Positions 1-64,000 of a stretch of 64,000 nucleotides of DNA are shown here, piece by piece. The position numbers were made by a program, and so were the translations under genes. The stretch covers positions 1 through 64,000 of the forward strand of contig CANQKF010000001.1 of assembly GCA_947624445.1 (NCBI GenBank), written 5' to 3'. The DNA comes from an uncultured Clostridia bacterium. GTDB lineage: Bacteria > Bacillota > Clostridia > Christensenellales > Borkfalkiaceae. The notes under the pieces were generated by a model that saw only the letters and a program-made list of their open reading frames with translations, was not told the origin of the DNA and did no database searches. The first letter of the stretch is position 1, and each line of letters begins with the position of its first letter.

Positions 1-19
1 TGCTCATAGATAAAAAGTA

Positions 20-60
20 AATCCGAACCATTCACTCGTTACGAGTATTTGGTTCGGATT
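20..60 (-). terminator. Intrinsic terminator downstream of the tRNA-like gene
   Basis: The arms AATCCGAACCA and TGGTTCGGATT pair perfectly over 11 bp, with an inner ACTCG/CGAGT stem. On the minus strand the hairpin is followed by a T-rich tract (TTTACTTTTTATC). It lies just after the 3' end of the tRNA-like gene, so it probably ends that transcript. Confidence 0.7.
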
Positions 61-70
61 ATACTGACTT

Positions 71-152
71 GGTGCGGATGACAGGACTTGAACCTGCATG
101 GTCTCCCACAGGAACCTGAAACCAATGGGAGGCCAGTCCCACCGTCCGCACC
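71..152 (-). tRNA. tRNA-like gene with atypical anticodon arm
   Basis: On the minus strand GGTGCGG pairs with CCGCACC as a 7-bp acceptor (8 bp if GGTGCGGA/TCCGCACC is counted), and a T-arm GCAGG-TTCAAGT-CCTGT is present. The anticodon loop region contains TTCAGGT. Read with U33 before CAG it resembles tRNA-Leu(CAG); shifted by one base it would present UCA. The anticodon stem has two T-T mismatches but extends into an 11-bp imperfect stem (CTCCCA...TGGGAG) that competes with a possible D-stem TGGG/CCCA. It may be a degenerate tRNA, a class II tRNA with an unusual arm, or an attachment-site remnant. The tRNA character is fairly clear; the identity is not. Confidence 0.6.
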
Positions 153-163
153 ACAAGATATGA

Positions 164-211
164 ACACAAGATATTGCGTTCGGATAAGAAATTTAACGCA
201 ATATTTTGTGT
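164..211. repeat. 17-bp inverted repeat
   Basis: ACACAAGATATTGCGTT and AACGCAATATTTTGTGT form a 17-bp stem with a single mismatch and a 14-nt loop. It sits just upstream of the tRNA-like gene in the tRNA's direction, so it could be a terminator for transcripts entering from the late operon, or an operator or recombination site. There is no clear U-run. Confidence 0.5.
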
Positions 212-305
212 CTTATATTTTTGCTCAGGGAAAACCCTGCCGATAGTCCCAAAATTGGTCCCAATTCAGTCCCAGATAAAACCTATGTTACCCAAACAAA
301 AAGGA

Positions 306-347
306 AGGCGACCCGTGGAAATCAATCCATAGGTCGCCTATTTTTTT
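306..347. terminator. Intrinsic terminator, possibly bidirectional
   Basis: AGGCGACC and GGTCGCCT form an 8-bp stem followed on the plus strand by ATTTTTTT. On the minus strand the sequence after the stem (TTCCTTTTTG) is also T-rich. No gene is recognisable on the plus strand to its left, so it more likely insulates the end of the minus-strand late operon from the tRNA-like gene. Confidence 0.6.
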
Positions 348-375
348 ACCTTAAACCGCAGCCAACATTCATTGG

Positions 376-408
376 CAAAAATAATGCCCTCGTGTAAACG
401 GGGGCATT
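376..408 (-). terminator. Terminator at the end of the late operon
   Basis: On the minus strand AATGCCC/GGGCATT form the stem, followed by ATTTTTG. It is the first U-tailed hairpin after the holin and HExxH genes and the tandem repeats, so it is the best candidate for the end of the long tail-lysis transcript. Confidence 0.6.
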
Positions 409-496
409 ATCTTCGGCCGGGATTTCTTTTTCAGGTGTTACCCTCACACCATATCTTCGTTCAGAATTTCTTTTAGGTGCTATCCTCGCGCCAAAT

Positions 497-601
497 CTTT
501 TTTCGCTCCCACTCATGGTAGGGTACACCGCTTTTTTAATTCCCACTCTACGGTAGGGTACACCTTCTTTTTTCGCTCCCACTCATGGTAGGGTACACCG
601 C
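497..601. repeat. Three tandem 35-36 bp repeats
   Basis: Units at 497-531 and 567-601 are identical (they contain CTCCCACTCATGGTAGGGTA) and flank a diverged unit (ATTCCCACTCTACGGTAGGG) at 532-566. Weaker copies seem to continue to about 430. Each unit carries CCCAC opposite GTAGGG and can form a small hairpin, and an A/T run separates the units. The minus-strand ORF 346-582 is a by-product of these repeats and needs a GTG start without a ribosome site. There are no spacers, so this is not a CRISPR array. Confidence 0.75.
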
Positions 602-620
602 AGCAATTATACAGCAAACA

Positions 621-1044
621 TCATTGGAAATACTTTGTTCCAAGGGCCGTCGCCCACCCCTCAAACCATATAGAGTCGTATGGCGGGAGTTCCCATGACA
701 GCTTCTTCCCATCACGCACAAGGTATTCGCGATACCAGTAGCGTACTGCGGATGGAATACTCACGATGAACGGCATAAAGAAACCGAGCATAATGTTCTG
801 TAGACCATGCCCCCGCTTCGTGTTGTTTAAGGGCGAGCGTGGCGCCTTTATTTACAACAAAAAAGCAGCCGCACTCAAACCCGCCCCAAAATTCTCCAAC
901 TTCAAAGTAGATGAAGTGGTGAAAACGATGCGGTTTGCATCCAGCAATAAGCAGGCATAACGCGACGATGCAGCCGACGAGCGTCATCGGCAAGCCCCAA
1001 GTAAATGAGGCAATGTAAAACCCAATAGCTTTAATTGCCTTCAT
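621..1044 (-). pseudogene. Frameshifted membrane protein with HEAGH (HExxH-like) motif
   Basis: The ORF track gives a 110-residue protein with an N-terminal hydrophobic segment (residues ~8-36), ending soon after KQHEAG. If one base is removed from the C5 run at 810-814 (G5 in the coding strand), the reading continues as HEAGHGLQN, IMLGFFMPFIV, RYWYREY and a tail to a TGA at 621-623, about 140 residues. The second frame has a membrane segment and ordinary coding character, so the intact gene is very likely this longer one. HExxH/HEFGH-type motifs are zinc-peptidase-like, but the function is unknown. The shift may be a real mutation, phase variation at the homopolymer or a sequencing error. 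It is the last gene of the late operon, next to the holin. Confidence 0.75.
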
Positions 1045-1441
1045 CGGTTGTCACCTCCCCTCCGCCAGTGCCATTTTTTAAGTCGTAAATAGTCGCTTCG
1101 ATTGTGCTATTCACCCATGCTTCGAGGTCGCCAAAGTTCTGCTGGACGAAATTCTTGACCTCATCGGAAAGCTGTGAAATAGCGGCGTCACGTGCCATCT
1201 TCAACGCTTGCAGCTGAGCATCGGAGGTGAACATATCCTTCCCCTTCAGCCCTTCGACATATGTCTGATATGTCATCTTCACGGAGCGAACGACTGCGTC
1301 AATCGCACTCGTGAGATAGGACTGTGTCTTTGTGTTCTTGATTTTCGAGTTCACCCATACGGTGATGCGCTGCCCAAGCCACGACAGCAACGCCGTGAGG
1401 GCAACCCCGAGTACAGAGAGCAAAACTTCCTGCCAATTCAT
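1031..1441 (-). CDS. Holin (phage holin LL-H-like)
   Basis: About 136 residues starting at MNWQEVLLSVLG. This ATG is preferred over the upstream in-frame start because GAGGAGG lies 8 nt before it. One N-terminal hydrophobic helix (residues ~5-22) is followed by a long charged amphipathic region and an acidic tail, the layout of the LL-H-type holin family. Such proteins form the membrane lesion that times lysis. It overlaps the start of the HExxH gene by 14 nt. No endolysin is recognisable next to it. Confidence 0.75.
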   Translation of the reverse strand: MNWQEVLLSVLGVALTALLSWLGQRITVWVNSKIKNTKTQSYLTSAIDAVVRSVKMTYQTYVEGLKGKDMFTSDAQLQALKMARDAAISQLSDEVKNFVQQNFGDLEAWVNSTIEATIYDLKNGTGGGEVTTDEGN

Positions 1442-1503
1442 AATATCCTCCTCGGGCAACTTCTTCTGAAGTTCGCCCTATTTTTTTATATTCCGCCGAT
1501 TTT

Positions 1504-1776
1504 TTACTCCTCGACGACCGAGCATACAGGTTCGACGCCCGTAAGCCCGCCTTCGCGGAGCGCATATACAGTATCCTCGTAGACCGTCATAGTCTCCGTG
1601 GTCTGCACGCCGTCCTCTCCTTCGACTTCTCGGGAAACCTCCCGCGGAAGCTTTACGCAGATCCCGTCCGCTTTATCCTTTTCACAAGGAATATAGCTGC
1701 CGTTCGACCATGCGATAATATAAACAAGACCGTCAAATGTACCGACGGTCTCGCCATTCACGATGACTTTATACAT
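1504..1776 (-). CDS. Small phage protein, unknown function
   Basis: 90 residues beginning MYKVIVNGETVGTFDG with a good ribosome site (AAGGAG). It is a compact, acidic, probably beta-rich protein without signal or membrane segment. I recall similar proteins between tail fibre and holin genes in Firmicutes phages, but no function is known to me. Its place in the operon suggests a small tail accessory or lysis-region protein. Confidence 0.7.
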   Translation of the reverse strand: MYKVIVNGETVGTFDGLVYIIAWSNGSYIPCEKDKADGICVKLPREVSREVEGEDGVQTTETMTVYEDTVYALREGGLTGVEPVCSVVEE

Positions 1777-1799
1777 CCTTTTTGTCTCCTTGTTCTGGT

Positions 1800-2219
1800 T
1801 TACGCTTTCGCCCCGACGAGCTTGGCGATATAACGCAGCGTCTCGATGTCCGCGTTATAGAAAGTGTGGTTCCACAGCCAGTGGTCTTTATGTTCCGTCC
1901 GTTTGTATGCCTGACAGGTCGGGTCGTCCCAGACCTTGTCCCACCGCTTCTGATATGCCTTGTACTCCGCCTCGGTGCATGATGTGGGGCTGAGGGCAAG
2001 ACGTGCGATGATTGCCTGCGTGAGCTTTCCCCTCTCCATCCCGTTGCCGTCGTCGTTGCGGGCGAAGTATTGGTGCGCATTTTCGCTATACATCAGGCAG
2101 ATGGGTTTGTGGTCGTAGTAGATCATTCCGTTGATTTCCTCGCACTCTGTCATAGCGGGAAGATTGACATCGCCGCAAATTGCCTTTTGTTTGAATCTCC
2201 TGTGCGTAATATATTTCAT
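1800..2219 (-). CDS. Conserved DGR-neighbour protein, unknown function
   Basis: About 139 residues starting MKYITHRRFKQKAICG; this start has GGAG at a better distance than the ATG two codons upstream. The N-terminal half has a basic patch (THRRFKQK) and an ICG motif; the middle reads SENAHQYFARNDDG. I recognise the family as a frequent downstream partner of DGR reverse transcriptases in gut phages. The start overlaps the RT stop by a few bases, implying translational coupling. Whether it assists mutagenic retrohoming is unknown. Confidence 0.65.
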   Translation of the reverse strand: MKYITHRRFKQKAICGDVNLPAMTECEEINGMIYYDHKPICLMYSENAHQYFARNDDGNGMERGKLTQAIIARLALSPTSCTEAEYKAYQKRWDKVWDDPTCQAYKRTEHKDHWLWNHTFYNADIETLRYIAKLVGAKA

Positions 2220-3379
2220 CTGCATAAACTCCTTTCTCTGAAATTTTCGATTTTCTCCGGTGAGAATTTGAACAATGAATAGAAGAGCCGCCGAAGTTTC
2301 AGCACCCTATTGTGGTCATTATAGTTATCGAGGTAGGCAAGCATCCCGTTTGTAGAAGTCCACAAGTCCTCGTAGCCCAGCTCGCCATCCATGACCTTCT
2401 TGTAGAATGACCGTATCTTATGGCGGTCGCGTTTCATGGCGCCGCGGTTCCCATGGACGAGTACCTTCCCCGTCTCTGTAATGGCGAATTTTGCCTTGCA
2501 ATATTTGAAGTACTGCGTCAGCGGCCTTATCCTTGTTTTACTTCTGCTGATGTGTAGGCCGAGGCTCGTCGCCTTCTCGATGAAGATTTCGAGAATGTGC
2601 TTCGCGTTCCTATCTGGCGGCACCAGTATGTAGTAATCATCCATATAGTGTCCGAATCCTTTCAGCGACAGCTGGCACTTCATGTAATTGTCGAGCGGCG
2701 ATGGCAGAGCTATCATCTCTGCTTGGCTCGGTTCTACACCAAGGGGCATCCCAATGTCACCCGAGATAGACGAGATAACCGCGTCACCGAACGCCCGTAG
2801 CTGTTCATTCGCGATATACATCTCGTGTCTGCGGTACAATTCCGAATGTGGCGCAGATGGGAAGAACTGTTTGAAGTCAATCAAGATAACCTTCCCCTCC
2901 CTCCCGTATTTACGGTAATGACGATGCAAGTCTTCTTTGAGTCGGTTCAGAGAGAACTCAAATCCCTTGCCCTCGAGGCTTGCTCCATTGTTCCAAATCA
3001 TTCCCGGTCGGTAGAGCGGCAGCAGGACATTCTTTGTATATGCCTTTTGCACTTGCCGATCTTGGACGCGCGGGGCGTCGATTGGTCTCGTCTTCCCTCT
3101 CTCATTCAGCATGAAGTGAACATACTTGTCGAATTGGTATTTCCCTTCCGCGACTTGTTTGCTTCTGACCGCCGTCCCGGAGAAAAGATGAGCTTCGAAG
3201 CGCTGCACACTATGTTTCCAACGTACACCGTTGCAGCATTTCTTCCCCGCTTTGTATAGTTCGTTATACGACAGAGCGGTCTCTATGCCGCCTATCGCAT
3301 CACATCGTTCCTTGCGCTTTTGTTCGCGCTTAGCCCGCCTTCGAAGATAGCGGGCTTCATGTCTTTCTTCACTTGTCAT
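2216..3379 (-). CDS. DGR reverse transcriptase
   Basis: 387 residues. RT palm motifs are visible: VILIDFKQFFPSAP with the first catalytic Asp, IGMPLGVEPSQ in the position of the DGR-typical xxxSQ motif 4, and HYMDDYYILV with the second Asp pair. An N-terminal basic region and a C-terminal thumb-like region (KTRIRP, AMKRDRHKIRSFYKK) follow. In DGRs this enzyme, with Avd, copies the template-repeat RNA into cDNA with errors at adenines. It lies directly downstream of the template repeat, completing the order target-avd-TR-RT on the minus strand. The TR/VR comparison shows that the system has acted here. Confidence 0.95.
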   Translation of the reverse strand: MTSEERHEARYLRRRAKREQKRKERCDAIGGIETALSYNELYKAGKKCCNGVRWKHSVQRFEAHLFSGTAVRSKQVAEGKYQFDKYVHFMLNERGKTRPIDAPRVQDRQVQKAYTKNVLLPLYRPGMIWNNGASLEGKGFEFSLNRLKEDLHRHYRKYGREGKVILIDFKQFFPSAPHSELYRRHEMYIANEQLRAFGDAVISSISGDIGMPLGVEPSQAEMIALPSPLDNYMKCQLSLKGFGHYMDDYYILVPPDRNAKHILEIFIEKATSLGLHISRSKTRIRPLTQYFKYCKAKFAITETGKVLVHGNRGAMKRDRHKIRSFYKKVMDGELGYEDLWTSTNGMLAYLDNYNDHNRVLKLRRLFYSLFKFSPEKIENFRERSLCR

Positions 3380-3642
3380 ATTTTTCTTAAAATAATTCGT
3401 CTCCCGTACAGTTTGATATCGTGTGCAGCTAAACTGCGTAAGCTTTACACATAAAATGGGGGTTTAGCACCTTCCTCCCACTATGCAAGCAGCGTCCGTG
3501 CAAAGCTATCAGGACCCGGGTTCGTTTCATACAACGAACCGACTGTTTTGGAACGCGCACGAGACGCGTTCACCGGAAACATCTCTCCTTTCACAAGGGT
3601 CCATTTCGTTACCTACTTTTCGCGACCCATTTTTTATGAGAT
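3380..3642 (-). ncRNA. DGR RNA spacer between TR and RT
   Basis: This gene-free stretch continues the template-repeat transcript toward the RT start. In the Bordetella phage system, the segment between TR and RT is part of the RNA used for priming and template-specific cDNA synthesis. A perfect hairpin GGTTCGTT-TCATAC-AACGAACC lies near the middle. ORFs in this stretch are short and read mainly through the repeat; I see no gene. Role by analogy only. Confidence 0.6.
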
Positions 3643-3759
3643 CCGGAGCCACGCCATTAGAATTATTAGCGTTGTTATTGTTGGCGTTGCCGTTGTTGTT
3701 GACATTGCAGAAATTGTTGCTGTTGTTGTAATTAGCAGAACGCTCCCACCAATTCGCCG
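3643..3759 (-). repeat. DGR template repeat (TR)
   Basis: 117 nt, aligned without gaps to the variable repeat at 4372-4488. On the coding strand it holds 17 AAY codons, mostly clustered, so its conceptual translation is a run of Asn (e.g. NVNNNGNANNNN). It lies between avd and the RT. All 27 TR/VR mismatches are at TR adenines; no G, C or T differs. Confidence 0.97.
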
Positions 3760-3799
3760 ACGACAAGGTTGACAGAGATGCACCGTTTATCGTGACTGA

Positions 3800-4255
3800 T
3801 CAGCGCTTTTTATCGCCTTTCAGAACACTCGTGAGTAAAGTATTCTCCTTATCTATTTTCTCCCCGAGAGACTGTGCCATATACTCCAACTTCTTTATAG
3901 CTTCGGAGGATGAAACACTGTTCCCGCTTTGTGTTGTGAAACAGCCCTGCGGATTCAACATCATGATGTTGTAGCAATGGCTGAGTTTTACGTCCAGCGC
4001 CATGAGCGAGGCGCGACCCTCGAGCAAGTGTTGCTCTCGGAGCTGCCTCCTGACATCGCCGGATGGATAGATACTGTTCGCCTTCTCGGCATTGTCGACG
4101 ACCTCTGACGCCAGACGGATGACATCATCCGCAAGCAGTCTTGCATATCTCGACGAAAGCCGCGTGAGGAATTGAAGGGTTTCGAAGTAGATGTCGTTTG
4201 CCGTGTTGACAAACTCCGCCTTGCTTTCCCCTCTCTTGTTTTTCAATACTGACAT
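3800..4255 (-). CDS. avd: Avd-like DGR accessory protein
   Basis: 151 residues, predicted nearly all helical and basic, as expected for the Avd four-helix bundle (related to 23S rRNA intervening-sequence proteins). Basic stretches include RLSSRYARLL and RRQLREQHLLEGR. Avd binds the DGR RT and the TR RNA and is needed for cDNA synthesis. The gene sits between the variable target and the TR, the canonical position. Identification rests on context, size and helical composition; the sequence itself diverges between systems. Confidence 0.85.
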   Translation of the reverse strand: MSVLKNKRGESKAEFVNTANDIYFETLQFLTRLSSRYARLLADDVIRLASEVVDNAEKANSIYPSGDVRRQLREQHLLEGRASLMALDVKLSHCYNIMMLNPQGCFTTQSGNSVSSSEAIKKLEYMAQSLGEKIDKENTLLTSVLKGDKKR

Positions 4256-4317
4256 TTTTCACCTGCTTTTTCTAAATTTTTTGTTCGCTAACAAGCCGTT
4301 CTCAGTCTGCGGGAATA

Positions 4318-4337
4318 CCGCCCACTTTCGTGGGCGG
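4318..4337 (-). promoter_or_regulatory. DGR target-site hairpin (GAAA tetraloop)
   Basis: On the target coding strand CCGCCCAC-GAAA-GTGGGCGG forms a perfect 8-bp stem with a GAAA loop, about 35 nt past the end of the variable repeat and just after the target stop codon. The same geometry (8-bp stem, 4-nt GAAA loop, short distance 3' of VR) marks the homing target in the Bordetella phage DGR. Confidence 0.9.
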
Positions 4338-4357
4338 ATTTTCCCAGATCAGAAAGA

Positions 4358-7300
4358 TTAGACTTTGAAAGCCGGAGCCACGCCAAAAGAATAAGCAGCG
4401 GCGGCACTGCCGGCGTAGCCGTCGTTGGCGACACGGCAGAAAGAGCCGCTGGAGTTGAAAGAAGCAGAACGCTCCCACCAATTCGCCGCGTCACCGATGG
4501 TGCCATTAAAGCGCTTCTTGATCTTCGTGTTGCCCGCGGCGTAATAAGCGTACTGCGCCTGACGGTTCCTCTCGTAGTTATTGGCATAGCTACGCGACCC
4601 GAAGATTTCGTATTCGGCAAGAAGGGGCAAGTAATCGGTCGTCTCCGTAACGTGGTCTTCGGTATTGCTGCTGTTCCCGTAGTTGTCCGTGAATTTCGTC
4701 ATCGGCTTCATGACCTGACGGAGGTCGAACGGAAGCGCCGCCATAAGCGTGTTCTCGACGGGGCTTGTAGCCGTCGTCTCTGCCGCGTTCTGAGCGCCTT
4801 TCTCGTGAACAGACCCGAGGATGTCGTAACGAAGGTCGCAGCCCTGCCATCCGCCCACATTGGTATTGCTACTGTGGTTCATGTTAAACCACTTAGAGCC
4901 ATTCGATGTGTAGTTGCTGTAGTGACTGTCTGTCAAGCAGAGGCTCTCGCCGTCAATCTGCGCGCTCTTAAAGGTACCGAAGTGGATACCCTTGCCTTCG
5001 TATCTCTCGTTGTGGTCGAACCCAAGGATATAGACGTACAACTTCTGTTCGAGAAGTTCGAGTGTGCCAATCGTGCCATTGAGTGTGACCTCTTTGCAAT
5101 CGCCGACCGAGAAGTAGTTCGCGCCCTGCCCTTTCTCGGAAATCTCGGAAATTACAGACCATGCCGTAGAGTTGAGTACATTCGGGTTCGTGAACGTCGC
5201 ACGGCAGGTCGTATCCTCTTGAATGTTCTTGTTGGACGGAATCCAACCGCTGAACCTGTCGCCTTCCTGAGAAGGTTCGGGCGTTTGCGAGCATTCCGCA
5301 TCCGCACCGTAGTCGACGACGACGCTTTCGATGAAGCTGTCTCCGTTGTAGAACTGAACGGTGTACTGCCTGATTGTCGCGATGAACGCTGCATAGACCG
5401 TGAGAGGCCCCGTAATCTTGTCGAGAACCGCGGGTGATGCCGGTGCGCCGTTGATTGTCGCCCAGCCGCTGAACGAGTATTTGTACTGAGGCGTCTGATC
5501 CTTTGTGGGGTCTTCGCCGCTGAAAGTTGCCCTGCCGCCGTTCTCGACCCAAGTCGTGTAGAGCAGGACGGTGTCGTTGTAGAAGAAGACGGCATAGGTC
5601 TCGTCGTACTGAGCCGTGACTACCTCGTCCTTCTGAACGTTAGTGGGCAGCTTATCCCACCCTCTGTAGGAATACTTCGTGTCCTCGGCGTCGTCCATCT
5701 TGGGTTCGCTGATGTAGCCCTGCTCGACGGGGTCTTCCGCGTTCGCGCCGCCAACCAGCTCTGCCGTATAGAGGATGGAGCCATCTTTGTTCTTGTATTC
5801 CACCTTATAGAGAAGGTTTTCGTATGTGAAGTTGATGTCGGGGTACTCACTCTGAAGCCGTTCGAACTCCGAGTAGCGCACGTTGACGATGTTCACGTTA
5901 CCCGTGACCTGTGCGTTTTGCGTGTTGCCGCCCGACTCGTCGATACCACGCATTGTATCAAGTGCGTCGAAGACTTCCATAAGCGCCTTCGTGTCCTGGA
6001 AGTTCCAGTTCACGCCGATGAGGCGCACGCGGCTTCCTTCATCGAGGTCTTTGACGATGTTTGCGCTGTCGACCGCAACGCCGCTATTCTCGATCCAGAA
6101 TGACGTCACGTGTTCGTAGCTCGGCATAGAGAAGTCCGTCAGCGCCGTCTGGTTCAGGAGCTTGATGCTCGTGACAGTTTCGGGCAAATGGAGCGTTTTC
6201 AAGATGCCGCCGTTCGGAAGCACGACACCCGAAATCTTTGTCCCCTCGAGATAGATTTCCTCGATATTGGGGCTTGCAGAAACGTTGACCTCGGACGCGA
6301 GGTTGATGCAGTTGCGCAGGTCGAGCGTCTTAAGAAGGACGTTGTTCCCAAGTGTAAGCGTAGTGAGGTTGGGGTTCGTGTACCCTTCCGCGGCGTCGCC
6401 GAGCTTCAAGTATTGCAGCTTGGTTGCCTTGGAGAAGTCTGCACGACCGACCTTAAGTCCGCTCAAATCCCCCGTACTCTTGATCTGCGACGCGGAATAG
6501 ATGTGGATTTCCGTATCGTTCAGATTGTCGACGGGACACTCGATTTCATAAGACTTCCCGCGAAGTGCGCGTACCTGACGAAGGTATGAACCGAACAGGA
6601 TAGATGCGTAGATGTCTGCATACGGCTCAATAGAGATGTTGCTCTTCGCGTAACCGCGGAGAACAATCATATCCGACTGCGCGTCGCCGGCGTTGTATTT
6701 GCTGTCGATATAGCGGAAGCGGTTATAGAGCCACCACTTTCTCTGTTCCGACTTGCTGCCCTGAAGCATCTGAAGATAATCGGCGCCCTCTTCGAGAAGC
6801 GGTTGCAGATACTTATAGTAGGCGTCCTCGTTCCAGATAGCTTCCGACCATACGGCCTGATGCTCTTCAAACGCCTTCTCCACGATTTCATAGGAGAGCT
6901 TGTTCTGAGAGCGAAGTTCCTGATACATAGAACGGATTTCGTTGCCGAACGCCTCACGGAGGTTAATCCAGAAGACGGACTGCTGACCGTTGTAAACGTC
7001 GGCTTCATCCACCTTGTCGATGTCCTCAAGCTCATAACCGAACACGAGCGAACCTTCGTTGTTGATACCGATTGCGGTATCCATGTCGTAAGGCAGCCAG
7101 CATACTTTTCCGCTCCCGAATTTGGACGGGAAGGCGTTCTTTGCACGGCTATCCACCATCAGGAACAGCTCTGTGAAGAGGTAGTAATAGATGGCGCTCT
7201 GAAGCTCAGCGTGTTCCGAGAACTCGTTCTTGAACTTCGCGAGACGGTATTCCTTGGTGTCGCTTTCGTACTTCACCCCGCCCCATGTTTTTGCCTCGGG

Positions 7301-10300
7301 TAAAGGCGCGTTCGTCGCCGCGGTCTGATCTGTCGACGCAACCCATGCAACAAACGGTTGCAGATTGGAGATGTCGGGTTCTTGTTCGTCCTCGTATTCG
7401 GGGTAGCGAGCCTCGAAGTCCTCTTTCCAGAGCTTTTCTCCGTTCTCGTCTGTGGCGTCAAAGTCAGCAGATTTGAAGAGTGTGCGGTTCGAAGTGTTGT
7501 TGAGGATTTCCCACGATTCGTCTCCCTCCGTGAAGCCGTAGACTTCGGGGGTTCCCTTGTCGTTATTGAAGTTGTATTTCCCGAGGAAGGTCGTTGTCTG
7601 CCCGTCGTTGTGGAATATGACGATAGGCAAGCCGTCGATGCCCTGTCGAACGTTGGGGTTCTCTTCCTGCGGGGGTGTCTTGTAAGGGCAAGTCTCGTTA
7701 TAGAGACGCACAAGCTCGACGTTGTTCGCGCCCTCGGATGAAGCGACGTCCGCCTTGAAGGTGAATGTTTTCGTCGGGATGCTGTTTGCACGAAGCTGGT
7801 AGGTTTCCTGATCCACATCGTTGTGCTTGAAGCCCTTGAACTTAATTTTGTAGTTCTTCCTCGCATAACCCGCCGAAGATGTACCCTGCACGTCTGCCGA
7901 AGCGCCCTCAAACTCGAAAGATTTCGCACTGTCGTTCTTGTCGGTATAGGACCCGTCGACGTCGACTTTGTTCCCTTTGTACTGGGGGAGCGTCTCTGCT
8001 TGCAGAATGAGATACGGGATGTTCGTCGGAAGTTTGTCCGCGACGATGGAGCCGTAGTCATCATAGACGGCGTTACGGTTGTATCTCGCGAGCCGCTCTT
8101 CGACGTCCTGCGTGTCGGCAATCCAGTTGTCGAGGATCTGATAGCGCGTCAGGTCATTGCTGTAGACGCGGATATTATAGATATCGATTGTGCAGTCATT
8201 GCTGCCAACCGTGATGTTGACAGGTACGCCCTGTGAGAAGTCGTCGTTCTCCGAATAGCGCGCGGCGCCGCACATGATGCCGTTAAGGTAGATGTAGATG
8301 AGACGGTTCTCTGCCGCTTTCTCGACGACGAAGCTCAGACGGATATGCTCGTCTTCCTTGTACTGCGTCGAAATTTCAGACATCTCGGACTTGAGGAGAG
8401 CTTCCTGAGCCGTGATTTCGAACCCCCTGTTCCCAGAGAAACAGGACATTACGACCGCGTCATAGTCAAGCACGTCTCTCGTCGCGAACTCGATTTCGAT
8501 TGTCTTGCCTGTGATACGGAAATCGTTCTCGAACACCTTGAGCGGAATCGTGAGCCGTGCGTTACCCGTAACGCGATGGACAGGGATGCCCCTCGCATCA
8601 ATTTGCCAGCCGTCGTTGACCCAGTTGTATCCCGCGAACGTGCAAGCGATGTCGTTGAACTCCCACTTTGCGGGTTCAAGCTCGCTGTTGCTTCTGCCTG
8701 TACTCGTAAGGTAGAGGTCGAGGTCGCGCGTTTCCGCTTCGACATCGATTGAACTTCCCGCGACGTTCACCGTGAAGGTCTTCTTGGCCTCGCCACAAGC
8801 GATTTCAAGCTGTACCTCGCCCGACGTGTCGGCACGGTACGTCCAAATCTGCTCCGTTCTGCCGACGGTAAGCGTGGAGACCACGCGCCCATTGACAGAG
8901 AGCGTAACGGTAGATGAAACGCTGGCGGGGTTGTAGACGATATAAGGGATATTGACCGTCTCAAACTGTTCAAGCTCTTCACGGTTGAAGGAGCTTGCAA
9001 TGATGGGCGTGTTGTTGCCCGCCTCGGTGCAGATGAGGTCATAATATAGGTGGTTCGATTCGACGTCTTGCCCGTCGACCATGGCCGTGAAATACACCTC
9101 AAAGGTGTGAGACCCGTGTGTCTGCTTTTCAATGATGTATGTCTGCTGCCGCCCTGAAACGAGAACCGTTTCTGTCCCCTCCTCCTCACCGTCGATAATG
9201 AAGTGGACAATTTTGCTGACATTCCCGCGGGGAACATATGTATAGTTGATTGCGTCGCTGTATGCCCTGTTCGCATTGAAAGTCGACGACAATGAAAGCG
9301 CGACCACCGTGACCGTATAGCTGATGGTACGTTTGTTGTTGTAGACGTCCGTGACGCTGATGCGGATTGAGTTAGTACCTGTTGTGAGATACTCGCCTAC
9401 CGAAATCGAGAAAGGTCCCTGCTCGATATTCGTCGTCCGCTTCACAATCCCGCCGACTGTCACGGTGAGCGTGCCTGCACCCGTGGGAAGGTCGCCTTCG
9501 AGAGAACTCCATATACCCGTAATCAGGCACTCTTGGTTCTCGGCAATCGACTTGGTCAGCCAGCCCGTCGTGCTTTGCAGCGTGAGGATAGCGTTGTTTG
9601 AACTGCCGCCACCGCCGCCACCACCGCTGGTCGCGACCGTCACGCCGTCGCCGATTTTCTCGCCCTCGGAAAGCAGATAAAGCTTGCCGTCCTCCGTATC
9701 GAAGAACAGGTTGTCGGCCTTTGTGAGGAGTTTCGCCTCTATCGACGCAAAATTCTCCTGCATGGCATCCTGCGCAGCTTCTGCTCTTTCCGCGGCGGAT
9801 TCAGCAGCCGTCATCGCAGTTTCTGCCCTTGCAGCATCTTCCGCGGCGGTCATGTTGTACTCTTCAAGCATGGCAAGCCCGCGCTCTACCGCTTCTTTGT
9901 CTGTGTCGTACTTCGTGACAAGCTCCTCTGCCCTGTCAAGTGCCTCTCCCGTCTTCTTCTCTCTTTCCGCCTCTGCCGCCTGACGCTCTTCCTCTGCCTT
10001 GACGCGGGCATTCTCGCTCTCTTCGAGTTCTTTGAGCATCTCTTGCAGCGAGTTGTATTCGGGCGTCGCTTCAACGGCTTCGTTACTCGCCTGCGATTTG
10101 TACACGACGACGTAGAAGGTCTTTGAGGTGAGCCACATGGTTTTCCCTTCATCGAACACCGAGACCTCGCACGGCACTCTCCCTTCTGCCGCCAAGAGCG
10201 AACTCCCGATTCCGACGAGAACCGTATTCTTCCGCGTTCCATCCGTGGCGCTGTCCGCTTTGATGACATCGCAGTTGATGAACATGGGCGTCTGGTCTGG

Positions 10301-10495
10301 CAACGTCGCGTTCAGGATTGCTCCCGAGTAGGGAGTGAGGTCAATCACCCCCCTGTCATCGAAGAGCGCGACCTCAACATAGCGCGTTTGGACGTCGTTC
10401 TGCTGGGCGGGGATAACGACGACGGGCGAAGCGTTATAGTCCACCGTAGGAAGCAGAATCCGTTTAACAGCTTTCCCGACTAAGTTTATCTCCAT
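4358..10495 (-). CDS. DGR-diversified giant tail fibre / receptor-binding protein
   Basis: 2045 residues. Rough layout: BppU-like N-terminal baseplate-attachment domain (1-130); charged coiled coil (~145-250); Gly7-Ser hinge (~295); Ig-like beta domains (~300-590); a LamG/concanavalin-like domain (~610-790); a CotH-like region with VQGTSSAGYARKNYKIKF and KADVASSEGANN (~850-1260); leucine-rich-like repeats (~1300-1480); three InlB B-type repeats with SGW/RGW signatures (~1560-1780); and a C-type-lectin/FGE-like DUF6273-type C-terminus ending in NWWERSASFNSSG...GVAPAFKV. The last ~40 codons are the DGR variable repeat, so the lectin fold displays the diversified surface that presumably binds the host. 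Start supported by GGAGG. It follows the tail-tip genes. Confidence 0.9.
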   Translation of the reverse strand: MEINLVGKAVKRILLPTVDYNASPVVVIPAQQNDVQTRYVEVALFDDRGVIDLTPYSGAILNATLPDQTPMFINCDVIKADSATDGTRKNTVLVGIGSSLLAAEGRVPCEVSVFDEGKTMWLTSKTFYVVVYKSQASNEAVEATPEYNSLQEMLKELEESENARVKAEEERQAAEAEREKKTGEALDRAEELVTKYDTDKEAVERGLAMLEEYNMTAAEDAARAETAMTAAESAAERAEAAQDAMQENFASIEAKLLTKADNLFFDTEDGKLYLLSEGEKIGDGVTVATSGGGGGGGSSNNAILTLQSTTGWLTKSIAENQECLITGIWSSLEGDLPTGAGTLTVTVGGIVKRTTNIEQGPFSISVGEYLTTGTNSIRISVTDVYNNKRTISYTVTVVALSLSSTFNANRAYSDAINYTYVPRGNVSKIVHFIIDGEEEGTETVLVSGRQQTYIIEKQTHGSHTFEVYFTAMVDGQDVESNHLYYDLICTEAGNNTPIIASSFNREELEQFETVNIPYIVYNPASVSSTVTLSVNGRVVSTLTVGRTEQIWTYRADTSGEVQLEIACGEAKKTFTVNVAGSSIDVEAETRDLDLYLTSTGRSNSELEPAKWEFNDIACTFAGYNWVNDGWQIDARGIPVHRVTGNARLTIPLKVFENDFRITGKTIEIEFATRDVLDYDAVVMSCFSGNRGFEITAQEALLKSEMSEISTQYKEDEHIRLSFVVEKAAENRLIYIYLNGIMCGAARYSENDDFSQGVPVNITVGSNDCTIDIYNIRVYSNDLTRYQILDNWIADTQDVEERLARYNRNAVYDDYGSIVADKLPTNIPYLILQAETLPQYKGNKVDVDGSYTDKNDSAKSFEFEGASADVQGTSSAGYARKNYKIKFKGFKHNDVDQETYQLRANSIPTKTFTFKADVASSEGANNVELVRLYNETCPYKTPPQEENPNVRQGIDGLPIVIFHNDGQTTTFLGKYNFNNDKGTPEVYGFTEGDESWEILNNTSNRTLFKSADFDATDENGEKLWKEDFEARYPEYEDEQEPDISNLQPFVAWVASTDQTAATNAPLPEAKTWGGVKYESDTKEYRLAKFKNEFSEHAELQSAIYYYLFTELFLMVDSRAKNAFPSKFGSGKVCWLPYDMDTAIGINNEGSLVFGYELEDIDKVDEADVYNGQQSVFWINLREAFGNEIRSMYQELRSQNKLSYEIVEKAFEEHQAVWSEAIWNEDAYYKYLQPLLEEGADYLQMLQGSKSEQRKWWLYNRFRYIDSKYNAGDAQSDMIVLRGYAKSNISIEPYADIYASILFGSYLRQVRALRGKSYEIECPVDNLNDTEIHIYSASQIKSTGDLSGLKVGRADFSKATKLQYLKLGDAAEGYTNPNLTTLTLGNNVLLKTLDLRNCINLASEVNVSASPNIEEIYLEGTKISGVVLPNGGILKTLHLPETVTSIKLLNQTALTDFSMPSYEHVTSFWIENSGVAVDSANIVKDLDEGSRVRLIGVNWNFQDTKALMEVFDALDTMRGIDESGGNTQNAQVTGNVNIVNVRYSEFERLQSEYPDINFTYENLLYKVEYKNKDGSILYTAELVGGANAEDPVEQGYISEPKMDDAEDTKYSYRGWDKLPTNVQKDEVVTAQYDETYAVFFYNDTVLLYTTWVENGGRATFSGEDPTKDQTPQYKYSFSGWATINGAPASPAVLDKITGPLTVYAAFIATIRQYTVQFYNGDSFIESVVVDYGADAECSQTPEPSQEGDRFSGWIPSNKNIQEDTTCRATFTNPNVLNSTAWSVISEISEKGQGANYFSVGDCKEVTLNGTIGTLELLEQKLYVYILGFDHNERYEGKGIHFGTFKSAQIDGESLCLTDSHYSNYTSNGSKWFNMNHSSNTNVGGWQGCDLRYDILGSVHEKGAQNAAETTATSPVENTLMAALPFDLRQVMKPMTKFTDNYGNSSNTEDHVTETTDYLPLLAEYEIFGSRSYANNYERNRQAQYAYYAAGNTKIKKRFNGTIGDAANWWERSASFNSSGSFCRVANDGYAGSAAAAYSFGVAPAFKV
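4372..4488 (-). repeat. DGR variable repeat (VR)
   Basis: 117-nt copy of the template repeat at the 3' end of the fibre gene. Compared with TR, 15 of 17 AAY codons plus one TAC are changed, giving S, F, G, R, A, D and Y in place of N or Y, while the framework residues (NWWERSA, FC, GVAP) are untouched. Confidence 0.97.
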
Positions 10496-10497
10496 TC

Positions 10498-10878
10498 TTA
10501 TTCCTCCTCTTTAATAAATTCATCGAGCGCGAATATCTCCGACATGGATAATTTCAACCCGGAAAGTTCGTCCGGAGTGAATTTTATATTCGGAGTTTCA
10601 ACATCCGTACTTTCAATCACGGCGGCAGCATCTTTACATTCTTGGACCCTCGCAGGGTCAATCTTAATGTTGCCTCCATTGTCCACGATGCACTTCCCGT
10701 TCTCATCGCGCTCAGCGTAAATTTCTATAAGTTCTTTGATTTTTGTATTATAAAAGACGTCCTCGTCTTCGGACGCCTTAATGAACTTAGCCATCTTATA
10801 CGCCACCTTTGCAAACACTTTATCATTCGCGTGCGACAAGAAGACGCTTCTCGCCCGAATGAGTTTCCGTAGCTCCAT
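10498..10878 (-). CDS. Tail-tip accessory protein (DUF1617-like)
   Basis: 126 residues, helical, starting MELRKLIRARSVF. It lies between the tail-tip protein and the fibre, where Firmicutes siphophages carry DUF1617-type proteins. It ends just before the fibre start, whose ribosome site overlaps its stop, suggesting coupled translation. The family assignment is tentative; no catalytic motif is seen. Confidence 0.55.
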   Translation of the reverse strand: MELRKLIRARSVFLSHANDKVFAKVAYKMAKFIKASEDEDVFYNTKIKELIEIYAERDENGKCIVDNGGNIKIDPARVQECKDAAAVIESTDVETPNIKFTPDELSGLKLSMSEIFALDEFIKEEE

Positions 10879-13800
10879 TTATTCGTTTTTCTCCTTATTT
10901 GATTCCAAATCGCGAACGCGCGACTTCAATTTTTGTATTTCTTTGACGCACAAAGCAATAAATTCGTCATACCTCAGACAACACGTCTTTTCTCCATCGA
11001 CGTGCGTTATATCAAGGTACGCAGCAAATTCATCGGTGTCCAGTCCGCAAATGGCAACCGCCTCCTTGACATCTTGGGCAATAAACCCCGTGTGGTACCT
11101 ACCAGATGTTCCTCTGTTATACTTAAACCGAACCGGCCTCAAAGCATCGAATAACTGTTCATATCTGTCCCCCAATGCCTCAATGCTGTTTTTGTATTGC
11201 TTATCAGAGGTGATTGCGGCGCCATCGCTCATTTGCCAAGTACCCCTCAGCTCACCACTATCGGCATAAAGTGTCATCCAGCTCTTCGCTTGACTATTCG
11301 CAGAAGCGGACATGGTGATATTTGAAACCGAAAAGAAGTCGTTTTTTGCTCCAACGGTTAAACTCGCTATGTGGTCGCCTTCTGTGGTTGCATATATGAA
11401 TGAGCCTAATGGAGTATATTCTCCATCCCCCCGCGTATTAATGTTTAGGTAGTTTGTGCCTCCGCCATATAATTCAAGGGCATCTGTGTTGTGCATATTA
11501 AGGCTACCATACGACAGCGTAGCTCCAAAGCTGTCTTTTTTATTTCCGTCGTAAGTCGTTTCAAGTAAGGTTGTAAGCGTCCCTGGCATCAACCTAACGT
11601 AGTAATCATCTACCTTATCTGTGGATGTGCTTTTTTCTCCAAGAAGGATTTCCCCCTTTTTAGTTTGAAGCACGCCACTTTTGCTTATCGTGAAGTTCCC
11701 TCCACCAATGTTAATGCCATCAACGCCAATGTATACACCATCGGTGCCGTCCGAACGCGACATCGAATCGCACCCATTGTACAGAGAAGTCGTTCCTATG
11801 GTAAATCCACCTATGGAACCGCCCTCTGCCTCAATCTCACCCTCAATGTGCGCTCCTTTTGCTGTGATTTTTCCATCGGCGTCGAGCGTAAAGTTCGTGC
11901 TTGCGATGCTAAGCTGCCCAGTGGAAAACGCGATTGAGTCAGCATGAGCATTGAGTGTTGCGCGCTTGTTATTGTCAACGGAGAAAATAAACCCCTTGGG
12001 GTCTGGGGCATCGCTCACATGGTCATAGCCTATTGTAACGCCATCCTGAAGCGTAAGTTTTGTGGCCACAATCTCGCCGACAATCGTCAAGTTGCCGTAT
12101 CTGTCTGCCTGAAAAACGGCATCGCCATAATCATCCCTGATCAATATCCCATCTTCGTTTAGAAGTATTGTGCCAGACGCATTGCGGATTTGCAATTCTC
12201 TCCCGAGCATCAAATCCCCAATAATAGCTTCGGCAATTAGCCCATAGGCCTGCACATTCTCCCCTTTGTCGTTAACGTAAGTTACCCTTCCAAGCGCAAG
12301 GGATGCCGTCTCCCAGTTATCGCTCGTAAAGAGAATTGTGTTGTTCATGATGCGGATTTGTTCATCCTCAAATGTTGTCTGTGAGTTATCCGTCCATTTC
12401 CTGCCGAGAATACCCGTAGCATCGACGATGAACTCTTGATTGTACATATTCCCCTTTGCAATGCGAAGGGTTGCGTCGAGCGGATCCATGACAAGATTTG
12501 AAATCTTTTCTTTGTTTCTTGTGTAATCGGTCAGGTTTGACCAGTTGGCAGCAACTGTTCTGGAGACCGAAGATGTCTCTTTGAGAAGGTCTGCAAAGGT
12601 CATCGCGGTGTCCTCAGGCCTCGAAGCATTAGAGAACGTCATTGAAAACGTATCCGACTTATCGAGGTCGTACTCGAGTGTCATGAGCGCGAGATGGTAC
12701 AAAACCCCGTCCGCTTTCTCTATTGTAATGCTCCGTCCAAGCTCGAGTTCATCCGTAAACTGCTTGAACTCTATGAGACGGATGAAGTTGATGGCATCGA
12801 CCGTCAGTTCAAATTTCGGCTGGCATGACTTCGCGAGGTCCGCCTTCGCCGCGGTCATAAGCTCTCCCGCAAGCGAGATGCGCTCTGCCATTGTTGTTGT
12901 ATCGTATGTCGCAAAGTTGCTGCTCGAATAGCTACCCTCGATCCAGTAGTTAGAAAGTTCGTTATAGATCGGCAGCCCGAGTTCTTGTCCGCGACGGGAA
13001 ATGAACTTCTCCACGTTGCAAAGGTTCGTGATGTACTCGAGCTTCTCTTGAAGCGCACCAATGTCGCTCGTCAGCCTCTCCGCAACGCTGTTCAGGTCCT
13101 TGCTGATATGGTTCTGCCAAAGCGTAATCCACGAGCCGGACTCGATATACGTTGTGTAGCGGTCAAACCCAGAGACGTAGAAGCAGTAGATGGAGACAAT
13201 CCCATCCGCGCTGATGACTGCTCTGTAGCGCACTCCATCGTAAACAAAATAACCGTTTGATTGAGAGAGGGTTATTGTGTTTCCGTTTGGCATAGTAACC
13301 TTGCAGCCACCCGTCGTCGCCTCAACCGTGAATTTAACGCCGCGAACTTCGACTGTTCCGCTACCAGATATCGAATCGTTTTCGTCCTTGACGACACCGA
13401 CCTCAGACGAAACAACGAGCTTGCAATAGCTCCTCGCGTCCCCGTCCATGAAATAGAAGCGAACAGCGCTGTTCGCCACGTCATCTTGGTCGAAGTAGTT
13501 CGTGATGAATGACCGCGGCGTTCCGTTCATCCCAGAGCCGCTGAATACGAACTCATAATGAAACTTGTCGTCAGTCCCAACCTTTTTCGGAGTCGGGGCG
13601 GTTGTGTAACCATTGATGGTCGACAGCTCTGTGAATGCGGTATTCCAAAATGTCGTCCCGCTCTTCATACTCTTCGCGCCAGCGTCAACCGTCTCCGCCG
13701 TAACATATCCAGAGCCATTCAAAGCTTCTTCCCGTTTCGTTCGCCACTGGTCGCAAGCGGCCTGCAAATCCGTTAGTTTCAGATTTGCGTATTGAATATC

Positions 13801-14889
13801 GGCATCAGACTGCGCCTGCTGCGCGTAAAGTTCTTGTAACTTTTCAACAAGCGTTCCGTATGCCTCCGTGTGTCCTGTTCTCGAAGGGTCGTCCTTCTGC
13901 CACTTTTCAAACTCAATCTCCCATGCGTCAAGAGCCTCGATAAGCTCCTTGGACATCCACGGGTACTCCACCCCGTCATCGTCGACGAGGCGCTTATAGT
14001 ACGAAAAGTCAACGATATAATTCGTACCCATTGGGTTGACTGTTGTGATGTCGAGGTCGTTCCCTTCGCAATCCAGAACCGTCACAATGTCCTCCGCATC
14101 CTCGTTTATCGTGATTGAGTTGAGGACATTTTGAAGCGAAAGGTAGATGTTGGTCGGCTTCGTGATCGCCTCAAGGGTCTTCACCTTGATTGCGTGATGC
14201 AGGATATCGAACTCAAAGACGACCTCAAACGCTTTCTCGACGTCGTTGACGATGAACTCATAGCCGTTCGTGTCGGTCTTTTCTTCGAAGCTCCTGCAAA
14301 TATTGTCCGCATCTTCTGCTGACGTGTAGATATCGGAGCTACTCCGTGAACGGAATCGCAGGGAAGGGTCTATGTATGTCAATGTCCATTCTTTGTAGTC
14401 CTCGGTGGGTTCCATCTCCGACATGGTAAGTGCGACCTTGATGCCGAGCTGCTTGCTCAGCTGACCGACAACGGACGGTATCGCAGAAAGGTTGCTGCTG
14501 TCATATATATCGTCGTAGCGGTCGTTCGGATTATAAAACATATAGACCCTGTTTTCCGTCACAAATCCCCTATCGAAAAGGACGGTCTGGTGAGATTTTG
14601 CCGTAACATTTTTCTGACACTTATCCCCTTCGACGACCTCCTCCGCTGTCTTGATTTGGAACCATCCGATGTTGTCGACATAGACAAGCCGCTTCGACTT
14701 GATGAGGTTGTAGCTTTCTTCCGTGCCTTCGATTTTGGGAACGGTAAAAGACAGTTCTGACAGGTCGTTAAAACGCAACGTGAGCGTTCTGTTCACGCCG
14801 TGAAGCGCACACAGAAATCTCTGGTCTGGATTACACAAGTACATATCCGGACTTTCGATGCGCTTGTAGTAATCAAAGCTGTTCTTCAT
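10879..14889 (-). CDS. Tail-tip protein (Tal-like) with C-terminal S74 chaperone
   Basis: 1336 residues. The N-terminal ~400 residues look like the gp27/Tal-type hub that closes the siphophage tail tube and carries the fibre. The middle has coiled-coil and repeated beta-rich units (TLNAHADSIAF, AHIEGEIEAEGGSIGGF). The C-terminal ~110 residues, starting SDKQYKNSIEALGDRYEQ and containing RFKYNRGTSGRYHTGFIAQ, are a peptidase S74/endosialidase-type intramolecular chaperone. This domain trimerises the protein and normally cleaves itself off with a Ser-Lys dyad. Start supported by GGAGG. It follows Dit. Confidence 0.85.
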   Translation of the reverse strand: MKNSFDYYKRIESPDMYLCNPDQRFLCALHGVNRTLTLRFNDLSELSFTVPKIEGTEESYNLIKSKRLVYVDNIGWFQIKTAEEVVEGDKCQKNVTAKSHQTVLFDRGFVTENRVYMFYNPNDRYDDIYDSSNLSAIPSVVGQLSKQLGIKVALTMSEMEPTEDYKEWTLTYIDPSLRFRSRSSSDIYTSAEDADNICRSFEEKTDTNGYEFIVNDVEKAFEVVFEFDILHHAIKVKTLEAITKPTNIYLSLQNVLNSITINEDAEDIVTVLDCEGNDLDITTVNPMGTNYIVDFSYYKRLVDDDGVEYPWMSKELIEALDAWEIEFEKWQKDDPSRTGHTEAYGTLVEKLQELYAQQAQSDADIQYANLKLTDLQAACDQWRTKREEALNGSGYVTAETVDAGAKSMKSGTTFWNTAFTELSTINGYTTAPTPKKVGTDDKFHYEFVFSGSGMNGTPRSFITNYFDQDDVANSAVRFYFMDGDARSYCKLVVSSEVGVVKDENDSISGSGTVEVRGVKFTVEATTGGCKVTMPNGNTITLSQSNGYFVYDGVRYRAVISADGIVSIYCFYVSGFDRYTTYIESGSWITLWQNHISKDLNSVAERLTSDIGALQEKLEYITNLCNVEKFISRRGQELGLPIYNELSNYWIEGSYSSSNFATYDTTTMAERISLAGELMTAAKADLAKSCQPKFELTVDAINFIRLIEFKQFTDELELGRSITIEKADGVLYHLALMTLEYDLDKSDTFSMTFSNASRPEDTAMTFADLLKETSSVSRTVAANWSNLTDYTRNKEKISNLVMDPLDATLRIAKGNMYNQEFIVDATGILGRKWTDNSQTTFEDEQIRIMNNTILFTSDNWETASLALGRVTYVNDKGENVQAYGLIAEAIIGDLMLGRELQIRNASGTILLNEDGILIRDDYGDAVFQADRYGNLTIVGEIVATKLTLQDGVTIGYDHVSDAPDPKGFIFSVDNNKRATLNAHADSIAFSTGQLSIASTNFTLDADGKITAKGAHIEGEIEAEGGSIGGFTIGTTSLYNGCDSMSRSDGTDGVYIGVDGINIGGGNFTISKSGVLQTKKGEILLGEKSTSTDKVDDYYVRLMPGTLTTLLETTYDGNKKDSFGATLSYGSLNMHNTDALELYGGGTNYLNINTRGDGEYTPLGSFIYATTEGDHIASLTVGAKNDFFSVSNITMSASANSQAKSWMTLYADSGELRGTWQMSDGAAITSDKQYKNSIEALGDRYEQLFDALRPVRFKYNRGTSGRYHTGFIAQDVKEAVAICGLDTDEFAAYLDITHVDGEKTCCLRYDEFIALCVKEIQKLKSRVRDLESNKEKNE

Positions 14890-14908
14890 ATTTACCTCCC
14901 ATTATTAT

Positions 14909-15691
14909 TTAGAAACTGATTTTTACGTACTGCGGGCAAGTGATCTTCACCGTCCCTTTGATTTTGATTTTGAGCATATTTAACCCGCTACGGAGCCTGA
15001 GCCACCGCTTTGAGAATTTGCTGAGAAGCGTTGCGCCGTCACCCGTGATGACTTTCAACTCGTTATCGACAACATATGACTTTTTGGGTGTCAAATCGTC
15101 AAAAGAAAAAACTCTCGACGTATCGTCCGAAATGTTCGTTATCGACACACTTCCGTCATCTGCCGTAAACTCGACCACGGGATAGACATAAGCGTCTGGA
15201 ATGTCGGAATGATTGACAAACCGTATATTCTTTTCGGTGCCATCTCCCGTAAACTTTACAATAGTAGGCGAACCATAGCAGTATTCCGAGTCGAACGTCG
15301 CTGAAACATTGATGCCGATACACGCGCCCATGTGGTAAATCAAGCCAGAGACGGTAAACACGCACTTGTATTTCAACCCGTCATATTCGGGCTGCATAAG
15401 CACAAGCTCGCGAAAACCATGCCGTGCGTCAAGCCATCTAAGAATATCGCGAAGAACTTCTTCGCAGATCGGCATCTCACTTACCAAAGTAAAGTCATAT
15501 GTTGGCGGACTGTCAAGCGACACGTCCGTGTAGAAGTATTTATGCGACAGCGGCGGTTTCTCCGCGGAAACGGTATGCGTCACATACGGTGTCTCGCTCG
15601 TCCCGCCGCCTCCGTCATCAAAGCTTGCTATTTGCAAGCCGTATTTCCCGGAGTGTACGCCGTCGTACATAAATTCGGTTGCCGTTAACAT
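14909..15691 (-). CDS. Distal tail protein (Dit-like)
   Basis: 260 residues starting MLTATEFMYDGVHSGKYGLQ. The N-terminal pattern, with FDDGGGGTSETPYV and a short galectin-like C-terminal beta domain, matches siphophage Dit proteins, which form the hexameric ring joining the tail tube to the tip. The position between tape measure and Tal-like protein is canonical. AGGAGG precedes the ATG. Confidence 0.85.
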   Translation of the reverse strand: MLTATEFMYDGVHSGKYGLQIASFDDGGGGTSETPYVTHTVSAEKPPLSHKYFYTDVSLDSPPTYDFTLVSEMPICEEVLRDILRWLDARHGFRELVLMQPEYDGLKYKCVFTVSGLIYHMGACIGINVSATFDSEYCYGSPTIVKFTGDGTEKNIRFVNHSDIPDAYVYPVVEFTADDGSVSITNISDDTSRVFSFDDLTPKKSYVVDNELKVITGDGATLLSKFSKRWLRLRSGLNMLKIKIKGTVKITCPQYVKISF

Positions 15692-15710
15692 AGTACCTCC
15701 TGTATGCTAC

Positions 15711-15734
15711 GAGAGCGGGAGAAATCCCGCTCTC
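15711..15734. other. 10-bp hairpin between tape measure and Dit
   Basis: GAGAGCGGGA-GAAA-TCCCGCTCTC, a perfect 10-bp stem with a GAAA loop on the plus strand (TTTC on the transcribed sense). No U-run follows on the minus strand, so it is more likely an RNA stability or processing element at the Dit/tape-measure boundary than a terminator. Confidence 0.6.
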
Positions 15735-15747
15735 GGTCGCGTTGTTA

Positions 15748-18700
15748 TTATTTCTTGAAGCCGCTCCGATGAAGGGCGCTCTCCATATTCTCGCCCACCT
15801 TTTTTACAGCGGCGTTCACGATATCCTTGAACCGCGGAAGGGTGTCTTCGTCTATGGCGCCGCAGCGAATTTCAATGAGCGGTGAATTGTTGTTAATGGT
15901 AGCTGAACCGGTGCCACCAGAAACCATGGCTGGAAGGGTTTTGCGCATAAATCTATCCATTTGCGACGGGGTAGTCACAAATTCTCCCTTAAGCAATTTT
16001 GCAAACTCTTCATTGCTTCTGAGTTCGGATAAATCTCCAACGAAGCCGCCACTATGGTACATGCCAGTTGCGCGCTTGAGGGCTTCCCAGCCGTTGTTGT
16101 TCCCAACACCATTCCAGAATCTTCCCCATCCGTCCTGCTCGCGCAGACGCACGATGGTTCCGTCGAGACATCCATACAGATTATCCTTGTAAAAGAAGAT
16201 GTCGCGATCTCCGTACCCGTTGATGTCATAGGCTGCTTTATATAATGACGAATCGTCGCCGTCACTCTCAACGTGATAAGTCGTTCCGTTTAGCACAACC
16301 TCGCCATTGTCCCCTTCGCTGTTGCGAGAAATGCCACGACCCCACGCCCCTTTAATCTTGGTCATTTCCTGAGCTTTTTTCTCGTCTTCGCTCAACTCGG
16401 GCGTAGGTGCCTTCGGGGCCTCGTATGCGTCTGATGCGGTTTTTGCGGCTGAGTAGTATTGATCCGCACCACTGTAATCGCCGCCAGACACCCTATTCAT
16501 AAACTCCTTGGCGTCTCCAGAGACGGCCATGCCAGCCTCCTCTTTCTGCTTAAGTTCCGAGTAGAGGTTATACATCTCCTCACCCGTAAACCGCGTGTTT
16601 GTTAGTCCTTCCACACCAGACAAGATGTCTTTAAGGGTTTGCGCGATATTTTCGATTTGTGCGGATATCTTTTCTGTCTCCGCGGTTATAAACGCTTCAT
16701 ATTCTGAGTATTCGTTGTCTAAGGCGGATGTGATATCCTCTATCGCCCTTTCGAGAGTATATTCGTCGAGTTCCTCCTGAGCCTCTTGGAGCTGGCTTTC
16801 CAACTCACGCGCCCTTGCCTGCCCAGACGCAGATCTGTCAAGCCGCGCCACCGCGAGTTGCGTCTGTAAGTCAGCAACATCTTTCTGCTTCTTCGCAAGT
16901 TCCTTTTGATAATCCAGCTCATCTTTATATGTCTCGAGCAAGTCCTTTCGAATGTCAATGAGTTCTTTATATACGTCCAGCTGGTTTTCGAGTTGATCCC
17001 GCAACGCTTCAAGGCGATCCGTTTCCTCATCAATTTTTGCTTCTCGAAGAATGGAGGCCCACTCAATCTCTTTCATGTTGAGGTTATCTTGCGCTATCGC
17101 AAGATTTTTCAAAGCCGTTTCGTAATCATCGTCTTCTTGCGTAAGTCCCCTAAAGGTTTCCTGCGCTTTTTCAAGCGCGATTTGATATTCTTTAAGTGAC
17201 GTAACCGCCATCTCTTGCAGAATGTCGAAATTTGAGGCACCAGAGTAGTTTTCTTGGAGTTTATATCCATCAAGATCTCTGCTAAAATATGTACTTAGCA
17301 ACGAAGGATATTTGTCCATGAGAGTTTGGAGCGTCCCAAGCGATACAATTCCGTTGTCGGAAACATCTTTAAGTGCGTCACTAAGGGCGTCAAACTTGTC
17401 TGTTATCGCCTCAATGTCGTCGACAATGGAAACGCTGGAAAGCTCTTTGAGTTTTGTACGAAGTTCTCCAACAAGCCCCGTCAGGTTGTCCCAGTTCTCC
17501 CCATCCCACATACCAACGGTTGTGAGATAGTCAAATAAATCTTTGACGTCCTCATTCTGAGCCGCTAAGTCCTTCAAGGAATTTCCCGTGATCTTTGAAG
17601 TGTCTGTGAAAGTATTCGCGAAATCCCTAAGTGCCTTTACCGCATCCTTGTTTTGGGTGCGGGAAATAATGCCAGCCCAGGCAGAAACCGCGCTATCCGT
17701 GGATGCCGTGTACATATCAAGAAGCTTATAATAATCATTGAAGTAACTGTCAAGCTTCTCGTTCATGCCATACTCGAACCCACTTAACAAATCCTGATAT
17801 TGCCGGATGGTTTCTATCGCCCACTCCCTGTCGCCGCTATTGCGATAGTCCTTGAGGGCATCCGCAATGCGGCTGTCGAATGTCTGTATAACTTCTCCAC
17901 GGTCATCGCGAATTGTGTTTTGGCTTTTCCATTTATCTAAGGCCTTTTCCGCGGCGTTCATTGCGTCGCGTTGTGCCGTCGTCTCTTGCTCCTGAGCAAC
18001 GGCTTGCTCTTCCCTGAGAAGCTCTAACTCTGCATTCAGCCTATCGAGGTCTTGCTGTTCTGTAAGGGTAAGACCGCCCTTTGCATTAAGCTCGTCAATG
18101 GCCTCTTGAACCTCTTTAATCTTATCTGTGACTTCTGTCAGTTCATCTTTTGCCTCTTGCCAAGCGTCCTTAGCTTCTTTCGCCTTCTCCTTCAAGTTGT
18201 CGAAGCTTGGAACAAGCGCCTTGCAGGCCTCAACGATCATCATTATCGCAGAAAACGCAAGGGATATTGCGGCGAAAATTATATTCGTTTTCATCGCAAG
18301 ATCCATTTGTTTTATGCCTATTATGACCGCAGTTACGATGGCACCGATTGCCACGACGATGCCCGCGCAGAGTTTGACTATATCGTTACTCGTCGAGTTC
18401 GCAATAGACATAATTATGCCAGCGGCGGTCATGACGCCGGCAACAATCGCCTGCATATAACGAGCCTGCGCAGCTGTCGCGGCATTGAGCTTTAACGTGA
18501 GTTGGTCATTCTGAGCAGCCCATTGAGCCATCGCCTTAGCTCCATCGTCGGTCAGGTCGTATGTCGCCTTCAGGTTGTCGACCATAACAGCTGCCTGTTT
18601 ATTGGACTGGGCGTACATCGTGCTCAAGTCCTCTGTCCGAAGACCGGTCGTAGAAAGCGCCTGTCCGAGAGTTGAGTCGGGATCGATATTATTCAACGAA

Positions 18701-20715
18701 GCGAGAGCCGCTTTCGTATCGTTTATATCTTGGATTGCCTGTTGATAATTTTGACGAAGCCCTTTGAAAACTCCATCGTGTTGGGTTTTGAACTCTTTCA
18801 GCTTCGTAATCCATTCGGTTATTCCTAAGACAATACGCTTCCCGAGGGTTAGTACAACCATGCTAAACGCCACGATGATCGCCTCATTCGTGGGGAACCA
18901 GCTTCCAATCCAGTTCAATACGGCCATAAGCCCATTCAGCACTCGAATAACGACTTTGACAAGGTCGCTCTTAAGCACATTTGCGGAAAAGCTTTCGAAC
19001 GTGGCATTAAGCTGTTGCATCCGCCCCTCGACGGAGTCTATGTATGTTCCCTGCGCTTCCATCAGCGAGCCAATGCCATCACTTTCTTCTGCGACAACAT
19101 CCCTCGCTTCCTGCCAGTTGCTCATTATGCTGTAGAAAGCGTTCTGCTGCCTTGTGCCAGCAAGTGCTTCAACGATTGCTGCCTGGTCAGTATCTTTCAG
19201 ATCGTCCCACTTTTGTGCCAAGTCATTGAGTATGTCGTATGTAGAACGCAGTTCGCCATTTGCCTTAGCGATAGCTATGCCAAACCCGCCCATTAAGGCT
19301 TCAAGCTTCGCCGTTGACATGACTTCTCCCGCGTTTTCGCCAAGTTCCTCAAGTTCAGCATAACTTCTCGAAATACGGGCTGCTACTGTCCTTACGGCGG
19401 TCGAAGCCTTGCTTACATTCTGCAAGCTCGCGTTAGCAGCTGTTAAGATGCCAATCGCTTCTTGCAGGGAGTTGCCATTTGCCGCGAGCGCGCTACCGGC
19501 GTTGTTAATAGCCTCGCCGATTTCTGCCTGTGAAATCGGGAAATTGTTACCAACATAGATGAGTTGGTCGAGAACGTTCTCAAGCCCATCCGCACCAATA
19601 TTGAACGCCTTGATTAAGCCAGTAATGTTCGTCGTTGCCTCATCGACGTTCACGCCGGAGATGTTAGCGTACATCGTCGTCTTTTCAGCGAGGACCTGCG
19701 CATCGGCAAGAGAATACCCGAGTCGAGCATACACGGTCGTCGAGTCGATAAGGTCTGAAACACTTGCGCCTATTCTCCTCGCCGCTCTCGTGATGTTGTC
19801 TGCCGCCTTATCGATTTGGTCTGATGTGGCCTGCGTGACGATCTTCAACTCCGTCATGGATTTGTTGATGTCGGCAACGTTCTGATAGACTTGACGCAAT
19901 GCGCGAACAAGTTGAAGTATAATGATCTGCGCAATGCGCTGGACAAGGCGGGCGCTGAATGCCTCGCGGATTTTGTTCCCGACAGTATCTGTCTGGGCGC
20001 CTATTCGTTTCAGCGCTTCTTCCGTCTGAAGAAACTGTGTATTGAGCCTATTTAAGTCTGTTTTCGAGATGCCGTCGGGGTTCGCAAGCGCCTCCCTAAC
20101 TCTTGTGTTATAGTCGTCTACAAGCCTAAGCGCTTCGGTGCTTCTCGCGATAATTTTGTCGAACCCGTTATCCGTATAAAGCGACTGCGCCTTAAGCCCA
20201 ATCTTCGAAAGTTCGGTAATGGACGCCATTTTCGGCGCGGCTTGCGCTTCGCTTGCACTTCTAAGAACCTTATCAAGCTCATAGGCTCCTTGCAACTGCT
20301 GCTTGATTTCTTCTGTGCGAGCCGAGTCGAGCGCACCAATTTTTTGCATTTCTCGGATTTGCTCTTCAATCGAGTTCAGAAGCTCTTGTTGCTGCATTTT
20401 GAGCAGCTGACCACGCACGGTCGCCTGCTCCCCCGTCGCCGTAACGGGCATTTTGTTAAGCTGTTCCTGTGCTTTATAATAAGTTTTCAGCTTTTCTATG
20501 AGCGCATCATACGCATCCTTCTGCGCCTCAACGCCGCGGGTAATGGCACCATTTCCATCCTTCGCGGCTTTAACGTTGACTTTTACGGTAAGGTCAATTT
20601 GATTTGCAATGGCATCAAGTTCTCTTTTGATTCTGGCGCCAGAATCGCCATTGATGTCAGTTCCGCCCTTGACACCAAACGATATGCCAATTACGTTGTT
20701 GCTTTCGTCTGCCAT
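15748..20715 (-). CDS. Tape measure protein
   Basis: 1655 residues, the second largest gene, rich in Ala, Gln and Leu with long coiled coils (e.g. ~850-930 and ~1200-1330). It has clustered hydrophobic helices (~585-640 and ~745-830, e.g. LCAGIVVAIGAIVTAVIIG) that could enter the membrane during DNA injection. The C-terminus contains a short globular region (residues ~1480-1560). The protein sets tail length; at about 1.5 A per residue the tail would be roughly 250 nm. Ribosome site AGGAGG. It follows the tail-chaperone candidates. Confidence 0.93.
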   Translation of the reverse strand: MADESNNVIGISFGVKGGTDINGDSGARIKRELDAIANQIDLTVKVNVKAAKDGNGAITRGVEAQKDAYDALIEKLKTYYKAQEQLNKMPVTATGEQATVRGQLLKMQQQELLNSIEEQIREMQKIGALDSARTEEIKQQLQGAYELDKVLRSASEAQAAPKMASITELSKIGLKAQSLYTDNGFDKIIARSTEALRLVDDYNTRVREALANPDGISKTDLNRLNTQFLQTEEALKRIGAQTDTVGNKIREAFSARLVQRIAQIIILQLVRALRQVYQNVADINKSMTELKIVTQATSDQIDKAADNITRAARRIGASVSDLIDSTTVYARLGYSLADAQVLAEKTTMYANISGVNVDEATTNITGLIKAFNIGADGLENVLDQLIYVGNNFPISQAEIGEAINNAGSALAANGNSLQEAIGILTAANASLQNVSKASTAVRTVAARISRSYAELEELGENAGEVMSTAKLEALMGGFGIAIAKANGELRSTYDILNDLAQKWDDLKDTDQAAIVEALAGTRQQNAFYSIMSNWQEARDVVAEESDGIGSLMEAQGTYIDSVEGRMQQLNATFESFSANVLKSDLVKVVIRVLNGLMAVLNWIGSWFPTNEAIIVAFSMVVLTLGKRIVLGITEWITKLKEFKTQHDGVFKGLRQNYQQAIQDINDTKAALASLNNIDPDSTLGQALSTTGLRTEDLSTMYAQSNKQAAVMVDNLKATYDLTDDGAKAMAQWAAQNDQLTLKLNAATAAQARYMQAIVAGVMTAAGIIMSIANSTSNDIVKLCAGIVVAIGAIVTAVIIGIKQMDLAMKTNIIFAAISLAFSAIMMIVEACKALVPSFDNLKEKAKEAKDAWQEAKDELTEVTDKIKEVQEAIDELNAKGGLTLTEQQDLDRLNAELELLREEQAVAQEQETTAQRDAMNAAEKALDKWKSQNTIRDDRGEVIQTFDSRIADALKDYRNSGDREWAIETIRQYQDLLSGFEYGMNEKLDSYFNDYYKLLDMYTASTDSAVSAWAGIISRTQNKDAVKALRDFANTFTDTSKITGNSLKDLAAQNEDVKDLFDYLTTVGMWDGENWDNLTGLVGELRTKLKELSSVSIVDDIEAITDKFDALSDALKDVSDNGIVSLGTLQTLMDKYPSLLSTYFSRDLDGYKLQENYSGASNFDILQEMAVTSLKEYQIALEKAQETFRGLTQEDDDYETALKNLAIAQDNLNMKEIEWASILREAKIDEETDRLEALRDQLENQLDVYKELIDIRKDLLETYKDELDYQKELAKKQKDVADLQTQLAVARLDRSASGQARARELESQLQEAQEELDEYTLERAIEDITSALDNEYSEYEAFITAETEKISAQIENIAQTLKDILSGVEGLTNTRFTGEEMYNLYSELKQKEEAGMAVSGDAKEFMNRVSGGDYSGADQYYSAAKTASDAYEAPKAPTPELSEDEKKAQEMTKIKGAWGRGISRNSEGDNGEVVLNGTTYHVESDGDDSSLYKAAYDINGYGDRDIFFYKDNLYGCLDGTIVRLREQDGWGRFWNGVGNNNGWEALKRATGMYHSGGFVGDLSELRSNEEFAKLLKGEFVTTPSQMDRFMRKTLPAMVSGGTGSATINNNSPLIEIRCGAIDEDTLPRFKDIVNAAVKKVGENMESALHRSGFKK

Positions 20716-20733
20716 AACCCCTCCTTTTAATTA

Positions 20734-21321
20734 TTAGCTTGGATTCTCGGAATCCTCTTTATATTTTCCAAGCAGCTCCGCGGTTGCGGTGCCATCCGCA
20801 CCATGCAACGCGTTGAACTCATCGACAGCGCGAATTAAGAAATCGCTACCCGCTCTGTCTTTTCTGCTTTTGATGCGCTTCGCAGAGCTACTGTTTTTCC
20901 ATACCCCATATACATAATTTTTTGCGTGATAGCCCTTCGCAAAGAGTAGCACGATATTGGCAAGCCCATTTTCGTACTCACCGTTTGCACCAGTATAAAG
21001 GGAGTCGCGGTGGAGTGAGCCGTTTCGGAATGAGACCGTAAGGCTCCAGTTCCCCTCCTTGTCCTTCTTTGGGCGACCAACGACTATATCGTCAAACGAG
21101 ATAGACTTTATCAAAGGGTTTACGTGCGCAAATAATATAGACTTCATCTCTTCGCCATACCTTGTAAGCTCCTCAATCGTCACGTGCTTTTCTCCAGCTT
21201 TCGGCGCAGTAATACGTTCTCCCTTTGGGATGTCAACCCCTTGTCTTTTCAACTCTTCTCTGCCGGCTCTGCTGTTCGCATAGCGTTCAAGAAGCTTCAT
21301 GATGTATTCTTCGGTTAACAT
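20734..21321 (-). CDS. Tail-region protein, unknown function
   Basis: 195 residues starting MLTEEYIMKLLERYANSRAG. It has a helical N-terminus, then a beta-rich core (WSLTVSFRNGSLHRDSLY), and a basic segment KRIKSRKDR. The position directly before the tape measure suggests a tail assembly or completion role. I do not recognise the family. Confidence 0.6.
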   Translation of the reverse strand: MLTEEYIMKLLERYANSRAGREELKRQGVDIPKGERITAPKAGEKHVTIEELTRYGEEMKSILFAHVNPLIKSISFDDIVVGRPKKDKEGNWSLTVSFRNGSLHRDSLYTGANGEYENGLANIVLLFAKGYHAKNYVYGVWKNSSSAKRIKSRKDRAGSDFLIRAVDEFNALHGADGTATAELLGKYKEDSENPS

Positions 21322-21395
21322 GATACATCCCCCTGTTGTGTAATCATAGAAACAGAGCTGGGCAAGACCGCCCAGCTCCGTCTATGCAGAACTCT

Positions 21396-21719
21396 TTATC
21401 GGATAACATTCCAAGTGTCTTTGACCTCTTTCCAGATTTTATCGACAAAGGAGTTACCCTGAAGATATTTATATTGGTTGTATAGCCGTTCCATGTTTTC
21501 GTACTCGTAGATATCGATGGTTTTTGTATCGCGGTGTTCGTAGTAGATGGATGTAATTCTATCTCTCAGCAAACACTTGTCTGTTTCGTGCGAATTTTCA
21601 CGATCCTCGCGCCGCCCCATCAGCCACTTCCGGAACGGCTTACACAGCGTTGTAAGAAGGACAAACAGGGCGCTCGGTATCCCGATGATAAGATTTATGA
21701 CTTGTAGCGCATAAAGCAT
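21396..21719 (-). CDS. Small membrane-anchored protein
   Basis: 107 residues: a single N-terminal membrane helix (VINLIIGIPSALFVLLTTL) and a highly charged cytoplasmic tail. Good ribosome site AAGGAGAC. Position inside the tail-gene block is unusual for a membrane protein. It may be a superinfection-exclusion or tail-assembly accessory. Function unknown. Confidence 0.6.
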   Translation of the reverse strand: MLYALQVINLIIGIPSALFVLLTTLCKPFRKWLMGRREDRENSHETDKCLLRDRITSIYYEHRDTKTIDIYEYENMERLYNQYKYLQGNSFVDKIWKEVKDTWNVIR

Positions 21720-21775
21720 TGTGTCTCCTTCGATATGCCGAGCGGCACATCCAATGTTTTCTCGCCTTTTACTCC

Positions 21776-22348
21776 TTATTTTTTAATGAACGCCTTCATG
21801 AGGTCGCTCGACAGTATACTGCCGACGCCGCCCTTGATGCTGTCCATAATTTTTGCGATGTCTTCTTGTGGAATCCTATCCTCGAACTTTTGAAGGGCAT
21901 CCGAAAGCTTGCGGACAATCGCATTGAAATCCGCTTTGTTTTCGAGATAGTTGCAATGCGCCTCGATGCGCTTGTCAACCTCGTCGAAAATCTTTCCGAG
22001 TTCCTCTCCGAGGATTGCGGCGACATCGTCGTAGATTGGTGTATAGTTCAAGAGAAACCATGCCTCATCTACCGTGTCGGGGATTTCGAGATCTGTAAAG
22101 TATTTGATTGTCGCATAGCGCTTCGCGAGGTCGATATAGCACGGGACAAATGACGCGATGTTGTCCGCATCGCCCATGAAGACATCGTTGAAGATTTCCT
22201 TCTCCATTTTAATTCTCTCGCTGAGCGGCAAAACGGGGTAAACCTTTACCGAAAACTCCCCTTCTCCTTCGCCGTACCTTAGCTCCTGCATTTTTGGAGC
22301 CTCACGCTCAACAAATTCCTTAAGCAAATTCTTCTTATTTTCGTCCAT
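21776..22348 (-). CDS. Tail assembly chaperone candidate
   Basis: 190 residues, acidic and helical (MDENKKNLLKEFVERE). Together with the overlapping gene upstream it sits between tail tube and tape measure, where siphophages encode G/GT-type chaperones. I did not find an obvious slippery sequence for a frameshift product, so the assignment rests on position and composition. Confidence 0.5.
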   Translation of the reverse strand: MDENKKNLLKEFVEREAPKMQELRYGEGEGEFSVKVYPVLPLSERIKMEKEIFNDVFMGDADNIASFVPCYIDLAKRYATIKYFTDLEIPDTVDEAWFLLNYTPIYDDVAAILGEELGKIFDEVDKRIEAHCNYLENKADFNAIVRKLSDALQKFEDRIPQEDIAKIMDSIKGGVGSILSSDLMKAFIKK

Positions 22349-22814
22349 CCTTGTTCTCCTTTAATCTCCTTAATTTCTTTCTCTCCCTTCTGCCCTGGAG
22401 AATGTTCTCATATGTTGTCCAACCGCCATCGGCAACACAGTACCCAATCCAGACATACTCGATACTCGGGAACAGATACCAAAACATTTTCCGTTTAAGA
22501 AGGGCGACCGCATCTGGACATCCCTTGATGTCGATTACACGCTCTTTCCCATACTTGTCAACGGTATAGAAGTCCGCCTTATAGGTTATGGCTTGAACAC
22601 TTTTGCCGCCGTGCTTAAATGCGGGCTGCAGAGTATAGGATTTCTGCCGCTCGCAATGCGTTATCTCGCCGCTCGCGAGTTGTGGGGTGATTACATCCCG
22701 ATAGTACCTCATTTCCATGGCGCTGTCGAAGACAATACCGTCGAAAGTCCTGTCGGAACAATCACCCCTTCCCACGTTATATTTTGACCGGTTACTGGGT
22801 TTGCTTTTATTCAT
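22335..22814 (-). CDS. DUF1064-like phage nuclease
   Basis: 159 residues. It contains ITYKADFYTVDKYGKERVIDIKGCPD: the A-D-F ... ID-x-K-G spacing is that of PDDEXK-like DUF1064 phage proteins, and FDSAMEMRYYRD supplies the preceding Glu-containing helix. Such proteins are small phage endonuclease-like enzymes. It lies inside the tail block and overlaps the next gene. No strong ribosome site is seen; a terminator-like hairpin lies just upstream. Confidence 0.8.
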   Translation of the reverse strand: MNKSKPSNRSKYNVGRGDCSDRTFDGIVFDSAMEMRYYRDVITPQLASGEITHCERQKSYTLQPAFKHGGKSVQAITYKADFYTVDKYGKERVIDIKGCPDAVALLKRKMFWYLFPSIEYVWIGYCVADGGWTTYENILQGRRERKKLRRLKENKDGRK

Positions 22815-22820
22815 ATTGTA

Positions 22821-22851
22821 GAAAAATAGCCGCGACTGTTATGCCGCGGCT
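22821..22851 (-). terminator. Terminator after the tail tube gene
   Basis: On the minus strand AGCCGCG...CGCGGCT (7 bp) is followed by ATTTTTCT. It lies just after the tail tube stop and before the DUF1064 gene. It probably lowers downstream expression relative to the abundant tube protein. Confidence 0.75.
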
Positions 22852-22878
22852 ACTGTATTCGGCCATGAGAGACGAGGC

Positions 22879-23634
22879 TTAGCCGCCCGCCACGATCTCA
22901 AATTCAACGGCCTGTTCGCCCGTGTAGTTGCTGCCCTCTTTGCCTTTGATTGTTGCCTTGCCCGTTCCAGCGCCCGTGTTGGAGCTATACTCGACGGTAT
23001 AGTCGACGTTCTTCTTGAGCGCAACACCGTTATACGTAACGGTGAGTTCGGGAGTGACGGGCGCATCCGTGTACGTCTGCTGCTCGATAGGAGCGATGAC
23101 GGCGTAGGCAAGGTCGCCTGCGTCGTGACGCTCGATGTCGAGGAAGTTGCCGTCCGCGTCCGTTGCGAGTTCGAACTCGATTTCGAGGCTGATGGGATCG
23201 CCAGAGCCGTTGTACGTTGCGTTGTAGTTGGGCTTGACAAGGCACTTATACGCTGTGATGTGTTCCTCGTATGTGGTACCTTCCTCATCCTGCCACACAG
23301 TATCGCCCTCGATCTTGTAGTACTTGAGCGCCACGCGGATGTCGTCCTTGAACTTCGCGACGCCGCCCTCGTCGGTGAGCTTGCCGCCCGAGATGAGGTG
23401 CATGAGCCGCATATCTGTGACCTGAGTCGAGATCGAAAGTGTCCCTTCGCGAGGGTCTTTGAAGCCGATCATCTTCCCATGCGCCTGCCCGCCGGTCGCC
23501 CATGTGATTTCGCCGGTCACTTCGATAGAGACTTCGTTGACGAAGTCAATGACCGCCGTATCGGTCTCGTCCTTGATGTTCGTGAACTTGAGGTTCAGAC
23601 CGTACCGGTTTGCCATTTTGGTAGTATTCTTCAT
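22879..23634 (-). CDS. Major tail (tube) protein with Ig-like domain
   Basis: 251 residues. The N-terminal ~170 residues (MANRYGLNLKFTNIKDE...) are a tail-tube-like beta fold. The C-terminal ~80 residues (TPELTVTYNGVALKKNVDYTV) are a bacterial Ig-like domain, as often displayed on phage tail tubes. The start at MKNTTK has a ribosome site AAGGAG; the internal MANRYG at residue 6 is an alternative. A terminator directly downstream fits an abundant structural protein. Confidence 0.85.
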   Translation of the reverse strand: MKNTTKMANRYGLNLKFTNIKDETDTAVIDFVNEVSIEVTGEITWATGGQAHGKMIGFKDPREGTLSISTQVTDMRLMHLISGGKLTDEGGVAKFKDDIRVALKYYKIEGDTVWQDEEGTTYEEHITAYKCLVKPNYNATYNGSGDPISLEIEFELATDADGNFLDIERHDAGDLAYAVIAPIEQQTYTDAPVTPELTVTYNGVALKKNVDYTVEYSSNTGAGTGKATIKGKEGSNYTGEQAVEFEIVAGG

Positions 23635-23646
23635 GACATTTTCTCC

Positions 23647-24411
23647 TTATAGATTTGTTATTGGTTTCAACCATCCCTGTATGTCAAAGTCCTTCCCGCC
23701 GTGAGTCGAGTAGGCGCGTTCGCCTATGCCAATGGCTCTCAAATACCCGTATTGGAAGAATTGGTCATATAACTGAAAAATGGTTAAATTGTATATATTC
23801 AGCAGGTTGTATCCAGTCCCGCCACATGATAGTTTGGAAATGATGTTACCGAGGTCCATTCTCCTGTCGGTTGCAGTCTTTTTCGCCTGAGCCTTCAAAC
23901 ACTCCTGCGCCTTCTCCCACAGCGCCTTTGACGCCGCAGAAGAGTGCCGTGTCGGCTTAGCCGACTTCCCGACATTGATGTAGTTGACTTGCAGCATCAT
24001 GTCTCGCACGTCATCGAAATTGTCGCGGTCAATACAACCCACCGCGCCGTCACTTGTCTTCGCCTTCGCGATGAACACACGCCTCTTCCCGTCCCAAACA
24101 AGCTCCTCATCCATAAAAAAAGCCATTGCTTCTTGCAATAGCTTTCTCGGCGCATCCAAAACCGTCAACACGTCAAATGAATTTAGTTTCTCGTTGTTGC
24201 TGAGAGCCTTTAGTGAGCGACCGCTCACGGTCCTCATGAACTTGATAAGGTCATTTTTGTCCCACGATAGGATGTTTAGGTAGAGATAGTAGCCAGTGGT
24301 GCCGATTCCCTTTGTTGGCTTAAGCTCGTATAGAAACGGTGAGCGAATATGTCCAATCCCGCCGACGGGGATAGAATCTCCGCTCAGCAGGTCTTCGTAG
24401 GTGAATTTCAC
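23647..24411 (-). CDS. Structural protein, unknown (connector/tail region)
   Basis: 254 residues, GTG start in a GTGA overlap with the stop of the preceding gene. It has MKFTYEDLLSGDSIPVGGIG and a helical C-terminal half. It lies between the connector genes and the tail tube. Proteins of this position in gut phages resemble small bacteriocin/tail-associated or DUF-type proteins. I do not recognise the family. Confidence 0.6.
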   Translation of the reverse strand: MKFTYEDLLSGDSIPVGGIGHIRSPFLYELKPTKGIGTTGYYLYLNILSWDKNDLIKFMRTVSGRSLKALSNNEKLNSFDVLTVLDAPRKLLQEAMAFFMDEELVWDGKRRVFIAKAKTSDGAVGCIDRDNFDDVRDMMLQVNYINVGKSAKPTRHSSAASKALWEKAQECLKAQAKKTATDRRMDLGNIISKLSCGGTGYNLLNIYNLTIFQLYDQFFQYGYLRAIGIGERAYSTHGGKDFDIQGWLKPITNL

Positions 24412-24914
24412 TCGTTGATCTCCACAAGGTTGAAGTCGGGGACTTCATATGTGATTTCTCTTACCGCGAAGCCATTGATCGGCGACAACGTTCTCACGGA
24501 TTGCAGCTTGAGTATTCCGATGCCCATGAACATAGAGCCATTCAAAACCTTATCGATGTACCGCACGAGATTGTCTCGACGGTTTCCAATGACGCCCTTG
24601 AACGTCGGCTTATCGAGCTTCATGTAGTTCTTGTGGCACGCTATTGTGACGTACAACTTCATCCCCTTGATGGCTTTGTTCTCCACGCGGTCAACCTCTG
24701 CCTCAACCCACACGTAGGCGCCAACCGTCTGCGTTGTCTCGTCGATGTATTGATAGTCCTTGATGAAGTTGTCAAGCACATTGTCGAAGTCGTCCTCGGA
24801 AACGGTATCAAACGCCTTGTTGACGAGTAATCCAGCACACTCCTTGCTCTGCGCGATACGAAGCATGACCTTCGACGGATATTCCACGATTTGGTCCAAG
24901 TACGTCTTCGCCAT
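24408..24914 (-). CDS. Tail completion / terminator-like protein
   Basis: 168 residues, mixed alpha/beta. It occupies the slot between the head-tail connectors and tail tube, where siphophages encode the tail terminator protein. Overlaps the next gene by 4 nt. Identification is positional. Confidence 0.5.
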   Translation of the reverse strand: MAKTYLDQIVEYPSKVMLRIAQSKECAGLLVNKAFDTVSEDDFDNVLDNFIKDYQYIDETTQTVGAYVWVEAEVDRVENKAIKGMKLYVTIACHKNYMKLDKPTFKGVIGNRRDNLVRYIDKVLNGSMFMGIGILKLQSVRTLSPINGFAVREITYEVPDFNLVEINE

Positions 24915-24915
24915 A

Positions 24916-25923
24916 TCACATCACCTCCACTTCGAGTTCTCCCGGCGCATAGCTCCCGTCTTGGCTTAAACACCTAAGCGTGAACCTTTCCCCGGACAGG
25001 TTGTCGTCTTCCTTCACGCTCACAAAGCACGTAGACCCGAGGGGTTGGATCGTTATGCCTTGTACGTCTGAAACGACCTCCCAAAGAAGGTTTTCTGGCG
25101 ATGCGATGGTTGTCCCGTCAACGCCGACGACCTTCGCGGAATACGTCCTCCCGCTTCCTATTCGCATGGACGCACGACCATCGATTGTGATTGTGCCGCC
25201 CGTGCTTTCGTCGGGAGTACTTGTCTCCTCTCCCGTCGCCGCACGATAATCGCAGATGAGTTTTTCGAGGTTATCGGCCTCGGGATTGTAGGCGTCATCA
25301 TTGATGCCAAACAGCATCAGATGGCTCCCTTCGCCGAAATTTCTGCTCTTCATGTCAATCCACTTAATCTTTCCGACTTCGAGAATCGGGGCGCCGTTTG
25401 AGTCGTAAATCACCCCGATAGCGAGGCGCTTGTCGATAAACAGCGCACGGCTCTCATCGTCCAAAGAGATGTAGCAACGGAAGCTGTTGTCTGTGACGAG
25501 AATTGGCTTATCGTTTCCGCTCGTGTATGAGCCATCGTCAAGGATGGCATACTTGGATATTTCCTTGAGATTATGGTCTTGGTAGTGGAAAATCTGGTTG
25601 CACATCCATAGAACACCGTATTTCATGCCGTATTCGTCGATATAGAGTTCGACACAAATCCAGTATTCATTGAAGACGTACACCAAGTCTCCGATGTGAA
25701 TGTTCCCATCCGGAGACAGCGTTACCTGACATTTCTTCGTCGATTTGCGCGTCGCGACCATCGGCTGCGGTTCCCCGTTTACGAGAGCATCCGACTGATA
25801 TGCCGACGAAGATTCGAGGTCATCGGTGTAGCTTTGTAGCACAAAGTCCTTCTCCTCGTCCTTGTCGGCGCGCGCCTTACACATCAACCACCAGCGGTAG
25901 TAATCCAAGTCCTTATGCACCAT
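24916..25923 (-). CDS. Head-tail connector protein with C-terminal Ig-like domain
   Basis: About 335 residues from MVHKDLDYYRWW; this ATG has GGAGG 8 nt upstream, whereas the ORF-track start does not. The first ~230 residues are head-closure-like (YVFNEYWICVELYIDEYG). After an acidic linker a BIG-type Ig domain (ITIDGRASMRIGSGRTYSAKV) follows. The Ig domain implies surface exposure at the neck. The gene overlaps the upstream gene by 11 nt. Confidence 0.65.
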   Translation of the reverse strand: MVHKDLDYYRWWLMCKARADKDEEKDFVLQSYTDDLESSSAYQSDALVNGEPQPMVATRKSTKKCQVTLSPDGNIHIGDLVYVFNEYWICVELYIDEYGMKYGVLWMCNQIFHYQDHNLKEISKYAILDDGSYTSGNDKPILVTDNSFRCYISLDDESRALFIDKRLAIGVIYDSNGAPILEVGKIKWIDMKSRNFGEGSHLMLFGINDDAYNPEADNLEKLICDYRAATGEETSTPDESTGGTITIDGRASMRIGSGRTYSAKVVGVDGTTIASPENLLWEVVSDVQGITIQPLGSTCFVSVKEDDNLSGERFTLRCLSQDGSYAPGELEVEVM

Positions 25924-26230
25924 TGTCTTTACCTCCAAAATGCCCGTAGAGGTCATCTATGAACCGCGTCGAACCCAAAATAATTTTTCTCCATTTCGGG
26001 AACTCAACGCTGTTCGAGTGTATAAAGTTCATATTATTCAGCGCATAAATGTATAGTTTTTCTTCTGCAAGGGCTGGATATGTCAGCATGGCTCCGCTCA
26101 TGCTTGTGATGAGCGAGTCAAGGTATTCATCGAGGTGGTTGTCGGCGCCAGCGAGTTCGTCCTCCTTCATCGGGAGGAGCCGATATACGTCGCCGCGGAG
26201 ACTGAGCAAAAAACTTTGTAACTGTTTCAT
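25913..26230 (-). CDS. Head-tail connector, small
   Basis: 105 residues, helical start MKQLQSFLLSLRGDVYRLLP. It lies in the run of four small genes between capsid and tail. Probably part of the neck (head closure), but no sequence motif confirms this. Confidence 0.5.
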   Translation of the reverse strand: MKQLQSFLLSLRGDVYRLLPMKEDELAGADNHLDEYLDSLITSMSGAMLTYPALAEEKLYIYALNNMNFIHSNSVEFPKWRKIILGSTRFIDDLYGHFGGKDNGA

Positions 26231-26238
26231 GGCTCACC

Positions 26239-26673
26239 TCACACCTTTAACTTGTCGATTGAGCCGTGCCTGAAGGAATAGGTGTTGATTTTTCCTCTGT
26301 ACTCCTGCTCGAGTGTTTCCCGCAGCCCCCTTGCCTCGTTCAGCAAGTTGCCGGGGGAGTATGATGTGTAGTCCTTGTTATGAATGATGTTTCGCAGTAG
26401 CTGCCTATTGAGAACCTGCGCGCTCAACCAGTAGAAAGCAATCCCAAGTCCAAGAATTTCGATGATCTCATTATCGAGGTCGACATTGAACTGCTTCGCC
26501 TCGAGGTCGTAGTCGCTCAGGTTGACAGCGCACGCTGGTTGAAAATCAACGATAGCGGACATCAGGTACTTTTCCAGAACCTCTTGTTTCAGTTCGATGC
26601 ACGTTGTCAAAAACGTGTGGTCAGTAAACCTGAAAACTGCCCGCCCATACACGTCCTCAAATTTTGTAGGCAT
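26239..26673 (-). CDS. Head-tail adaptor-like protein
   Basis: 144 residues with GGAGG-preceded start MPTKFEDVYGRAVFRF. Mostly helical with a C-terminal basic part. In phages of this type the gene in this slot is a gp6-like adaptor below the portal. Assignment by position. Confidence 0.5.
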   Translation of the reverse strand: MPTKFEDVYGRAVFRFTDHTFLTTCIELKQEVLEKYLMSAIVDFQPACAVNLSDYDLEAKQFNVDLDNEIIEILGLGIAFYWLSAQVLNRQLLRNIIHNKDYTSYSPGNLLNEARGLRETLEQEYRGKINTYSFRHGSIDKLKV

Positions 26674-26682
26674 ACTCCCTCC

Positions 26683-27201
26683 TTAATCTTCAAGAAGGTT
26701 GCAGCCGAGAGCCTTTTCGAACGCCTTGATTTTCCGTCTGGAGTCGAGGGTGCCGTTTTCGATGAAGCCTTTGAGGGCAACCGTGAGGTTCTGTTTCGCC
26801 CCTTCGGCAAGCATGGGAACACGCTCTGCAATTTCTGCTTCGCTCCACTCGCATACGGACGTGAACGACGCAGGGTCGATATAGTCCTTGTAGTAGTGGT
26901 CGATGGCGAGATATTTGCAGATTTCTGCCGCGTTCGCCGTACATTCCTCACCATCCGCGCACCCGAGGATGATGAGCCAGTTGTTCCGGAAGTACCCGGG
27001 GCATTGCGCCTTCATGGTCTTCAGGTCCCCGACCGTCATGAACTGAACATCCCCTGCTCCGCTCCACGCGAAAGGCTCCCCGCTACGCGGGTTCTTGAAA
27101 TAGAGTTTCCCGTAGAAACCGCTCCGAACCTTGACGGATACACCGTCATGGAGGGCGACTGTCTTCGGTGTTTTCTTGGTCGTTTTGGTTTCTTCTGTCA
27201 T
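26683..27201 (-). CDS. Capsid-proximal structural protein, unknown
   Basis: 172 residues (MTEETKTTKKTPKTVALHDG). A Lys/Thr-rich N-terminus is followed by a globular part. Directly follows the capsid gene after a strong hairpin. May be a minor head protein or connector. No known motif. Confidence 0.5.
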   Translation of the reverse strand: MTEETKTTKKTPKTVALHDGVSVKVRSGFYGKLYFKNPRSGEPFAWSGAGDVQFMTVGDLKTMKAQCPGYFRNNWLIILGCADGEECTANAAEICKYLAIDHYYKDYIDPASFTSVCEWSEAEIAERVPMLAEGAKQNLTVALKGFIENGTLDSRRKIKAFEKALGCNLLED

Positions 27202-27235
27202 TCCTTGTTTCTCCTTGTAATTCTTTTACTTAGAA

Positions 27236-27264
27236 CCCCGTAGGCATGTCTGGTGCCTACGGGG
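27236..27264 (-). terminator. Hairpin after the capsid gene
   Basis: CCCCGTAGGCA / TGCCTACGGGG, a perfect 11-bp stem with a 7-nt loop, 12 nt after the capsid stop. The downstream minus-strand sequence (TTCTAAG) is only weakly U-rich, so it is likely a partial terminator or an mRNA-stabilising hairpin that raises capsid yield. Confidence 0.65.
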
Positions 27265-27275
27265 CGCAGGTGAAA

Positions 27276-28271
27276 TTAGTCGCTGAACGTGAACACGCCC
27301 ATCTTCGCGGAACACGCAACGGCAACGCCGACCCCCTGCCCGTACACGTATTCCTTCGTGAGGTCGTTGTTGGCATAGGGATCCCCGTCGATGAGAAGGC
27401 CAGTGCCTTCGTTGACCACCTTGACGGGTTTGTCGTTGCCCGCGAGTACGAAGAGCTTCGTGTCGTTCAGGGCGAATGTGGATGTGCCGGCTTTGTGGGT
27501 CTGTCTGAGGCAAATCATATCTGTCCCGTTGAACTTGCCGAAGTACCCGAGATTGTAGAGGTCGCTCTTGGCCTCATCGGACAGGACGGCATTGGGAACC
27601 TTGCGGAGCGCCGCCTTGGTCCCGTAGATGCGGGCGGGCATACCCGTCGCAGCCTCGACGTGGTCGACGAGGGCGAGAAGCGCTTCCTCCGCACCTTCCT
27701 TGTTGGAGGACACGACGTACTCGGAAGAAAGCCCGATGGTGTCGGTCGAAATGGCGTCGAGCGCCTTGTATGCGTCGCTGAGAATTTGCTGCTTGAAGGA
27801 CTTCGCAACGTTCTCAACGAACTTGTTGAAGTCGATCTTACCGGCGAGAAGGCGATTGAGTTCCTCGTACACGCGAACGATCTTGACGGTCGTCTTGACG
27901 GGAACGCTCTGCGTAGCGTCGATGCGCTGACGTCTCACGCCCTTGATACCGGCCGCAGCGTCCGCGACCATGAAAAGCGAGTCGCCCTCGATTTCGAACT
28001 CGGCCTCGTCGCCGTCAGCGATGTTGCGATAGTCGACGAGCGAGAAGATGACGTCAGTATCCTTGAACCCTTCGTCAACGATGGCAGGAATAAGCTCCTC
28101 GATGAGCGAGAAAATCTTGCTGCCGCGATATGCGGTCTTGATGTTGATCTTCGTGGAGCCGCCGTTGGCCTCGACGAGCGCGTTACGGATGGCTTCGGAG
28201 GTCTGACCCTTTGTGTAGTTCTCCATTGCGTTGCCTTTCACGGCATCGAGCATAACCTGTAAAAGTTCCAT
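27276..28271 (-). CDS. Major capsid protein (HK97 fold)
   Basis: 331 residues. The N-terminus MELLQVMLDAVKGNAMENY, the E-loop-like YRGSKIFSLIEELIP, the spine helix and the C-terminal YGQGVGVAVACSAKMGVF follow the pattern of HK97-fold capsid proteins of Firmicutes siphophages. It forms the shell after proteolytic maturation by the protease encoded two genes upstream. Ribosome site AAGGAG. Confidence 0.85.
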   Translation of the reverse strand: MELLQVMLDAVKGNAMENYTKGQTSEAIRNALVEANGGSTKINIKTAYRGSKIFSLIEELIPAIVDEGFKDTDVIFSLVDYRNIADGDEAEFEIEGDSLFMVADAAAGIKGVRRQRIDATQSVPVKTTVKIVRVYEELNRLLAGKIDFNKFVENVAKSFKQQILSDAYKALDAISTDTIGLSSEYVVSSNKEGAEEALLALVDHVEAATGMPARIYGTKAALRKVPNAVLSDEAKSDLYNLGYFGKFNGTDMICLRQTHKAGTSTFALNDTKLFVLAGNDKPVKVVNEGTGLLIDGDPYANNDLTKEYVYGQGVGVAVACSAKMGVFTFSD

Positions 28272-28334
28272 ATTTTTTCTCCTTGAATTTGTTATTTTAG
28301 ACCATAGACAAACGAGATGCCGATTTTCTTCTCG

Positions 28335-28667
28335 TTAGCTCTTAGGGTCGAATGTTGCCTTCGTAAAGGCAAGTTTGATGACTTCTTTCTGATCGACTTC
28401 CACCGAGACGACAGTGTTCTTGTCCTCAAGGCGGAAGATGATATCGGAATCGAAATCGATATTAGTCCTCCCTTCGACAACGGTGCCGTTCTTTTTAAGG
28501 GTCATCTTGCTACCCTTAGCGGAAAGACGGAGCGGGAAGTAGTATCCCGATTGCTCGTCGGGGATGTCGCTGAACCCCGAGAAGTCCTTGACGTAGTGTA
28601 CAGTTCCGAGAACGGTACCATCTTGCAGGATTTTGGTATCCGCGCTTATGAGTTTACTCACAGGCAT
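28335..28667 (-). CDS. Small capsid-associated (decoration) protein candidate
   Basis: 110 residues, almost entirely predicted beta strands (SKMTLKKNGTVVEG, DIIFRLEDKNTVV). Located between another small beta protein and the capsid gene, the usual place of decoration proteins. Weak ribosome site. Function by position. Confidence 0.55.
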   Translation of the reverse strand: MPVSKLISADTKILQDGTVLGTVHYVKDFSGFSDIPDEQSGYYFPLRLSAKGSKMTLKKNGTVVEGRTNIDFDSDIIFRLEDKNTVVSVEVDQKEVIKLAFTKATFDPKS

Positions 28668-28726
28668 GGAAAGAACCTGCTCGGAACTGCCAATCGGACT
28701 CGCCGCGGATGATTCCCGAGGTTTAG

Positions 28727-29221
28727 TTACTGACAGTCGGCAACCTCAACGACGTACCAGTCGCCCTCAACGCGGACGATTTTGCCGATTGTCGTGGTCT
28801 CCTCGGTCGCGGACGCCACGGCATTGAGCTTCGTGGAGCCTTCCTTGACTTCGACCACGCCGCCGACTTTGAGCTGCGCGGACGCGCCCTCGTCAAAGGC
28901 TTCCTTCGTGACGGAGAAGTAGTCCTTGGGAGTGAGGCGATAGCCACGGATAGGCGTACCCTTCTCGTTGATGAACTCGCTCAGCCCATAGTAATCCTTT
29001 CTCTTGATGACTTCGGGCGTAGCCACGAGCGCGAGGTCGCGGAGTGGCGTGTTCTTCTGGGGGACGGTACCGGTGCGGAGTTCGCGCTCGCCCTCGATGA
29101 AGGCGCCGATCGCGAGGACGTTGCCGTTCTCGATGTCGCCATCATACATAAGTGATACGAGGTCCTTGCCCTCGATGGTGCCGGACATATTGTCTGTTCT
29201 CACACATGCGTATTTTGTCAT
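28727..29221 (-). CDS. Capsid decoration / head protein candidate
   Basis: 164 residues, starting MTKYACVRTDNMSGTIEGKD; the C-terminal ~50 residues (AQLKVGGVVEVKEGST, KIVRVEGDWYVVEV) look like a small barrel. Position between the protease and capsid genes favours a decoration or cement protein. No homology recognised with certainty. Confidence 0.55.
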   Translation of the reverse strand: MTKYACVRTDNMSGTIEGKDLVSLMYDGDIENGNVLAIGAFIEGERELRTGTVPQKNTPLRDLALVATPEVIKRKDYYGLSEFINEKGTPIRGYRLTPKDYFSVTKEAFDEGASAQLKVGGVVEVKEGSTKLNAVASATEETTTIGKIVRVEGDWYVVEVADCQ

Positions 29222-29245
29222 ATTGCATTTTCTCCTTGTATTTTT

Positions 29246-30808
29246 TTATTCTTTGCGAAGATAGCGAGCCATGAACTCGTCCTCTTCCTCTTTACGGGTG
29301 GATTTCTTCTCGCTGAAACCGACGGGGATTCTGATTGAATCCACGGATTTCTTAGCGGGCTTCCCTGTTGCATACTTCCCGCGGATAGCATACAGCTTCT
29401 CCGTGAGAGTGTCCTCGCTTTCGAAGGTCATCGCGTCGCGCATGACAACCTGATATTCCTCGATCTCAGCGAGATCCGAGAACTTCTCGAGAATTGCCGC
29501 ATACGACTTGCGCTTGTCATCTTCGATTCTGTCTGCCTTGTACTTCTCGAGGGCGGCATAGCGAGCTTGATTGTCCGCGAGTTTGTCCTCGTCTTCCTTG
29601 GTGAGCCACACGAGACGGACATGCTCACCAGCATCGGTGGCAAGAACCGCCTTGTTCTCTTCGTTGAGCGTATAGGGGATGCGAATTGTTTCTTTGTTCT
29701 CCTCTACGCCGTCGACGCCGAAATGATGCCGCACGTACACATATTCATTGTCAAAGTCAATCAGACAATACCATGAATACGAAGCATGATCATAAGCGTC
29801 GAGCGCGTGAAGCGCATCCCAAAGCGCGTCACATCTCTCTTGGTATGTCGTCCTGATGGCATACGTAATCGGCTCATCCTCGGATGCGGGTTCCTCGGCT
29901 TCGGCGCCGTCAGAAGGTTCTGCGGCAGGCTCCGCAACGTCGGTCGTCTCGTCGGCAGTAGCATCTTCATGCTCTTCTGCTGAAAAGTAGACTTCTTTGA
30001 TTTTGTCGCGCAGCTCGTCTTCCGTCATTCCCTCGGTGACTTCAAAGGATAATGCTGTGTCTTCTGCCATGCCAAACCCCAGCAAAATCTTTTTGATAGT
30101 TTCCGCTTCCATCTTTCCTCCTTTCACGACGTTTTCCGCCGAGTAATTTTTGGTAAATTGCTCCTTAAACTCCGCGAAGAGTTCCGTCCACGTTCTCCCC
30201 TCTGCGAACTTGTACGGCTCAACTCTCGCGGACTTAAAGCATGGTGTAACGTTCTTGCTCTTGTCGTCACTCTTTCCGAGCAGGCAGAGAGCAGAGAACT
30301 GAAATCCCTTGACGTCCAAAAACTCACCTTCTTTCTTGGTTTCAAGGGGAAGGATTTCCATACTCTGTGAGAAGAATATGTCCTCGTTGTACTTGGCATC
30401 AAGCAGCTCGGGGTATCTTCCCGTCCAGAGGATGATATCGGCAACCAGATATGTCTGTTTCGCGCCGTTCTCTTCCACTTCCTCATAGTGGACGTCTTCC
30501 TGTGCGGGAACAGTCCCGTAAGGAATGGTGATGTTTGTGAAATGATAGTCGCCGTTCTCGTCTTTATTGAGCGAGACGTCGTGTCCCCCCATTCTGATAT
30601 TCCCGTCTTCGTCGACGAAGATGTGTCCAACGACTGGGATGTTGAACAACGTGGGGAGTGCGTTGTCAACGGCATTTTTGGATAGAATTGTCCTGTTCCC
30701 GTTTTTCCCAAGTGCCAACACGTAACACTTGCAAAGCGTGAGTTGGTCATTGATTGGCTTGACGGGGACTATTTTGCTTGTGAAGTCTATCTTGATGATT
30801 TCATCCAT
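29246..30808 (-). CDS. Prohead protease fused to scaffold
   Basis: 520 residues. The N-terminal ~210 residues (TLCKCYVLALGKNGN, LFNIPVVGHIFVDEDGN) resemble phage prohead proteases. The middle and C-terminal part is highly acidic and helical (HEDATADETTDVAEPAAEPS) like a scaffold that is digested during maturation. Its place between portal and capsid fits. Catalytic residues are not assigned with certainty. Ribosome site AAGGAGGG. Confidence 0.8.
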   Translation of the reverse strand: MDEIIKIDFTSKIVPVKPINDQLTLCKCYVLALGKNGNRTILSKNAVDNALPTLFNIPVVGHIFVDEDGNIRMGGHDVSLNKDENGDYHFTNITIPYGTVPAQEDVHYEEVEENGAKQTYLVADIILWTGRYPELLDAKYNEDIFFSQSMEILPLETKKEGEFLDVKGFQFSALCLLGKSDDKSKNVTPCFKSARVEPYKFAEGRTWTELFAEFKEQFTKNYSAENVVKGGKMEAETIKKILLGFGMAEDTALSFEVTEGMTEDELRDKIKEVYFSAEEHEDATADETTDVAEPAAEPSDGAEAEEPASEDEPITYAIRTTYQERCDALWDALHALDAYDHASYSWYCLIDFDNEYVYVRHHFGVDGVEENKETIRIPYTLNEENKAVLATDAGEHVRLVWLTKEDEDKLADNQARYAALEKYKADRIEDDKRKSYAAILEKFSDLAEIEEYQVVMRDAMTFESEDTLTEKLYAIRGKYATGKPAKKSVDSIRIPVGFSEKKSTRKEEEDEFMARYLRKE

Positions 30809-30820
30809 TCCCGTCCCTCC

Positions 30821-31057
30821 TTAAAGTCGAAGCACCTGTTCGCGCACGATGGTTATGTTGTCACCAGCCGCTTCGAGAAGTCCGCCGAGAACGTTAATAA
30901 GCTCGGGAGACTCTGGGAAGCTGTAAAGGTGGATATCGTACCCGCCATCCGCGTTATTAACAGTCACGTACTCTTCCGCGCACGCAAACCCGCTCTCGCG
31001 AAGTGCATCAGCTATTGGTTTTTCCTGTATTTTGATATAAAAATTTGCCTGTTCCAT
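30821..31057 (-). CDS. Small protein between portal and protease
   Basis: 78 residues (MEQANFYIKIQEKPIADALRE), acidic alpha/beta. No family recognised. Tight spacing on both sides places it in the head operon. Confidence 0.55.
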   Translation of the reverse strand: MEQANFYIKIQEKPIADALRESGFACAEEYVTVNNADGGYDIHLYSFPESPELINVLGGLLEAAGDNITIVREQVLRL

Positions 31058-31068
31058 GTCGGTTTACC

Positions 31069-32568
31069 TCATCGATTGGCGTTCGTGTCATTTGCCCGTG
31101 TGTTCTCGCCAGACTTTGACAGGTCTTCATCTGCGCTCTCTGGTCTCCCAGCATCATCGGAAGCACCATTCGTATATGTACTCTTCAGCGGAGTGAGGCT
31201 ATCGAAGTCGAGAAGATTGTCCTCCATGTAGACCTGTCCCGCGATGTCGTACTGATGGATACCGAGCGCAGCGGCATATTGTGATTTCCCAAGCCCGAAC
31301 GCCGCGGCTTCCTTATAGTACTTGATGTACTCCTCGCGGTTGAAGACGGTGATGGGAAGAATTGTGATTTTGAACTTCGTAGCTCCAGAGAGAGCGATTT
31401 TCAGATACCTGTTGATACAGCGCTCAATCTGTTGCACCATGCCAAGCACATAGGTCTCGTCGTTCTTGACGGCGAGCTTGATGACTCCCGCGGTGTCATT
31501 GTCCTTGCCATGAAGCAAGCCAGACGTACCAGCGTTTGACCAGAAGTTTGAAACCGCTCTGCTAAGATCGTCGACATCCGATACGCCGCTCTTATTCTCG
31601 AAGGTGAACGTATCGAACTTGAACGGCGTAAGCGCAAGCCCGACATCGTCGCCAAGAGCGTTCGCGACGTGGTTATAATACTTCGTAACCATAGGCTCGT
31701 CCATGAGCGGATTGCCCTTGTCGTCCACGGGGATTTGCCCCGCGAGCATCTTATAGTTCTTCAGCTCCGTCGCCGTTTCTTGAAGCTCTTCCGTATTCGC
31801 GATGGTATAAAGTGACGGCATCACCGCCGCGAAGGGCGGTATTGTGTAATCGAGGACTGAACTGTCCCCTTTGACGCAGATGGAGATGTCAAGCGGCACC
31901 TCCTGCCATTGGTCCCCCGTCGCGAGATAGTCGTTGTACATCTTCGTGAACTCGGGTGGATAAAACTCCAGTTTGCTTGCGATCTTGGTCATATCGACCT
32001 TATACACGAAGCACCCGTCGCAAATCGCCGTAATTTTGCAATAGTCGGGGTCAATCTTCTGTATAAATGCGGAATTGCTGTCTGTGAGCCACACGCCGTA
32101 AAATGCCCCTTCGCGAAGCGCTATGAGCTGAACCCACCGCACAACATACGGCACGTTGATAAGCTCAAGCACTCTGGCGGCTTTACGGAAGTTCTTCTTG
32201 AAATTGTCTTTAACATCGTCTTTGCTGAATCCGAGCGGTGAAATCACATAGGCGCCGACGTACAGCCCAGCGTAGTAGTTAAGAAGCCTGTTATAGTGCA
32301 TCGACGACACATACATGTAGTTCGATGCGTTACGCAAGCTCTTTTCGTTGGTGTCCGTCGTAGGATTTTTCAGCCAAGAGAGGATGTTCTCCTTTGAGTA
32401 GACGGAGAAGTTGCTACTCTTTTTCGACGATGGATCTCTGGGATTGTACGTAAGCTGGCGTACCATCTCCCGCATGTACCACAACGGAACATTGACATAC
32501 TGCGCATCGTTCGAATGGCTTTGAGTACCGCGTTTCTGTCCTTGGTTCCGGTTCCGATGTTTCGCCAT
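31069..32568 (-). CDS. Portal protein
   Basis: 499 residues. Conserved features for siphophage portals: helical N-terminus with YMREMVRQLTYNPRDPS, central SPLGFSKDD, a domain reading YNHVANALGDDVGLALTPF, and a Ser/Asp-rich C-terminal tail. It forms the 12-fold DNA gate at one capsid vertex and docks the terminase. Start overlaps the terminase stop (TAATG). Confidence 0.85.
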   Translation of the reverse strand: MAKHRNRNQGQKRGTQSHSNDAQYVNVPLWYMREMVRQLTYNPRDPSSKKSSNFSVYSKENILSWLKNPTTDTNEKSLRNASNYMYVSSMHYNRLLNYYAGLYVGAYVISPLGFSKDDVKDNFKKNFRKAARVLELINVPYVVRWVQLIALREGAFYGVWLTDSNSAFIQKIDPDYCKITAICDGCFVYKVDMTKIASKLEFYPPEFTKMYNDYLATGDQWQEVPLDISICVKGDSSVLDYTIPPFAAVMPSLYTIANTEELQETATELKNYKMLAGQIPVDDKGNPLMDEPMVTKYYNHVANALGDDVGLALTPFKFDTFTFENKSGVSDVDDLSRAVSNFWSNAGTSGLLHGKDNDTAGVIKLAVKNDETYVLGMVQQIERCINRYLKIALSGATKFKITILPITVFNREEYIKYYKEAAAFGLGKSQYAAALGIHQYDIAGQVYMEDNLLDFDSLTPLKSTYTNGASDDAGRPESADEDLSKSGENTRANDTNANR

Positions 32569-34349
32569 TACTTACCTCCTTTGTCTTTTCTGCCGAATTT
32601 CGGCGTTCTGAAATAGAGCGTCAAGTTCTCCATCTTGTTCTTGGAGGATGTTGCACGTTCCCTTTCAATTTGTTTTGCAACGTATATGTTGTAGCTCAAG
32701 CTACTGTAACGGTCTTTGCGCATACCAGATTTCTCTTTGACGCGCACGACGCCATTCTTCGCCTCGTACTCGAGGTTGATCAGCTCGTTGACGAGAAGCG
32801 TCGTATGGATATACGGAAGCTTCAAGGCGACCTGATCCTGCGGAGATAGCGTACCATAGCTCTTGATGCTGCCTTCAAGCGCCTCATCCGCGTCGTACTC
32901 CGAAATGAGGAACTTGACATGCCCTTGGTTGAGTTCCTCGCGCAACCCGAGAGCGCACCGTGAGTTGAACTCTGGAGCGCCGCGGATTGCCCAAATCACC
33001 TTGGGCGCCCCTTGGGTGGTACACCGTTTGGCAACCTCGTCATCGTTGCAGCATGACAAGGCGCCGAACGCTTCACCTGTGGTTTGGTCGTAGATGTCTC
33101 CCATCAATAGATCTGTCACAGGAAGACCGATGCCGTTACTATCGATTACGAGATAATCGCAATCGAAGTCAGAGAATAGACGCCTTATGGCCAGTGCTTG
33201 GTCGTCGGCGCGCAGGCCTTCGTTGTTCTCCGTGTACACTATGTTCTTGATGTACCGCCCGCCGTATGGGGCCGGCAGCATCTGATTGATGAAGATTGAA
33301 GTCGCGTCGTTCTTATTTTTCGCAGACGACATGAGCGCAATGTCCGCGGATAGAATCCGTATCTCCCCCTCTTTCTTCGGGGGGATGCGGAGTGCCTTAT
33401 CTGGGAAACGCTGTGTGATTGCCCGAGGATAGAACGGACGACGAATGACCCTGTTCTTGTCCACCTCGTCGTACTTGTATAGCCCGCTTGAGGCTTGCGA
33501 CCAGAACAGAGCCTGCATTTCCATGTAGAATTGCAATTCGTTGAAGTCGCTCTCAGACATTTCGTCCTCAATGCGGTCACGGTCAAGTAGGTCTTCCTTG
33601 ATGGCAAGCTGATACGGCATCGCACAGCAGAAATAACTTCTGCCGCGAATCATATTAACGACATAGGACCTGACTTGTTCGTAACTCCAATGCCCTTCGT
33701 ACCAGCAACTGCTTGCATACAATTCCTTCGTCCTCTCCTTGGGATACCCTGCGTATTCTGGCCTATCGAGATACCCCGGGTGGCGGGGGGCGGTCAGGAA
33801 CTTCTTGAGAACCATGTCGATCACCACCTTATCCAGCAGGCGGAACTCATCCACTATTAAGATGGTGGCTCTGTTATGTCGTGCGCTATCGGACGCCGTG
33901 ACAACCTTGATGATTGAACCGTTTCGAAATGAGAGGAATGATTCTGCTTGATTGATTTTCACATCAGCAACCTCGAGACGGAGATTTGCCGACTCTGGCA
34001 TCAAGATGGTCTGTATCTTCGTGATAACCTCAACCGCTTGTCCCCTCGTTTTGGAGGCGAGACAAATTGTTGAGCCGGGGTAAAGGATACAATAGCAGGC
34101 GCAAAAAACGGCGAGAAGGAACGATTTTCCCCCGCCGCGGCTTGCTAAGTATATGGAATTTACCTTCCGAAACATCTCAAAGAGGATTATCTGCTGGAAC
34201 CTCTTGAGGGTAAGCCCAAGATAGTCCCTTGCAAACCTATGCGGATTCGCCCTGTAAAACGCCGCCCATGCAGCCACGCCGTCCATGACCCGCTTCCGTT
34301 TTTCCAGTTTGATTTCGGCATCTGTCTTCTTAACCTCTGCTGGCGTCAT
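32568..34349 (-). CDS. terL: Terminase large subunit
   Basis: 593 residues. The ATPase domain begins with the adenine-binding region RFQQIILFEMF, a Walker A variant ASRGGGKSFLL and a Walker B strand TILIVDEFRLL. The nuclease domain has ILSADIAL, the second acidic cluster VIDSNGIG and a late Asp. The motor packages DNA into the prohead and cuts concatemers. It overlaps both neighbours by a few bases (ATGA and TAATG), giving tight coupling with the small-subunit candidate and portal. Confidence 0.95.
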   Translation of the reverse strand: MTPAEVKKTDAEIKLEKRKRVMDGVAAWAAFYRANPHRFARDYLGLTLKRFQQIILFEMFRKVNSIYLASRGGGKSFLLAVFCACYCILYPGSTICLASKTRGQAVEVITKIQTILMPESANLRLEVADVKINQAESFLSFRNGSIIKVVTASDSARHNRATILIVDEFRLLDKVVIDMVLKKFLTAPRHPGYLDRPEYAGYPKERTKELYASSCWYEGHWSYEQVRSYVVNMIRGRSYFCCAMPYQLAIKEDLLDRDRIEDEMSESDFNELQFYMEMQALFWSQASSGLYKYDEVDKNRVIRRPFYPRAITQRFPDKALRIPPKKEGEIRILSADIALMSSAKNKNDATSIFINQMLPAPYGGRYIKNIVYTENNEGLRADDQALAIRRLFSDFDCDYLVIDSNGIGLPVTDLLMGDIYDQTTGEAFGALSCCNDDEVAKRCTTQGAPKVIWAIRGAPEFNSRCALGLREELNQGHVKFLISEYDADEALEGSIKSYGTLSPQDQVALKLPYIHTTLLVNELINLEYEAKNGVVRVKEKSGMRKDRYSSLSYNIYVAKQIERERATSSKNKMENLTLYFRTPKFGRKDKGGK

Positions 34350-35494
34350 TCTTCATCACCGCCCTCTCCGCCTTCGTTGTCGTCTCGTTTGCTGCTGTAT
34401 CTGTCGAGCAAAGACATATCAACGGCATCTTCGTCCGCCTCGTATGTCGGCGGCTTGACGGTATACTTCTCAAGCTCCTCGCGGTATGCCGCCTCGTTAT
34501 CATTAGTGACGTGAACGAGGTTGCACAGATGCCCAAGGAACCATGTATCGATGTATTTTGCAATCCCGTCGACATCTTTCCACTCCTCATCCGCTTCTCC
34601 GACGGGGCGCTCGTTCTCATACATCTTGATGAGTGTGCCGAACGTCTCTTGGTCTGCGAAATCATCGGTGGGATTTTGACGCGGTTGCAGGTTGCAGGCG
34701 CCGAGCAAATCTTGGAACGCCTTCATGGCGTCCGCGACTTTGCCATTCCCTTGCTGCGCCTTCTGAACGTTAAGCTGCGCGAGACAGATCATGCGGATAA
34801 GCTCTTCCTGAGCCTTTGACTTGCACTCTACGCGCGAGCGCCAATCCTTTTCTTGCTCTTGGAGCCATTCATAGTCCTCTGGTTTAAGCCCGAATCCCCA
34901 GTTCTTTGTCATCTCCCTCGTGACCTCGAACGTGCCTTCCTCTGCCTCGCTTGCACGAGATACGATGTCGTTCATAGTGTTGATACGCGACGCCTCTCCC
35001 GACTCGTATTTCACCGTGTCGAGGAAGTTGCGCCCCCGCATCATCACCTGCTTAGTGTTCAGCTTCGACGGATAGAGAGAAAGTCTCGACCTCGTCGATG
35101 GAATATATCCCGCCGTCATTGAGGACGCCTCGATGTCGTAGGGATAGTCGAACGTTGCGCACCAATGGCGCAAAGCGTGTTCTTCGTTGCCGCTGTAGAA
35201 ATCTACGAGAGCGGCATATATCGTCTCGGCACACTCCTTGCACACTGGGAGATAGCCGTTATTGCCCCTCCATAAAATGGAATTGCTTGCCTTGTAAAAG
35301 TTCCTGTCCTGTGTGCCGTATGACTTCCCGCAACACGTACAATAGTACTCCCGCGAGCTGCGTCTTTCTTGCACGGGGATTTTCGGCATTTGGAAATCCT
35401 TGTTTACCTTGATCGGGGCATAGCGCATTATCTTTACCTGTTCGAGCAATGAGCCGCCAAGCGGCTTTCCGCCCCCAGGTTTCAATTCACTCAT
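34346..35494 (-). CDS. Putative terminase small subunit, Zn-finger type
   Basis: 382 residues, directly upstream of and overlapping terL. A zinc ribbon CTCCGKSYGTQ...CKECAET lies near residues 50-90. A long helical region and an acidic tail (GGEGGDEE) follow. Small terminases bind the packaging site. This protein is long for the family, but Zn-finger-bearing proteins in this slot are known from gut phages. Function inferred from context. Confidence 0.6.
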   Translation of the reverse strand: MSELKPGGGKPLGGSLLEQVKIMRYAPIKVNKDFQMPKIPVQERRSSREYYCTCCGKSYGTQDRNFYKASNSILWRGNNGYLPVCKECAETIYAALVDFYSGNEEHALRHWCATFDYPYDIEASSMTAGYIPSTRSRLSLYPSKLNTKQVMMRGRNFLDTVKYESGEASRINTMNDIVSRASEAEEGTFEVTREMTKNWGFGLKPEDYEWLQEQEKDWRSRVECKSKAQEELIRMICLAQLNVQKAQQGNGKVADAMKAFQDLLGACNLQPRQNPTDDFADQETFGTLIKMYENERPVGEADEEWKDVDGIAKYIDTWFLGHLCNLVHVTNDNEAAYREELEKYTVKPPTYEADEDAVDMSLLDRYSSKRDDNEGGEGGDEE

Positions 35495-35519
35495 TATGCT
35501 TCCTCCTTATCTCCCTCAG

Positions 35520-36509
35520 TCAAAACAAACCCTCGACGGCATCATCTTCCTCGCGCACAATATAGAAATTCATCGTTGTACTCGAGTCTTCATGCCCAAG
35601 AAGCTGTCTGACCGCCTCGACGTCCTTCCCATCTTCGACCACGGCTTGTGTCGCACGAGACGCGCGAAGCGTATGCGGATGGACACTTCTCCCGACGATC
35701 GGTGATATTGTATTTGTGAACCAGTTGTTGAAGGTCGTCTCACCTATCTGCCTTACGCCACCGCCGTACTTAGTCACAAACATGTACGGACAATCGTCAT
35801 CGCCGCGGATGGCGAGCCATTGCTTCATGGCATCCATGGCTTCCTCGCCAAAGGCAAGGCGACGTATCTTTCCCCCCTTGCAGCGAATTGGCTTCGTGTA
35901 ATAGACCTTGACCTCTTCGGTGGCGTCGCAATCCCCGCCGTCCACCGGACGCTTTTTTATAATGGGCGGCAGGGCAACGATGTCTTTTGTAACCTGTCTG
36001 CTCTCCTCTCTGCGGCAACCCGCCTCAAAGGTGAACAACACATACGCGAGCATCTGATATTCGTTCATACTTCTGAGCGTATCAACCAGATGGCGAAATT
36101 CCTCTTTTGTGAGAGGAATTTTCTCGCGAACGATATTTTTCGGAGGTCTTTTTATCGATTTGTTGATGAAGTTTCGGAACGTGGGATAGTCATCATGGTA
36201 ATATATTTCGATATACCCATTGAGTGACGAGATCGCTGCCCGCTTGTTGTTCGTGTCCGCGGACGAGCATCCGCGGTTCACCATCCAGTTCTGAAACCTC
36301 TTATATTCAAGCGGCTTGATGTCGATCTGCCGCTTGTTGTTTAGATTGTCTTTCACCCACACAAACCAAATCTTGAGGTTTGACTCGTAGGCTTTCTTGG
36401 ATTTTGGGGAAAGCTCTACGGAATCAGCCAAGAAGGATTGCAGGATGTCGCGATTGAACTCGCACACTTCTTCCCATTGTTCTTGCGTTACCGCATTAAG
36501 CTTTTTCAT
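35520..36509 (-). CDS. Tyrosine recombinase / integrase
   Basis: 329 residues. The N-terminal SAM-like core-binding domain ends near residue 110. The catalytic domain has the Arg in FTFEAGCRREE, the HxxR box HPHTLRASRATQ, the second His in LLGHEDSSTTMNFY and the nucleophile Tyr in the same segment. All of the R-H-R-H-Y set is present, so it should be active. It sits between the terminase and HU genes on the late strand, not in a lysogeny module. It could integrate the phage, resolve genome dimers or invert a segment. Confidence 0.9.
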   Translation of the reverse strand: MKKLNAVTQEQWEEVCEFNRDILQSFLADSVELSPKSKKAYESNLKIWFVWVKDNLNNKRQIDIKPLEYKRFQNWMVNRGCSSADTNNKRAAISSLNGYIEIYYHDDYPTFRNFINKSIKRPPKNIVREKIPLTKEEFRHLVDTLRSMNEYQMLAYVLFTFEAGCRREESRQVTKDIVALPPIIKKRPVDGGDCDATEEVKVYYTKPIRCKGGKIRRLAFGEEAMDAMKQWLAIRGDDDCPYMFVTKYGGGVRQIGETTFNNWFTNTISPIVGRSVHPHTLRASRATQAVVEDGKDVEAVRQLLGHEDSSTTMNFYIVREEDDAVEGLF

Positions 36510-36527
36510 TGCTCCCCTCTCTGTGTC

Positions 36528-36806
36528 TTATTCCTTTCTTGTGTTGAGCATCTCCGACGGGGTGAACTTTACGAAGTCACGCGCCGGCTTTGTTACGACC
36601 TCGCCAGTTGCGGGGTGTCTGACCCGCTTCGGCTTTGCGGTCTTGTGCTTGAAAGCGCCGAAGCCGGGGATTGTGAGATCTTCGCCTTCCACGAAGACGA
36701 CAGTACCGAGGTACTCGAAGATGTCTCTAACGATTTGGTCGGCAGATTTGTATGTAATGCCATACGCCTCCGCGAACCCTCTTCCGAATTGTTTCCTGTT
36801 TACCAT
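36528..36806 (-). CDS. HU-family DNA-binding protein
   Basis: 92 residues; the pattern FVEGEDLTIPGFGAFKHKT and ARDFVKFTPSEML is that of HU/IHF. Such proteins bend DNA and aid integrases and packaging. It lies just upstream of the integrase gene, so it may serve as its architectural partner. Confidence 0.93.
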   Translation of the reverse strand: MVNRKQFGRGFAEAYGITYKSADQIVRDIFEYLGTVVFVEGEDLTIPGFGAFKHKTAKPKRVRHPATGEVVTKPARDFVKFTPSEMLNTRKE

Positions 36807-36836
36807 TCCTTTTCTTCCTTATATCCTTATTTTCTC

Positions 36837-38051
36837 TTACACTTTGAGATTGTACTGTTCCACGATGCCACGCCCCGCTTCAAGGAAGAAGAGCAACGCA
36901 CCCGGGTTCGATGTTTTGCCGAGTTGAAGCGCGTAGTCGTCGATGCCGATGATGGATGGGATGCTTACGACCTCGCGGTTTCTGCCTACGGTCTCTGCGC
37001 TGAAGTGGTGTTTGTGGGCGCCGACAAGAATGTCGACCATGACGTCATATGTGTTGCTGAACGTCCGCAGCGCGGACTCCATGTTCTTCACCTCTCCATG
37101 GATGCCGAGAACGTTGTACCCACAGATTGAGTCGAAAATCAGCCCGCTTTCGTTCGTATGGAATGTGAAGTTTGGATTGCCGTGCAGGCGCACCTTAATG
37201 AACTCGTTCACCACGGTACTCATGTTCTCGTCGGTGAACGTACCCTTCGGCTGGTTGATGAGACGAAGTTCGCTGTGGTTGCCCTTCACCGTATAGAAAT
37301 CGACGTGTACATACCGCGAAAGCTCGTTCAGCCAGTTGCAGATATACTCAGCGTATTTCACCGTCGACTCGACGATGCCGTAACGGAGCTTCATAAGCTG
37401 CGACACGCGGAGGATGCCGTCGATTTCGTCCCCGAGGGAGAAGACGCGAATGTTCGTCAAGCCCTTCGAAACGATAATGTCGATTGTCTGCGTCAGTAGA
37501 GACGACATTCTATCCTCGAAAATCTCAGGAGTGTACTCATTGATGATGTCACCAAAGAGTCCTTTGATGCAAAATTCCGCCCCATAGTGCGTGTCCGCGA
37601 AGCACAACACGGCTTCCCTGTCGCCCTCAACCGGCGTGATATAACGCGGGATAGTGAGCGGTTGCAACTCTCTCACGGCGTCGCAAATCTTCTCACAGAT
37701 CAGCTCGTCGCGAGACTGTTCTCTGAGCCAGCGGTTGTACTCCAGCTTCTCGTCACGCAGCTTTTGACGTTCGAGGAGAAGCCCTCTTCTTTGGTCGCGG
37801 AGAATCCCAGAGTATGCTTCGCTCGTGAGGTCCTTGAAAACATTCGCCTCGTAGAACCTTTTCGCTTGCGAGTACGGCTTGCGATACGCGGATTCATTCC
37901 GATACTCGCTGTCGTCCTCGCGGAACTCTTTATTGATGAGGTCGGCGATTTGGTCCCAGCTCAGATCCAGCTCCCCCGAATCCTTCGCTTGTCCGAGGCG
38001 CCAGATGTACTGTTCCTCGTTCTCGCCTTCCAATTTATGAGTGTCTATCAT
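36837..38051 (-). CDS. Calcineurin-like metallophosphoesterase (SbcD/Mre11-like)
   Basis: 404 residues. N-terminal ~140 residues are helical and basic. The phosphoesterase core shows FADTHYGAEF, SLGDEIDG, VKGNHSELR, GIHGEVKN and GAHKHHF, i.e. the D-x-H, G-D, G-N-H-[E/D] and G-H-x-H metal-binding boxes, with H-K-H in the last. Phage proteins of this build are nucleases or phosphatases acting on DNA. Good ribosome site GGAGGG. Confidence 0.85.
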   Translation of the reverse strand: MIDTHKLEGENEEQYIWRLGQAKDSGELDLSWDQIADLINKEFREDDSEYRNESAYRKPYSQAKRFYEANVFKDLTSEAYSGILRDQRRGLLLERQKLRDEKLEYNRWLREQSRDELICEKICDAVRELQPLTIPRYITPVEGDREAVLCFADTHYGAEFCIKGLFGDIINEYTPEIFEDRMSSLLTQTIDIIVSKGLTNIRVFSLGDEIDGILRVSQLMKLRYGIVESTVKYAEYICNWLNELSRYVHVDFYTVKGNHSELRLINQPKGTFTDENMSTVVNEFIKVRLHGNPNFTFHTNESGLIFDSICGYNVLGIHGEVKNMESALRTFSNTYDVMVDILVGAHKHHFSAETVGRNREVVSIPSIIGIDDYALQLGKTSNPGALLFFLEAGRGIVEQYNLKV

Positions 38052-38130
38052 ATTCCCTCCTTGATGTGTTTGCCTCTCAAAGTGGGCGCCCTTTCCATTT
38101 CTCTTCCTATACGGTCGCGTTTTTCAATTT

Positions 38131-38158
38131 TTGCTATTGTCTAAATATGACGTATAGT
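38131..38158 (+). promoter_or_regulatory. Operator GTCTAAATATGAC with weak promoter
   Basis: The 13-bp motif GTCTAAATATGAC (38139-38151) is identical to the one in the two strong promoters at 42.9 and 49.1 kb. Here it is followed by TATAGT and preceded at 16 bp by TTGCTA. It lies in the 180-bp gap between the metallophosphoesterase and RNA polymerase genes and would read antisense to the polymerase gene. It may act mainly as a regulator binding site. Confidence 0.6.
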
Positions 38159-38232
38159 AGGGATTTTTTTGCCACCCGTCTAAAACGGATGGTGTACCGT
38201 GGAGCCGATTTTTTGTATGTTTTTGACGAAAA

Positions 38233-41031
38233 TCATCCTTCTGAACAGACTCTTTTGAAGTGAAATCCATAGTAAATTTCGTCCCCGTCCGCATCTTCTT
38301 CGAGCATATAAACGGGTTCCTTGCTCCCCTCTATCATGCGCATGAAGGTCTCGTTCGGCTTGCAAAACATCGTATCAAACATCAGGCTCTTGATCTGCTG
38401 ATTGTCCTTCTTTTCAACCTCGCGCAGAACGAGATACATCAGGTACTCGTGCGACGACATCTTCTCAATAGCGGCGACACATTGCTGCTTTAATGAAGAC
38501 GCAATCTCTCGCGTGAGGAGTCGTGCCGTCTTGTCCTTGTCATCGTAGCCGATATAGGTCTCCGCAATCTTTGTTTTGTAGAACCGTATCATCTCGATGA
38601 CCTTATCGCGGATGATGTTGTACTTCCCCGTCTTAATCTCCGCGGACGGCTTGCGAACAATATCCATGAGAGGAATGATTTTCTTGCTTGCACGTCGCGC
38701 CTGCTGGTATTTCGCCGATGCGATTATCTTCTGAAGGTAGTCCATCGGTGTCTCGAAGTAGCGGTAGTGCGTATCGGGCGGCAGTTCAAACCCATTCTCG
38801 GTCGTTATCATCTTAAAGAACATCGGCTTGATGGTCTTCCCGTCCTCCTCAATGTGGTACTTCCGCTTGAGGATTTCGATTTCCTTGGCGCTATCGATTG
38901 TGAACTCCCGCTTTGCCTTGTCGATTTCGACCCCTGATAGCACGTCGAGCTTGCAGATGTCGTTATACAGCTCCTCAACCATCTCGTGGGTCGCCCCCTT
39001 GTGGCGCCGCTCCCAATAGAGACTGTTAAGCTGCTGCGAGAGGTTGACGATCTCCCCTATCTTATTGACGCTTGTCTTCACATCCAAGTCGGCTTTATCT
39101 GCGGAGTTGTAATGGCGTCTCGTCTTTTGGGCGCTCACGCAGTTTGTGGGAACGCGATAGAGGCCGTAGTTCTTCCTCGCGGCGCGGATGAGAAGTTCAT
39201 TATCCGTCAGTAGGATAGTGTCACTATCCATGTCGGCCCCGGAAAGGCGTTGCAGTATGTTCTCCCCGATTGAGTTTATGTATACAATCTCGTTCGTCAG
39301 GTTGAAGTACCTGTCAATCTCCTCACTCGCAACATTTTGAGCGAGAAGAACGTTCCCCATCGTCACGTGCGGACTTCTCGAGCCGAGGAGCGTCTTCCCG
39401 TAGGCGAACCTGTGCGAGTGTATATTCCCAACCCCAATGCCGCTCTCTCCGTGAAAGGCTCCAATAGACTGTTTTAGAAGCTCTACGCCATTTCCGAGGA
39501 GCGTTGAGTAATTCCCATCAAGGAGAACGTGTCCTCGCTTTAAGTTTCTAAAAAAGCCTTTTACTATGGCGTCGCGGAACTCCTTGTAAATCTTCGTCTG
39601 GCTGAACTTGTCGTTGATGCCAAGGAGTTTGAAAACGATTTCATTCTTCGTGACGAGTGGCGCGAACGCTTCATCCTCTGCCTCTGGTTTGAAAGCATAT
39701 CCGATGTGATACCGAAGAACCGCGGGATCCGTTCTGACGGCGTTGATATACTCGAGCGACGGGCGAAGAATCTCCTCCATGTCCTCATAAGAGAGTTGCA
39801 GGGTGTTGAGAAGCTGATAATGACATTGAACCATCCTGCCGCCGAAGAAGTGCGTCGCCTTCTCGAACTTCACAATGCCGAACGTACTCTCGATGTTCGC
39901 GAGCCATTGGTCTATCGTCCCGAACTTCAGGTACTTGACGCTGCTCGGCGTCGTGATGAGTTTGATTTGCGAAACATCCTTAGCAAGAGTGAAGCCGTTG
40001 AGCTGCTTGACGTCCGTTATACCGTTGTCCGCAAACCACTTCTGAATGTTCGTGTTAAAGGCACACGTTTTGAAGAAACGGTTTCGAAGCAGCAGCATCC
40101 CCTTCGCGGAATACTTGCCGAACATACTCTCATCCAGCAGCGACTCGCCATCCCAGATGCAGTTAACGACCTCGACATCTTTCTTTGTGGCGACGAGGCG
40201 GTTATCCACTTCCTCAACGGCGACGACATTATCCATGAACTTGCTCTCGAAGTCGTCTACGACGAGAATACTCTCCGGGGGGATGTCAATCGTGTCGATG
40301 ATGCTGCTCATCGGAAGCGCCGTATACGCTTCCCATGACGCGAGATCGATAGGCGCGTTCTCTCGAATGGTCAAGCCGCATCTGTCCCACCGCGCCATTC
40401 TCTTAGAGATCAGCTCGTTTACGAACAGGCACTTCCCGACGCGACTGCTCCCCGTGCTGCGCTTGTAGCGAACATAGTAGATGCCGTCGCAATAGAACCC
40501 ATTCTCGTAGAGGTCTTGCCGAAGCTCCGCCTTATTCTTTACGACGGGCGGCTCGCCCGCAAGGATATAGCAGCCGTCGACGAAGCGAAAGTACGGCGGG
40601 AGAATGTCTGCGCCGAGCGGCGTCTTGATCTCCACGTTCGTCTGTATTCCGATGAGAATCCCGTCCGCAATGCACACGCCGTCCTCAAACTCGCAATCCC
40701 GGAAGTCATAGCCGGCGCGAACATAGGTATTCTTCCCCGCCTTGTTGAACTCCTTATAGGAATAGGAAAACTTGACGTTGATGGCGACTTGGGTGTATCG
40801 GCGCCCGCAAAGAGAGAAGGAGAAATCCTTCCGACGGGCGGCGCGCTCATATTCATCCTGCATCTTCATCGTGTCGAGGCTCCAATCGAGGGTGTTCTCG
40901 AACTTCTTGAGATTCAGGGCGCCGTCCTTTGTGCGGATGTTGTAGCCGCAAGGTGACGGCGTGACCATGTGCATTGCAGCATAGAGGTCTTTTGCCTCTA
41001 CCGATAAAATGCGTAGCCCCTTACTCTTCAT
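38233..41031 (-). CDS. Two-barrel RNA polymerase (YonO/QDE-1-like)
   Basis: About 932 residues, start chosen at the ATG at 41031 (ribosome site AAGAGG). The signature LSGADMDSDTILL provides the metal-binding D-x-D-x-D motif of double-psi beta-barrel polymerases. Other conserved parts are SHRFAYGKTLLGSRSPHVTMGN and the basic YVRYKRSTGSSRVGKC. Proteins of this family (often mislabelled RNA-dependent RNA polymerase) are single-chain DNA-dependent RNA polymerases of phages such as SPbeta YonO. It would transcribe middle or late genes from phage-specific promoters, which would explain why few sigma70 promoters are visible in the late operon. Confidence 0.8.
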   Translation of the reverse strand: MKSKGLRILSVEAKDLYAAMHMVTPSPCGYNIRTKDGALNLKKFENTLDWSLDTMKMQDEYERAARRKDFSFSLCGRRYTQVAINVKFSYSYKEFNKAGKNTYVRAGYDFRDCEFEDGVCIADGILIGIQTNVEIKTPLGADILPPYFRFVDGCYILAGEPPVVKNKAELRQDLYENGFYCDGIYYVRYKRSTGSSRVGKCLFVNELISKRMARWDRCGLTIRENAPIDLASWEAYTALPMSSIIDTIDIPPESILVVDDFESKFMDNVVAVEEVDNRLVATKKDVEVVNCIWDGESLLDESMFGKYSAKGMLLLRNRFFKTCAFNTNIQKWFADNGITDVKQLNGFTLAKDVSQIKLITTPSSVKYLKFGTIDQWLANIESTFGIVKFEKATHFFGGRMVQCHYQLLNTLQLSYEDMEEILRPSLEYINAVRTDPAVLRYHIGYAFKPEAEDEAFAPLVTKNEIVFKLLGINDKFSQTKIYKEFRDAIVKGFFRNLKRGHVLLDGNYSTLLGNGVELLKQSIGAFHGESGIGVGNIHSHRFAYGKTLLGSRSPHVTMGNVLLAQNVASEEIDRYFNLTNEIVYINSIGENILQRLSGADMDSDTILLTDNELLIRAARKNYGLYRVPTNCVSAQKTRRHYNSADKADLDVKTSVNKIGEIVNLSQQLNSLYWERRHKGATHEMVEELYNDICKLDVLSGVEIDKAKREFTIDSAKEIEILKRKYHIEEDGKTIKPMFFKMITTENGFELPPDTHYRYFETPMDYLQKIIASAKYQQARRASKKIIPLMDIVRKPSAEIKTGKYNIIRDKVIEMIRFYKTKIAETYIGYDDKDKTARLLTREIASSLKQQCVAAIEKMSSHEYLMYLVLREVEKKDNQQIKSLMFDTMFCKPNETFMRMIEGSKEPVYMLEEDADGDEIYYGFHFKRVCSEG

Positions 41032-41216
41032 CTGCACCTCTTCTTCATCAGCCCCTGCTGTTCCGCAACGACCTTCTTATATTCCGCAACGCGCATCCGC
41101 AGGTCTTTTTCGTATTCCAACTCCGCAATGTCGCCCTCGAGCGGAACGTAGTCTTCGCAAGTCCCGCGCTCATCGCGACATTTATCTCCCCACAGGCAAT
41201 TATCACAAGCTGTCAT
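41028..41216 (-). CDS. Small Cys-rich protein
   Basis: About 62 residues from MTACDNCLWGDKCRDERGTC; this ATG has GGAGG 8 nt upstream. Four Cys in a C-x2-C-x5-C-x6-C pattern suggest a zinc or Fe-S site, followed by a charged helix. Overlaps the polymerase start. Similar small proteins are common in gut phages; function unknown. Confidence 0.7.
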   Translation of the reverse strand: MTACDNCLWGDKCRDERGTCEDYVPLEGDIAELEYEKDLRMRVAEYKKVVAEQQGLMKKRCR

Positions 41217-41232
41217 TGTCTGTACCTCCATA

Positions 41233-42567
41233 TTACTTTCTGTATTGCCTCATCACCGCGGCTTCTCTCTTGCCACTCTTCGTCTTCGGTGCGCGATGAT
41301 GGTATCTTATCTCTTTGAGGTCCTCTCCCGCCGCGAGATTGGAAATCCAATGCTCGAGAAGGTATCTCATCCGCTTGCTCGGGACATATATCCAGACCTC
41401 CTCGCCCTTGCGGATAGCCGACCTGAAAATCCATTGAACGAGAACCGAGAGCGCGTACATATCCTGATTGATCTTCTCGACGCCGAGGCGATGGAGATAG
41501 TTCTTCATCCACGGCATCATGAACACGTTGATACAGTAGGCGAGGTATCGCTTGTCAGCGAACTCATTGCTTGCCCGACGGTTGAAGGAGACGAAGGAAT
41601 TTGAGTACCCTTTCCCCTTCAGGTTCGAGCGGTATTTGGCGAGCGTCGTCCACATTCGGGCGTCATACGCAGAAGGCGCCATGTGGCGGAAGACATTGTA
41701 GATGTTCTTCTTGATGGCTTCAAGCTTCGGCTTCCCCTCTTCTTGGAAGGCTCGGTCAAACCAACCCGACGAGAGCGAATAATTGTCTCTTCCGATGGCG
41801 TTCTGCTTCTCGGTGCCGACGATGTGGATGAGGCCGCTCAGGTCACGTTTCCTGTCCATCTCGGACATCTCGCAGAACTGATAGATACCATTCACCCGCC
41901 GCGTCCCTATCAGCTCGTACTCAACTCCGTGGACATCGAAGAAATACTTCAGAAGCTGGTACTCGAACATATAGGTCAGCACGTAGGCCTGCTCGAAGCA
42001 TTGGAAGATGTCGATAGGCAAAGCCCAGAAATAGAACCTTCCGTCGTAGTTGACCATGTCGCGGGACTTGGAGATCCTCATGACGTCGCTGAACACAACG
42101 CCGTTATAGTCGTCATCTTTCCAGACGATGCCGTCATTCTCCTCGCGGGCAATGTTGTTCCGCTTGAGAAACTCGATGTCTCCCGTCGCGATATTGACGG
42201 GCTGGAAGAGGTCAATCACCTCGTCAAGCACCAATATATAATGTTGCGCGCGTATGAGTTCCTTGATCTCATCCGTATAGCAAGCAAACAAGGCGTGTGT
42301 GCTGGCGATGTTCTTGCCTTGCCGTATGAGGTCAGGGAGATCTTTCAGCTTAGAGTAGCTATTGTTGGGGCGCCGCTCGGGGGAGATGAAGCCCCTCCCA
42401 GAGCAAGAGTCCTTAATGCGGTCAACTTCGTCGAGATACGGCGTGATGAAGATGTATTTATGCTCCGTATCGGAGTTCATCATATTGATACAGCTCAACG
42501 TTTTCCCCGCGCCGCAGAGGGCGTCACAGACCTTGACCTTCGTCTTTTTCGGTTCTTCTTCGTACAC
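41233..42567 (-). CDS. SF2-type DEAD-like helicase/ATPase
   Basis: 444 residues, GTG start with AGGAGG at 8 nt. Walker A CGAGKTLSC lies near residue 18, motif Ia FITPYLDEVDR, Walker B VLDEVIDLF, and a C-terminal helicase-like segment (KGEEVWIYVPSKRMRYLLEHW). A DEAD-like phage helicase for replication or transcription is likely. First gene after the leader RNA and strong promoter, so probably early. Confidence 0.7.
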   Translation of the reverse strand: MYEEEPKKTKVKVCDALCGAGKTLSCINMMNSDTEHKYIFITPYLDEVDRIKDSCSGRGFISPERRPNNSYSKLKDLPDLIRQGKNIASTHALFACYTDEIKELIRAQHYILVLDEVIDLFQPVNIATGDIEFLKRNNIAREENDGIVWKDDDYNGVVFSDVMRISKSRDMVNYDGRFYFWALPIDIFQCFEQAYVLTYMFEYQLLKYFFDVHGVEYELIGTRRVNGIYQFCEMSEMDRKRDLSGLIHIVGTEKQNAIGRDNYSLSSGWFDRAFQEEGKPKLEAIKKNIYNVFRHMAPSAYDARMWTTLAKYRSNLKGKGYSNSFVSFNRRASNEFADKRYLAYCINVFMMPWMKNYLHRLGVEKINQDMYALSVLVQWIFRSAIRKGEEVWIYVPSKRMRYLLEHWISNLAAGEDLKEIRYHHRAPKTKSGKREAAVMRQYRK

Positions 42568-42900
42568 CTTAAAAAATCCTCCTATGGAAGCCTCTAAAAG
42601 AGGCGAATGAAAACAAAAAATGCAACCCCCGGGGTTGCAAATCGACTTTTGGCACCCCGTATAGTACGGGGGATTCTCACTCGCGCCTAAAAAGGAAGAG
42701 ATAAAACCAAAGACATTAAGACATGTACGAAGTCGGAAACATAGGCTCCTCGCAAGAGGCCCTCGATTAGCGAGGAGCCGCGTGGCTTCAAATGACTTAA
42801 AGCGTTGTCGATTGCACCCCCACGCGGGAGTGGGTACCGGCAGAGCCGGTGTCGCGTAATGTGTCTTGAGGTTTGGTCTTATCTGTAACTTTCGGTTGTA
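42568..42900 (-). ncRNA. Structured leader RNA with intrinsic terminator
   Basis: About 330 nt between the minus promoter and the helicase start, without an ORF of note. In transcript order: ACCGGC-TCT-GCCGGT, CCCAC/GTGGG, a long GGCTCCTCGC...GCGAGGAGCC stem, CCCCGTACTATACGGGG, then GCAACCCC/GGGGTTGC with TTTTTTG (42611-42639, an intrinsic terminator) and finally GCCTCTTTTAGAGGC just before the ribosome site. This could be a separate ~290-nt RNA or an attenuated leader controlling the helicase-polymerase operon. Confidence 0.7.
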
Positions 42901-42905
42901 CCTAT

Positions 42906-42935
42906 ATTATACGTCATATTTAGACAAGGTGTCAA
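42906..42935 (-). promoter_or_regulatory. Strong sigma70-type promoter with operator
   Basis: On the minus strand TTGACA-18 nt-TATAAT, both boxes perfect. The spacer contains the 13-bp operator GTCTAAATATGAC (42913-42925). About 36 bp including -35, spacer and -10 are identical to the plus-strand promoter at 49141-49170. Drives the leader and helicase operon. Confidence 0.9.
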
Positions 42936-43017
42936 ACATTTAAGCCAGTAAAAGGAAGATTTGTGAGCAAAATCTTTTCTTTTTTTCTATTTTTTCTTTT
43001 CTTTTTTCTTTCGTTAT

Positions 43018-43177
43018 ATAAGTATGCGTACCTAAGGTATGCGTACTTATATAGATTTTGCAAATACGCTTCTATAAACCATTGCGTTATATTGCATACT
43101 TAATTAGGTATGCAAACTTGCTTCCTGTATAAGTACGCGTACTTATATATAATAGTAATAGATATGCGTACTTAAAA
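43018..43177. repeat. Cluster of TAAGTAYGCGTACTTA palindromes
   Basis: Five related sites in 160 bp: AAGTATGCGTACC (43020), GGTATGCGTACTTAT (43036), the palindrome TGCATAC-n8-GTATGCA (43093-43114), the perfect 18-bp palindrome ATAAGTACGCGTACTTAT (43129-43146) and TATGCGTACTTA (43163). The surrounding DNA is AT-rich. This looks like a binding cluster for a repressor or an origin-binding protein. Confidence 0.75.
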
Positions 43178-44043
43178 GAAGGCGCGGGGCTTTGTTCGGA
43201 GCGCGCTCAAAAGAAGCAATTTTGCCACTTTTGCGATCTTATCGAGAGTTCTCTCCTTCTGTACGGGCTTTTTACGAGCTTAGAATAGTTAATATTTTTT
43301 TCTTGCAAAATTGATCTATTAGAGTTCTCCCCTTCCTTGCGAGGATTTTCCGAGGTGAATGCCGAGGAGTTCGTTCGGGTAAATGGGGCGTTGAGAGTGA
43401 GGAGTAGCAGACATTAAAATTTATAGGTCGCGTGTGCGCGCTTGGTATGTAAAACTCCCCCCTCCCCCACGGCGATGTTATCAACGCCAAAAAGATAATA
43501 TTCCTTTGACCCATATATTTTGCGCGTTCCCTATTTTCGCGCTCGCGGGCGAAATTTGGAACGCACGCGCGAATAGAATGGACTGCGCAAAAAGTAAATC
43601 GTTTGCGCAAAATAAATCGTTCACCACCCCTTCCCCCCTCTCCCTTCCCTATTCATTTTCCGCCCGTACTATTTATTCGCGCACGTTGTATAATTGTATT
43701 CACGTGAAGTAAGGGGTTCGCGCAAAATGTATTTGTTTGCCCTCGCTGTCAAGGGGGCTTCCCCCTCTGCACTCCCCCTCCAAGTCGCCCATACGCGCCC
43801 CAGCACGTGCGCGTACAATCTACTCGCCTGCGCGCAAAATAAATAGTACACACCCACGTGATGTAAAGGGTCGCTTGCTCGCGCAAAATAAAGTGTTCAC
43901 CCTGCCCGCGGTTCAAGGTCGCCCCCAGCCCCTTGCGCGCCCGCCTGTCACTATTACGCGCATAACACACGCTCGCGTTCACAAATTTCGCGCCCGCGCC
44001 CGCCGTTGCCGACCGCCGAAAAATTTTTCAAAAATCGCCCACC
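43178..44043. repeat. Gene-free region with GCGCAAAATAAA repeats
   Basis: Five copies of GCGCAAAAT/AAAGTAAAT occur at 43585, 43605, 43720, 43832 and 43881. Two are preceded by CACGTGAWGTAARGGGT (43701, 43855). The rest is low-complexity C-rich/GC-skewed DNA (e.g. CACCCCTTCCCCCCTCTCCC). ORFs here are short and lack ribosome sites. The direct-repeat array between divergent operons could be a replication origin. Confidence 0.6.
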
Positions 44044-44220
44044 TTCCCCCTACGGGGGAAAAAATTTTTTTCGAGGGGGTCAAAACGCTTGACAGCAACC
44101 GCGCGCGAGATATAATCAAACCGCCGACGGCAACCCCGCCGACGGCAGCCGACCGCTCCCCCAAAGGGGGACGCAAGCCACGGACGGTCGGTTCCCCCCT
44201 ACGGGGGGAAGGAGAAACCC
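44044..44220 (+). promoter_or_regulatory. Promoter and hairpin-rich 5' region of the following gene
   Basis: TTGACA (44089-44094), 16 bp, TATAAT (44111-44116) is a clear sigma70-type promoter for gene 44221. Before it TTCCCCC-TAC-GGGGGAA followed by A4T7 (44044-44071) is a terminator-like hairpin, and between promoter and gene lie TCCCCC-AAA-GGGGGA and CCCCCC-TAC-GGGGGG; the last one ends just before the GGAG ribosome site and could mask it. Confidence 0.8.
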
Positions 44221-45009
44221 ATGAGAGCTACCACCACCACCGCAACCGCAACCGTTGCCCCCCTTGACGAAGTCAAGACCTCGTTCATGCAAGCCGAGCT
44301 GTCCCGCATCGTCGCCGAAGTCGGCGTATCTCATATCTGCGATATGAGATACCGTCGGTTCGACAACGTCCTCGCATGGCTTGGTCACGTAGTGACCAAG
44401 AAGGCAATCCTCGCTCGCCCCTACCTGCCCGACGAGTACGCGGACCTCGCCCAGCGTCTGGGTGAAACCCAGACGGAAATCGACGATTGGCGGGAGGACG
44501 TAGTCCTCGCCGTTTGGACGGCTATCGCCGAAGGCGATACCGACCACGCCGTCACCCGTGCGTTCGAGGCGCTCGCGAGAGAGCTTGACCGCCGAGACGA
44601 CTACAAAGCCCGCACCAACAAATCTCTCCCGAAGGGAGAGATTGTTGACCGCGACTTTCGTCACGTTGCCGCCGTTTTGACGTCCCTTAACCCCGAAGGG
44701 GTTAAACCCGAGGACGACGGCTGCGAAATCCCGCCCGAGAGCGTGGAGGCGTATGCAGGCGAAAAGCTCGCCGCGCTTTTTGACGAAGTCAAAAAAGCTC
44801 ACCCCTATGCCCCGCAAAAACGCTGGAAGTGCTTTGAGTACTTCGTACTCAACGTTGCGAACGGTGACATCGCCGATTTGCTTGCTATAAGCAAGCAAAA
44901 AGCAAGCAAGAACAACCGCGAAACCGTCGAGTGGCTTCTTGACGTAGTCAAGAAGAACCCCGAGTTGCTCGAACACTTCCGCTCCCACCTCGCGAAAAAC
45001 GCCCTGTAA
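44221..45009 (+). CDS. HTH protein encoded by a hairpin-saturated gene
   Basis: 262 residues, mostly helical. Near the C-terminus GDIADLLAISKQKASKNNRETV looks like a helix-turn-helix, so a DNA-binding or sigma-like regulator is likely; I do not recognise the family. The nucleotide sequence is exceptional. It has about 15 perfect inverted repeats of 6-12 bp with mostly 3-nt loops, e.g. CTTGGTCAC-GTA-GTGACCAAG (44380), GTATCTCATATC-TGC-GATATGAGATAC (44326), AATCTCTCCC-GAA-GGGAGAGATT (44621), CTTCTTGAC-GTA-GTCAAGAAG (44935). The last stem covers the stop codon. Own promoter and terminator. First gene of the plus arm. Confidence 0.8.
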   Translation: MRATTTTATATVAPLDEVKTSFMQAELSRIVAEVGVSHICDMRYRRFDNVLAWLGHVVTKKAILARPYLPDEYADLAQRLGETQTEIDDWREDVVLAVWTAIAEGDTDHAVTRAFEALARELDRRDDYKARTNKSLPKGEIVDRDFRHVAAVLTSLNPEGVKPEDDGCEIPPESVEAYAGEKLAALFDEVKKAHPYAPQKRWKCFEYFVLNVANGDIADLLAISKQKASKNNRETVEWLLDVVKKNPELLEHFRSHLAKNAL

Positions 45010-45027
45010 GGGCGTTCGACCCGACCG

Positions 45028-45060
45028 ACCCCGAAGGCAACCCCTTCGGGGTTGTTTTTT
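45028..45060 (+). terminator. Intrinsic terminator after the HTH gene
   Basis: ACCCCGAAGG-CAACC-CCTTCGGGGT followed by TGTTTTTTTC; a 10-bp stem and clear U-run, 19 nt after the stop codon. Confidence 0.92.
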
Positions 45061-45061
45061 T

Positions 45062-45180
45062 CTACGCGCGCGCACATACGCGCCTATACGCGCCCGTCGC
45101 GCTGCGCCCCTCCGCCCGTGTCCGTGTGCCTGTACGCCCGTGTGTACGCGCCCATACGCGGGAGCGCGTCCTCTTGGGGG
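45062..45180. other. Alternating purine-pyrimidine (Z-DNA-like) tract
   Basis: A stretch of CG/CA/TA steps such as CGCGCGCGCACATACGCGCC and TGTACGCGCCCATACGCG, with no ORF that has a ribosome site. Could favour left-handed DNA near the presumed origin. No gene seen between the terminator and the 71-bp repeats. Confidence 0.5.
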
Positions 45181-45225
45181 GAGCACGAGGGGGGGTGCTT
45201 CTCCGTGTGTCCGTCGAGCCGTGAG

Positions 45226-45408
45226 GGCTAACCCCTAAAGGGGTTGACAGCTCGCCCTGTGTAGTGAACGACGGCGACCCCGCCGCTCGGCTCGCCCCCT
45301 CACGGGCGCGGGTCACGGCTCGGCTCGGCGGCTCGGCGGCTAACCCCTAAAGGGGTTGACAGCTCGCCCTGTGTAGTGAACGACGGCGACCCCGCCGCTC
45401 GGCTCGCC
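45226..45408. repeat. 71-bp direct duplication
   Basis: 45226-45296 and 45338-45408 are identical (beginning GGCTAACCCCTAAAGGGGTT), separated by 41 bp of CGGCT-rich sequence. Each copy has a small hairpin AACCCC-TAA-AGGGGTT and a TTGACA box without a good -10. The repeats lie directly upstream of the next gene and may be binding sites or the trace of a recent duplication. Confidence 0.9.
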
Positions 45409-45446
45409 TTGGGCTGCGTTGCGTAAAAATCCTCGTGGAGGTGCAA

Positions 45447-45716
45447 ATGAACGTTTATGTCCGTCCAAGCAAGCTTTCTCGGAGTACTTGCTTCATCTTG
45501 GCTCATGCCGAAAACTTCGAGCAAACAGGCGTTTATGCCTGCGTATGGCAAGATAACTACGACATCACGTTTGCCCGTGAATGCGTCAAGTATCTCGGGT
45601 ATGACAAGATTTTCGTCGACATCGGCGAAGAATACGGCAACTCGGTATGGGTTGACGTGACGGAAAAAGTCCTGCGTGACGAACACATGCAAGTGACATC
45701 GGCTAATGCCGCGTGA
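45447..45716 (+). CDS. Small phage protein, unknown function
   Basis: 89 residues from MNVYVRPSKLSRSTCF; this ATG is preferred because GTGGAGG lies just before it. Alpha/beta composition, no membrane segment. No family recognised. Preceded by the duplicated repeats and followed by a structured gene-free region. Confidence 0.65.
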   Translation: MNVYVRPSKLSRSTCFILAHAENFEQTGVYACVWQDNYDITFARECVKYLGYDKIFVDIGEEYGNSVWVDVTEKVLRDEHMQVTSANAA

Positions 45717-46440
45717 TTGCGGAATACATAGCCCCACCGTGTGGGGCAAGCGCACGGGGTCACGCCCACCGACGGGCAATGTGGACGGCATGACGTCCCA
45801 AACCAATCATGACCCGCCTCCGTCGGGACATCAACGGATAATTACCTCCGATGGGGTCGTAGCGTGACGACCCCGAACGCTCTCAATGCTCGTTCCTCCT
45901 CGTGGTGAGAGTGGGCAGCTCCGAATGGGGCTGGCTGATTGCGGGCATAGCCGACCATGGACGGCGATAGAATTTGCATGGCGTTACCTTGACGACAAAA
46001 AGGCGTCGGTTAAGCCGCATGGGAGTAGACCTACGGCGAGTCGGATAGTGAAATCGGCAACAGGTATGGCATCAAACCTAAACTCGGCTTGTGCAACGTG
46101 TGCCTATGCGTGATGTCGCAAGTACGATCCTCGCATGATAATACGTCCGTTAGGCGTCGCCATGCCCCAAGGGGCGTGTGGTCAACGTCGTCTCGCGGTC
46201 AAATGGAAGGTAATCCCGTCCTGCGTGATGTGCATAGTCGCGCCCCAAGGGGTGGCGTTATGTACTTGTCCTGCGTCGATACGATTTGCGGATAGCGTGA
46301 ATACAATCAACCTCTAAAAAACTATGGGCGTCGCCTGTGTTTGCGGGCGTCGCCCTCTTTACGCCCATGGGCTACCTCCTCGCGGTGGGCGCGGATACCC
46401 AACCAACAGCCCGAAAAATCTATACTCAAGGAGTAACATT
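45717..46440 (+). ncRNA. Candidate large structured non-coding RNA (~0.6-0.7 kb)
   Basis: No plausible gene in 720 nt, but dense base-paired segments: GCCCCAC-CGT-GTGGGGC (45731-45747), GGGGTCGT-AGCGTG-ACGACCCC (45853-45874), GCCCC-AA-GGGGC near 46175, and ATGGGCGT...ACGCCCAT (46324-46368) enclosing GGGC-GTC-GCCC. The last stem is immediately before the ribosome site of the next gene. Size, compactness and phage context resemble the GOLLD/ROOL type of phage RNA, but I cannot assign a family. Confidence 0.55.
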
Positions 46441-47223
46441 ATGGCAGAAGCAATGAAAACCCCCCTCGAAGTCGCACGCGACAAGTTCGACGTGGCGTTG
46501 AAAGACGCAAACGCCGCCCTCGAAAAGAACCCCGTAGACATGACGGCATACAGCGCCGCCATCGCCGCCCTCGACGAAGCGGAAAAGCAGTACGCTAAAC
46601 TCGCCGCGGAAGCGAAATACGCCGAGTTCACGACGAAGGACAACCCCATCGTCGAAATCATCAAGGCACGGACGTATACCATCCTCGGGCATAAGGAAAC
46701 CCGCGGCGGCACGAAGGAAAATCCCCGCGTCATGTCCGTCGACATGGTCGAGAAGTCGAGAGACATCGACCTCCTCGCATTCTGCGAGAAAGCAAAGCTC
46801 GATACAAATTGGGCATTCGTGGCGTCTCGCGTCAACCAGCTCATGTGCCTCCGCGCCGCGACCCAGCTCGGGGCGGACGTGAAGAAAATCGCAACGTCGT
46901 ATTTCCTCCGCGACAAAGTGAAGGAAATCAATCTCGGCAAAACGCCGACCAGCAACACACAGGTATGCAAGCTCCTCCAGACGGTCATCGACGAAATCAT
47001 GCCGAGCGACATGACGGAGGGCGGCGTCGCATACAAAGTCAACAGCCACGACGTGGCATACCTCGACGACCTCTACGGGAAAAAGAGCGGCAAGCATGAC
47101 CTCACCGTGAGGGTATCGAACGACTCCTTCTTCCGTCGCATCCTCGTGGACATCTGCTACCGCCTCGTGACGAACGGCAAATACGGCGTCGACGGCTACA
47201 AGGGATACAAGGACGAGGCGTAA
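46441..47223 (+). CDS. Phage protein, unknown function
   Basis: 260 residues from MAEAMKTPLEVARDK, with AAGGAG upstream. N-terminal ~65 residues are a helical hairpin rich in Ala (NAALEKNPVDMTAYSAAIAA); the rest is alpha/beta and basic (KVKEINLGKTPTSNTQVCKLL). Strong codon bias and a good ribosome site suggest high expression. No family recognised; a nucleoid or ssDNA-associated role is possible but unproven. Confidence 0.75.
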   Translation: MAEAMKTPLEVARDKFDVALKDANAALEKNPVDMTAYSAAIAALDEAEKQYAKLAAEAKYAEFTTKDNPIVEIIKARTYTILGHKETRGGTKENPRVMSVDMVEKSRDIDLLAFCEKAKLDTNWAFVASRVNQLMCLRAATQLGADVKKIATSYFLRDKVKEINLGKTPTSNTQVCKLLQTVIDEIMPSDMTEGGVAYKVNSHDVAYLDDLYGKKSGKHDLTVRVSNDSFFRRILVDICYRLVTNGKYGVDGYKGYKDEA

Positions 47224-47226
47224 CCT

Positions 47227-47403
47227 ATGCGAAAGGGCGGCGACATTTACGCAGTAGAGTATAACGTCCGAGGGGCTGTCGTGATATACGGCTCCTTGGG
47301 TGTAAGACAATACTACTACTATACGAAGAAGCAGGCTATGGCGGCATATCGTGAAGAGTGCCGCCATACTCTTTTCTACAACGAGCCGCGCCGTCTGACG
47401 TGA
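47227..47403 (+). CDS. Small protein (58 residues)
   Basis: ATG at 47227, only 3 nt after the previous stop; reads MRKGGDIYAVEYNVRGAV with a YYYYTKK motif and ends RRLT. Too short for the ORF track but continuous with its neighbours and in the operon. Unknown function. Confidence 0.6.
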   Translation: MRKGGDIYAVEYNVRGAVVIYGSLGVRQYYYYTKKQAMAAYREECRHTLFYNEPRRLT

Positions 47404-47416
47404 CATGGAGGCGAAT

Positions 47417-47557
47417 ATGGCTGCCTTGCCGCATCAAATGACCATCGACGAATATCTGCAGGAACAGAAGTTGCGTGACGAAGAAACAGCGTCATACGAT
47501 CCGTGCGACCATTGCAACCGCGGCTGGTGTTACGGCTGCTCGTACCGTGGGGGATAA
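47417..47557 (+). CDS. Small Cys-rich protein (46 residues)
   Basis: ATG at 47417 preceded by GGAGG; reads MAALPHQMTIDEYLQEQ and ends CDHCNRGWCYGCSYRGG. Four Cys and one His suggest a zinc knuckle. The TIDEYLQEQ segment is common in small phage proteins. Too short for the ORF track. Confidence 0.7.
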   Translation: MAALPHQMTIDEYLQEQKLRDEETASYDPCDHCNRGWCYGCSYRGG

Positions 47558-47584
47558 AAATTTTGCGGAATCATGCAATTCCAC

Positions 47585-47614
47585 TTGACACCCCATGGCG
47601 TCATGTGATATACT
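47585..47614 (+). promoter_or_regulatory. Sigma70-type promoter
   Basis: TTGACA (47585-47590), 18 bp, TATACT (47609-47614). Lies in a gap and precedes a hairpin-rich ~110-nt segment ending in a terminator. Confidence 0.85.
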
Positions 47615-47620
47615 AACTCA

Positions 47621-47732
47621 CGACAGGTCGGCGTGGTGGCTAACCTGTTATACCATCCGCAACGTGGTGGTTGTGGTATGGTAGCTTTCATGGGGCTGGA
47701 TGGTACTACGTATTGTCCAGCCTATCTTTTTA
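47621..47732 (+). ncRNA. Short structured RNA or attenuated leader
   Basis: Starts ~7 nt after the TATACT box. It contains an imperfect long hairpin around TACCATCCGCAAC / GTTGTGGTATGGTA and ends with GGCTGGA...TCCAGCC followed by TATCTTTTTAT, an intrinsic terminator. Either a stand-alone small phage RNA of about 110 nt or a transcription-attenuating leader for the gene 100 nt downstream. A further hairpin AGGGC-ATCAC-GCCCT follows. Confidence 0.75.
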
Positions 47733-47834
47733 TCAGGGCATCACGCCCTCACAGGCAATCGACGGTTGCCGCGCGGAAACAATCAAATAATCGGCGTGGC
47801 ATCGTTTAGCCGTGCTCACGCAAAGGAGGATAAA

Positions 47835-48215
47835 TTGGATATCATCGAAGAAGAATTTTGCAAACTGGTCGGGCGCGCATATTTCGAGAAGTGCCGCGAC
47901 GGGGACGACGGAAAGGAGTATGTCGTGGATAGCGAAAAGGCGAAGAACGTCTTACGCATCCTCGATTACTGCGATGCGTTCGCCAAAAGAAACGGCGGGA
48001 AAATCGAGTGCTTGGTCATCAAGAAGCGTGACGAACCCGTCGCAATCGAAATGCGTTTCGTTGACGATCTCACAATCGGCGATGAAGAAAACGCAAAAGA
48101 CGAGTTCCTCAGCGTCCTCGCGAACTGCAAGGCGCTAACCCTCAGCGGGACTGGTCTCGAAGATGGGTCGTTCCTGATGTCGCTCTTCATGGATAACCCC
48201 TATCAGCCCAAGTAA
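47835..48215 (+). CDS. Phage protein, unknown function (TTG start)
   Basis: 126 residues beginning at TTG (LDIIEEEFCKLVGRAYFEK) with an excellent AAAGGAGG 5 nt before it; the upstream ORF-track start runs through the terminator and is not used. Acidic alpha/beta protein. Not recognised. Confidence 0.75.
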   Translation: MDIIEEEFCKLVGRAYFEKCRDGDDGKEYVVDSEKAKNVLRILDYCDAFAKRNGGKIECLVIKKRDEPVAIEMRFVDDLTIGDEENAKDEFLSVLANCKALTLSGTGLEDGSFLMSLFMDNPYQPK

Positions 48216-48247
48216 CGCCAATGCCCTATCTGGCACAAAAGGACAAA

Positions 48248-48730
48248 ATGATGGACGCGAATAACGATTTTGACAATCAGATACGCGTGGCGGTAGCGAA
48301 TGGCAAGAAGTGGTGCTACGATTGCATCCACTATCTTAGGTCTACATTCGGTGGTTACAACGCCAGCGACTGCGAGATCTTCGGTTCGCTTGATGCGGAT
48401 CAATCCGAGCGCCACCCGGACAAGTCGGCGGATGTATGCCAAAGATATTTCCAAAGGGCGGGTCACCGCTGGTATGAGAAAGGCGCGGCAAAAACCGCCG
48501 AGATCGACCGTACAGCATTCGATCTCTTGGTGGGCGTACCGAAGCCGCTCGAAAAGGTTCGGCGCGGCGACTACTTCAAGTTCGATGACGCTATATGGAG
48601 AGTCGTAGAAGTTACCGTCGCGAAATCGGTCAAGGCTCGCATAGCGAGCGACTATAACCCCAGGCGAGAGGTCTGGGAAAGCAAAATTCAATGCGTGCCG
48701 CTTGACAAATGCTTGTTCGTTAAGATTTGA
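48248..48730 (+). CDS. Cys-rich phage protein, unknown
   Basis: About 160 residues; the ATG pair at 48248/48251 follows AAAGGA. The N-terminal half has WCYDCIHYLRSTFGG...SDCEIFG...DVCQRYF, a four-Cys pattern that probably binds zinc. The C-terminal ~55 residues (RRGDYFKFDDAIWRVVEV) look like a small beta barrel. Followed by a good terminator. Confidence 0.7.
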   Translation: MMDANNDFDNQIRVAVANGKKWCYDCIHYLRSTFGGYNASDCEIFGSLDADQSERHPDKSADVCQRYFQRAGHRWYEKGAAKTAEIDRTAFDLLVGVPKPLEKVRRGDYFKFDDAIWRVVEVTVAKSVKARIASDYNPRREVWESKIQCVPLDKCLFVKI

Positions 48731-48745
48731 GAAAGCGCCCCGTGT

Positions 48746-48774
48746 AGCACTCCCTTTTGGGGGTGCTTTTTTTC
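48746..48774 (+). terminator. Intrinsic terminator
   Basis: AGCACTCCC / GGGGGTGCT (9 bp with one G-T pair) followed by TTTTTTT. Confidence 0.92.
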
Positions 48775-48795
48775 ATTCTAAAAAAGGAGAATCGT

Positions 48796-49071
48796 ATGGA
48801 TAACATCACCGCCGACTTCATCGGCAAGAAGGCAAGGGCACTCAAGTTCCTCGACAGAGTCTTGGACGAAGTCGACAGAGACGGACAGGCGCGGGTTTTG
48901 TTTAATAACACTGGCGCGTCTTTGGTCGTCCGTAAAGGCGACGCGGTATATCTCCGCATCCAAGCGCAGAAGTATGCGCTTATCGACGAGATCCATTCCT
49001 ACGAACTCACCCACCCTATCGTGAGTGATGAGTTCTTCGCAAAGCCGTGTCAGGTTCAGAAAAGAACCTGA
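48796..49071 (+). CDS. Small phage protein, unknown
   Basis: 91 residues from MDNITADFIGKKARAL; AAAAGGAG upstream decides this start over the ORF-track one, which lies inside the terminator. A basic N-terminal helix is followed by beta strands. A hairpin CTTAGCCC/GGGCTAAG follows the stop. Confidence 0.7.
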   Translation: MDNITADFIGKKARALKFLDRVLDEVDRDGQARVLFNNTGASLVVRKGDAVYLRIQAQKYALIDEIHSYELTHPIVSDEFFAKPCQVQKRT

Positions 49072-49140
49072 GTGGAGCTTAGCCCCAGCAAGGGCTAAGG
49101 TGAAATAAAAAAAATAATTCCAGAACATACGTTCAAATGT

Positions 49141-49170
49141 TTGACACCTTGTCTAAATATGACGTATAAT
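49141..49170 (+). promoter_or_regulatory. Strong promoter with operator, twin of the 42.9 kb promoter
   Basis: TTGACA-18-TATAAT with operator GTCTAAATATGAC at 49151-49163. A second, reversed operator GTCACATTTAGAC lies at 49231-49243, inside a longer palindrome ATGTC...GACAT. Between them CCGCCGC-CTTTTTTT-GCGGCGG forms a hairpin with a T-rich loop. Drives the following ~1-kb structured RNA region. Confidence 0.9.
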
Positions 49171-49177
49171 GGCACCA

Positions 49178-50165
49178 TCGAACAGCAGCCGCCGCCTTTT
49201 TTTGCGGCGGTAAACAAATCGATGCGTTATGTCACATTTAGACATACACTCATACTCGCATTCAAAGCCTTGCTTTGGCTTTTGACTACGTCAGAAGTAT
49301 CAAAATGTCGGGGAAGAAGAGGCATCCAAGGAAGCTCACTGAAACAAGCTTACATCAGGAGAGATTTAACTGCGAAGAATTGGCAACTTGGACAGGCACG
49401 CAATGGATAGTCCATCAAAGAAAGCGGCCTAAAACCCCACGGCGGGGAAAAGAAACATTAACAAATCCAAAAGTTGCTGACCTAAAACGCTTGACAACAA
49501 ACCAAAGCAATGTCAACAAGAAATCCACACCTGCGATACCCAGAATCCCAAGATCCCAGATTTACTCATAGGAGTATGAACGCATTGGGAACGCCAATTC
49601 CCTCCGTAAAATCGGACGTCCCCATTTCCCCTCTATCGGTGGTGCGGTAGCGGGCATCATATGGCGTCAAGCACGTCGGGGTTTAGGTACGATAAACCTA
49701 ATTTATACACGGGAATAACCGCTTTCCTCCGTGAAATCGGACGTCACTCCAACGGGGCGCGTGGGCCGGGAGTTGCGTGGCTACGATAAAGCTGCGCTTA
49801 TGGGGAATAGCCAAAGCAATGGACGCGAAAACCACAGTGGGGCGCCTATTTGCACGCGCTCTCAGTGGTTCAAGTCCACTATTCTCCACCAGCGCCTTGT
49901 CGGTTAATAAACGGTTAAACCGTCCACCAGAAGGGGCGGGTGATTATCAGACCCCAAGACAGTAAAGGCTCCCCCTCCTCTCGCAAGGGTGGCATGAGCG
50001 GGTAAGGGCTAAACTCGAGATGGCTCGGCTGGCACCATGCTTGGGCAGCTACGGGGTCTCACTTCAGAGGAGGAGCGAGATCGACTGAGCGCGATAGCGG
50101 AGACCAGCACTTATGTATCCGCGCGGGGAGATACCGTTAGGATGCACCAAACAAATTTAACAGGA
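49178..50165 (+). ncRNA. Candidate ~1-kb structured RNA with internal repeats
   Basis: Between the strong promoter and the next gene there is no convincing gene. The first ~390 nt (to ~49570) hold a purine-rich, possibly translated stretch starting at AAAATGTCGGGGAAGAAG. After 49571 the sequence is highly structured. The module CTCCGTRAAATCGGACGTC occurs twice (49602-49620, 49727-49745), each followed by a hairpin and ACGATAAA. A tRNA-like part follows at 49802-49891. Large phage RNAs of the GOLLD and ROOL classes are known to lie next to or enclose tRNAs. Confidence 0.6.
49802..49891 (+). tRNA. tRNA-like acceptor and T-arm inside the large RNA
   Basis: GGGGAAT (49802-49808) pairs with ATTCTCC (49881-49887); the T-arm AGTGG-TTCAAGT-CCACT and encoded ACCA end are perfect. 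The remaining ~55 nt do not give a normal D-arm and anticodon arm: a short CCA-AAGCAA-TGG stem and GCGC stems are all I can draw. It is probably a tRNA mimic or degenerate tRNA that could be processed by host RNases at its 3' CCA. Confidence 0.65.
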
Positions 50166-50174
50166 GGGTTTCGT

Positions 50175-50519
50175 ATGAAAGACATTTCGGCTGGCTTGCG
50201 GTACTACAACTACATAGGCGCCGTAAAAGTCAAGAACCTGTTCAAAGGGTTGCCGTTCCAGTGTGACATCAAGAACATCAACATCAACAGGCAGAAGCAT
50301 GGGTGTTCTGGCTTCATCACTAATCTCGAAACGGGCAAAGTTTGCTACATCACGACGGAACCCTTCTGGGACGAAAGAAAGGGGTCTGGCTTGTGGGGTG
50401 ACAGGAATAAAGCGGTCATGATGAGGACGGCTGCGAACGCGAGAGACTATCACGGCGGTCCCAATAATTGGCTTCCAGCCGTCGACATAGTGTCGACAGC
50501 TCGGCGCCTGACAGCATAA
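50175..50519 (+). CDS. Small phage protein, unknown
   Basis: 114 residues (MKDISAGLRYYNYIGAVKVK), start with CAGGAGGG. Compact basic alpha/beta protein, first gene after the large RNA region. No family recognised. Confidence 0.7.
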   Translation: MKDISAGLRYYNYIGAVKVKNLFKGLPFQCDIKNININRQKHGCSGFITNLETGKVCYITTEPFWDERKGSGLWGDRNKAVMMRTAANARDYHGGPNNWLPAVDIVSTARRLTA

Positions 50520-50532
50520 CAAGGAGAAAACA

Positions 50533-50997
50533 ATGAAGAAGAGAAGCGTGATTGCCCGTCCGGGGCATAGGAAAGTTTATCTTCTTGGTGTTGGGAAAGA
50601 CGGCATCCCACGCTGGCTCGAGAAAAGCTCGTGGGATTGCGACTGGTATTGGAGCGCTGGGTACATCGAAACATACACCCACCCCAACCATCCCGAACTT
50701 GCCGCTGACATCGCTTCACATACGCACTTCGACTACCAATTCTTGAACAAGCAAGACAAGTGCGCTTTCGACGCGTTCAAGGATTTCTTTGCAGAGACGC
50801 CGTTCTCCGATAAGGAGATATGGAAGATTGTCGAACTCATGCAATCGATTTACACAGCTAAGTCCTACTCCGCTTTGCTATACCGCGGCGGTTCATGGCA
50901 AACAGAGATCCCCGAAGAGAAGCCGCTCATCAAGTGTGAAGAAGAATATCGGCGTATCAACGACATCGTCGTCCCGGGGCTATTGGAGGAGCTGTAA
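50533..50997 (+). CDS. Phage protein, unknown (aromatic-rich)
   Basis: 154 residues (MKKRSVIARPGHRKVYLL), AAGGAG start. Motif WDCDWYWSAGYIETYTHP and HTHFDYQF; the same family occurs in other gut phages to my recollection. Function unknown. Confidence 0.7.
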   Translation: MKKRSVIARPGHRKVYLLGVGKDGIPRWLEKSSWDCDWYWSAGYIETYTHPNHPELAADIASHTHFDYQFLNKQDKCAFDAFKDFFAETPFSDKEIWKIVELMQSIYTAKSYSALLYRGGSWQTEIPEEKPLIKCEEEYRRINDIVVPGLLEEL

Positions 50998-51009
50998 GGA
51001 GCACAAGTC

Positions 51010-51420
51010 ATGGATACATATTACAAACTTAACGCGATCATGCCGTTCACAATAACGGCAAGAGACATCGACGACCTTATGTGCCTCGCCTATTGGTGGG
51101 GAAGGTCAAAGTGGTGCGACGACATTGCATGTCCGCACGGGTACAGCAACGACTTTGCATATAGGCAAATCGCAAAAGGCGGTACGCTGCTTTTTCACGA
51201 GGCGGCTAAGGACAGGTGGCACACATTGACGTTCGGCAAGCTCCTCGACGGCATCACAAGGTACCTTGTCCTATATGGATGCGTTCCACGCAAGGACCCA
51301 ATCTCCGCCGCCGCAGACCATGCCATCGTTTGGAACGGACGGTTTTGCGCGGGAAACTTGACCGAGGAGATCGCGGACAGAATTATTCAGGTTGCGATCT
51401 TCGGGTGCGCCGTTGCCTGA
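51010..51420 (+). CDS. DIDDxMC-family phage protein, paralogue of 59101
   Basis: 136 residues. The segment ITARDIDDLMCLAYWWG...WCDDIA, a glycine-rich AKGGTLLFHEA and the C-terminal DRIIQVAIFG correspond to the same landmarks of the protein at 59101-59502, so the phage has two divergent copies. This family is common in Firmicutes phages; function unknown. Confidence 0.75.
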   Translation: MDTYYKLNAIMPFTITARDIDDLMCLAYWWGRSKWCDDIACPHGYSNDFAYRQIAKGGTLLFHEAAKDRWHTLTFGKLLDGITRYLVLYGCVPRKDPISAAADHAIVWNGRFCAGNLTEEIADRIIQVAIFGCAVA

Positions 51421-51430
51421 GGAGATTGCT

Positions 51431-51802
51431 ATGAACTATAAAGAATACGGATACAACGAGTTCATGAATAAGGTTGCTGACGGAGTCTACATCATCACGG
51501 AGCTTGAGCTGCGCGAACAAAAAAGCGTCATGACAACCAAGTCTCTGATGGGGACAGGTGAGAACTGGGATTATACCGAACACTACCCCGAGGAGATTGG
51601 GATATATTACGATATCTGCATCGAATACGTTGTCAGAGAAGACCTAACCAAAGGTAAACTTGCTTTCCTCTGCGAGGCCATAGCCTTTTCCGCACCGGGG
51701 AAGGATATGCACAACGACAAGGAAGCGTATCAAAAGGCGCGTGAAATTTACGATGAGCTTCTCAGGAAGCGCGTTCCGAAAACGCCGAACAAGAAAGAAT
51801 AA
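51431..51802 (+). CDS. Phage protein, unknown
   Basis: 123 residues from MNYKEYGYNEFMNKVADG, ribosome site GAGGAGA. Acidic N-terminal part and a basic helical C-terminus (YDELLRKRVPKTPNKKE). Not recognised. Confidence 0.65.
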   Translation: MNYKEYGYNEFMNKVADGVYIITELELREQKSVMTTKSLMGTGENWDYTEHYPEEIGIYYDICIEYVVREDLTKGKLAFLCEAIAFSAPGKDMHNDKEAYQKAREIYDELLRKRVPKTPNKKE

Positions 51803-51816
51803 TCCACGGAGGAGCT

Positions 51817-52017
51817 ATGCCAAAATTCAAGGTATGTATCGAAGAAACTGTATCCGAGGAGTTCGAAGTCGAAGCTGAATCGGCCGAAGAAGCTCTCGAG
51901 ATTGCAGATGAAAAATATCACAAATGCGAGTTCGTCCTCGAGCCGGGCAACCTCGTTGCCAAGCAAATGTGCATAACGTCTCCAGAAGACGAATGTACCG
52001 AGTGGACGGAGTTTTAG
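51817..52017 (+). CDS. DpnD/PcfM-family protein
   Basis: 66 residues. FKVCIEETVSEEFEVEAES followed by AEEALEIADEKYHKCEFVLEPG is the full DpnD/PcfM family pattern, small proteins found on mobile elements and phages. Biochemical role unknown. Confidence 0.9.
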   Translation: MPKFKVCIEETVSEEFEVEAESAEEALEIADEKYHKCEFVLEPGNLVAKQMCITSPEDECTEWTEF

Positions 52018-52039
52018 CCCCCCCACAGAAGGAGTCTTT

Positions 52040-52447
52040 ATGGAAAACGAAATAAAAGAGGAAATCTTTATTATCAACCATGTTGTTGCAAAGAAAACCG
52101 CTTACCCTCCTATCACTCCGGCCCAGACGGCGGTTGTTTATAAGACAGAGCGGGAAGCAAAAGAAGCAGTTGCAAGAATGGTTACTCGCGAATTATTTGA
52201 ACGTCGTTCAATAGAAGCTGGCGAGCCTGAGAACGAGTGGACGCCCTCAAATCGCCATTGGTATGTCTACTTCTCTAAAAATAATGGGCTTCAGTATCGC
52301 GTTGTCAGCTGTGCCTACATCGATGGAACAATTTACTTCCCCACCCGCGAAACGCTTCATGCTGCGGTTCAAGAGGTTGGCGCAGACAATATTAAGCGAT
52401 ATTTACTCAATGTTGTAGCGACAACCACCAAGGAGCCATGTAGATAA
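52040..52447 (+). CDS. Phage protein, unknown
   Basis: 135 residues (MENEIKEEIFIINHVVAKK), AAGGAG start. Mixed alpha/beta with a basic helix (ERREAKEAVARMVTRELF-like). Last gene before a 0.5-kb structured region. Confidence 0.65.
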   Translation: MENEIKEEIFIINHVVAKKTAYPPITPAQTAVVYKTEREAKEAVARMVTRELFERRSIEAGEPENEWTPSNRHWYVYFSKNNGLQYRVVSCAYIDGTIYFPTRETLHAAVQEVGADNIKRYLLNVVATTTKEPCR

Positions 52448-52960
52448 TAAAGAAACAGATACAAACTTCTACACCTATGTTCAAGGTTGGTGAAGCAACC
52501 AATACACAAGCATTTGTTGCAGAACTTTTTAGACAAATGCGAATAGGGGTCGGGATGGTGTCTGATGAACACAGGCACACCTCGGGGGGATCCGTAACCA
52601 CCCTGCGCAGCGGAGTCGCCGCGAAGCGCAGTAATAATCGGATTGTTTGGGCGTCGTGAACGTCGTAAAGCGCACGATACCGGTGTGTGATGATGACCAC
52701 GCCCAAGCGAGCAGGCGAACGGCTGATACTTCGCTATCCGCCACGAGAACCGTGGCTGCACCTATGCTCTCCTATCGGAGCGTATGGCTAAGATACTACT
52801 GCCGGGAGACGGAGCGAGATAGGACAACGAAATCCGTAACCCACCGTGGTTCCCGCTCGCCACGGTGACTCTCCCAGAAATTGAGATCAGCCCAGCGCAG
52901 GGGCGGGGCAATGTGCTGGGTTCCTCGTATCCAATCCGAAAGGTTGAGATAAAAAAAGAA
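52448..52960 (+). ncRNA. Candidate ~500-nt structured non-coding RNA
   Basis: ORFs here have no ribosome sites or family features, whereas stems are abundant: CTGCGC...GCGCAG (52603-52631), TTGGGCGT...ACGCCCAA (52647-52706), CCACG...CGTGG, CTCC-TATC-GGAG, the perfect CACCGTGG-TTCCCGCTCG-CCACGGTG (52842-52867) and CCCAGC...GCTGGG near 52895. It precedes the Ubl operon. Probably a large ornate phage RNA; family not assigned. Confidence 0.6.
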
Positions 52961-52973
52961 AAGGAGAAAAGAC

Positions 52974-53372
52974 ATGAAGGTATCTATCACGGCAGACACC
53001 TACGCACTCGTTTCCAGCATCAAGGTGGACGACATCTCGCTGCTCAAGAAACACAACCCCTCCGCGCTCAAGATTGTCGACGAAAAGACGAAGAACACAC
53101 TCTTCGCGGTCGACTATGCGGAAGGGAAGAACGATCTCGTGAAGTTCGGCATCACGTTCGGCAGCACATCGAGAGACGCGAACGGAACCGCGGTGTTCAC
53201 GGGTACTTTGCCGGCGGGTCTCACGGCGGATGAAGCGAAGGCATACATCGCGGACAAGCTCGGCACGGTTCAGGGGTATCTCGCCACCCTCGAGCAGACG
53301 ATCCCCGCCGAAGCGCAGAAGGTGGCAGCAGCACGCAAGGCGCTCGTCGATTCGATTTCGGTCAACGCCTGA
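52974..53372 (+). CDS. First gene of the Ubl operon, unknown function
   Basis: 132 residues (MKVSITADTYALVSSIKVDD), AAGGAGAA start. Helix-strand mixture with an Ala-rich C-terminal helix. I recall similar proteins next to ThiF/JAB/E2 genes in phages, so it is probably part of the same pathway, but no activity is known. 60 nt upstream of the Ubl gene. Confidence 0.65.
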   Translation: MKVSITADTYALVSSIKVDDISLLKKHNPSALKIVDEKTKNTLFAVDYAEGKNDLVKFGITFGSTSRDANGTAVFTGTLPAGLTADEAKAYIADKLGTVQGYLATLEQTIPAEAQKVAAARKALVDSISVNA

Positions 53373-53434
53373 CACACGACATCGGGGCGCCCAATAAGCG
53401 CCCCACCAACTTCAAAAATTCAAGGAGAAAATAT

Positions 53435-53695
53435 ATGATACAAGTTCACGTTCACACCAATGTCATTCGCCAGACCGTCGTTGTCGACATCAACACAACG
53501 CCCAATCAGGTTTTCAAGGACCTCGACGCCGATGCTACGGGAACGATGGTCAACGTCAACGGGACCATCATCCAGAGCGGCGATGTCGACCTCCCCTTCT
53601 CCGATCTCGCCACGAAATACCCGAGAGCAGGTATCGGCGACGGGCAGGAAATCGATCTGACCAGCATCGTAAAAGCGGACGGCGCAGCAGAATAA
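53435..53695 (+). CDS. Ubiquitin-like (beta-grasp) protein candidate
   Basis: 86 residues. Strand pattern IQVHVHTNVIRQTVVVDINT, a short helix PNQVFKDL, then GTMVNVNGTIIQSGDVDLPF fits a beta-grasp fold. Size and position (before E2, JAB and E1 genes) correspond to the Ubl of PRTRC-like cassettes. The C-terminus is VKADGAAE, without a terminal Gly-Gly, so processing or an alternative attachment would be needed. Confidence 0.65.
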   Translation: MIQVHVHTNVIRQTVVVDINTTPNQVFKDLDADATGTMVNVNGTIIQSGDVDLPFSDLATKYPRAGIGDGQEIDLTSIVKADGAAE

Positions 53696-53716
53696 TCCCA
53701 AAGGAGCGCACGGGAT

Positions 53717-55099
53717 ATGGAAATTTCGAACAACAGGCTTCTGTCAGCAGAAGCGGATGTGTTCTTCGATGGGCGCAAGCACAGAGAATCGTCGTTCCTC
53801 AATGACAACGTCGTTGAAACGGTTCTTCGATATGCCGCCCTTCGGAGTCGCACGGGAGACCTTGGCACGGTTGCTCCGATCAAGGCGGAGAGCCGCTCCG
53901 GCATGTTGTTCATTAACAACGACTGGAATAAGCTCGCGACGGATTGCGATTGCGAGCTGCTCATCGTCGCCCATACATCTATGCGTCCCCCGAAGATTAC
54001 GCTTGAGGGCTGGGTGTCTCTCGATAAGCCTCCGTACCCCGTTGCGCTCCTGTTCGCAAAAGCCGGTGAAACGCACATCTTTATCAACGAGCAACTGAGG
54101 AAGGCGGTTATCATCGTAAAAGACGTGGTACTCCCCTCGTTTAGAAAATTACTCGCGTCGTGCTTGCTCAGGATTCTGCCGTGGCGTTTCCACGACGACG
54201 AACTCGACAAACGCCTCATGACAGCCATCAACAAAGGGGACGAAGCGGCTTTCCGCTCTGTCATTGATAGCGTATGTAGCGACGTCGACCTCAGGGGCGC
54301 CGCCCTTCAAAGAATACTTGCGGGGTGGGAAGATGAACTGCGAAAAGCAAAAATCGTAAACACTCAAAAAGCCCTCGAGAAAATCCAAGGAGAACTTGCT
54401 TATCTGCAGGAAGACATTGCGCAAAAGCTCGATGAATACGACAAGGTCAACGTCGAGCTTCAAGATGCAATGTTCGCCCAGAAGCGCGGCAACGGAGACG
54501 TTCTCAGATTCTTCCAGCGCCATCGGCAGCTGTCCATTGTCGATACTGGCGATGTGGTGGAGTTGGACGGCAGATACCTCGATTACGCAATCACGGAGAC
54601 GATTGAATATTACAACGAGGAGCAGTTCTTGCGTATGTTCAACAATGCAGATTCCCCGTTCAACAGTCGCGCCATTTCCGATGAGACAAGGGGCATCTGT
54701 TATGCGATCTTCAAGGAACATCTCGGCGTTGTAAGAGCAGAGGCTGTTTTCCGCCTCACAAACCTCTCCTCTCTCAGGCCCAGAATGAACGGGCGTTCCG
54801 GGAACACAGCATCAACGTGCATCATCCATCCTCACATTGGACACTACGGTTGCCTTGGCGGAAACGAAACGCCGATCAACAGGTACATGAAGGATGGACA
54901 GTGGGATTTGGCAATCGAGCAAACGATTGCCGCGGCAAAGAATCTCAATATGGGAGATATCGCGGTGTTGAGTTCGTTCCTCGTTGACTTGAAGAATGCG
55001 TCAACGAGCATCAAGTGCATCATCGCCGACAACGGAGTCGAAATGACCCCCCACGAGTTCTATGAGTACGTCGAGGAAGCCCACAAGAAAGCATCATAA
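53717..55099 (+). CDS. E2-like conjugating enzyme with long N-terminal region
   Basis: 460 residues. N-terminal ~140 residues are beta-rich; ~200-260 form a coiled coil (KALEKIQGELAYLQEDIAQK). The C-terminal domain contains CIIHPHIGHYGCLGGNETPI (residues ~370-390), which matches the E2 pattern HPN-x-x-G-x-CLx with the candidate catalytic Cys in GCLG. E2 enzymes carry the Ubl as a thioester. Operon position between Ubl and JAB/E1 supports this. The N-terminal part is not recognised. Confidence 0.75.
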   Translation: MEISNNRLLSAEADVFFDGRKHRESSFLNDNVVETVLRYAALRSRTGDLGTVAPIKAESRSGMLFINNDWNKLATDCDCELLIVAHTSMRPPKITLEGWVSLDKPPYPVALLFAKAGETHIFINEQLRKAVIIVKDVVLPSFRKLLASCLLRILPWRFHDDELDKRLMTAINKGDEAAFRSVIDSVCSDVDLRGAALQRILAGWEDELRKAKIVNTQKALEKIQGELAYLQEDIAQKLDEYDKVNVELQDAMFAQKRGNGDVLRFFQRHRQLSIVDTGDVVELDGRYLDYAITETIEYYNEEQFLRMFNNADSPFNSRAISDETRGICYAIFKEHLGVVRAEAVFRLTNLSSLRPRMNGRSGNTASTCIIHPHIGHYGCLGGNETPINRYMKDGQWDLAIEQTIAAAKNLNMGDIAVLSSFLVDLKNASTSIKCIIADNGVEMTPHEFYEYVEEAHKKAS

Positions 55100-55115
55100 G
55101 CGAGGAAAGAAACAC

Positions 55116-55898
55116 ATGGCAAGGAAAATCTACATCACCCCAGAGGATGTTGGAGCGCTCATCGGTACCGCGACCGCGGTGGACAACAGAAAAGCGACGC
55201 TACTTCTCTCGGTAGCAGCTTGGGCGAAAATCCAAGCGCTGGTTTCAAAGTACACGACGGAAGTCCAATGGCACGGCACAGTCGAACGTGTGGATGCGAC
55301 GACGTTCCTCGTAAAGGACATCATCCTCTTCCCACACACCGTTACCGGTGCAACCGTAACCTCTGACCAAGACGATTATGAGGAATGGATCAACTTTCTC
55401 CCCGACAACATCTTCAACCAGATGCGGTTTCACGGACATTCTCACGTCAACATGGCGGTATCGCCGTCGGAAGTCGACATGAAGTACAGGCGTGATATAA
55501 TCCGCAATTTTGGGTCCAAACGCAGTAAGAACAGGGATGACTTCTATATCTTCCTCATCATCAACAAGAGCGGGTGCGTGAGCGCTCAAATCTACGACCT
55601 CAAAAACAACTCTTTGTACACAAAGGACGACCTCCACACAGAGATAGTGCTTGACGTTGTATTCGGCGACGGTTCACGCATTTCGGACTTTTTGGAGGAA
55701 GCGGCATCGGTCGTCAAAACGCCAGCACCCATCCCCTCCACCTCCCCCACCGCGGCACCTTTGTCCAAGGGAAAGGGTGGCAGCAAACCGCAGGAGAAGA
55801 AAGACAGACACCCCGTCAACGGGTATGGTATCAAAGACTATGACGGCTATGATTATAGCTACGGTTACAAGCACTACAGCGGGAGATACGAGGAATAA
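55116..55898 (+). CDS. JAB/JAMM (MPN) metalloprotease
   Basis: 260 residues from MARKIYITPEDVG (start chosen by CGAGGAAAG). The JAMM zinc motif is complete: a Glu in the preceding strand region (TEVQWHG), then HGHSHVNMAVSPSEVD with H-x-H-x7-S-x2-D. Such enzymes remove ubiquitin-like tags or mature the Ubl. A Pro/Ser/Gly-rich linker and a Tyr-rich tail (DYDGYDYSYGYKHYSG) follow. Downstream of the E2-like gene, upstream of the E1-like gene. Confidence 0.9.
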   Translation: MARKIYITPEDVGALIGTATAVDNRKATLLLSVAAWAKIQALVSKYTTEVQWHGTVERVDATTFLVKDIILFPHTVTGATVTSDQDDYEEWINFLPDNIFNQMRFHGHSHVNMAVSPSEVDMKYRRDIIRNFGSKRSKNRDDFYIFLIINKSGCVSAQIYDLKNNSLYTKDDLHTEIVLDVVFGDGSRISDFLEEAASVVKTPAPIPSTSPTAAPLSKGKGGSKPQEKKDRHPVNGYGIKDYDGYDYSYGYKHYSGRYEE

Positions 55899-55916
55899 CT
55901 TCCCAAGGAGAAGAAA

Positions 55917-56588
55917 ATGGATCTCACAAAATCGCAGGACTACTTCAATCCCATCGGCGTTGACCGCTGCCACATCATCGGCTGTGGTTCGGTCGGCTCG
56001 ACGGTAGCGGAGCTTCTCATCCGCCTCGGCCTCACAAAGATTTCTTTGTATGACTTTGATACGGTTTCGGCTCACAATCTCGCCAATCAGATGTTCGTGA
56101 ACTCCGACATAGGTCGTCCGAAGGTCGAAGCGGTCAGGAGTTTACTAACTGTAATCAACCCCGAATCGAAAATCGACATCGAGGTTCATCCCGATGGGTG
56201 GACGGAGAAAACGAGGCTGAGCGGATACGTCTTCCTCTGCGTCGACAACATCGAGACAAGGCGTAAAATCGCCGAAAAGAACAAGCAGAATATGTCCATC
56301 AAAGGGATGTTTGATTTCAGAACGACGCTCACTGGTGGACAGCATTATGCAGCCGACTGGAAAGACCCGGACGCGGTAAACAACCTCATCAACAGCATGG
56401 ACTTCACTCATGAGGAAGCGAGGGAATCGACGCCAATGACTGCGTGTAATGTCGAAATGGGCGTTGCCCCTACCGTAAGGGTCATCAGTTCATATGGCGT
56501 CGCCAACTTCATGAACTTCGTGAGAACGAAGAAGCTCAGGAGCATCATTGTCGCGGACGCATTCTCATTTGAGACATACGTCTGCTAA
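55917..56588 (+). CDS. E1/ThiF-like adenylyltransferase
   Basis: 223 residues. Rossmann nucleotide-binding IIGCGSVGSTVAELLIRLG, then ISLYDFDTVSAHNLANQMF and IGRPKVEAVRSLL are the standard E1/ThiF/MoeB landmarks, and LCVDNIETRRKI follows. It would adenylate the Ubl C-terminus and pass it to the E2. The protein is short for a full E1; a catalytic Cys candidate is C in MTACNVEMG. AAGGAG start, 18 nt after the JAB gene. Confidence 0.92.
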   Translation: MDLTKSQDYFNPIGVDRCHIIGCGSVGSTVAELLIRLGLTKISLYDFDTVSAHNLANQMFVNSDIGRPKVEAVRSLLTVINPESKIDIEVHPDGWTEKTRLSGYVFLCVDNIETRRKIAEKNKQNMSIKGMFDFRTTLTGGQHYAADWKDPDAVNNLINSMDFTHEEARESTPMTACNVEMGVAPTVRVISSYGVANFMNFVRTKKLRSIIVADAFSFETYVC

Positions 56589-56928
56589 ATACACAACACT
56601 AATAAAGCAATTCTCATTTCGCATGAGGCTATGGATCAAATTCATAGTACCAAAATGATAGGAAGAAAAGGGAGGAAGACCGCACGCCGCCCACAGTGCG
56701 AAGAGAAGAGAGGCTCTTGGCAACCGCGGACGACCTGTAAAGCCCCAAGTAAGAGTCGCAAGAAGCCAATTCCAACAAGAAAATCAGCAAATGGGACTCC
56801 GAAAGTGAGAAAAATCGATTGCGATCAAACCTTAAATGGACGCACCGCGAACCACAGAACCCGTGTGGAGGTAACGATGCGCATTCTCAGATGATTCCTA
56901 TGCAACACATAGTTTATTAGGAGAAATT
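56589..56928 (+). ncRNA. Element E: RNA-like region upstream of the second RT
   Basis: 340 nt between the E1-like and RT genes. The hairpin CTATG-n9-CATAG is followed by AGTACCAAAATG (56646-56657) and a purine-rich run. The same layout occurs at 58294-58321 and 49283-49307. The ATG opens a 79-codon very basic frame (MIGRKGRKTARRP) without a clear ribosome site. This is the position of the msr-msd RNA in retrons, but the usual a1/a2 pairing is not evident to me. Confidence 0.5.
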
Positions 56929-58080
56929 ATGCCTTACATTACAATCCCAGTAAAGCAAGCGGGATATCAATTATCCATCGATGACATCATCTACGGCATC
57001 GATGAGGCGACCTTTCAGGCACAGCTGAACAAAAAAGATATGAATGACACGAGAACGGCATACCGTAGGTCGACGCCCGGTCGTCTGCTTGAGCAGATCC
57101 ACTTTGACGAAATGGTTGACGCTCTCAAGGCTTTCAATCAGAAGTACGAAACTCTTATCGCGATGGAGGACAAGACGCCCCTTTACAGAAGTTTCAAAAT
57201 TCCTAAGAGGAGCGGCGGCCTGCGCCCCATTGATGCGCCAAAGGATGAGTTAAGCATCGCGCTGTATGAGCTTAAGTCCATCCTCGAACACAAAATGTTT
57301 GCAAGCCACCATACGTGTGCGTTTGCTTATGTGTCGAGGAGATGCGCCATTGACGCGGTAAAGCGCCATCAGGCGAACAGATCGCGGTGGTTTCTGAAAC
57401 TCGACTTCCACAACTTCTTCGGTAGCACTACCTTGGAGTTCGTGGAGTCTCAGCTCAAGATGATTTTCCCGTTCAACGAACTGTATCTCCGCGCCGATGG
57501 AGCAGAGGAACTTCATAAGGCATTGTCTTTGTGCTTCCTCCGCGGCGGGCTTCCGCAGGGAACCCCCATCAGCCCCATGCTCACAAATCTTTTCATGATT
57601 CCCATCGATCACGCAATCGCAAAAATTGCTCGCGGCAATACGCCCTACCTCGTATATACGAGGTATGCAGATGACATTCTCATATCGAGCGACATCTCTT
57701 TCAAGTGGCGCGAAGTGCAGGATACGATTTTGGGCATCATCGATGCGTTCAAGGCTCCCTTTACGCTCAACACAGCGAAGACGCGCTACGGCAGCTCCGC
57801 GGGGCGCAACTGGAACTTGGGGGTTATGCTCAACAAAGACAACAAGATCACAATCGGCCACGCAAAGAAGAAGCTCTTCAAGGTAAAGGTATACTCCTTC
57901 ATGAGAGATTTTGCGGAGAATAACCCGTGGAGTATCGGCGACACACAATCGCTCAGCGGCGAAATCGCTTATTACCGCATGGTAGAAAAGGATGAGGTTG
58001 ATAAAATCATCAAGTTCTACAGCGAGAAGTTCAACCGCGACGTCATGGCTACCATCAAGAGCATCCTCACGGCGGCTTAA
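56929..58080 (+). CDS. Second reverse transcriptase (non-DGR, YADD type)
   Basis: 383 residues with AGGAG start. All palm motifs are present: KIPKRSGGLRPIDAP, LKLDFHNFFGS with the first Asp, GLPQGTPISPMLTNL, YTRYADDILISSD with YADD, LNTAKTRYGS, and NWNLGVMLNKDNKITIGH in the thumb position where retrons have VTG. It lacks maturase, HNH or effector domains. It resembles retron-type or phage-borne unassigned RTs more than DGR or group II intron enzymes. It follows the Ubl cassette and is bracketed by related non-coding elements. Confidence 0.9.
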   Translation: MPYITIPVKQAGYQLSIDDIIYGIDEATFQAQLNKKDMNDTRTAYRRSTPGRLLEQIHFDEMVDALKAFNQKYETLIAMEDKTPLYRSFKIPKRSGGLRPIDAPKDELSIALYELKSILEHKMFASHHTCAFAYVSRRCAIDAVKRHQANRSRWFLKLDFHNFFGSTTLEFVESQLKMIFPFNELYLRADGAEELHKALSLCFLRGGLPQGTPISPMLTNLFMIPIDHAIAKIARGNTPYLVYTRYADDILISSDISFKWREVQDTILGIIDAFKAPFTLNTAKTRYGSSAGRNWNLGVMLNKDNKITIGHAKKKLFKVKVYSFMRDFAENNPWSIGDTQSLSGEIAYYRMVEKDEVDKIIKFYSEKFNRDVMATIKSILTAA

Positions 58081-58615
58081 TACAAGCTCAAATAGCTATT
58101 CCATCGCTTACATAATCCATTGGCGCTTGGGCACCAGACAAAGTCGGGTGTGACGCGAAAGTCGTCAGTTTTCAACTCAAGCTGACGAACGGATCTCATC
58201 CTAAAGGACGAGATCCCATTGGGTATTTGGGCTTGGACAAACAAAAAATAGGTGGTTTACAATCGTCATTTCTATTGCCCTACACAATAGAGCTTTTGGC
58301 GACGCCAAAAGTACCAAAATGCTGGGGAAGAAAGAACGAATCCAGAAGGCAGCGCCTGCTGGTCATCCAAGAAATAAGGGTGGATGTAGCAGGAGCGCAC
58401 CGTCCGAAGACGAGACAATCCCCACGAAGTTAAACCGATGCGAGCAATTCGAGCATCAGATACAGTTAAGCCTTGAAGCATTGGCGGATAAGAGGCGACT
58501 TGATACGACGGAACTCGTTCAAGAACATAAACCTTAGCGCGCATGTCTCGACCTCCAGTACATCATTCATACCATTCGAAAGGATTGCAAACCAAACCAT
58601 CCACAAGGAGAACCA
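58081..58615 (+). ncRNA. Element F: structured region downstream of the second RT
   Basis: 535 nt without a gene supported by a ribosome site. Stems: TCGTCAG...CTGACGA (58162-58188), GGATCTC-ATCC...GGAC-GAGATCC (58191-58216) and TTTTGGC-GAC-GCCAAAA (58294-58310). The last is followed directly by GTACCAAAATG and GGGGAAGAAA, as in elements at 49283 and 56629. The ATG starts a 72-codon basic frame (MLGKKERIQKAAP). Confidence 0.55.
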
Positions 58616-59104
58616 ATGTCTACCAGAAGCTATATCTGCAGAGAAAACGAAGACCATACATACACGGGAATATACTGTCATTGGGACGGATACCCGTTGC
58701 ATCATGGACCAATTCTTACAAAGAATTATGATACACGGCAGAAAGTCAATGAACTTCTGATTCTCGGCGAACTTTCATCGCTCGATGAGACGCCTGAGAA
58801 ATGCTGCGCATACCACAGGGATAGAGGAGAGCCATATGAGCCGCCCTACCCCATCACCGTCAAGGGCTTCATGGAGAGCTTTGCCGAATATATGTATGTA
58901 TTTTGCTTGGACTCCAAGTGGAGATATTTCGATAAGAAAACCTGCGACGAATACTCATCACCGCTTTCTATCGAAAAGAACTTAGTGCCACACAATTACT
59001 ATTATTACCCCGTTTGGGAATCGCCTGAAAAATATCAGGTTCTGAGGAACGGCGATGAAGTCTATATAAACGTTCCAAGGCGGAGAAGAAAGGAGGAAAA
59101 ATGA
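58616..59104 (+). CDS. Conserved phage protein (STRSYIC family), unknown
   Basis: 162 residues, start MSTRSYICRENEDHTYTGIY after AAGGAG. The N-terminal motif with YCHWDGYP is a well-conserved phage family to my recollection; function unknown. Ends in a basic RRRRKEE tail and overlaps the next gene (ATGA). Confidence 0.75.
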   Translation: MSTRSYICRENEDHTYTGIYCHWDGYPLHHGPILTKNYDTRQKVNELLILGELSSLDETPEKCCAYHRDRGEPYEPPYPITVKGFMESFAEYMYVFCLDSKWRYFDKKTCDEYSSPLSIEKNLVPHNYYYYPVWESPEKYQVLRNGDEVYINVPRRRRKEEK

Positions 59105-59502
59105 ACACCCCCAAAGAAACAATAAGCCTCAAGTATGAAATTGCCGTAACCAACGAGGACATCGACGACATCATGTGTATCGCTCTCGAGGGCGGCATCA
59201 CTCCCATGTGGTGTACCGCCGTCAAGCCTGTTGGCGGGTATCTCGGACAATTCGCGAGCGAACAAATCTCCCGCGGAGGAAAACTCGAGTTCATTGAAAA
59301 CGACGGGTCGTCCTCGTTCCTCACGAAGAGCAGCTTACTGAATGCCATCGGGAAATATCTGCACGCCTATCCCGAGGTTTTCAAACGGGCTGTGCATCGC
59401 GATAAGAATGGCGTATACTGCCTCGATTGTGCGAATATCGACGCAGCGGACGCCGATGCAATCGTGCAATGGGGGCTGTTCGGGGAGGTAGTATACGGAT
59501 AA
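59101..59502 (+). CDS. DIDDxMC-family phage protein, paralogue of 51010
   Basis: 133 residues. VTNEDIDDIMCIALEGGITPMW, GYLGQFASEQISRGGKLEF and the C-terminal VQWGLFGEVVYG are the family landmarks, better conserved than in the copy at 51010. Overlaps both neighbours by a few bases. Function unknown. Confidence 0.8.
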   Translation: MNTPKETISLKYEIAVTNEDIDDIMCIALEGGITPMWCTAVKPVGGYLGQFASEQISRGGKLEFIENDGSSSFLTKSSLLNAIGKYLHAYPEVFKRAVHRDKNGVYCLDCANIDAADADAIVQWGLFGEVVYG

Positions 59503-60419
59503 TGAAATTTCTCATGCTCATCGGACTTCCCGGTTCGGGGAAGTCTGCATATGCTACGCGGCGCGCGAGAGATGATTTTCGCCTTAACAAGAACGTAAAA
59601 TACATATCTTCCGATGCTATTAGGGGTGAGCTTTACGGAAACGAGGCCGACCAATCCAATCCCGCTAAGGTGTTCGACACCATGTACAAGAGAACGGTAG
59701 CCGCACTTAAAGATGGCTGCGATGTAATTTACGACGCAACCAATATTTCGCGGAAACGCCGTCGCGATCTCCTCTCTCGCCTCCCCTCTTCAACGGAGAA
59801 GTTTGCCTGCGTCATCTGGGCGAGATACGAAACCTGCATCGAAAGGGATTCGCATCGCGAAAGAACCGTCGGACAAGCCGTCATCAAGCGTATGCTTCTT
59901 GCCTTTCAGCCACCCTACTACGACGAGGGATGGAAGCGTATTGAGTTCAAGATGAACGATAAGCCCTATACCATGTCTGAGCTTGAGGGCTGGTTGTCTG
60001 TTCGGAACGATAATCCTCACCACAGCGGGACGGTTGGAGATCATACGAGGCGCGTTGTGCGTGAAGTCACAAAACGAACGTCTGGCCGTGAGTTCGACTT
60101 CAACGTGTGCAGTTCCCCCACTATGGCTATAGCGGCGTATCTGCACGACATTGGCAAAGGATTCGTCAAAAGCTTCGCGGATTGCCGCGGCAACGAAACG
60201 GAGATTGCTCATTTCTACGGACATCATAACGTTGGGAGTTATTTCTCCATTGGTTGTGAGGAATGTTGCGGAATGGCAACGAAGGCACGGGCAACGGTCG
60301 CATGGCTCGTAAACGTCCACATGGATCCGTTCTTCGACTCGCGCTACTACAGAAATCTCTCCGATGATCTTCGGGGCGTCGTCGATTTCTTGCATCAGTG
60401 CGACCTTGCAGGGGCATAG
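59502..60419 (+). CDS. P-loop kinase fused to HD phosphohydrolase
   Basis: 305 residues from MKFLMLIGLPGSGKSAYA (ATG overlaps the previous TAA). Walker A GLPGSGKS (residues 7-14) plus YDATNISRKRRRDLL identify a polynucleotide-kinase-like (AAA_33) domain. From ~190 an HD-type domain follows, with AAYLHDIGKGFVKS and HFYGHHNVGSYFS. Such a 5'-kinase / phosphatase pair would heal broken RNA or DNA ends. It is directly upstream of a tRNA gene, suggesting tRNA repair, by analogy with T4 Pnkp. Confidence 0.85.
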   Translation: MKFLMLIGLPGSGKSAYATRRARDDFRLNKNVKYISSDAIRGELYGNEADQSNPAKVFDTMYKRTVAALKDGCDVIYDATNISRKRRRDLLSRLPSSTEKFACVIWARYETCIERDSHRERTVGQAVIKRMLLAFQPPYYDEGWKRIEFKMNDKPYTMSELEGWLSVRNDNPHHSGTVGDHTRRVVREVTKRTSGREFDFNVCSSPTMAIAAYLHDIGKGFVKSFADCRGNETEIAHFYGHHNVGSYFSIGCEECCGMATKARATVAWLVNVHMDPFFDSRYYRNLSDDLRGVVDFLHQCDLAGA

Positions 60420-60426
60420 AGTGCAT

Positions 60427-60514
60427 GGAAGGTTGGCAGAGCGGTCGAATGCGGCGGTCTTGAAAACCGTTGAAGCGCAAGCTTCCGGGGGTTCGAATCC
60501 CTCACCTTCCGCCA
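60427..60514 (+). tRNA. tRNA-Ser(UGA) with encoded CCA
   Basis: Acceptor GGAAGGT/ACCTTCC, anticodon arm CGGTCTTGAAAACCG (anticodon TGA), long variable arm typical of class II tRNA, T-loop GTTCGAATC and G-CCA 3' end. Lies 8 nt after the kinase/HD gene. Confidence 0.97.
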
Positions 60515-60546
60515 AACAATAAACGAAAAAATATACAGGAGGAAAC

Positions 60547-61449
60547 ATGTCACACTTTTCCGTTGCGGTAATTACAAGCGGGAAACCGACGAGGGCTACG
60601 CTTGAGGAAATTCTCGCTCCCTACGATGAACAGCTGGAGTGCAGGAATGTCATTACGAGGGAGCAACTCATCGCTTCACGAAAAGAAACGATTGCGAAAC
60701 TCGCCAAAGACTACGAAGAGTACAAAAAAGACGAGGAAGCTTTCTTCGCGAAGAATCCCTTCTCGGATAGGAGCAGTCTTGAGAAAGTCCCTCAGATGCT
60801 CAAATGGACGGATGAGCAATGCTACCAGGCGGAGCTGTCTTGTTATGACGATGAAGAGTACTACGAGAGAACTCCCGATGGCGGCGTCATCGACCCCTAC
60901 AATCCAAACTCAAAGTGGGATTGGTGGGAAATCGGAGGCCGCTGGGCAGGATACCTGTATGTAAAGTCCGGCGCCTTGCGTGGGAGGCAGGTGACTATCG
61001 GAAAGAAGAGCTGGGTTCACGGTGAAAGCGACCCATACGTCTCTCAGTATGTGGACTGCATGAGAGTCGACGGGGCGAAGATCAAAGACCTCGTGTTCCC
61101 CACGTGCGAAAGAGACAGGAAGCGAGCCGAACGCTTCTGGGAGCTTTACATCGATGGGCAAGAGCCACAGAACGACGAAGAACGCGCAATGCTCAAAGAT
61201 GTCTTTTACCGAAAAGAATACTTCATCGACAACTACAAGACGAAGGAAAACTATGCAAAAGCCGTTTCCATGTTCACAACCTACGCCATTATTACCAAGG
61301 ACGGCAAGTGGCACCAGCAAGGTCAAATGGGCTGGTGGGGTATGTCAACGGACGAGGATATTCTCGGGTGGGTTGACGGATATGATGACCTCGTATTCAA
61401 AAATGCAGACGAGGACGACTACATGACGATCATCGACTGCCACATCTAA
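60547..61449 (+). CDS. Conserved phage protein (MSHFSV family), unknown
   Basis: 300 residues. N-terminal MSHFSVAVITSGKPTRATLE with EILAPYDEQLE, and a central WDWWEIGGRWAGYLYVKS, are landmarks of a family found in many Firmicutes phages; C-terminal WWGMSTDEDILGW. No catalytic assignment. Follows tRNA-Ser. Confidence 0.8.
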   Translation: MSHFSVAVITSGKPTRATLEEILAPYDEQLECRNVITREQLIASRKETIAKLAKDYEEYKKDEEAFFAKNPFSDRSSLEKVPQMLKWTDEQCYQAELSCYDDEEYYERTPDGGVIDPYNPNSKWDWWEIGGRWAGYLYVKSGALRGRQVTIGKKSWVHGESDPYVSQYVDCMRVDGAKIKDLVFPTCERDRKRAERFWELYIDGQEPQNDEERAMLKDVFYRKEYFIDNYKTKENYAKAVSMFTTYAIITKDGKWHQQGQMGWWGMSTDEDILGWVDGYDDLVFKNADEDDYMTIIDCHI

Positions 61450-61674
61450 AAAACCGATTTGCTTCTGCCGCAAATAGCGGATTCTGACATACATAACCTT
61501 GTTGTTGGGCGTCCGGTCATACCGAACGTATTGCGATGAGAGAGCTTCTCTCCATCTTCTTGTTTTTCCATAGTGTTTGCTACCGCAAAGCATATTGAAA
61601 AACAACTTCATGGAGAGGAACGCCGAACATGCCTTAAGTATTTGCGGGGAAGCGGAATAGGAGAAAGAAACGAT
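61450..61674 (+). other. Gene-free stretch of 225 bp
   Basis: No gene. A small perfect hairpin GAGAG-AGCTT-CTCTC occurs near 61540. The stretch could be the 5' untranslated region of the next gene or a small RNA; I see no promoter or terminator of confidence. Confidence 0.4.
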
Positions 61675-61986
61675 ATGACAACCATCGAAGAATACAAGGC
61701 GGCAATTAAGGCCGCAACCACCAAAGAAGAGCTTGACAAAATCAGCTATACCGCGTTCATACAGGATAACAAGCCCATAGTCCTCCCTCCCGACAACCTC
61801 ACGCCGCGGCCGAAAACATTCGCGGAGCGAGTAGACCGCCTCATCTACAAGCGGGAACATGAACTCGGGCTGCTCGAAGACGATGCGTATATCCCCACCG
61901 ATGACAACGGCAACTATATGGACAGGGCGCTGCTCGCGAAGATGAAGAATGACTTCTGGGCGCAGATGAAAGACATCTTTGCCTAA
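61675..61986 (+). CDS. Small phage protein, unknown
   Basis: 103 residues from MTTIEEYKAAIKAATTKEELD; the ribosome site AGGAGAAAG decides this start rather than the longer ORF-track one. Helical, acidic. Not recognised. Confidence 0.7.
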   Translation: MTTIEEYKAAIKAATTKEELDKISYTAFIQDNKPIVLPPDNLTPRPKTFAERVDRLIYKREHELGLLEDDAYIPTDDNGNYMDRALLAKMKNDFWAQMKDIFA

Positions 61987-61998
61987 GACGGAGGGATT

Positions 61999-62265
61999 AT
62001 GCTAAAAAAGGAACAGTACGAACTGATTGACAAAATCATTGGTCGGGCGACTGAACTCAATATCCTTTGCAGCTCCCGCGTTACAGCGCTCATCGACATC
62101 GAGAAGGCCACAGAGCATTTCAATCTCCGCCTCGAGGATTTTCTCGCGGCGGATGTCGCCAATTTTGCCCATGATTTCATCGGCATACAGGCAAATATCG
62201 ACAGGCAGAGCGACGGGAAGAACTTCAATTTGTTCGTTCCGCGGTTTTCTGGGGAGGAAAGATGA
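61999..62265 (+). CDS. Small phage protein, unknown
   Basis: 88 residues (MLKKEQYELIDKIIGRATE) with GGAGGG start. Helical throughout; ATGA overlap with the MutS-like gene. Possibly its partner. Confidence 0.7.
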   Translation: MLKKEQYELIDKIIGRATELNILCSSRVTALIDIEKATEHFNLRLEDFLAADVANFAHDFIGIQANIDRQSDGKNFNLFVPRFSGEER

Positions 62266-62561
62266 CAGACCTCGTTTCAAAATACTTGAAACTGCAAGAG
62301 CAGTATCCAGACGCAATCGTAATCGTTCGCCTCGGTGACTCCTATGAAGCCCTCGGGGAGAGTGCAAAGCGATTGGTCGAGCAATTCGATCTCACGCTCA
62401 CAAGCCGCTCTATCGGGCTTCAGGAAAGAACTCCGATGTGCGGATTCCCATATCACCTTTTCGATTCGTATGTCTCGAAGCTGGTGAACAATGGGAAAAG
62501 AGTTGTCATTGTCGAGAATATCGATGACATACGCATTCAGACAATGGAGGAGGACAGCTGA
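62262..62561 (+). CDS. Stand-alone MutS domain I (mismatch-binding-like)
   Basis: 99 residues matching only the N-terminal domain of MutS: YLKLQEQYPDAIVIVRLGDSYEA, LTLTSRSIGLQERTPMCGFPYH and VSKLVNNGKRVVIVE. In MutS the FxE motif of GDFYE inserts a Phe at the mismatch; here the residue is Ser (GDSYE), so mismatch intercalation is probably lost. No ATPase follows. May bind DNA or modulate host MutS or a phage helicase. Confidence 0.88.
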   Translation: MTDLVSKYLKLQEQYPDAIVIVRLGDSYEALGESAKRLVEQFDLTLTSRSIGLQERTPMCGFPYHLFDSYVSKLVNNGKRVVIVENIDDIRIQTMEEDS

Positions 62562-62806
62562 TGGAGCATGAAAGATACATAATTCAACTGAATATCAAGA
62601 GCAAAGTTTCTAAGCGCCCCGGCAACAAGCCGTGGAGGTGCAGGGCTTGGTGCGCCGAATGCGGAGACGAGATTACGGACCTTGAAACCTTCAACTACTA
62701 CGAGGGCTGGGCAAAAATCCAAGCCCGTTGCAAAGCACTCAAAGTGTGTCATAAATGTGGAGCGCCACTTGTTCTCGAGGAGAAGCGCGAAGTCTTATCA
62801 GAATGA
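62561..62806 (+). CDS. Zinc-ribbon phage protein
   Basis: 81 residues. CRAWCAECGDEITD and VCHKCGAPLVLEE give two CxxC pairs for a zinc ribbon separated by a helix. Start overlaps the MutS-like stop (TGATG). Probably DNA- or RNA-binding; function unknown. Confidence 0.75.
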   Translation: MEHERYIIQLNIKSKVSKRPGNKPWRCRAWCAECGDEITDLETFNYYEGWAKIQARCKALKVCHKCGAPLVLEEKREVLSE

Positions 62807-62829
62807 TAGCGGGGAAACCCCTATCACAT

Positions 62830-62904
62830 GCTGGCGTAGCTCAATGGTAGAGCAGCTGATTTGTAATCAGCAGGTTGTGGGTCCAACCCCCACCGTCAGC
62901 TCCA
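62830..62904 (+). tRNA. tRNA-Thr(UGU) with encoded CCA
   Basis: Acceptor GCTGGCG/CGTCAGC, D-arm TAGCTCAATGGTAGAGCA, anticodon arm CTGATTTGTAATCAG (anticodon TGT), T-arm GTGGG-TCCAACC-CCCAC with an unusual TCC start, T-CCA 3' end. Confidence 0.95.
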
Positions 62905-63151
62905 GCCGTGCAGATAGGCGCACGTAAAACCCAGTCTATCGGTGGACGCACCACCGCCATTTTGGTGCGCGGGTTGCCTTTTCCCTTGTGAAGCAAGAGG
63001 CGCGCGTTGTGATGTTCCTGCGAAATGGGAAGTCTCCGTTGCTCGTGCACGGCTCATACAGGGTACGTTAAGCCCTTCCATGGTTCATTATAGAAAACGG
63101 GGGCCATCCCCTCGGTGAGCCTCCAACATTAAAAACAGAGAGGAAAGTATT
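62905..63151 (+). other. Gene-free stretch with hairpin after tRNA-Thr
   Basis: 247 nt without a convincing gene. CGCACCA...TGGTGCG near 62948-62976 forms a 7-bp hairpin. The rest contains imperfect stems. May be a tRNA-linked phage RNA or the leader of the next gene. Confidence 0.4.
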
Positions 63152-63841
63152 ATGCCTAATTGGTGCTTCACAGGTATCACTTTTTATTCCGAGTATGAGG
63201 AGCAGCTTCGCGCTATGCACGACCGCTTCGAGGAAATCCGCAATGGAAAATCTACCGTAGAGAACGACTTTGGCCATGGGTGGATGGGTGACTACGCCAA
63301 TGTGTTTCTCCCCGAATATGGCCACGAAAAAGTAGACTGCCGCGGTTCTGTTACATATATCGGCGATGTCGAAATAACTTTCGGAAACGACTTGGTCTTC
63401 TTTAAGATTGAAACAGAAACCGCATGGGATGCAAAAGTCGGAATGTGGCAGAAAATCGTCGAAAAATATTATCCCGACGTTAAAATCGCATACGTTGGCG
63501 AAGAATGCGGATGCGGATATTTCGTCAAGTATGATGAAACGGGTCAATTCTACGGGGAAGAGTACTATCTCGATGGATGTCTCCCTGCCAAAGATAAGGC
63601 GGACGGAGATTATGTCTATCTCTCCGATGAGTTCGACGGCTGTGGGACGAGGCTTGACCTTGAAGAAATCCAAGAGCATCTCGACCTCGTAACAGACCTC
63701 GAATACAAACACGCCAATACTTATCAAGAGCTTTCAAAAAATATCGACGACGCCCTCTCCGTCATTGACGATGAGGAGTTGTACTTCAGCGTGGACGAAT
63801 ACGCCATCGTCCCCCCTGCCGATTTTGACTTTCTCATATAA
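63152..63841 (+). CDS. PNWC-type phage protein, unknown
   Basis: 229 residues; starts MPNWCFTGITFYSEYE, the PNWC start of a phage protein family (Api92/DUF1281-like ferredoxin-like domain). Central FKIETETAWDAKVG and a Cys-rich GEECGCGYFVKYDE; acidic C-terminus. Start with GAGAGGAAAG. Confidence 0.75.
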   Translation: MPNWCFTGITFYSEYEEQLRAMHDRFEEIRNGKSTVENDFGHGWMGDYANVFLPEYGHEKVDCRGSVTYIGDVEITFGNDLVFFKIETETAWDAKVGMWQKIVEKYYPDVKIAYVGEECGCGYFVKYDETGQFYGEEYYLDGCLPAKDKADGDYVYLSDEFDGCGTRLDLEEIQEHLDLVTDLEYKHANTYQELSKNIDDALSVIDDEELYFSVDEYAIVPPADFDFLI

Positions 63842-63861
63842 ACAAAAAAGGAGCAAGAAAT

Positions 63862-64000
63862 ATGTTTGCCGTTAAAGACTGGAACATCGAAGCGATGACG
63901 GGTTATGCGCCAATCACAACGTACTATACCGACTTCGGTATTGCCGAGCGGTTCGGCACCAAAGCAATTCGCGACACCTATCAGAACGCAAAAAGGAACT
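63862..64000 (+). CDS. Conserved phage protein, partial at the window edge
   Basis: ATG at 63862 after AAAAGGAGC; reads MFAVKDWNIEAMTGYAPITT and YYTDFGIAERFG, then runs off the window. The N-terminus matches a family I know from gut phages. Function unknown. Confidence 0.75.
   Translation, partial: MFAVKDWNIEAMTGYAPITTYYTDFGIAERFGTKAIRDTYQNAKRN

Follow-up and report, generated by a model that had tools for sequence, protein, structure and literature searches.

The window analysed here, a stretch of 64,000 nucleotides, holds the first part of a prophage of about 93 kb; positions marked C1 are contig coordinates, which continue those of the window. The prophage is bounded by attL and attR in tRNA-Leu. 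attL (70-123, minus strand) corresponds to the 3' half of tRNA-Leu(CAG) of the host, here displaced, and is an 87% direct repeat of C1:93359-93412; its partner, attR/tRNA-Leu, lies at C1:93359-93441. An integrase gene is found at C1:92039-93256, and the GC content steps from 0.50 to 0.62 at 93 kb of the contig.

A DGR cassette lies on the minus strand near attL. The sequence-only reading had proposed the canonical order of target gene, Avd-like gene, template repeat (TR) and reverse transcriptase (RT), and this order was confirmed. The target gene (target 1, 4358-10495) encodes a tail-fibre-like protein of 2045 aa. It lies beside tail proteins, adjoining a Prophage_tail/Peptidase_S74 protein at 10879-14889. 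About the last 270 residues (4361-5167, minus strand) form a C-type-lectin-like fibre-tip domain (Pfam DUF6273, 3.1e-6; the literature equates DUF6273 with C-lec), and the tip alignment is conserved. A search of the fibre-tip profile against PDB sequences gave no relevant match. The tip may bind a receptor. The 3' end of the fibre gene carries the first variable repeat (VR1, 4372-4488, minus strand), found by repeat search and alignment with TR, and a DNA hairpin, CCGCCCAC-GAAA-GTGGGCGG, follows VR1 (4318-4337, minus strand; fold -11.2 kcal/mol, z -5.9). Such a hairpin is a required element in the BPP-1 DGR (PMC3240598).

The next gene (3800-4255, minus strand) encodes a protein of 151 aa (phrog_30516), which is taken as the Avd-like accessory protein by its position and its conservation in the clade. 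Its profile matches the annotated Avd of Roseburia phage Shimadzu weakly (E 0.0018), and no match was found among solved structures (profile against PDB) or in NCBIfam. It is followed by TR (3643-3759, minus strand), located by ungapped alignment and repeat search, and by the spacer between TR and RT (3379-3630, minus strand), which is a full-length match to the Rfam family RT-2 (RF03077; 103.5 bits against a threshold of 40, E 6.5e-23, model positions 1-222 of 222). RT-2 is listed in Rfam as a stand-alone RNA family, whereas here it adjoins TR, and therefore looks like a DGR spacer RNA. The RNA occurs at the equivalent place in relatives. The literature searched, which did not take in the original description of the motif, contains no statement that connects RT-2 RNA with DGRs. 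Its placement exactly as the TR-RT spacer of a DGR suggests a role for this RNA.

The RT gene (2216-3379, minus strand) encodes 387 aa with the motif YMDD. This ORF matches RVT_1 (Pfam, 1.5e-11), PHROG 1423 'Reverse transcriptase' (1.7e-58) and a PDB entry. Motif 4, LGVEPSQ, agrees with the DGR pattern [LIV]GxxxSQ, and LG[VR]EPSQ is kept in all 64 of the 64 relatives with a readable RT motif 4. In the tree the RT clusters with BPP-1 brt (support 98/97). The window contains a second RT at 56929-58080. It was considered as part of another DGR and rejected: its sequence QGTPISP is of the retron type, its neighbourhood holds no A-only repeat, and an Rfam search of its flanks gave no match.

How specific is the variation between the repeats? 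TR and VR1 align over 117 nt without gaps and differ at 27 positions (11 A>G, 8 A>T and 8 A>C). All 27 are adenines in TR, although adenine makes up only 39 of its 117 bases (hypergeometric P = 1.6e-17). The repeat coordinates, the length and the A-only differences are thus all as first read from the sequence. The count of altered AAY codons, 15, was also correct, but their total is 18 and not 17. The match can be extended to 123 nt (3637-3759 and 4366-4488), and the extra bases, at the 3' edge, hold one more change of an A and one C>T. With the TR/VR1 pair, the RT, the Avd-like gene, the fibre tip and the hairpin all present, the earlier claims of a complete DGR with adenine-specific variation and of a diversified C-terminal fibre tip hold: a complete phage DGR targets the tip of the 2045-aa tail protein. 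The cassette itself is ordinary, a phage DGR with the BPP-1 layout.

Continued A-only variation of the VR was seen in pairs of near-identical relatives. Such pairs have 16-23 differences in the VR while their flanks are identical or almost so. In six fibre-VR pairs every difference falls on a TR adenine (16/16, 16/16, 18/18, 20/20, 23/23 and 23/23), and in two further pairs 19 of 20 and 15 of 16 do; in the flanks of the same pairs, compared over up to 600 bases, there are 0-3 changes. Since nearly all VR differences fall on TR adenines while the flanks are stable, the DGRs of this clade are active. Within what the relatives and the RT tree can show, the DGR passes both checks that had been set as possible refutations, namely VR changes away from template adenines and an RT without the DGR motif 4. 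Comparison with these relatives suggests that the present copy is probably active as well.

The account of a DGR with a fibre target was correct but left out a second, distant target, which draws on the same TR. A second variable repeat (VR2, C1:67185-67301, plus strand) lies 3.2 kb past the window end and was overlooked in the sequence-only reading. It sits 63 kb from the cassette in the same att-bounded prophage, at the 3' end of a non-fibre gene (target 2), an ORF of 240 aa at C1:66593-67315 (plus strand). Of the 27 differences between TR and VR2, 26 are at TR adenines and one is at a non-adenine. A chance match is excluded, as VR2 scores 117 against a null maximum of 21.8, and so is a host gene, because the prophage extends to 93.4 kb. 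Folding gives a hairpin after VR2 (C1:67337-67354); hairpins are thus found 3' of both VRs, while among 59 relatives a single one has a hairpin after TR.

Target 2 has a DUF6273 domain homologous to the fibre tip. It is a free-standing version of that domain, with no visible shaft or attachment domain, and lies in the oppositely transcribed early arm. Ribosome-binding sites are present, and neither a signal peptide nor a membrane segment was found in the protein. An AlphaFold model of the 240 aa built from 49 sequences has a pLDDT of 86, and a model from 8 sequences is poor (pLDDT 56); Foldseek matches to solved C-type lectins are weak. In two pairs the body of target 2 has a dN/dS of about 0.1, and the VR has low dS and raised dN. 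By this measure the body is under purifying selection.

Is the second target peculiar to this prophage? Of 18 related phage records, six carry remote VRs; their 7 targets are situated about 39-64 kb away from TR, and the scores are 61-133 against the null maximum of 21.8. The other 12 records have no remote VR, and many of them are fragments. Several remote targets sit among replication genes, one of them (record G026) packed inside a replication operon, and hairpins accompany remote VRs in several phages. In a rabbit-gut Clostridia MAG (L211), a homolog of target 2 lies between a primase and a methylase; neither RT locus of the two in that genome yielded a TR for it, and the TR of the present prophage accounts for 17 of its 21 differences. 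In near-identical phages the changes are confined to the remote VR, and these comparisons show that the small remote targets are diversified in nature.

Very probably, then, a complete DGR in the prophage of about 93 kb uses one TR to feed two targets in trans, the fibre tip and target 2. By analogy with BPP-1, the RT, together with the Avd-like protein, would copy the TR-spacer RNA, with RT-2 as its spacer, into cDNA, and adenines would be misread in this step. The cDNA would then replace any VR whose 3' end matches and which is followed by a tetraloop hairpin; VR1 and VR2 both qualify. In BPP-1 experiments, IMH and hairpin suffice for retargeting the DGR to another gene (PMC3240598). One might still suppose that the TR/VR likeness is an ordinary repeat, arising by chance, by duplication or through a nearby retron or group II RT, with no DGR at all. 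Apart from a sub-threshold match of the RT to the NCBIfam group II RT/maturase (52 bits against a cut-off of 300), nothing favours this, and it is refuted by the adenine restriction, the DGR-type motif 4 of the RT and its place in the tree, and the A-only variation in relatives; its probability is negligible.

There is a further question of concern, what does target 2 do? Its position among early genes suggests early expression. The most likely role, which we would give about an even chance, is to bind, as a soluble protein inside the cell, a variable molecule of the host or of a rival phage. An adsorption or adhesion role for both targets, with target 2 as a minor virion component such as a head or tail decoration adhesin encoded among early genes, is rather unlikely. 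The homology to the fibre tip, a weak match (3.5e-4) to a Hoc-like head decoration family in PHROG and the virion-like nature of other DUF6273 DGR targets (PMC10743442, PMC11792537) are in its favour, but target 2 lies on the opposite strand, distant from the structural genes, its counterparts in G026 and L211 are found among replication genes and between primase and methylase, and no domain for attachment is visible. Slightly less probable again is a free tip domain released at lysis, which would occupy or probe surface receptors as a soluble decoy or superinfection blocker. The two targets share domain and TR, and the absence of a signal peptide or membrane segment fits release by lysis; however, VR1 differs from VR2 at 26 positions, which leaves room for different ligands, and a lysis product would not require an early gene context. 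Gut phages have many tip-like DUF6273 genes, so VR2 might also be the passive by-product of a functionless tip copy near early genes, rewritten because its cis site was retained. This is very improbable in view of the selection on the target 2 body, the ribosome-binding sites and the recurrence with hairpins in several phages.

The wider form of the intracellular reading is more tentative, and we hold it somewhat below even chance: that, besides the fibre tip, the DGR evolves a C-type-lectin-like binder which is soluble, made early and located in the cytosol, a sort of 'phage antibody' directed at some changing molecule of host defence or of a rival phage, and that early targets of this type form a recurrent class in gut Clostridia phages. 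A recurrent second target is hard to explain by receptor switching, because it is a free copy of the fibre tip among early genes, with selection on its body and a VR renewed from the same TR. If target 2 works intracellularly, DGRs would offer phages a way of evolving binders for use within the cell, against defence systems for instance. Since several related phages share the two-target layout, the idea can be tested.

The cassette shares with BPP-1 (mtd-avd-TR-brt) the gene order, the RT clade, the A-only TR/VR differences, a GC hairpin with a 4-nt GRNA loop 3' of VR, and a location close to lysis genes and to an att site in a tRNA. It differs in that the RT is distant, on a long branch, the fibre has 2045 aa and is not Mtd, the Avd-like protein has no recognisable sequence similarity to the solved Avd, and a second distal VR is present. 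Roseburia phage Shimadzu, with fibre orf22 and orf43, has the same fibre-Avd-RT order; its second VR, with 15 of 15 differences at A, belongs to a small protein, orf43, which is flanked by a methyltransferase and an Erf recombinase and is homologous to target 2 (tblastn 2e-9). The RTs are only 35% identical, however, and the Shimadzu phage, with 45 kb, is much smaller. Faecalibacterium phages Lelie and CP11 (PMC11792537) also have two DUF6273 targets, one large and one small, the small one of Lelie (orf58) being 14 kb from the cassette, but their RT belongs to another DGR subgroup and the large target of Lelie comes after the RT. Four gut prophage species likewise have a second VR far from the RT cassette (PMC12629997, Nature 2025), near DNA methyltransferase or counter-defence genes; the DGRs of that study are mostly in Bacteroidota phages, and the likeness to the present prophage is one of description. 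Distal second VRs in gut phages are thus already known, and the present case joins them.

The template repeat (TR, 3643-3759) and VR1 (4372-4488), the variable repeat at the 3' end of the gene for the 2045-aa tail-fibre-like protein (4358-10495), were aligned on the minus strand. Over 117 nt without gaps they differ at 27 positions, all 27 being TR adenines (11 A>G, 8 A>T and 8 A>C). Since only 39 of the 117 TR bases are A, such a pattern has a chance probability of 1.6e-17, and the alignment bears out the A-only mismatches described in the sequence-only reading. Its 15 altered AAY codons also stand, but the stretch holds 18 such codons and not 17. A repeat search lengthened the pair to 123 nt, where the extra part consists of one A>C and one C>T. 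The RT (2216-3379, minus strand) matches RVT_1 and PHROG 1423 and carries YMDD. An RT lacking the DGR motif-4 signature had been named as grounds for rejecting the system; found instead were LGVEPSQ, a form (LG[VR]EPSQ) kept in all 64 relatives with a readable motif, and a tree position with BPP-1 (Bordetella phage) brt and the RTs of the Roseburia phage Shimadzu and the Faecalibacterium phage Lelie (98/97), separate from group II-type RTs. The NCBIfam group II RT/maturase model scores 52 bits, far under its cut-off of 300. The single set of PDB matches is 8ub7-8ube ('Reverse transcriptase', 1e-11), which are entries for the BPP-1 enzyme. The Avd-like protein is conserved across the clade, and its similarity to known Avd is weak. 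A hairpin with an 8-bp GC stem and a GAAA loop lies 3' of VR1, like the element that BPP-1 needs for homing (stem 7-10 bp, loop GRNA; PMC3240598).

What is the sequence between TR and RT? It gives a full-length match to Rfam RT-2 (RF03077; 3379-3630, minus strand), which spans from 13 nt past TR up to the RT start. Among 20 relatives searched, RT-2 lies at the TR-RT junction in every locus with a complete spacer, starting about 7-20 nt past TR as reckoned from TR coordinates; of the others, one has a partial copy where its contig is cut off and one begins inside the RT. Since the junction is the same here and in these relatives, RT-2 is, judged by position, the TR-RT spacer of the DGR. The spacer RNA of BPP-1 is required for cDNA priming, and by analogy we infer that RT-2 corresponds to it. 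The link between RT-2 and DGRs is absent from the literature searched, which did not cover the original motif description. One related record (L028, 798-1065) has two RT-2 RNAs, perhaps from two cassettes.

Is there variation among relatives? The fibre VR was compared between pairs of related phage records having the same TR and near-identical flanks. Every difference falls at a TR adenine in L033/L044 and L055/L078 (16/16 each), L056/L058 (18/18), L071/L079 (20/20), and L042/L043 and L029/L035 (23/23 each); the counts are 19/20 in L068/L071 and 15/16 in L068/L079. The flanks of the differing pairs show 0-3 changes across at most 600 bases, and several further pairs have no difference anywhere, VR included. 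Thus the A-only variation, for which metagenomic reads had been suggested, is seen in sister phages, through record pairs. L042 also has a second nearby VR (6954-7054), 2 kb upstream of the first, with 23/23 differences at A.

Searching the genome with its own TR gave a third copy, VR2 (67185-67301, plus strand), which lies on the same contig past position 64000, where the window stops. This copy makes up the 3' end of target 2, an ORF of 240 aa (66593-67315, plus strand), and is followed 35 nt downstream by the hairpin GCACCCC-GAAA-GGGGTGC. TR and VR2 have 27 mismatches, 26 of them at adenines; VR1 and VR2 have 26, of which 25 are at TR adenines. Twenty adenines are altered in both VRs, to the same new base in eight. 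Contig positions 70-123 and 93359-93412 form an 87% direct repeat, the 3' half of tRNA-Leu(CAG); at the 93-kb end there are an integrase (92039-93256) and a GC jump from 0.50 to 0.62. Judged from these marks, almost all of the window belongs to a prophage that also contains VR2. The minus strand carries the structural genes (portal, terminase, tape measure, Dit, fibre), and target 2 is in the plus-strand arm with ERF, a PD-(D/E)XK nuclease, primase-helicase, PolIII alpha and NrdD. Around the switch of the two arms there are a perfect 71-bp direct repeat (45226-45296/45338-45408) and a perfect 36-bp inverted repeat (42906-42941/49135-49170). Near the left prophage end, a perfect 36-bp direct repeat (496-531/566-601) lies within a larger imperfect array.

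Target 2 carries DUF6273 (9.3e-11) and is homologous to the final ~270 fibre residues (44% over 88 aa); on sequence it is in effect a fibre tip without the fibre. Its AlphaFold model (49 relatives) has pLDDT 86, and >90 for most of residues 50-240. Foldseek gave C-type lectins, all weak (Legionella Lcl C-terminal domain, probability 0.95; CD23; CLEC9A), and the viral structure matches are DUF6273 proteins; DUF6273 is reported to be C-lec by structure comparison (PMC10743442). A remote VR was also sought in 18 related IMG/VR records, whole or nearly whole, using each one's own TR and an A-tolerant ungapped scorer; the top score on reversed sequence was 21.8. Six records have remote VRs scoring 61-133 in proteins of ~220-280 aa: G004 (39 kb from TR; 16/16 differences at adenines), G020 (two, 58 and 64 kb; 15/15 and 21/21), G034 (40 kb; 23/24), G012 (58 kb; 22/22), G026 (41 kb; 14/14) and G028 (40 kb; 8/9). 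None was seen in the other 12 of the 18, many of these fragments. Counting VR2, all eight remote VRs have a GC hairpin on their 3' side, six with a perfect stem of at least 7 bp; by eye, the other two have a 6-bp stem (G004) and a 5-nt loop (the second G020 VR).

Between target 2 and its homolog in the rabbit-gut Clostridia MAG L211 (73% identical), the body has dN 0.16 and dS 1.57 (ratio 0.1), and the VR dN 0.33 and dS 0.19. The G026/G028 small targets give 0.10 and 0.99 for the body, 0.36 and 0.28 for the VR. Low dS with raised dN fits a VR that is overwritten repeatedly, with mutation at adenines, by a TR that stays conserved; this is confirmed by near-identical records. The pair G020/L237 is unchanged over 4259 bp upstream and has a single change over 3000 bp downstream, and the VR itself has two changes, each at a TR adenine. 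In L260/L218 (20 changes) and L227/L252 (8), judged by the position of the changes, the gene's last 700 nt differ only in the final 104 nt, and 457-500 nt downstream are unchanged.

Where might target 2 act? The small-target gene lies between primase and DNA methylases/D5 helicase in L211, and between a PD-(D/E)XK nuclease and primase-helicase then PolIII alpha in G026, with the same placement in G028 judged from gene layout. In Shimadzu it is orf43, with methyltransferase and Erf on either side; in G004 it adjoins an HTH repressor and a serine recombinase. This setting argues for an early, intracellular protein, a virion role being possible as well. No clearly hydrophobic 19-residue stretch occurs in eight small targets scanned, so a membrane segment or signal peptide is not evident. 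Near the small target of G034, a protein (L141, 10007-12583, minus strand) has an RdRP Pfam match (4e-15).

The prophage has a second RT of retron type (56929-58080, plus strand; QGTPISP/YADD), with retron RTs as best PDB matches (1e-20) and a PADLOC RT_II-A match (9e-48). Its flanks (56589-56928 and 58081-58615) are long and non-coding and include two inverted repeats (58191-58216, 58293-58311); neither an A-only repeat nor an Rfam match was found around it. Directly upstream (55062-56588, plus strand) are a JAB/JAMM-looking protein (HGHSH...SPSEVD, by eye) and then an E1/ThiF-like protein (PADLOC E1-E2, 1e-15).

The overall layout of the DGR matches that of BPP-1, including a position next to lysis genes and a tRNA att site. 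A small second target without assigned function is known from the phage DGRs of Shimadzu, Lelie and the Faecalibacterium phage CP11 (PMC11792537), two-target cassettes from nd4/nd12 (PMC10743442), and distal second VRs near methyltransferases from four gut prophage species (PMC12629997); the present cassette therefore belongs to a known kind. What is added here is the sequence kinship between target 2 and the fibre tip, the recurrence of such a target across the clade and its setting there among early genes, the natural-replicate evidence for its diversification, and the identity of RT-2 as the DGR spacer.
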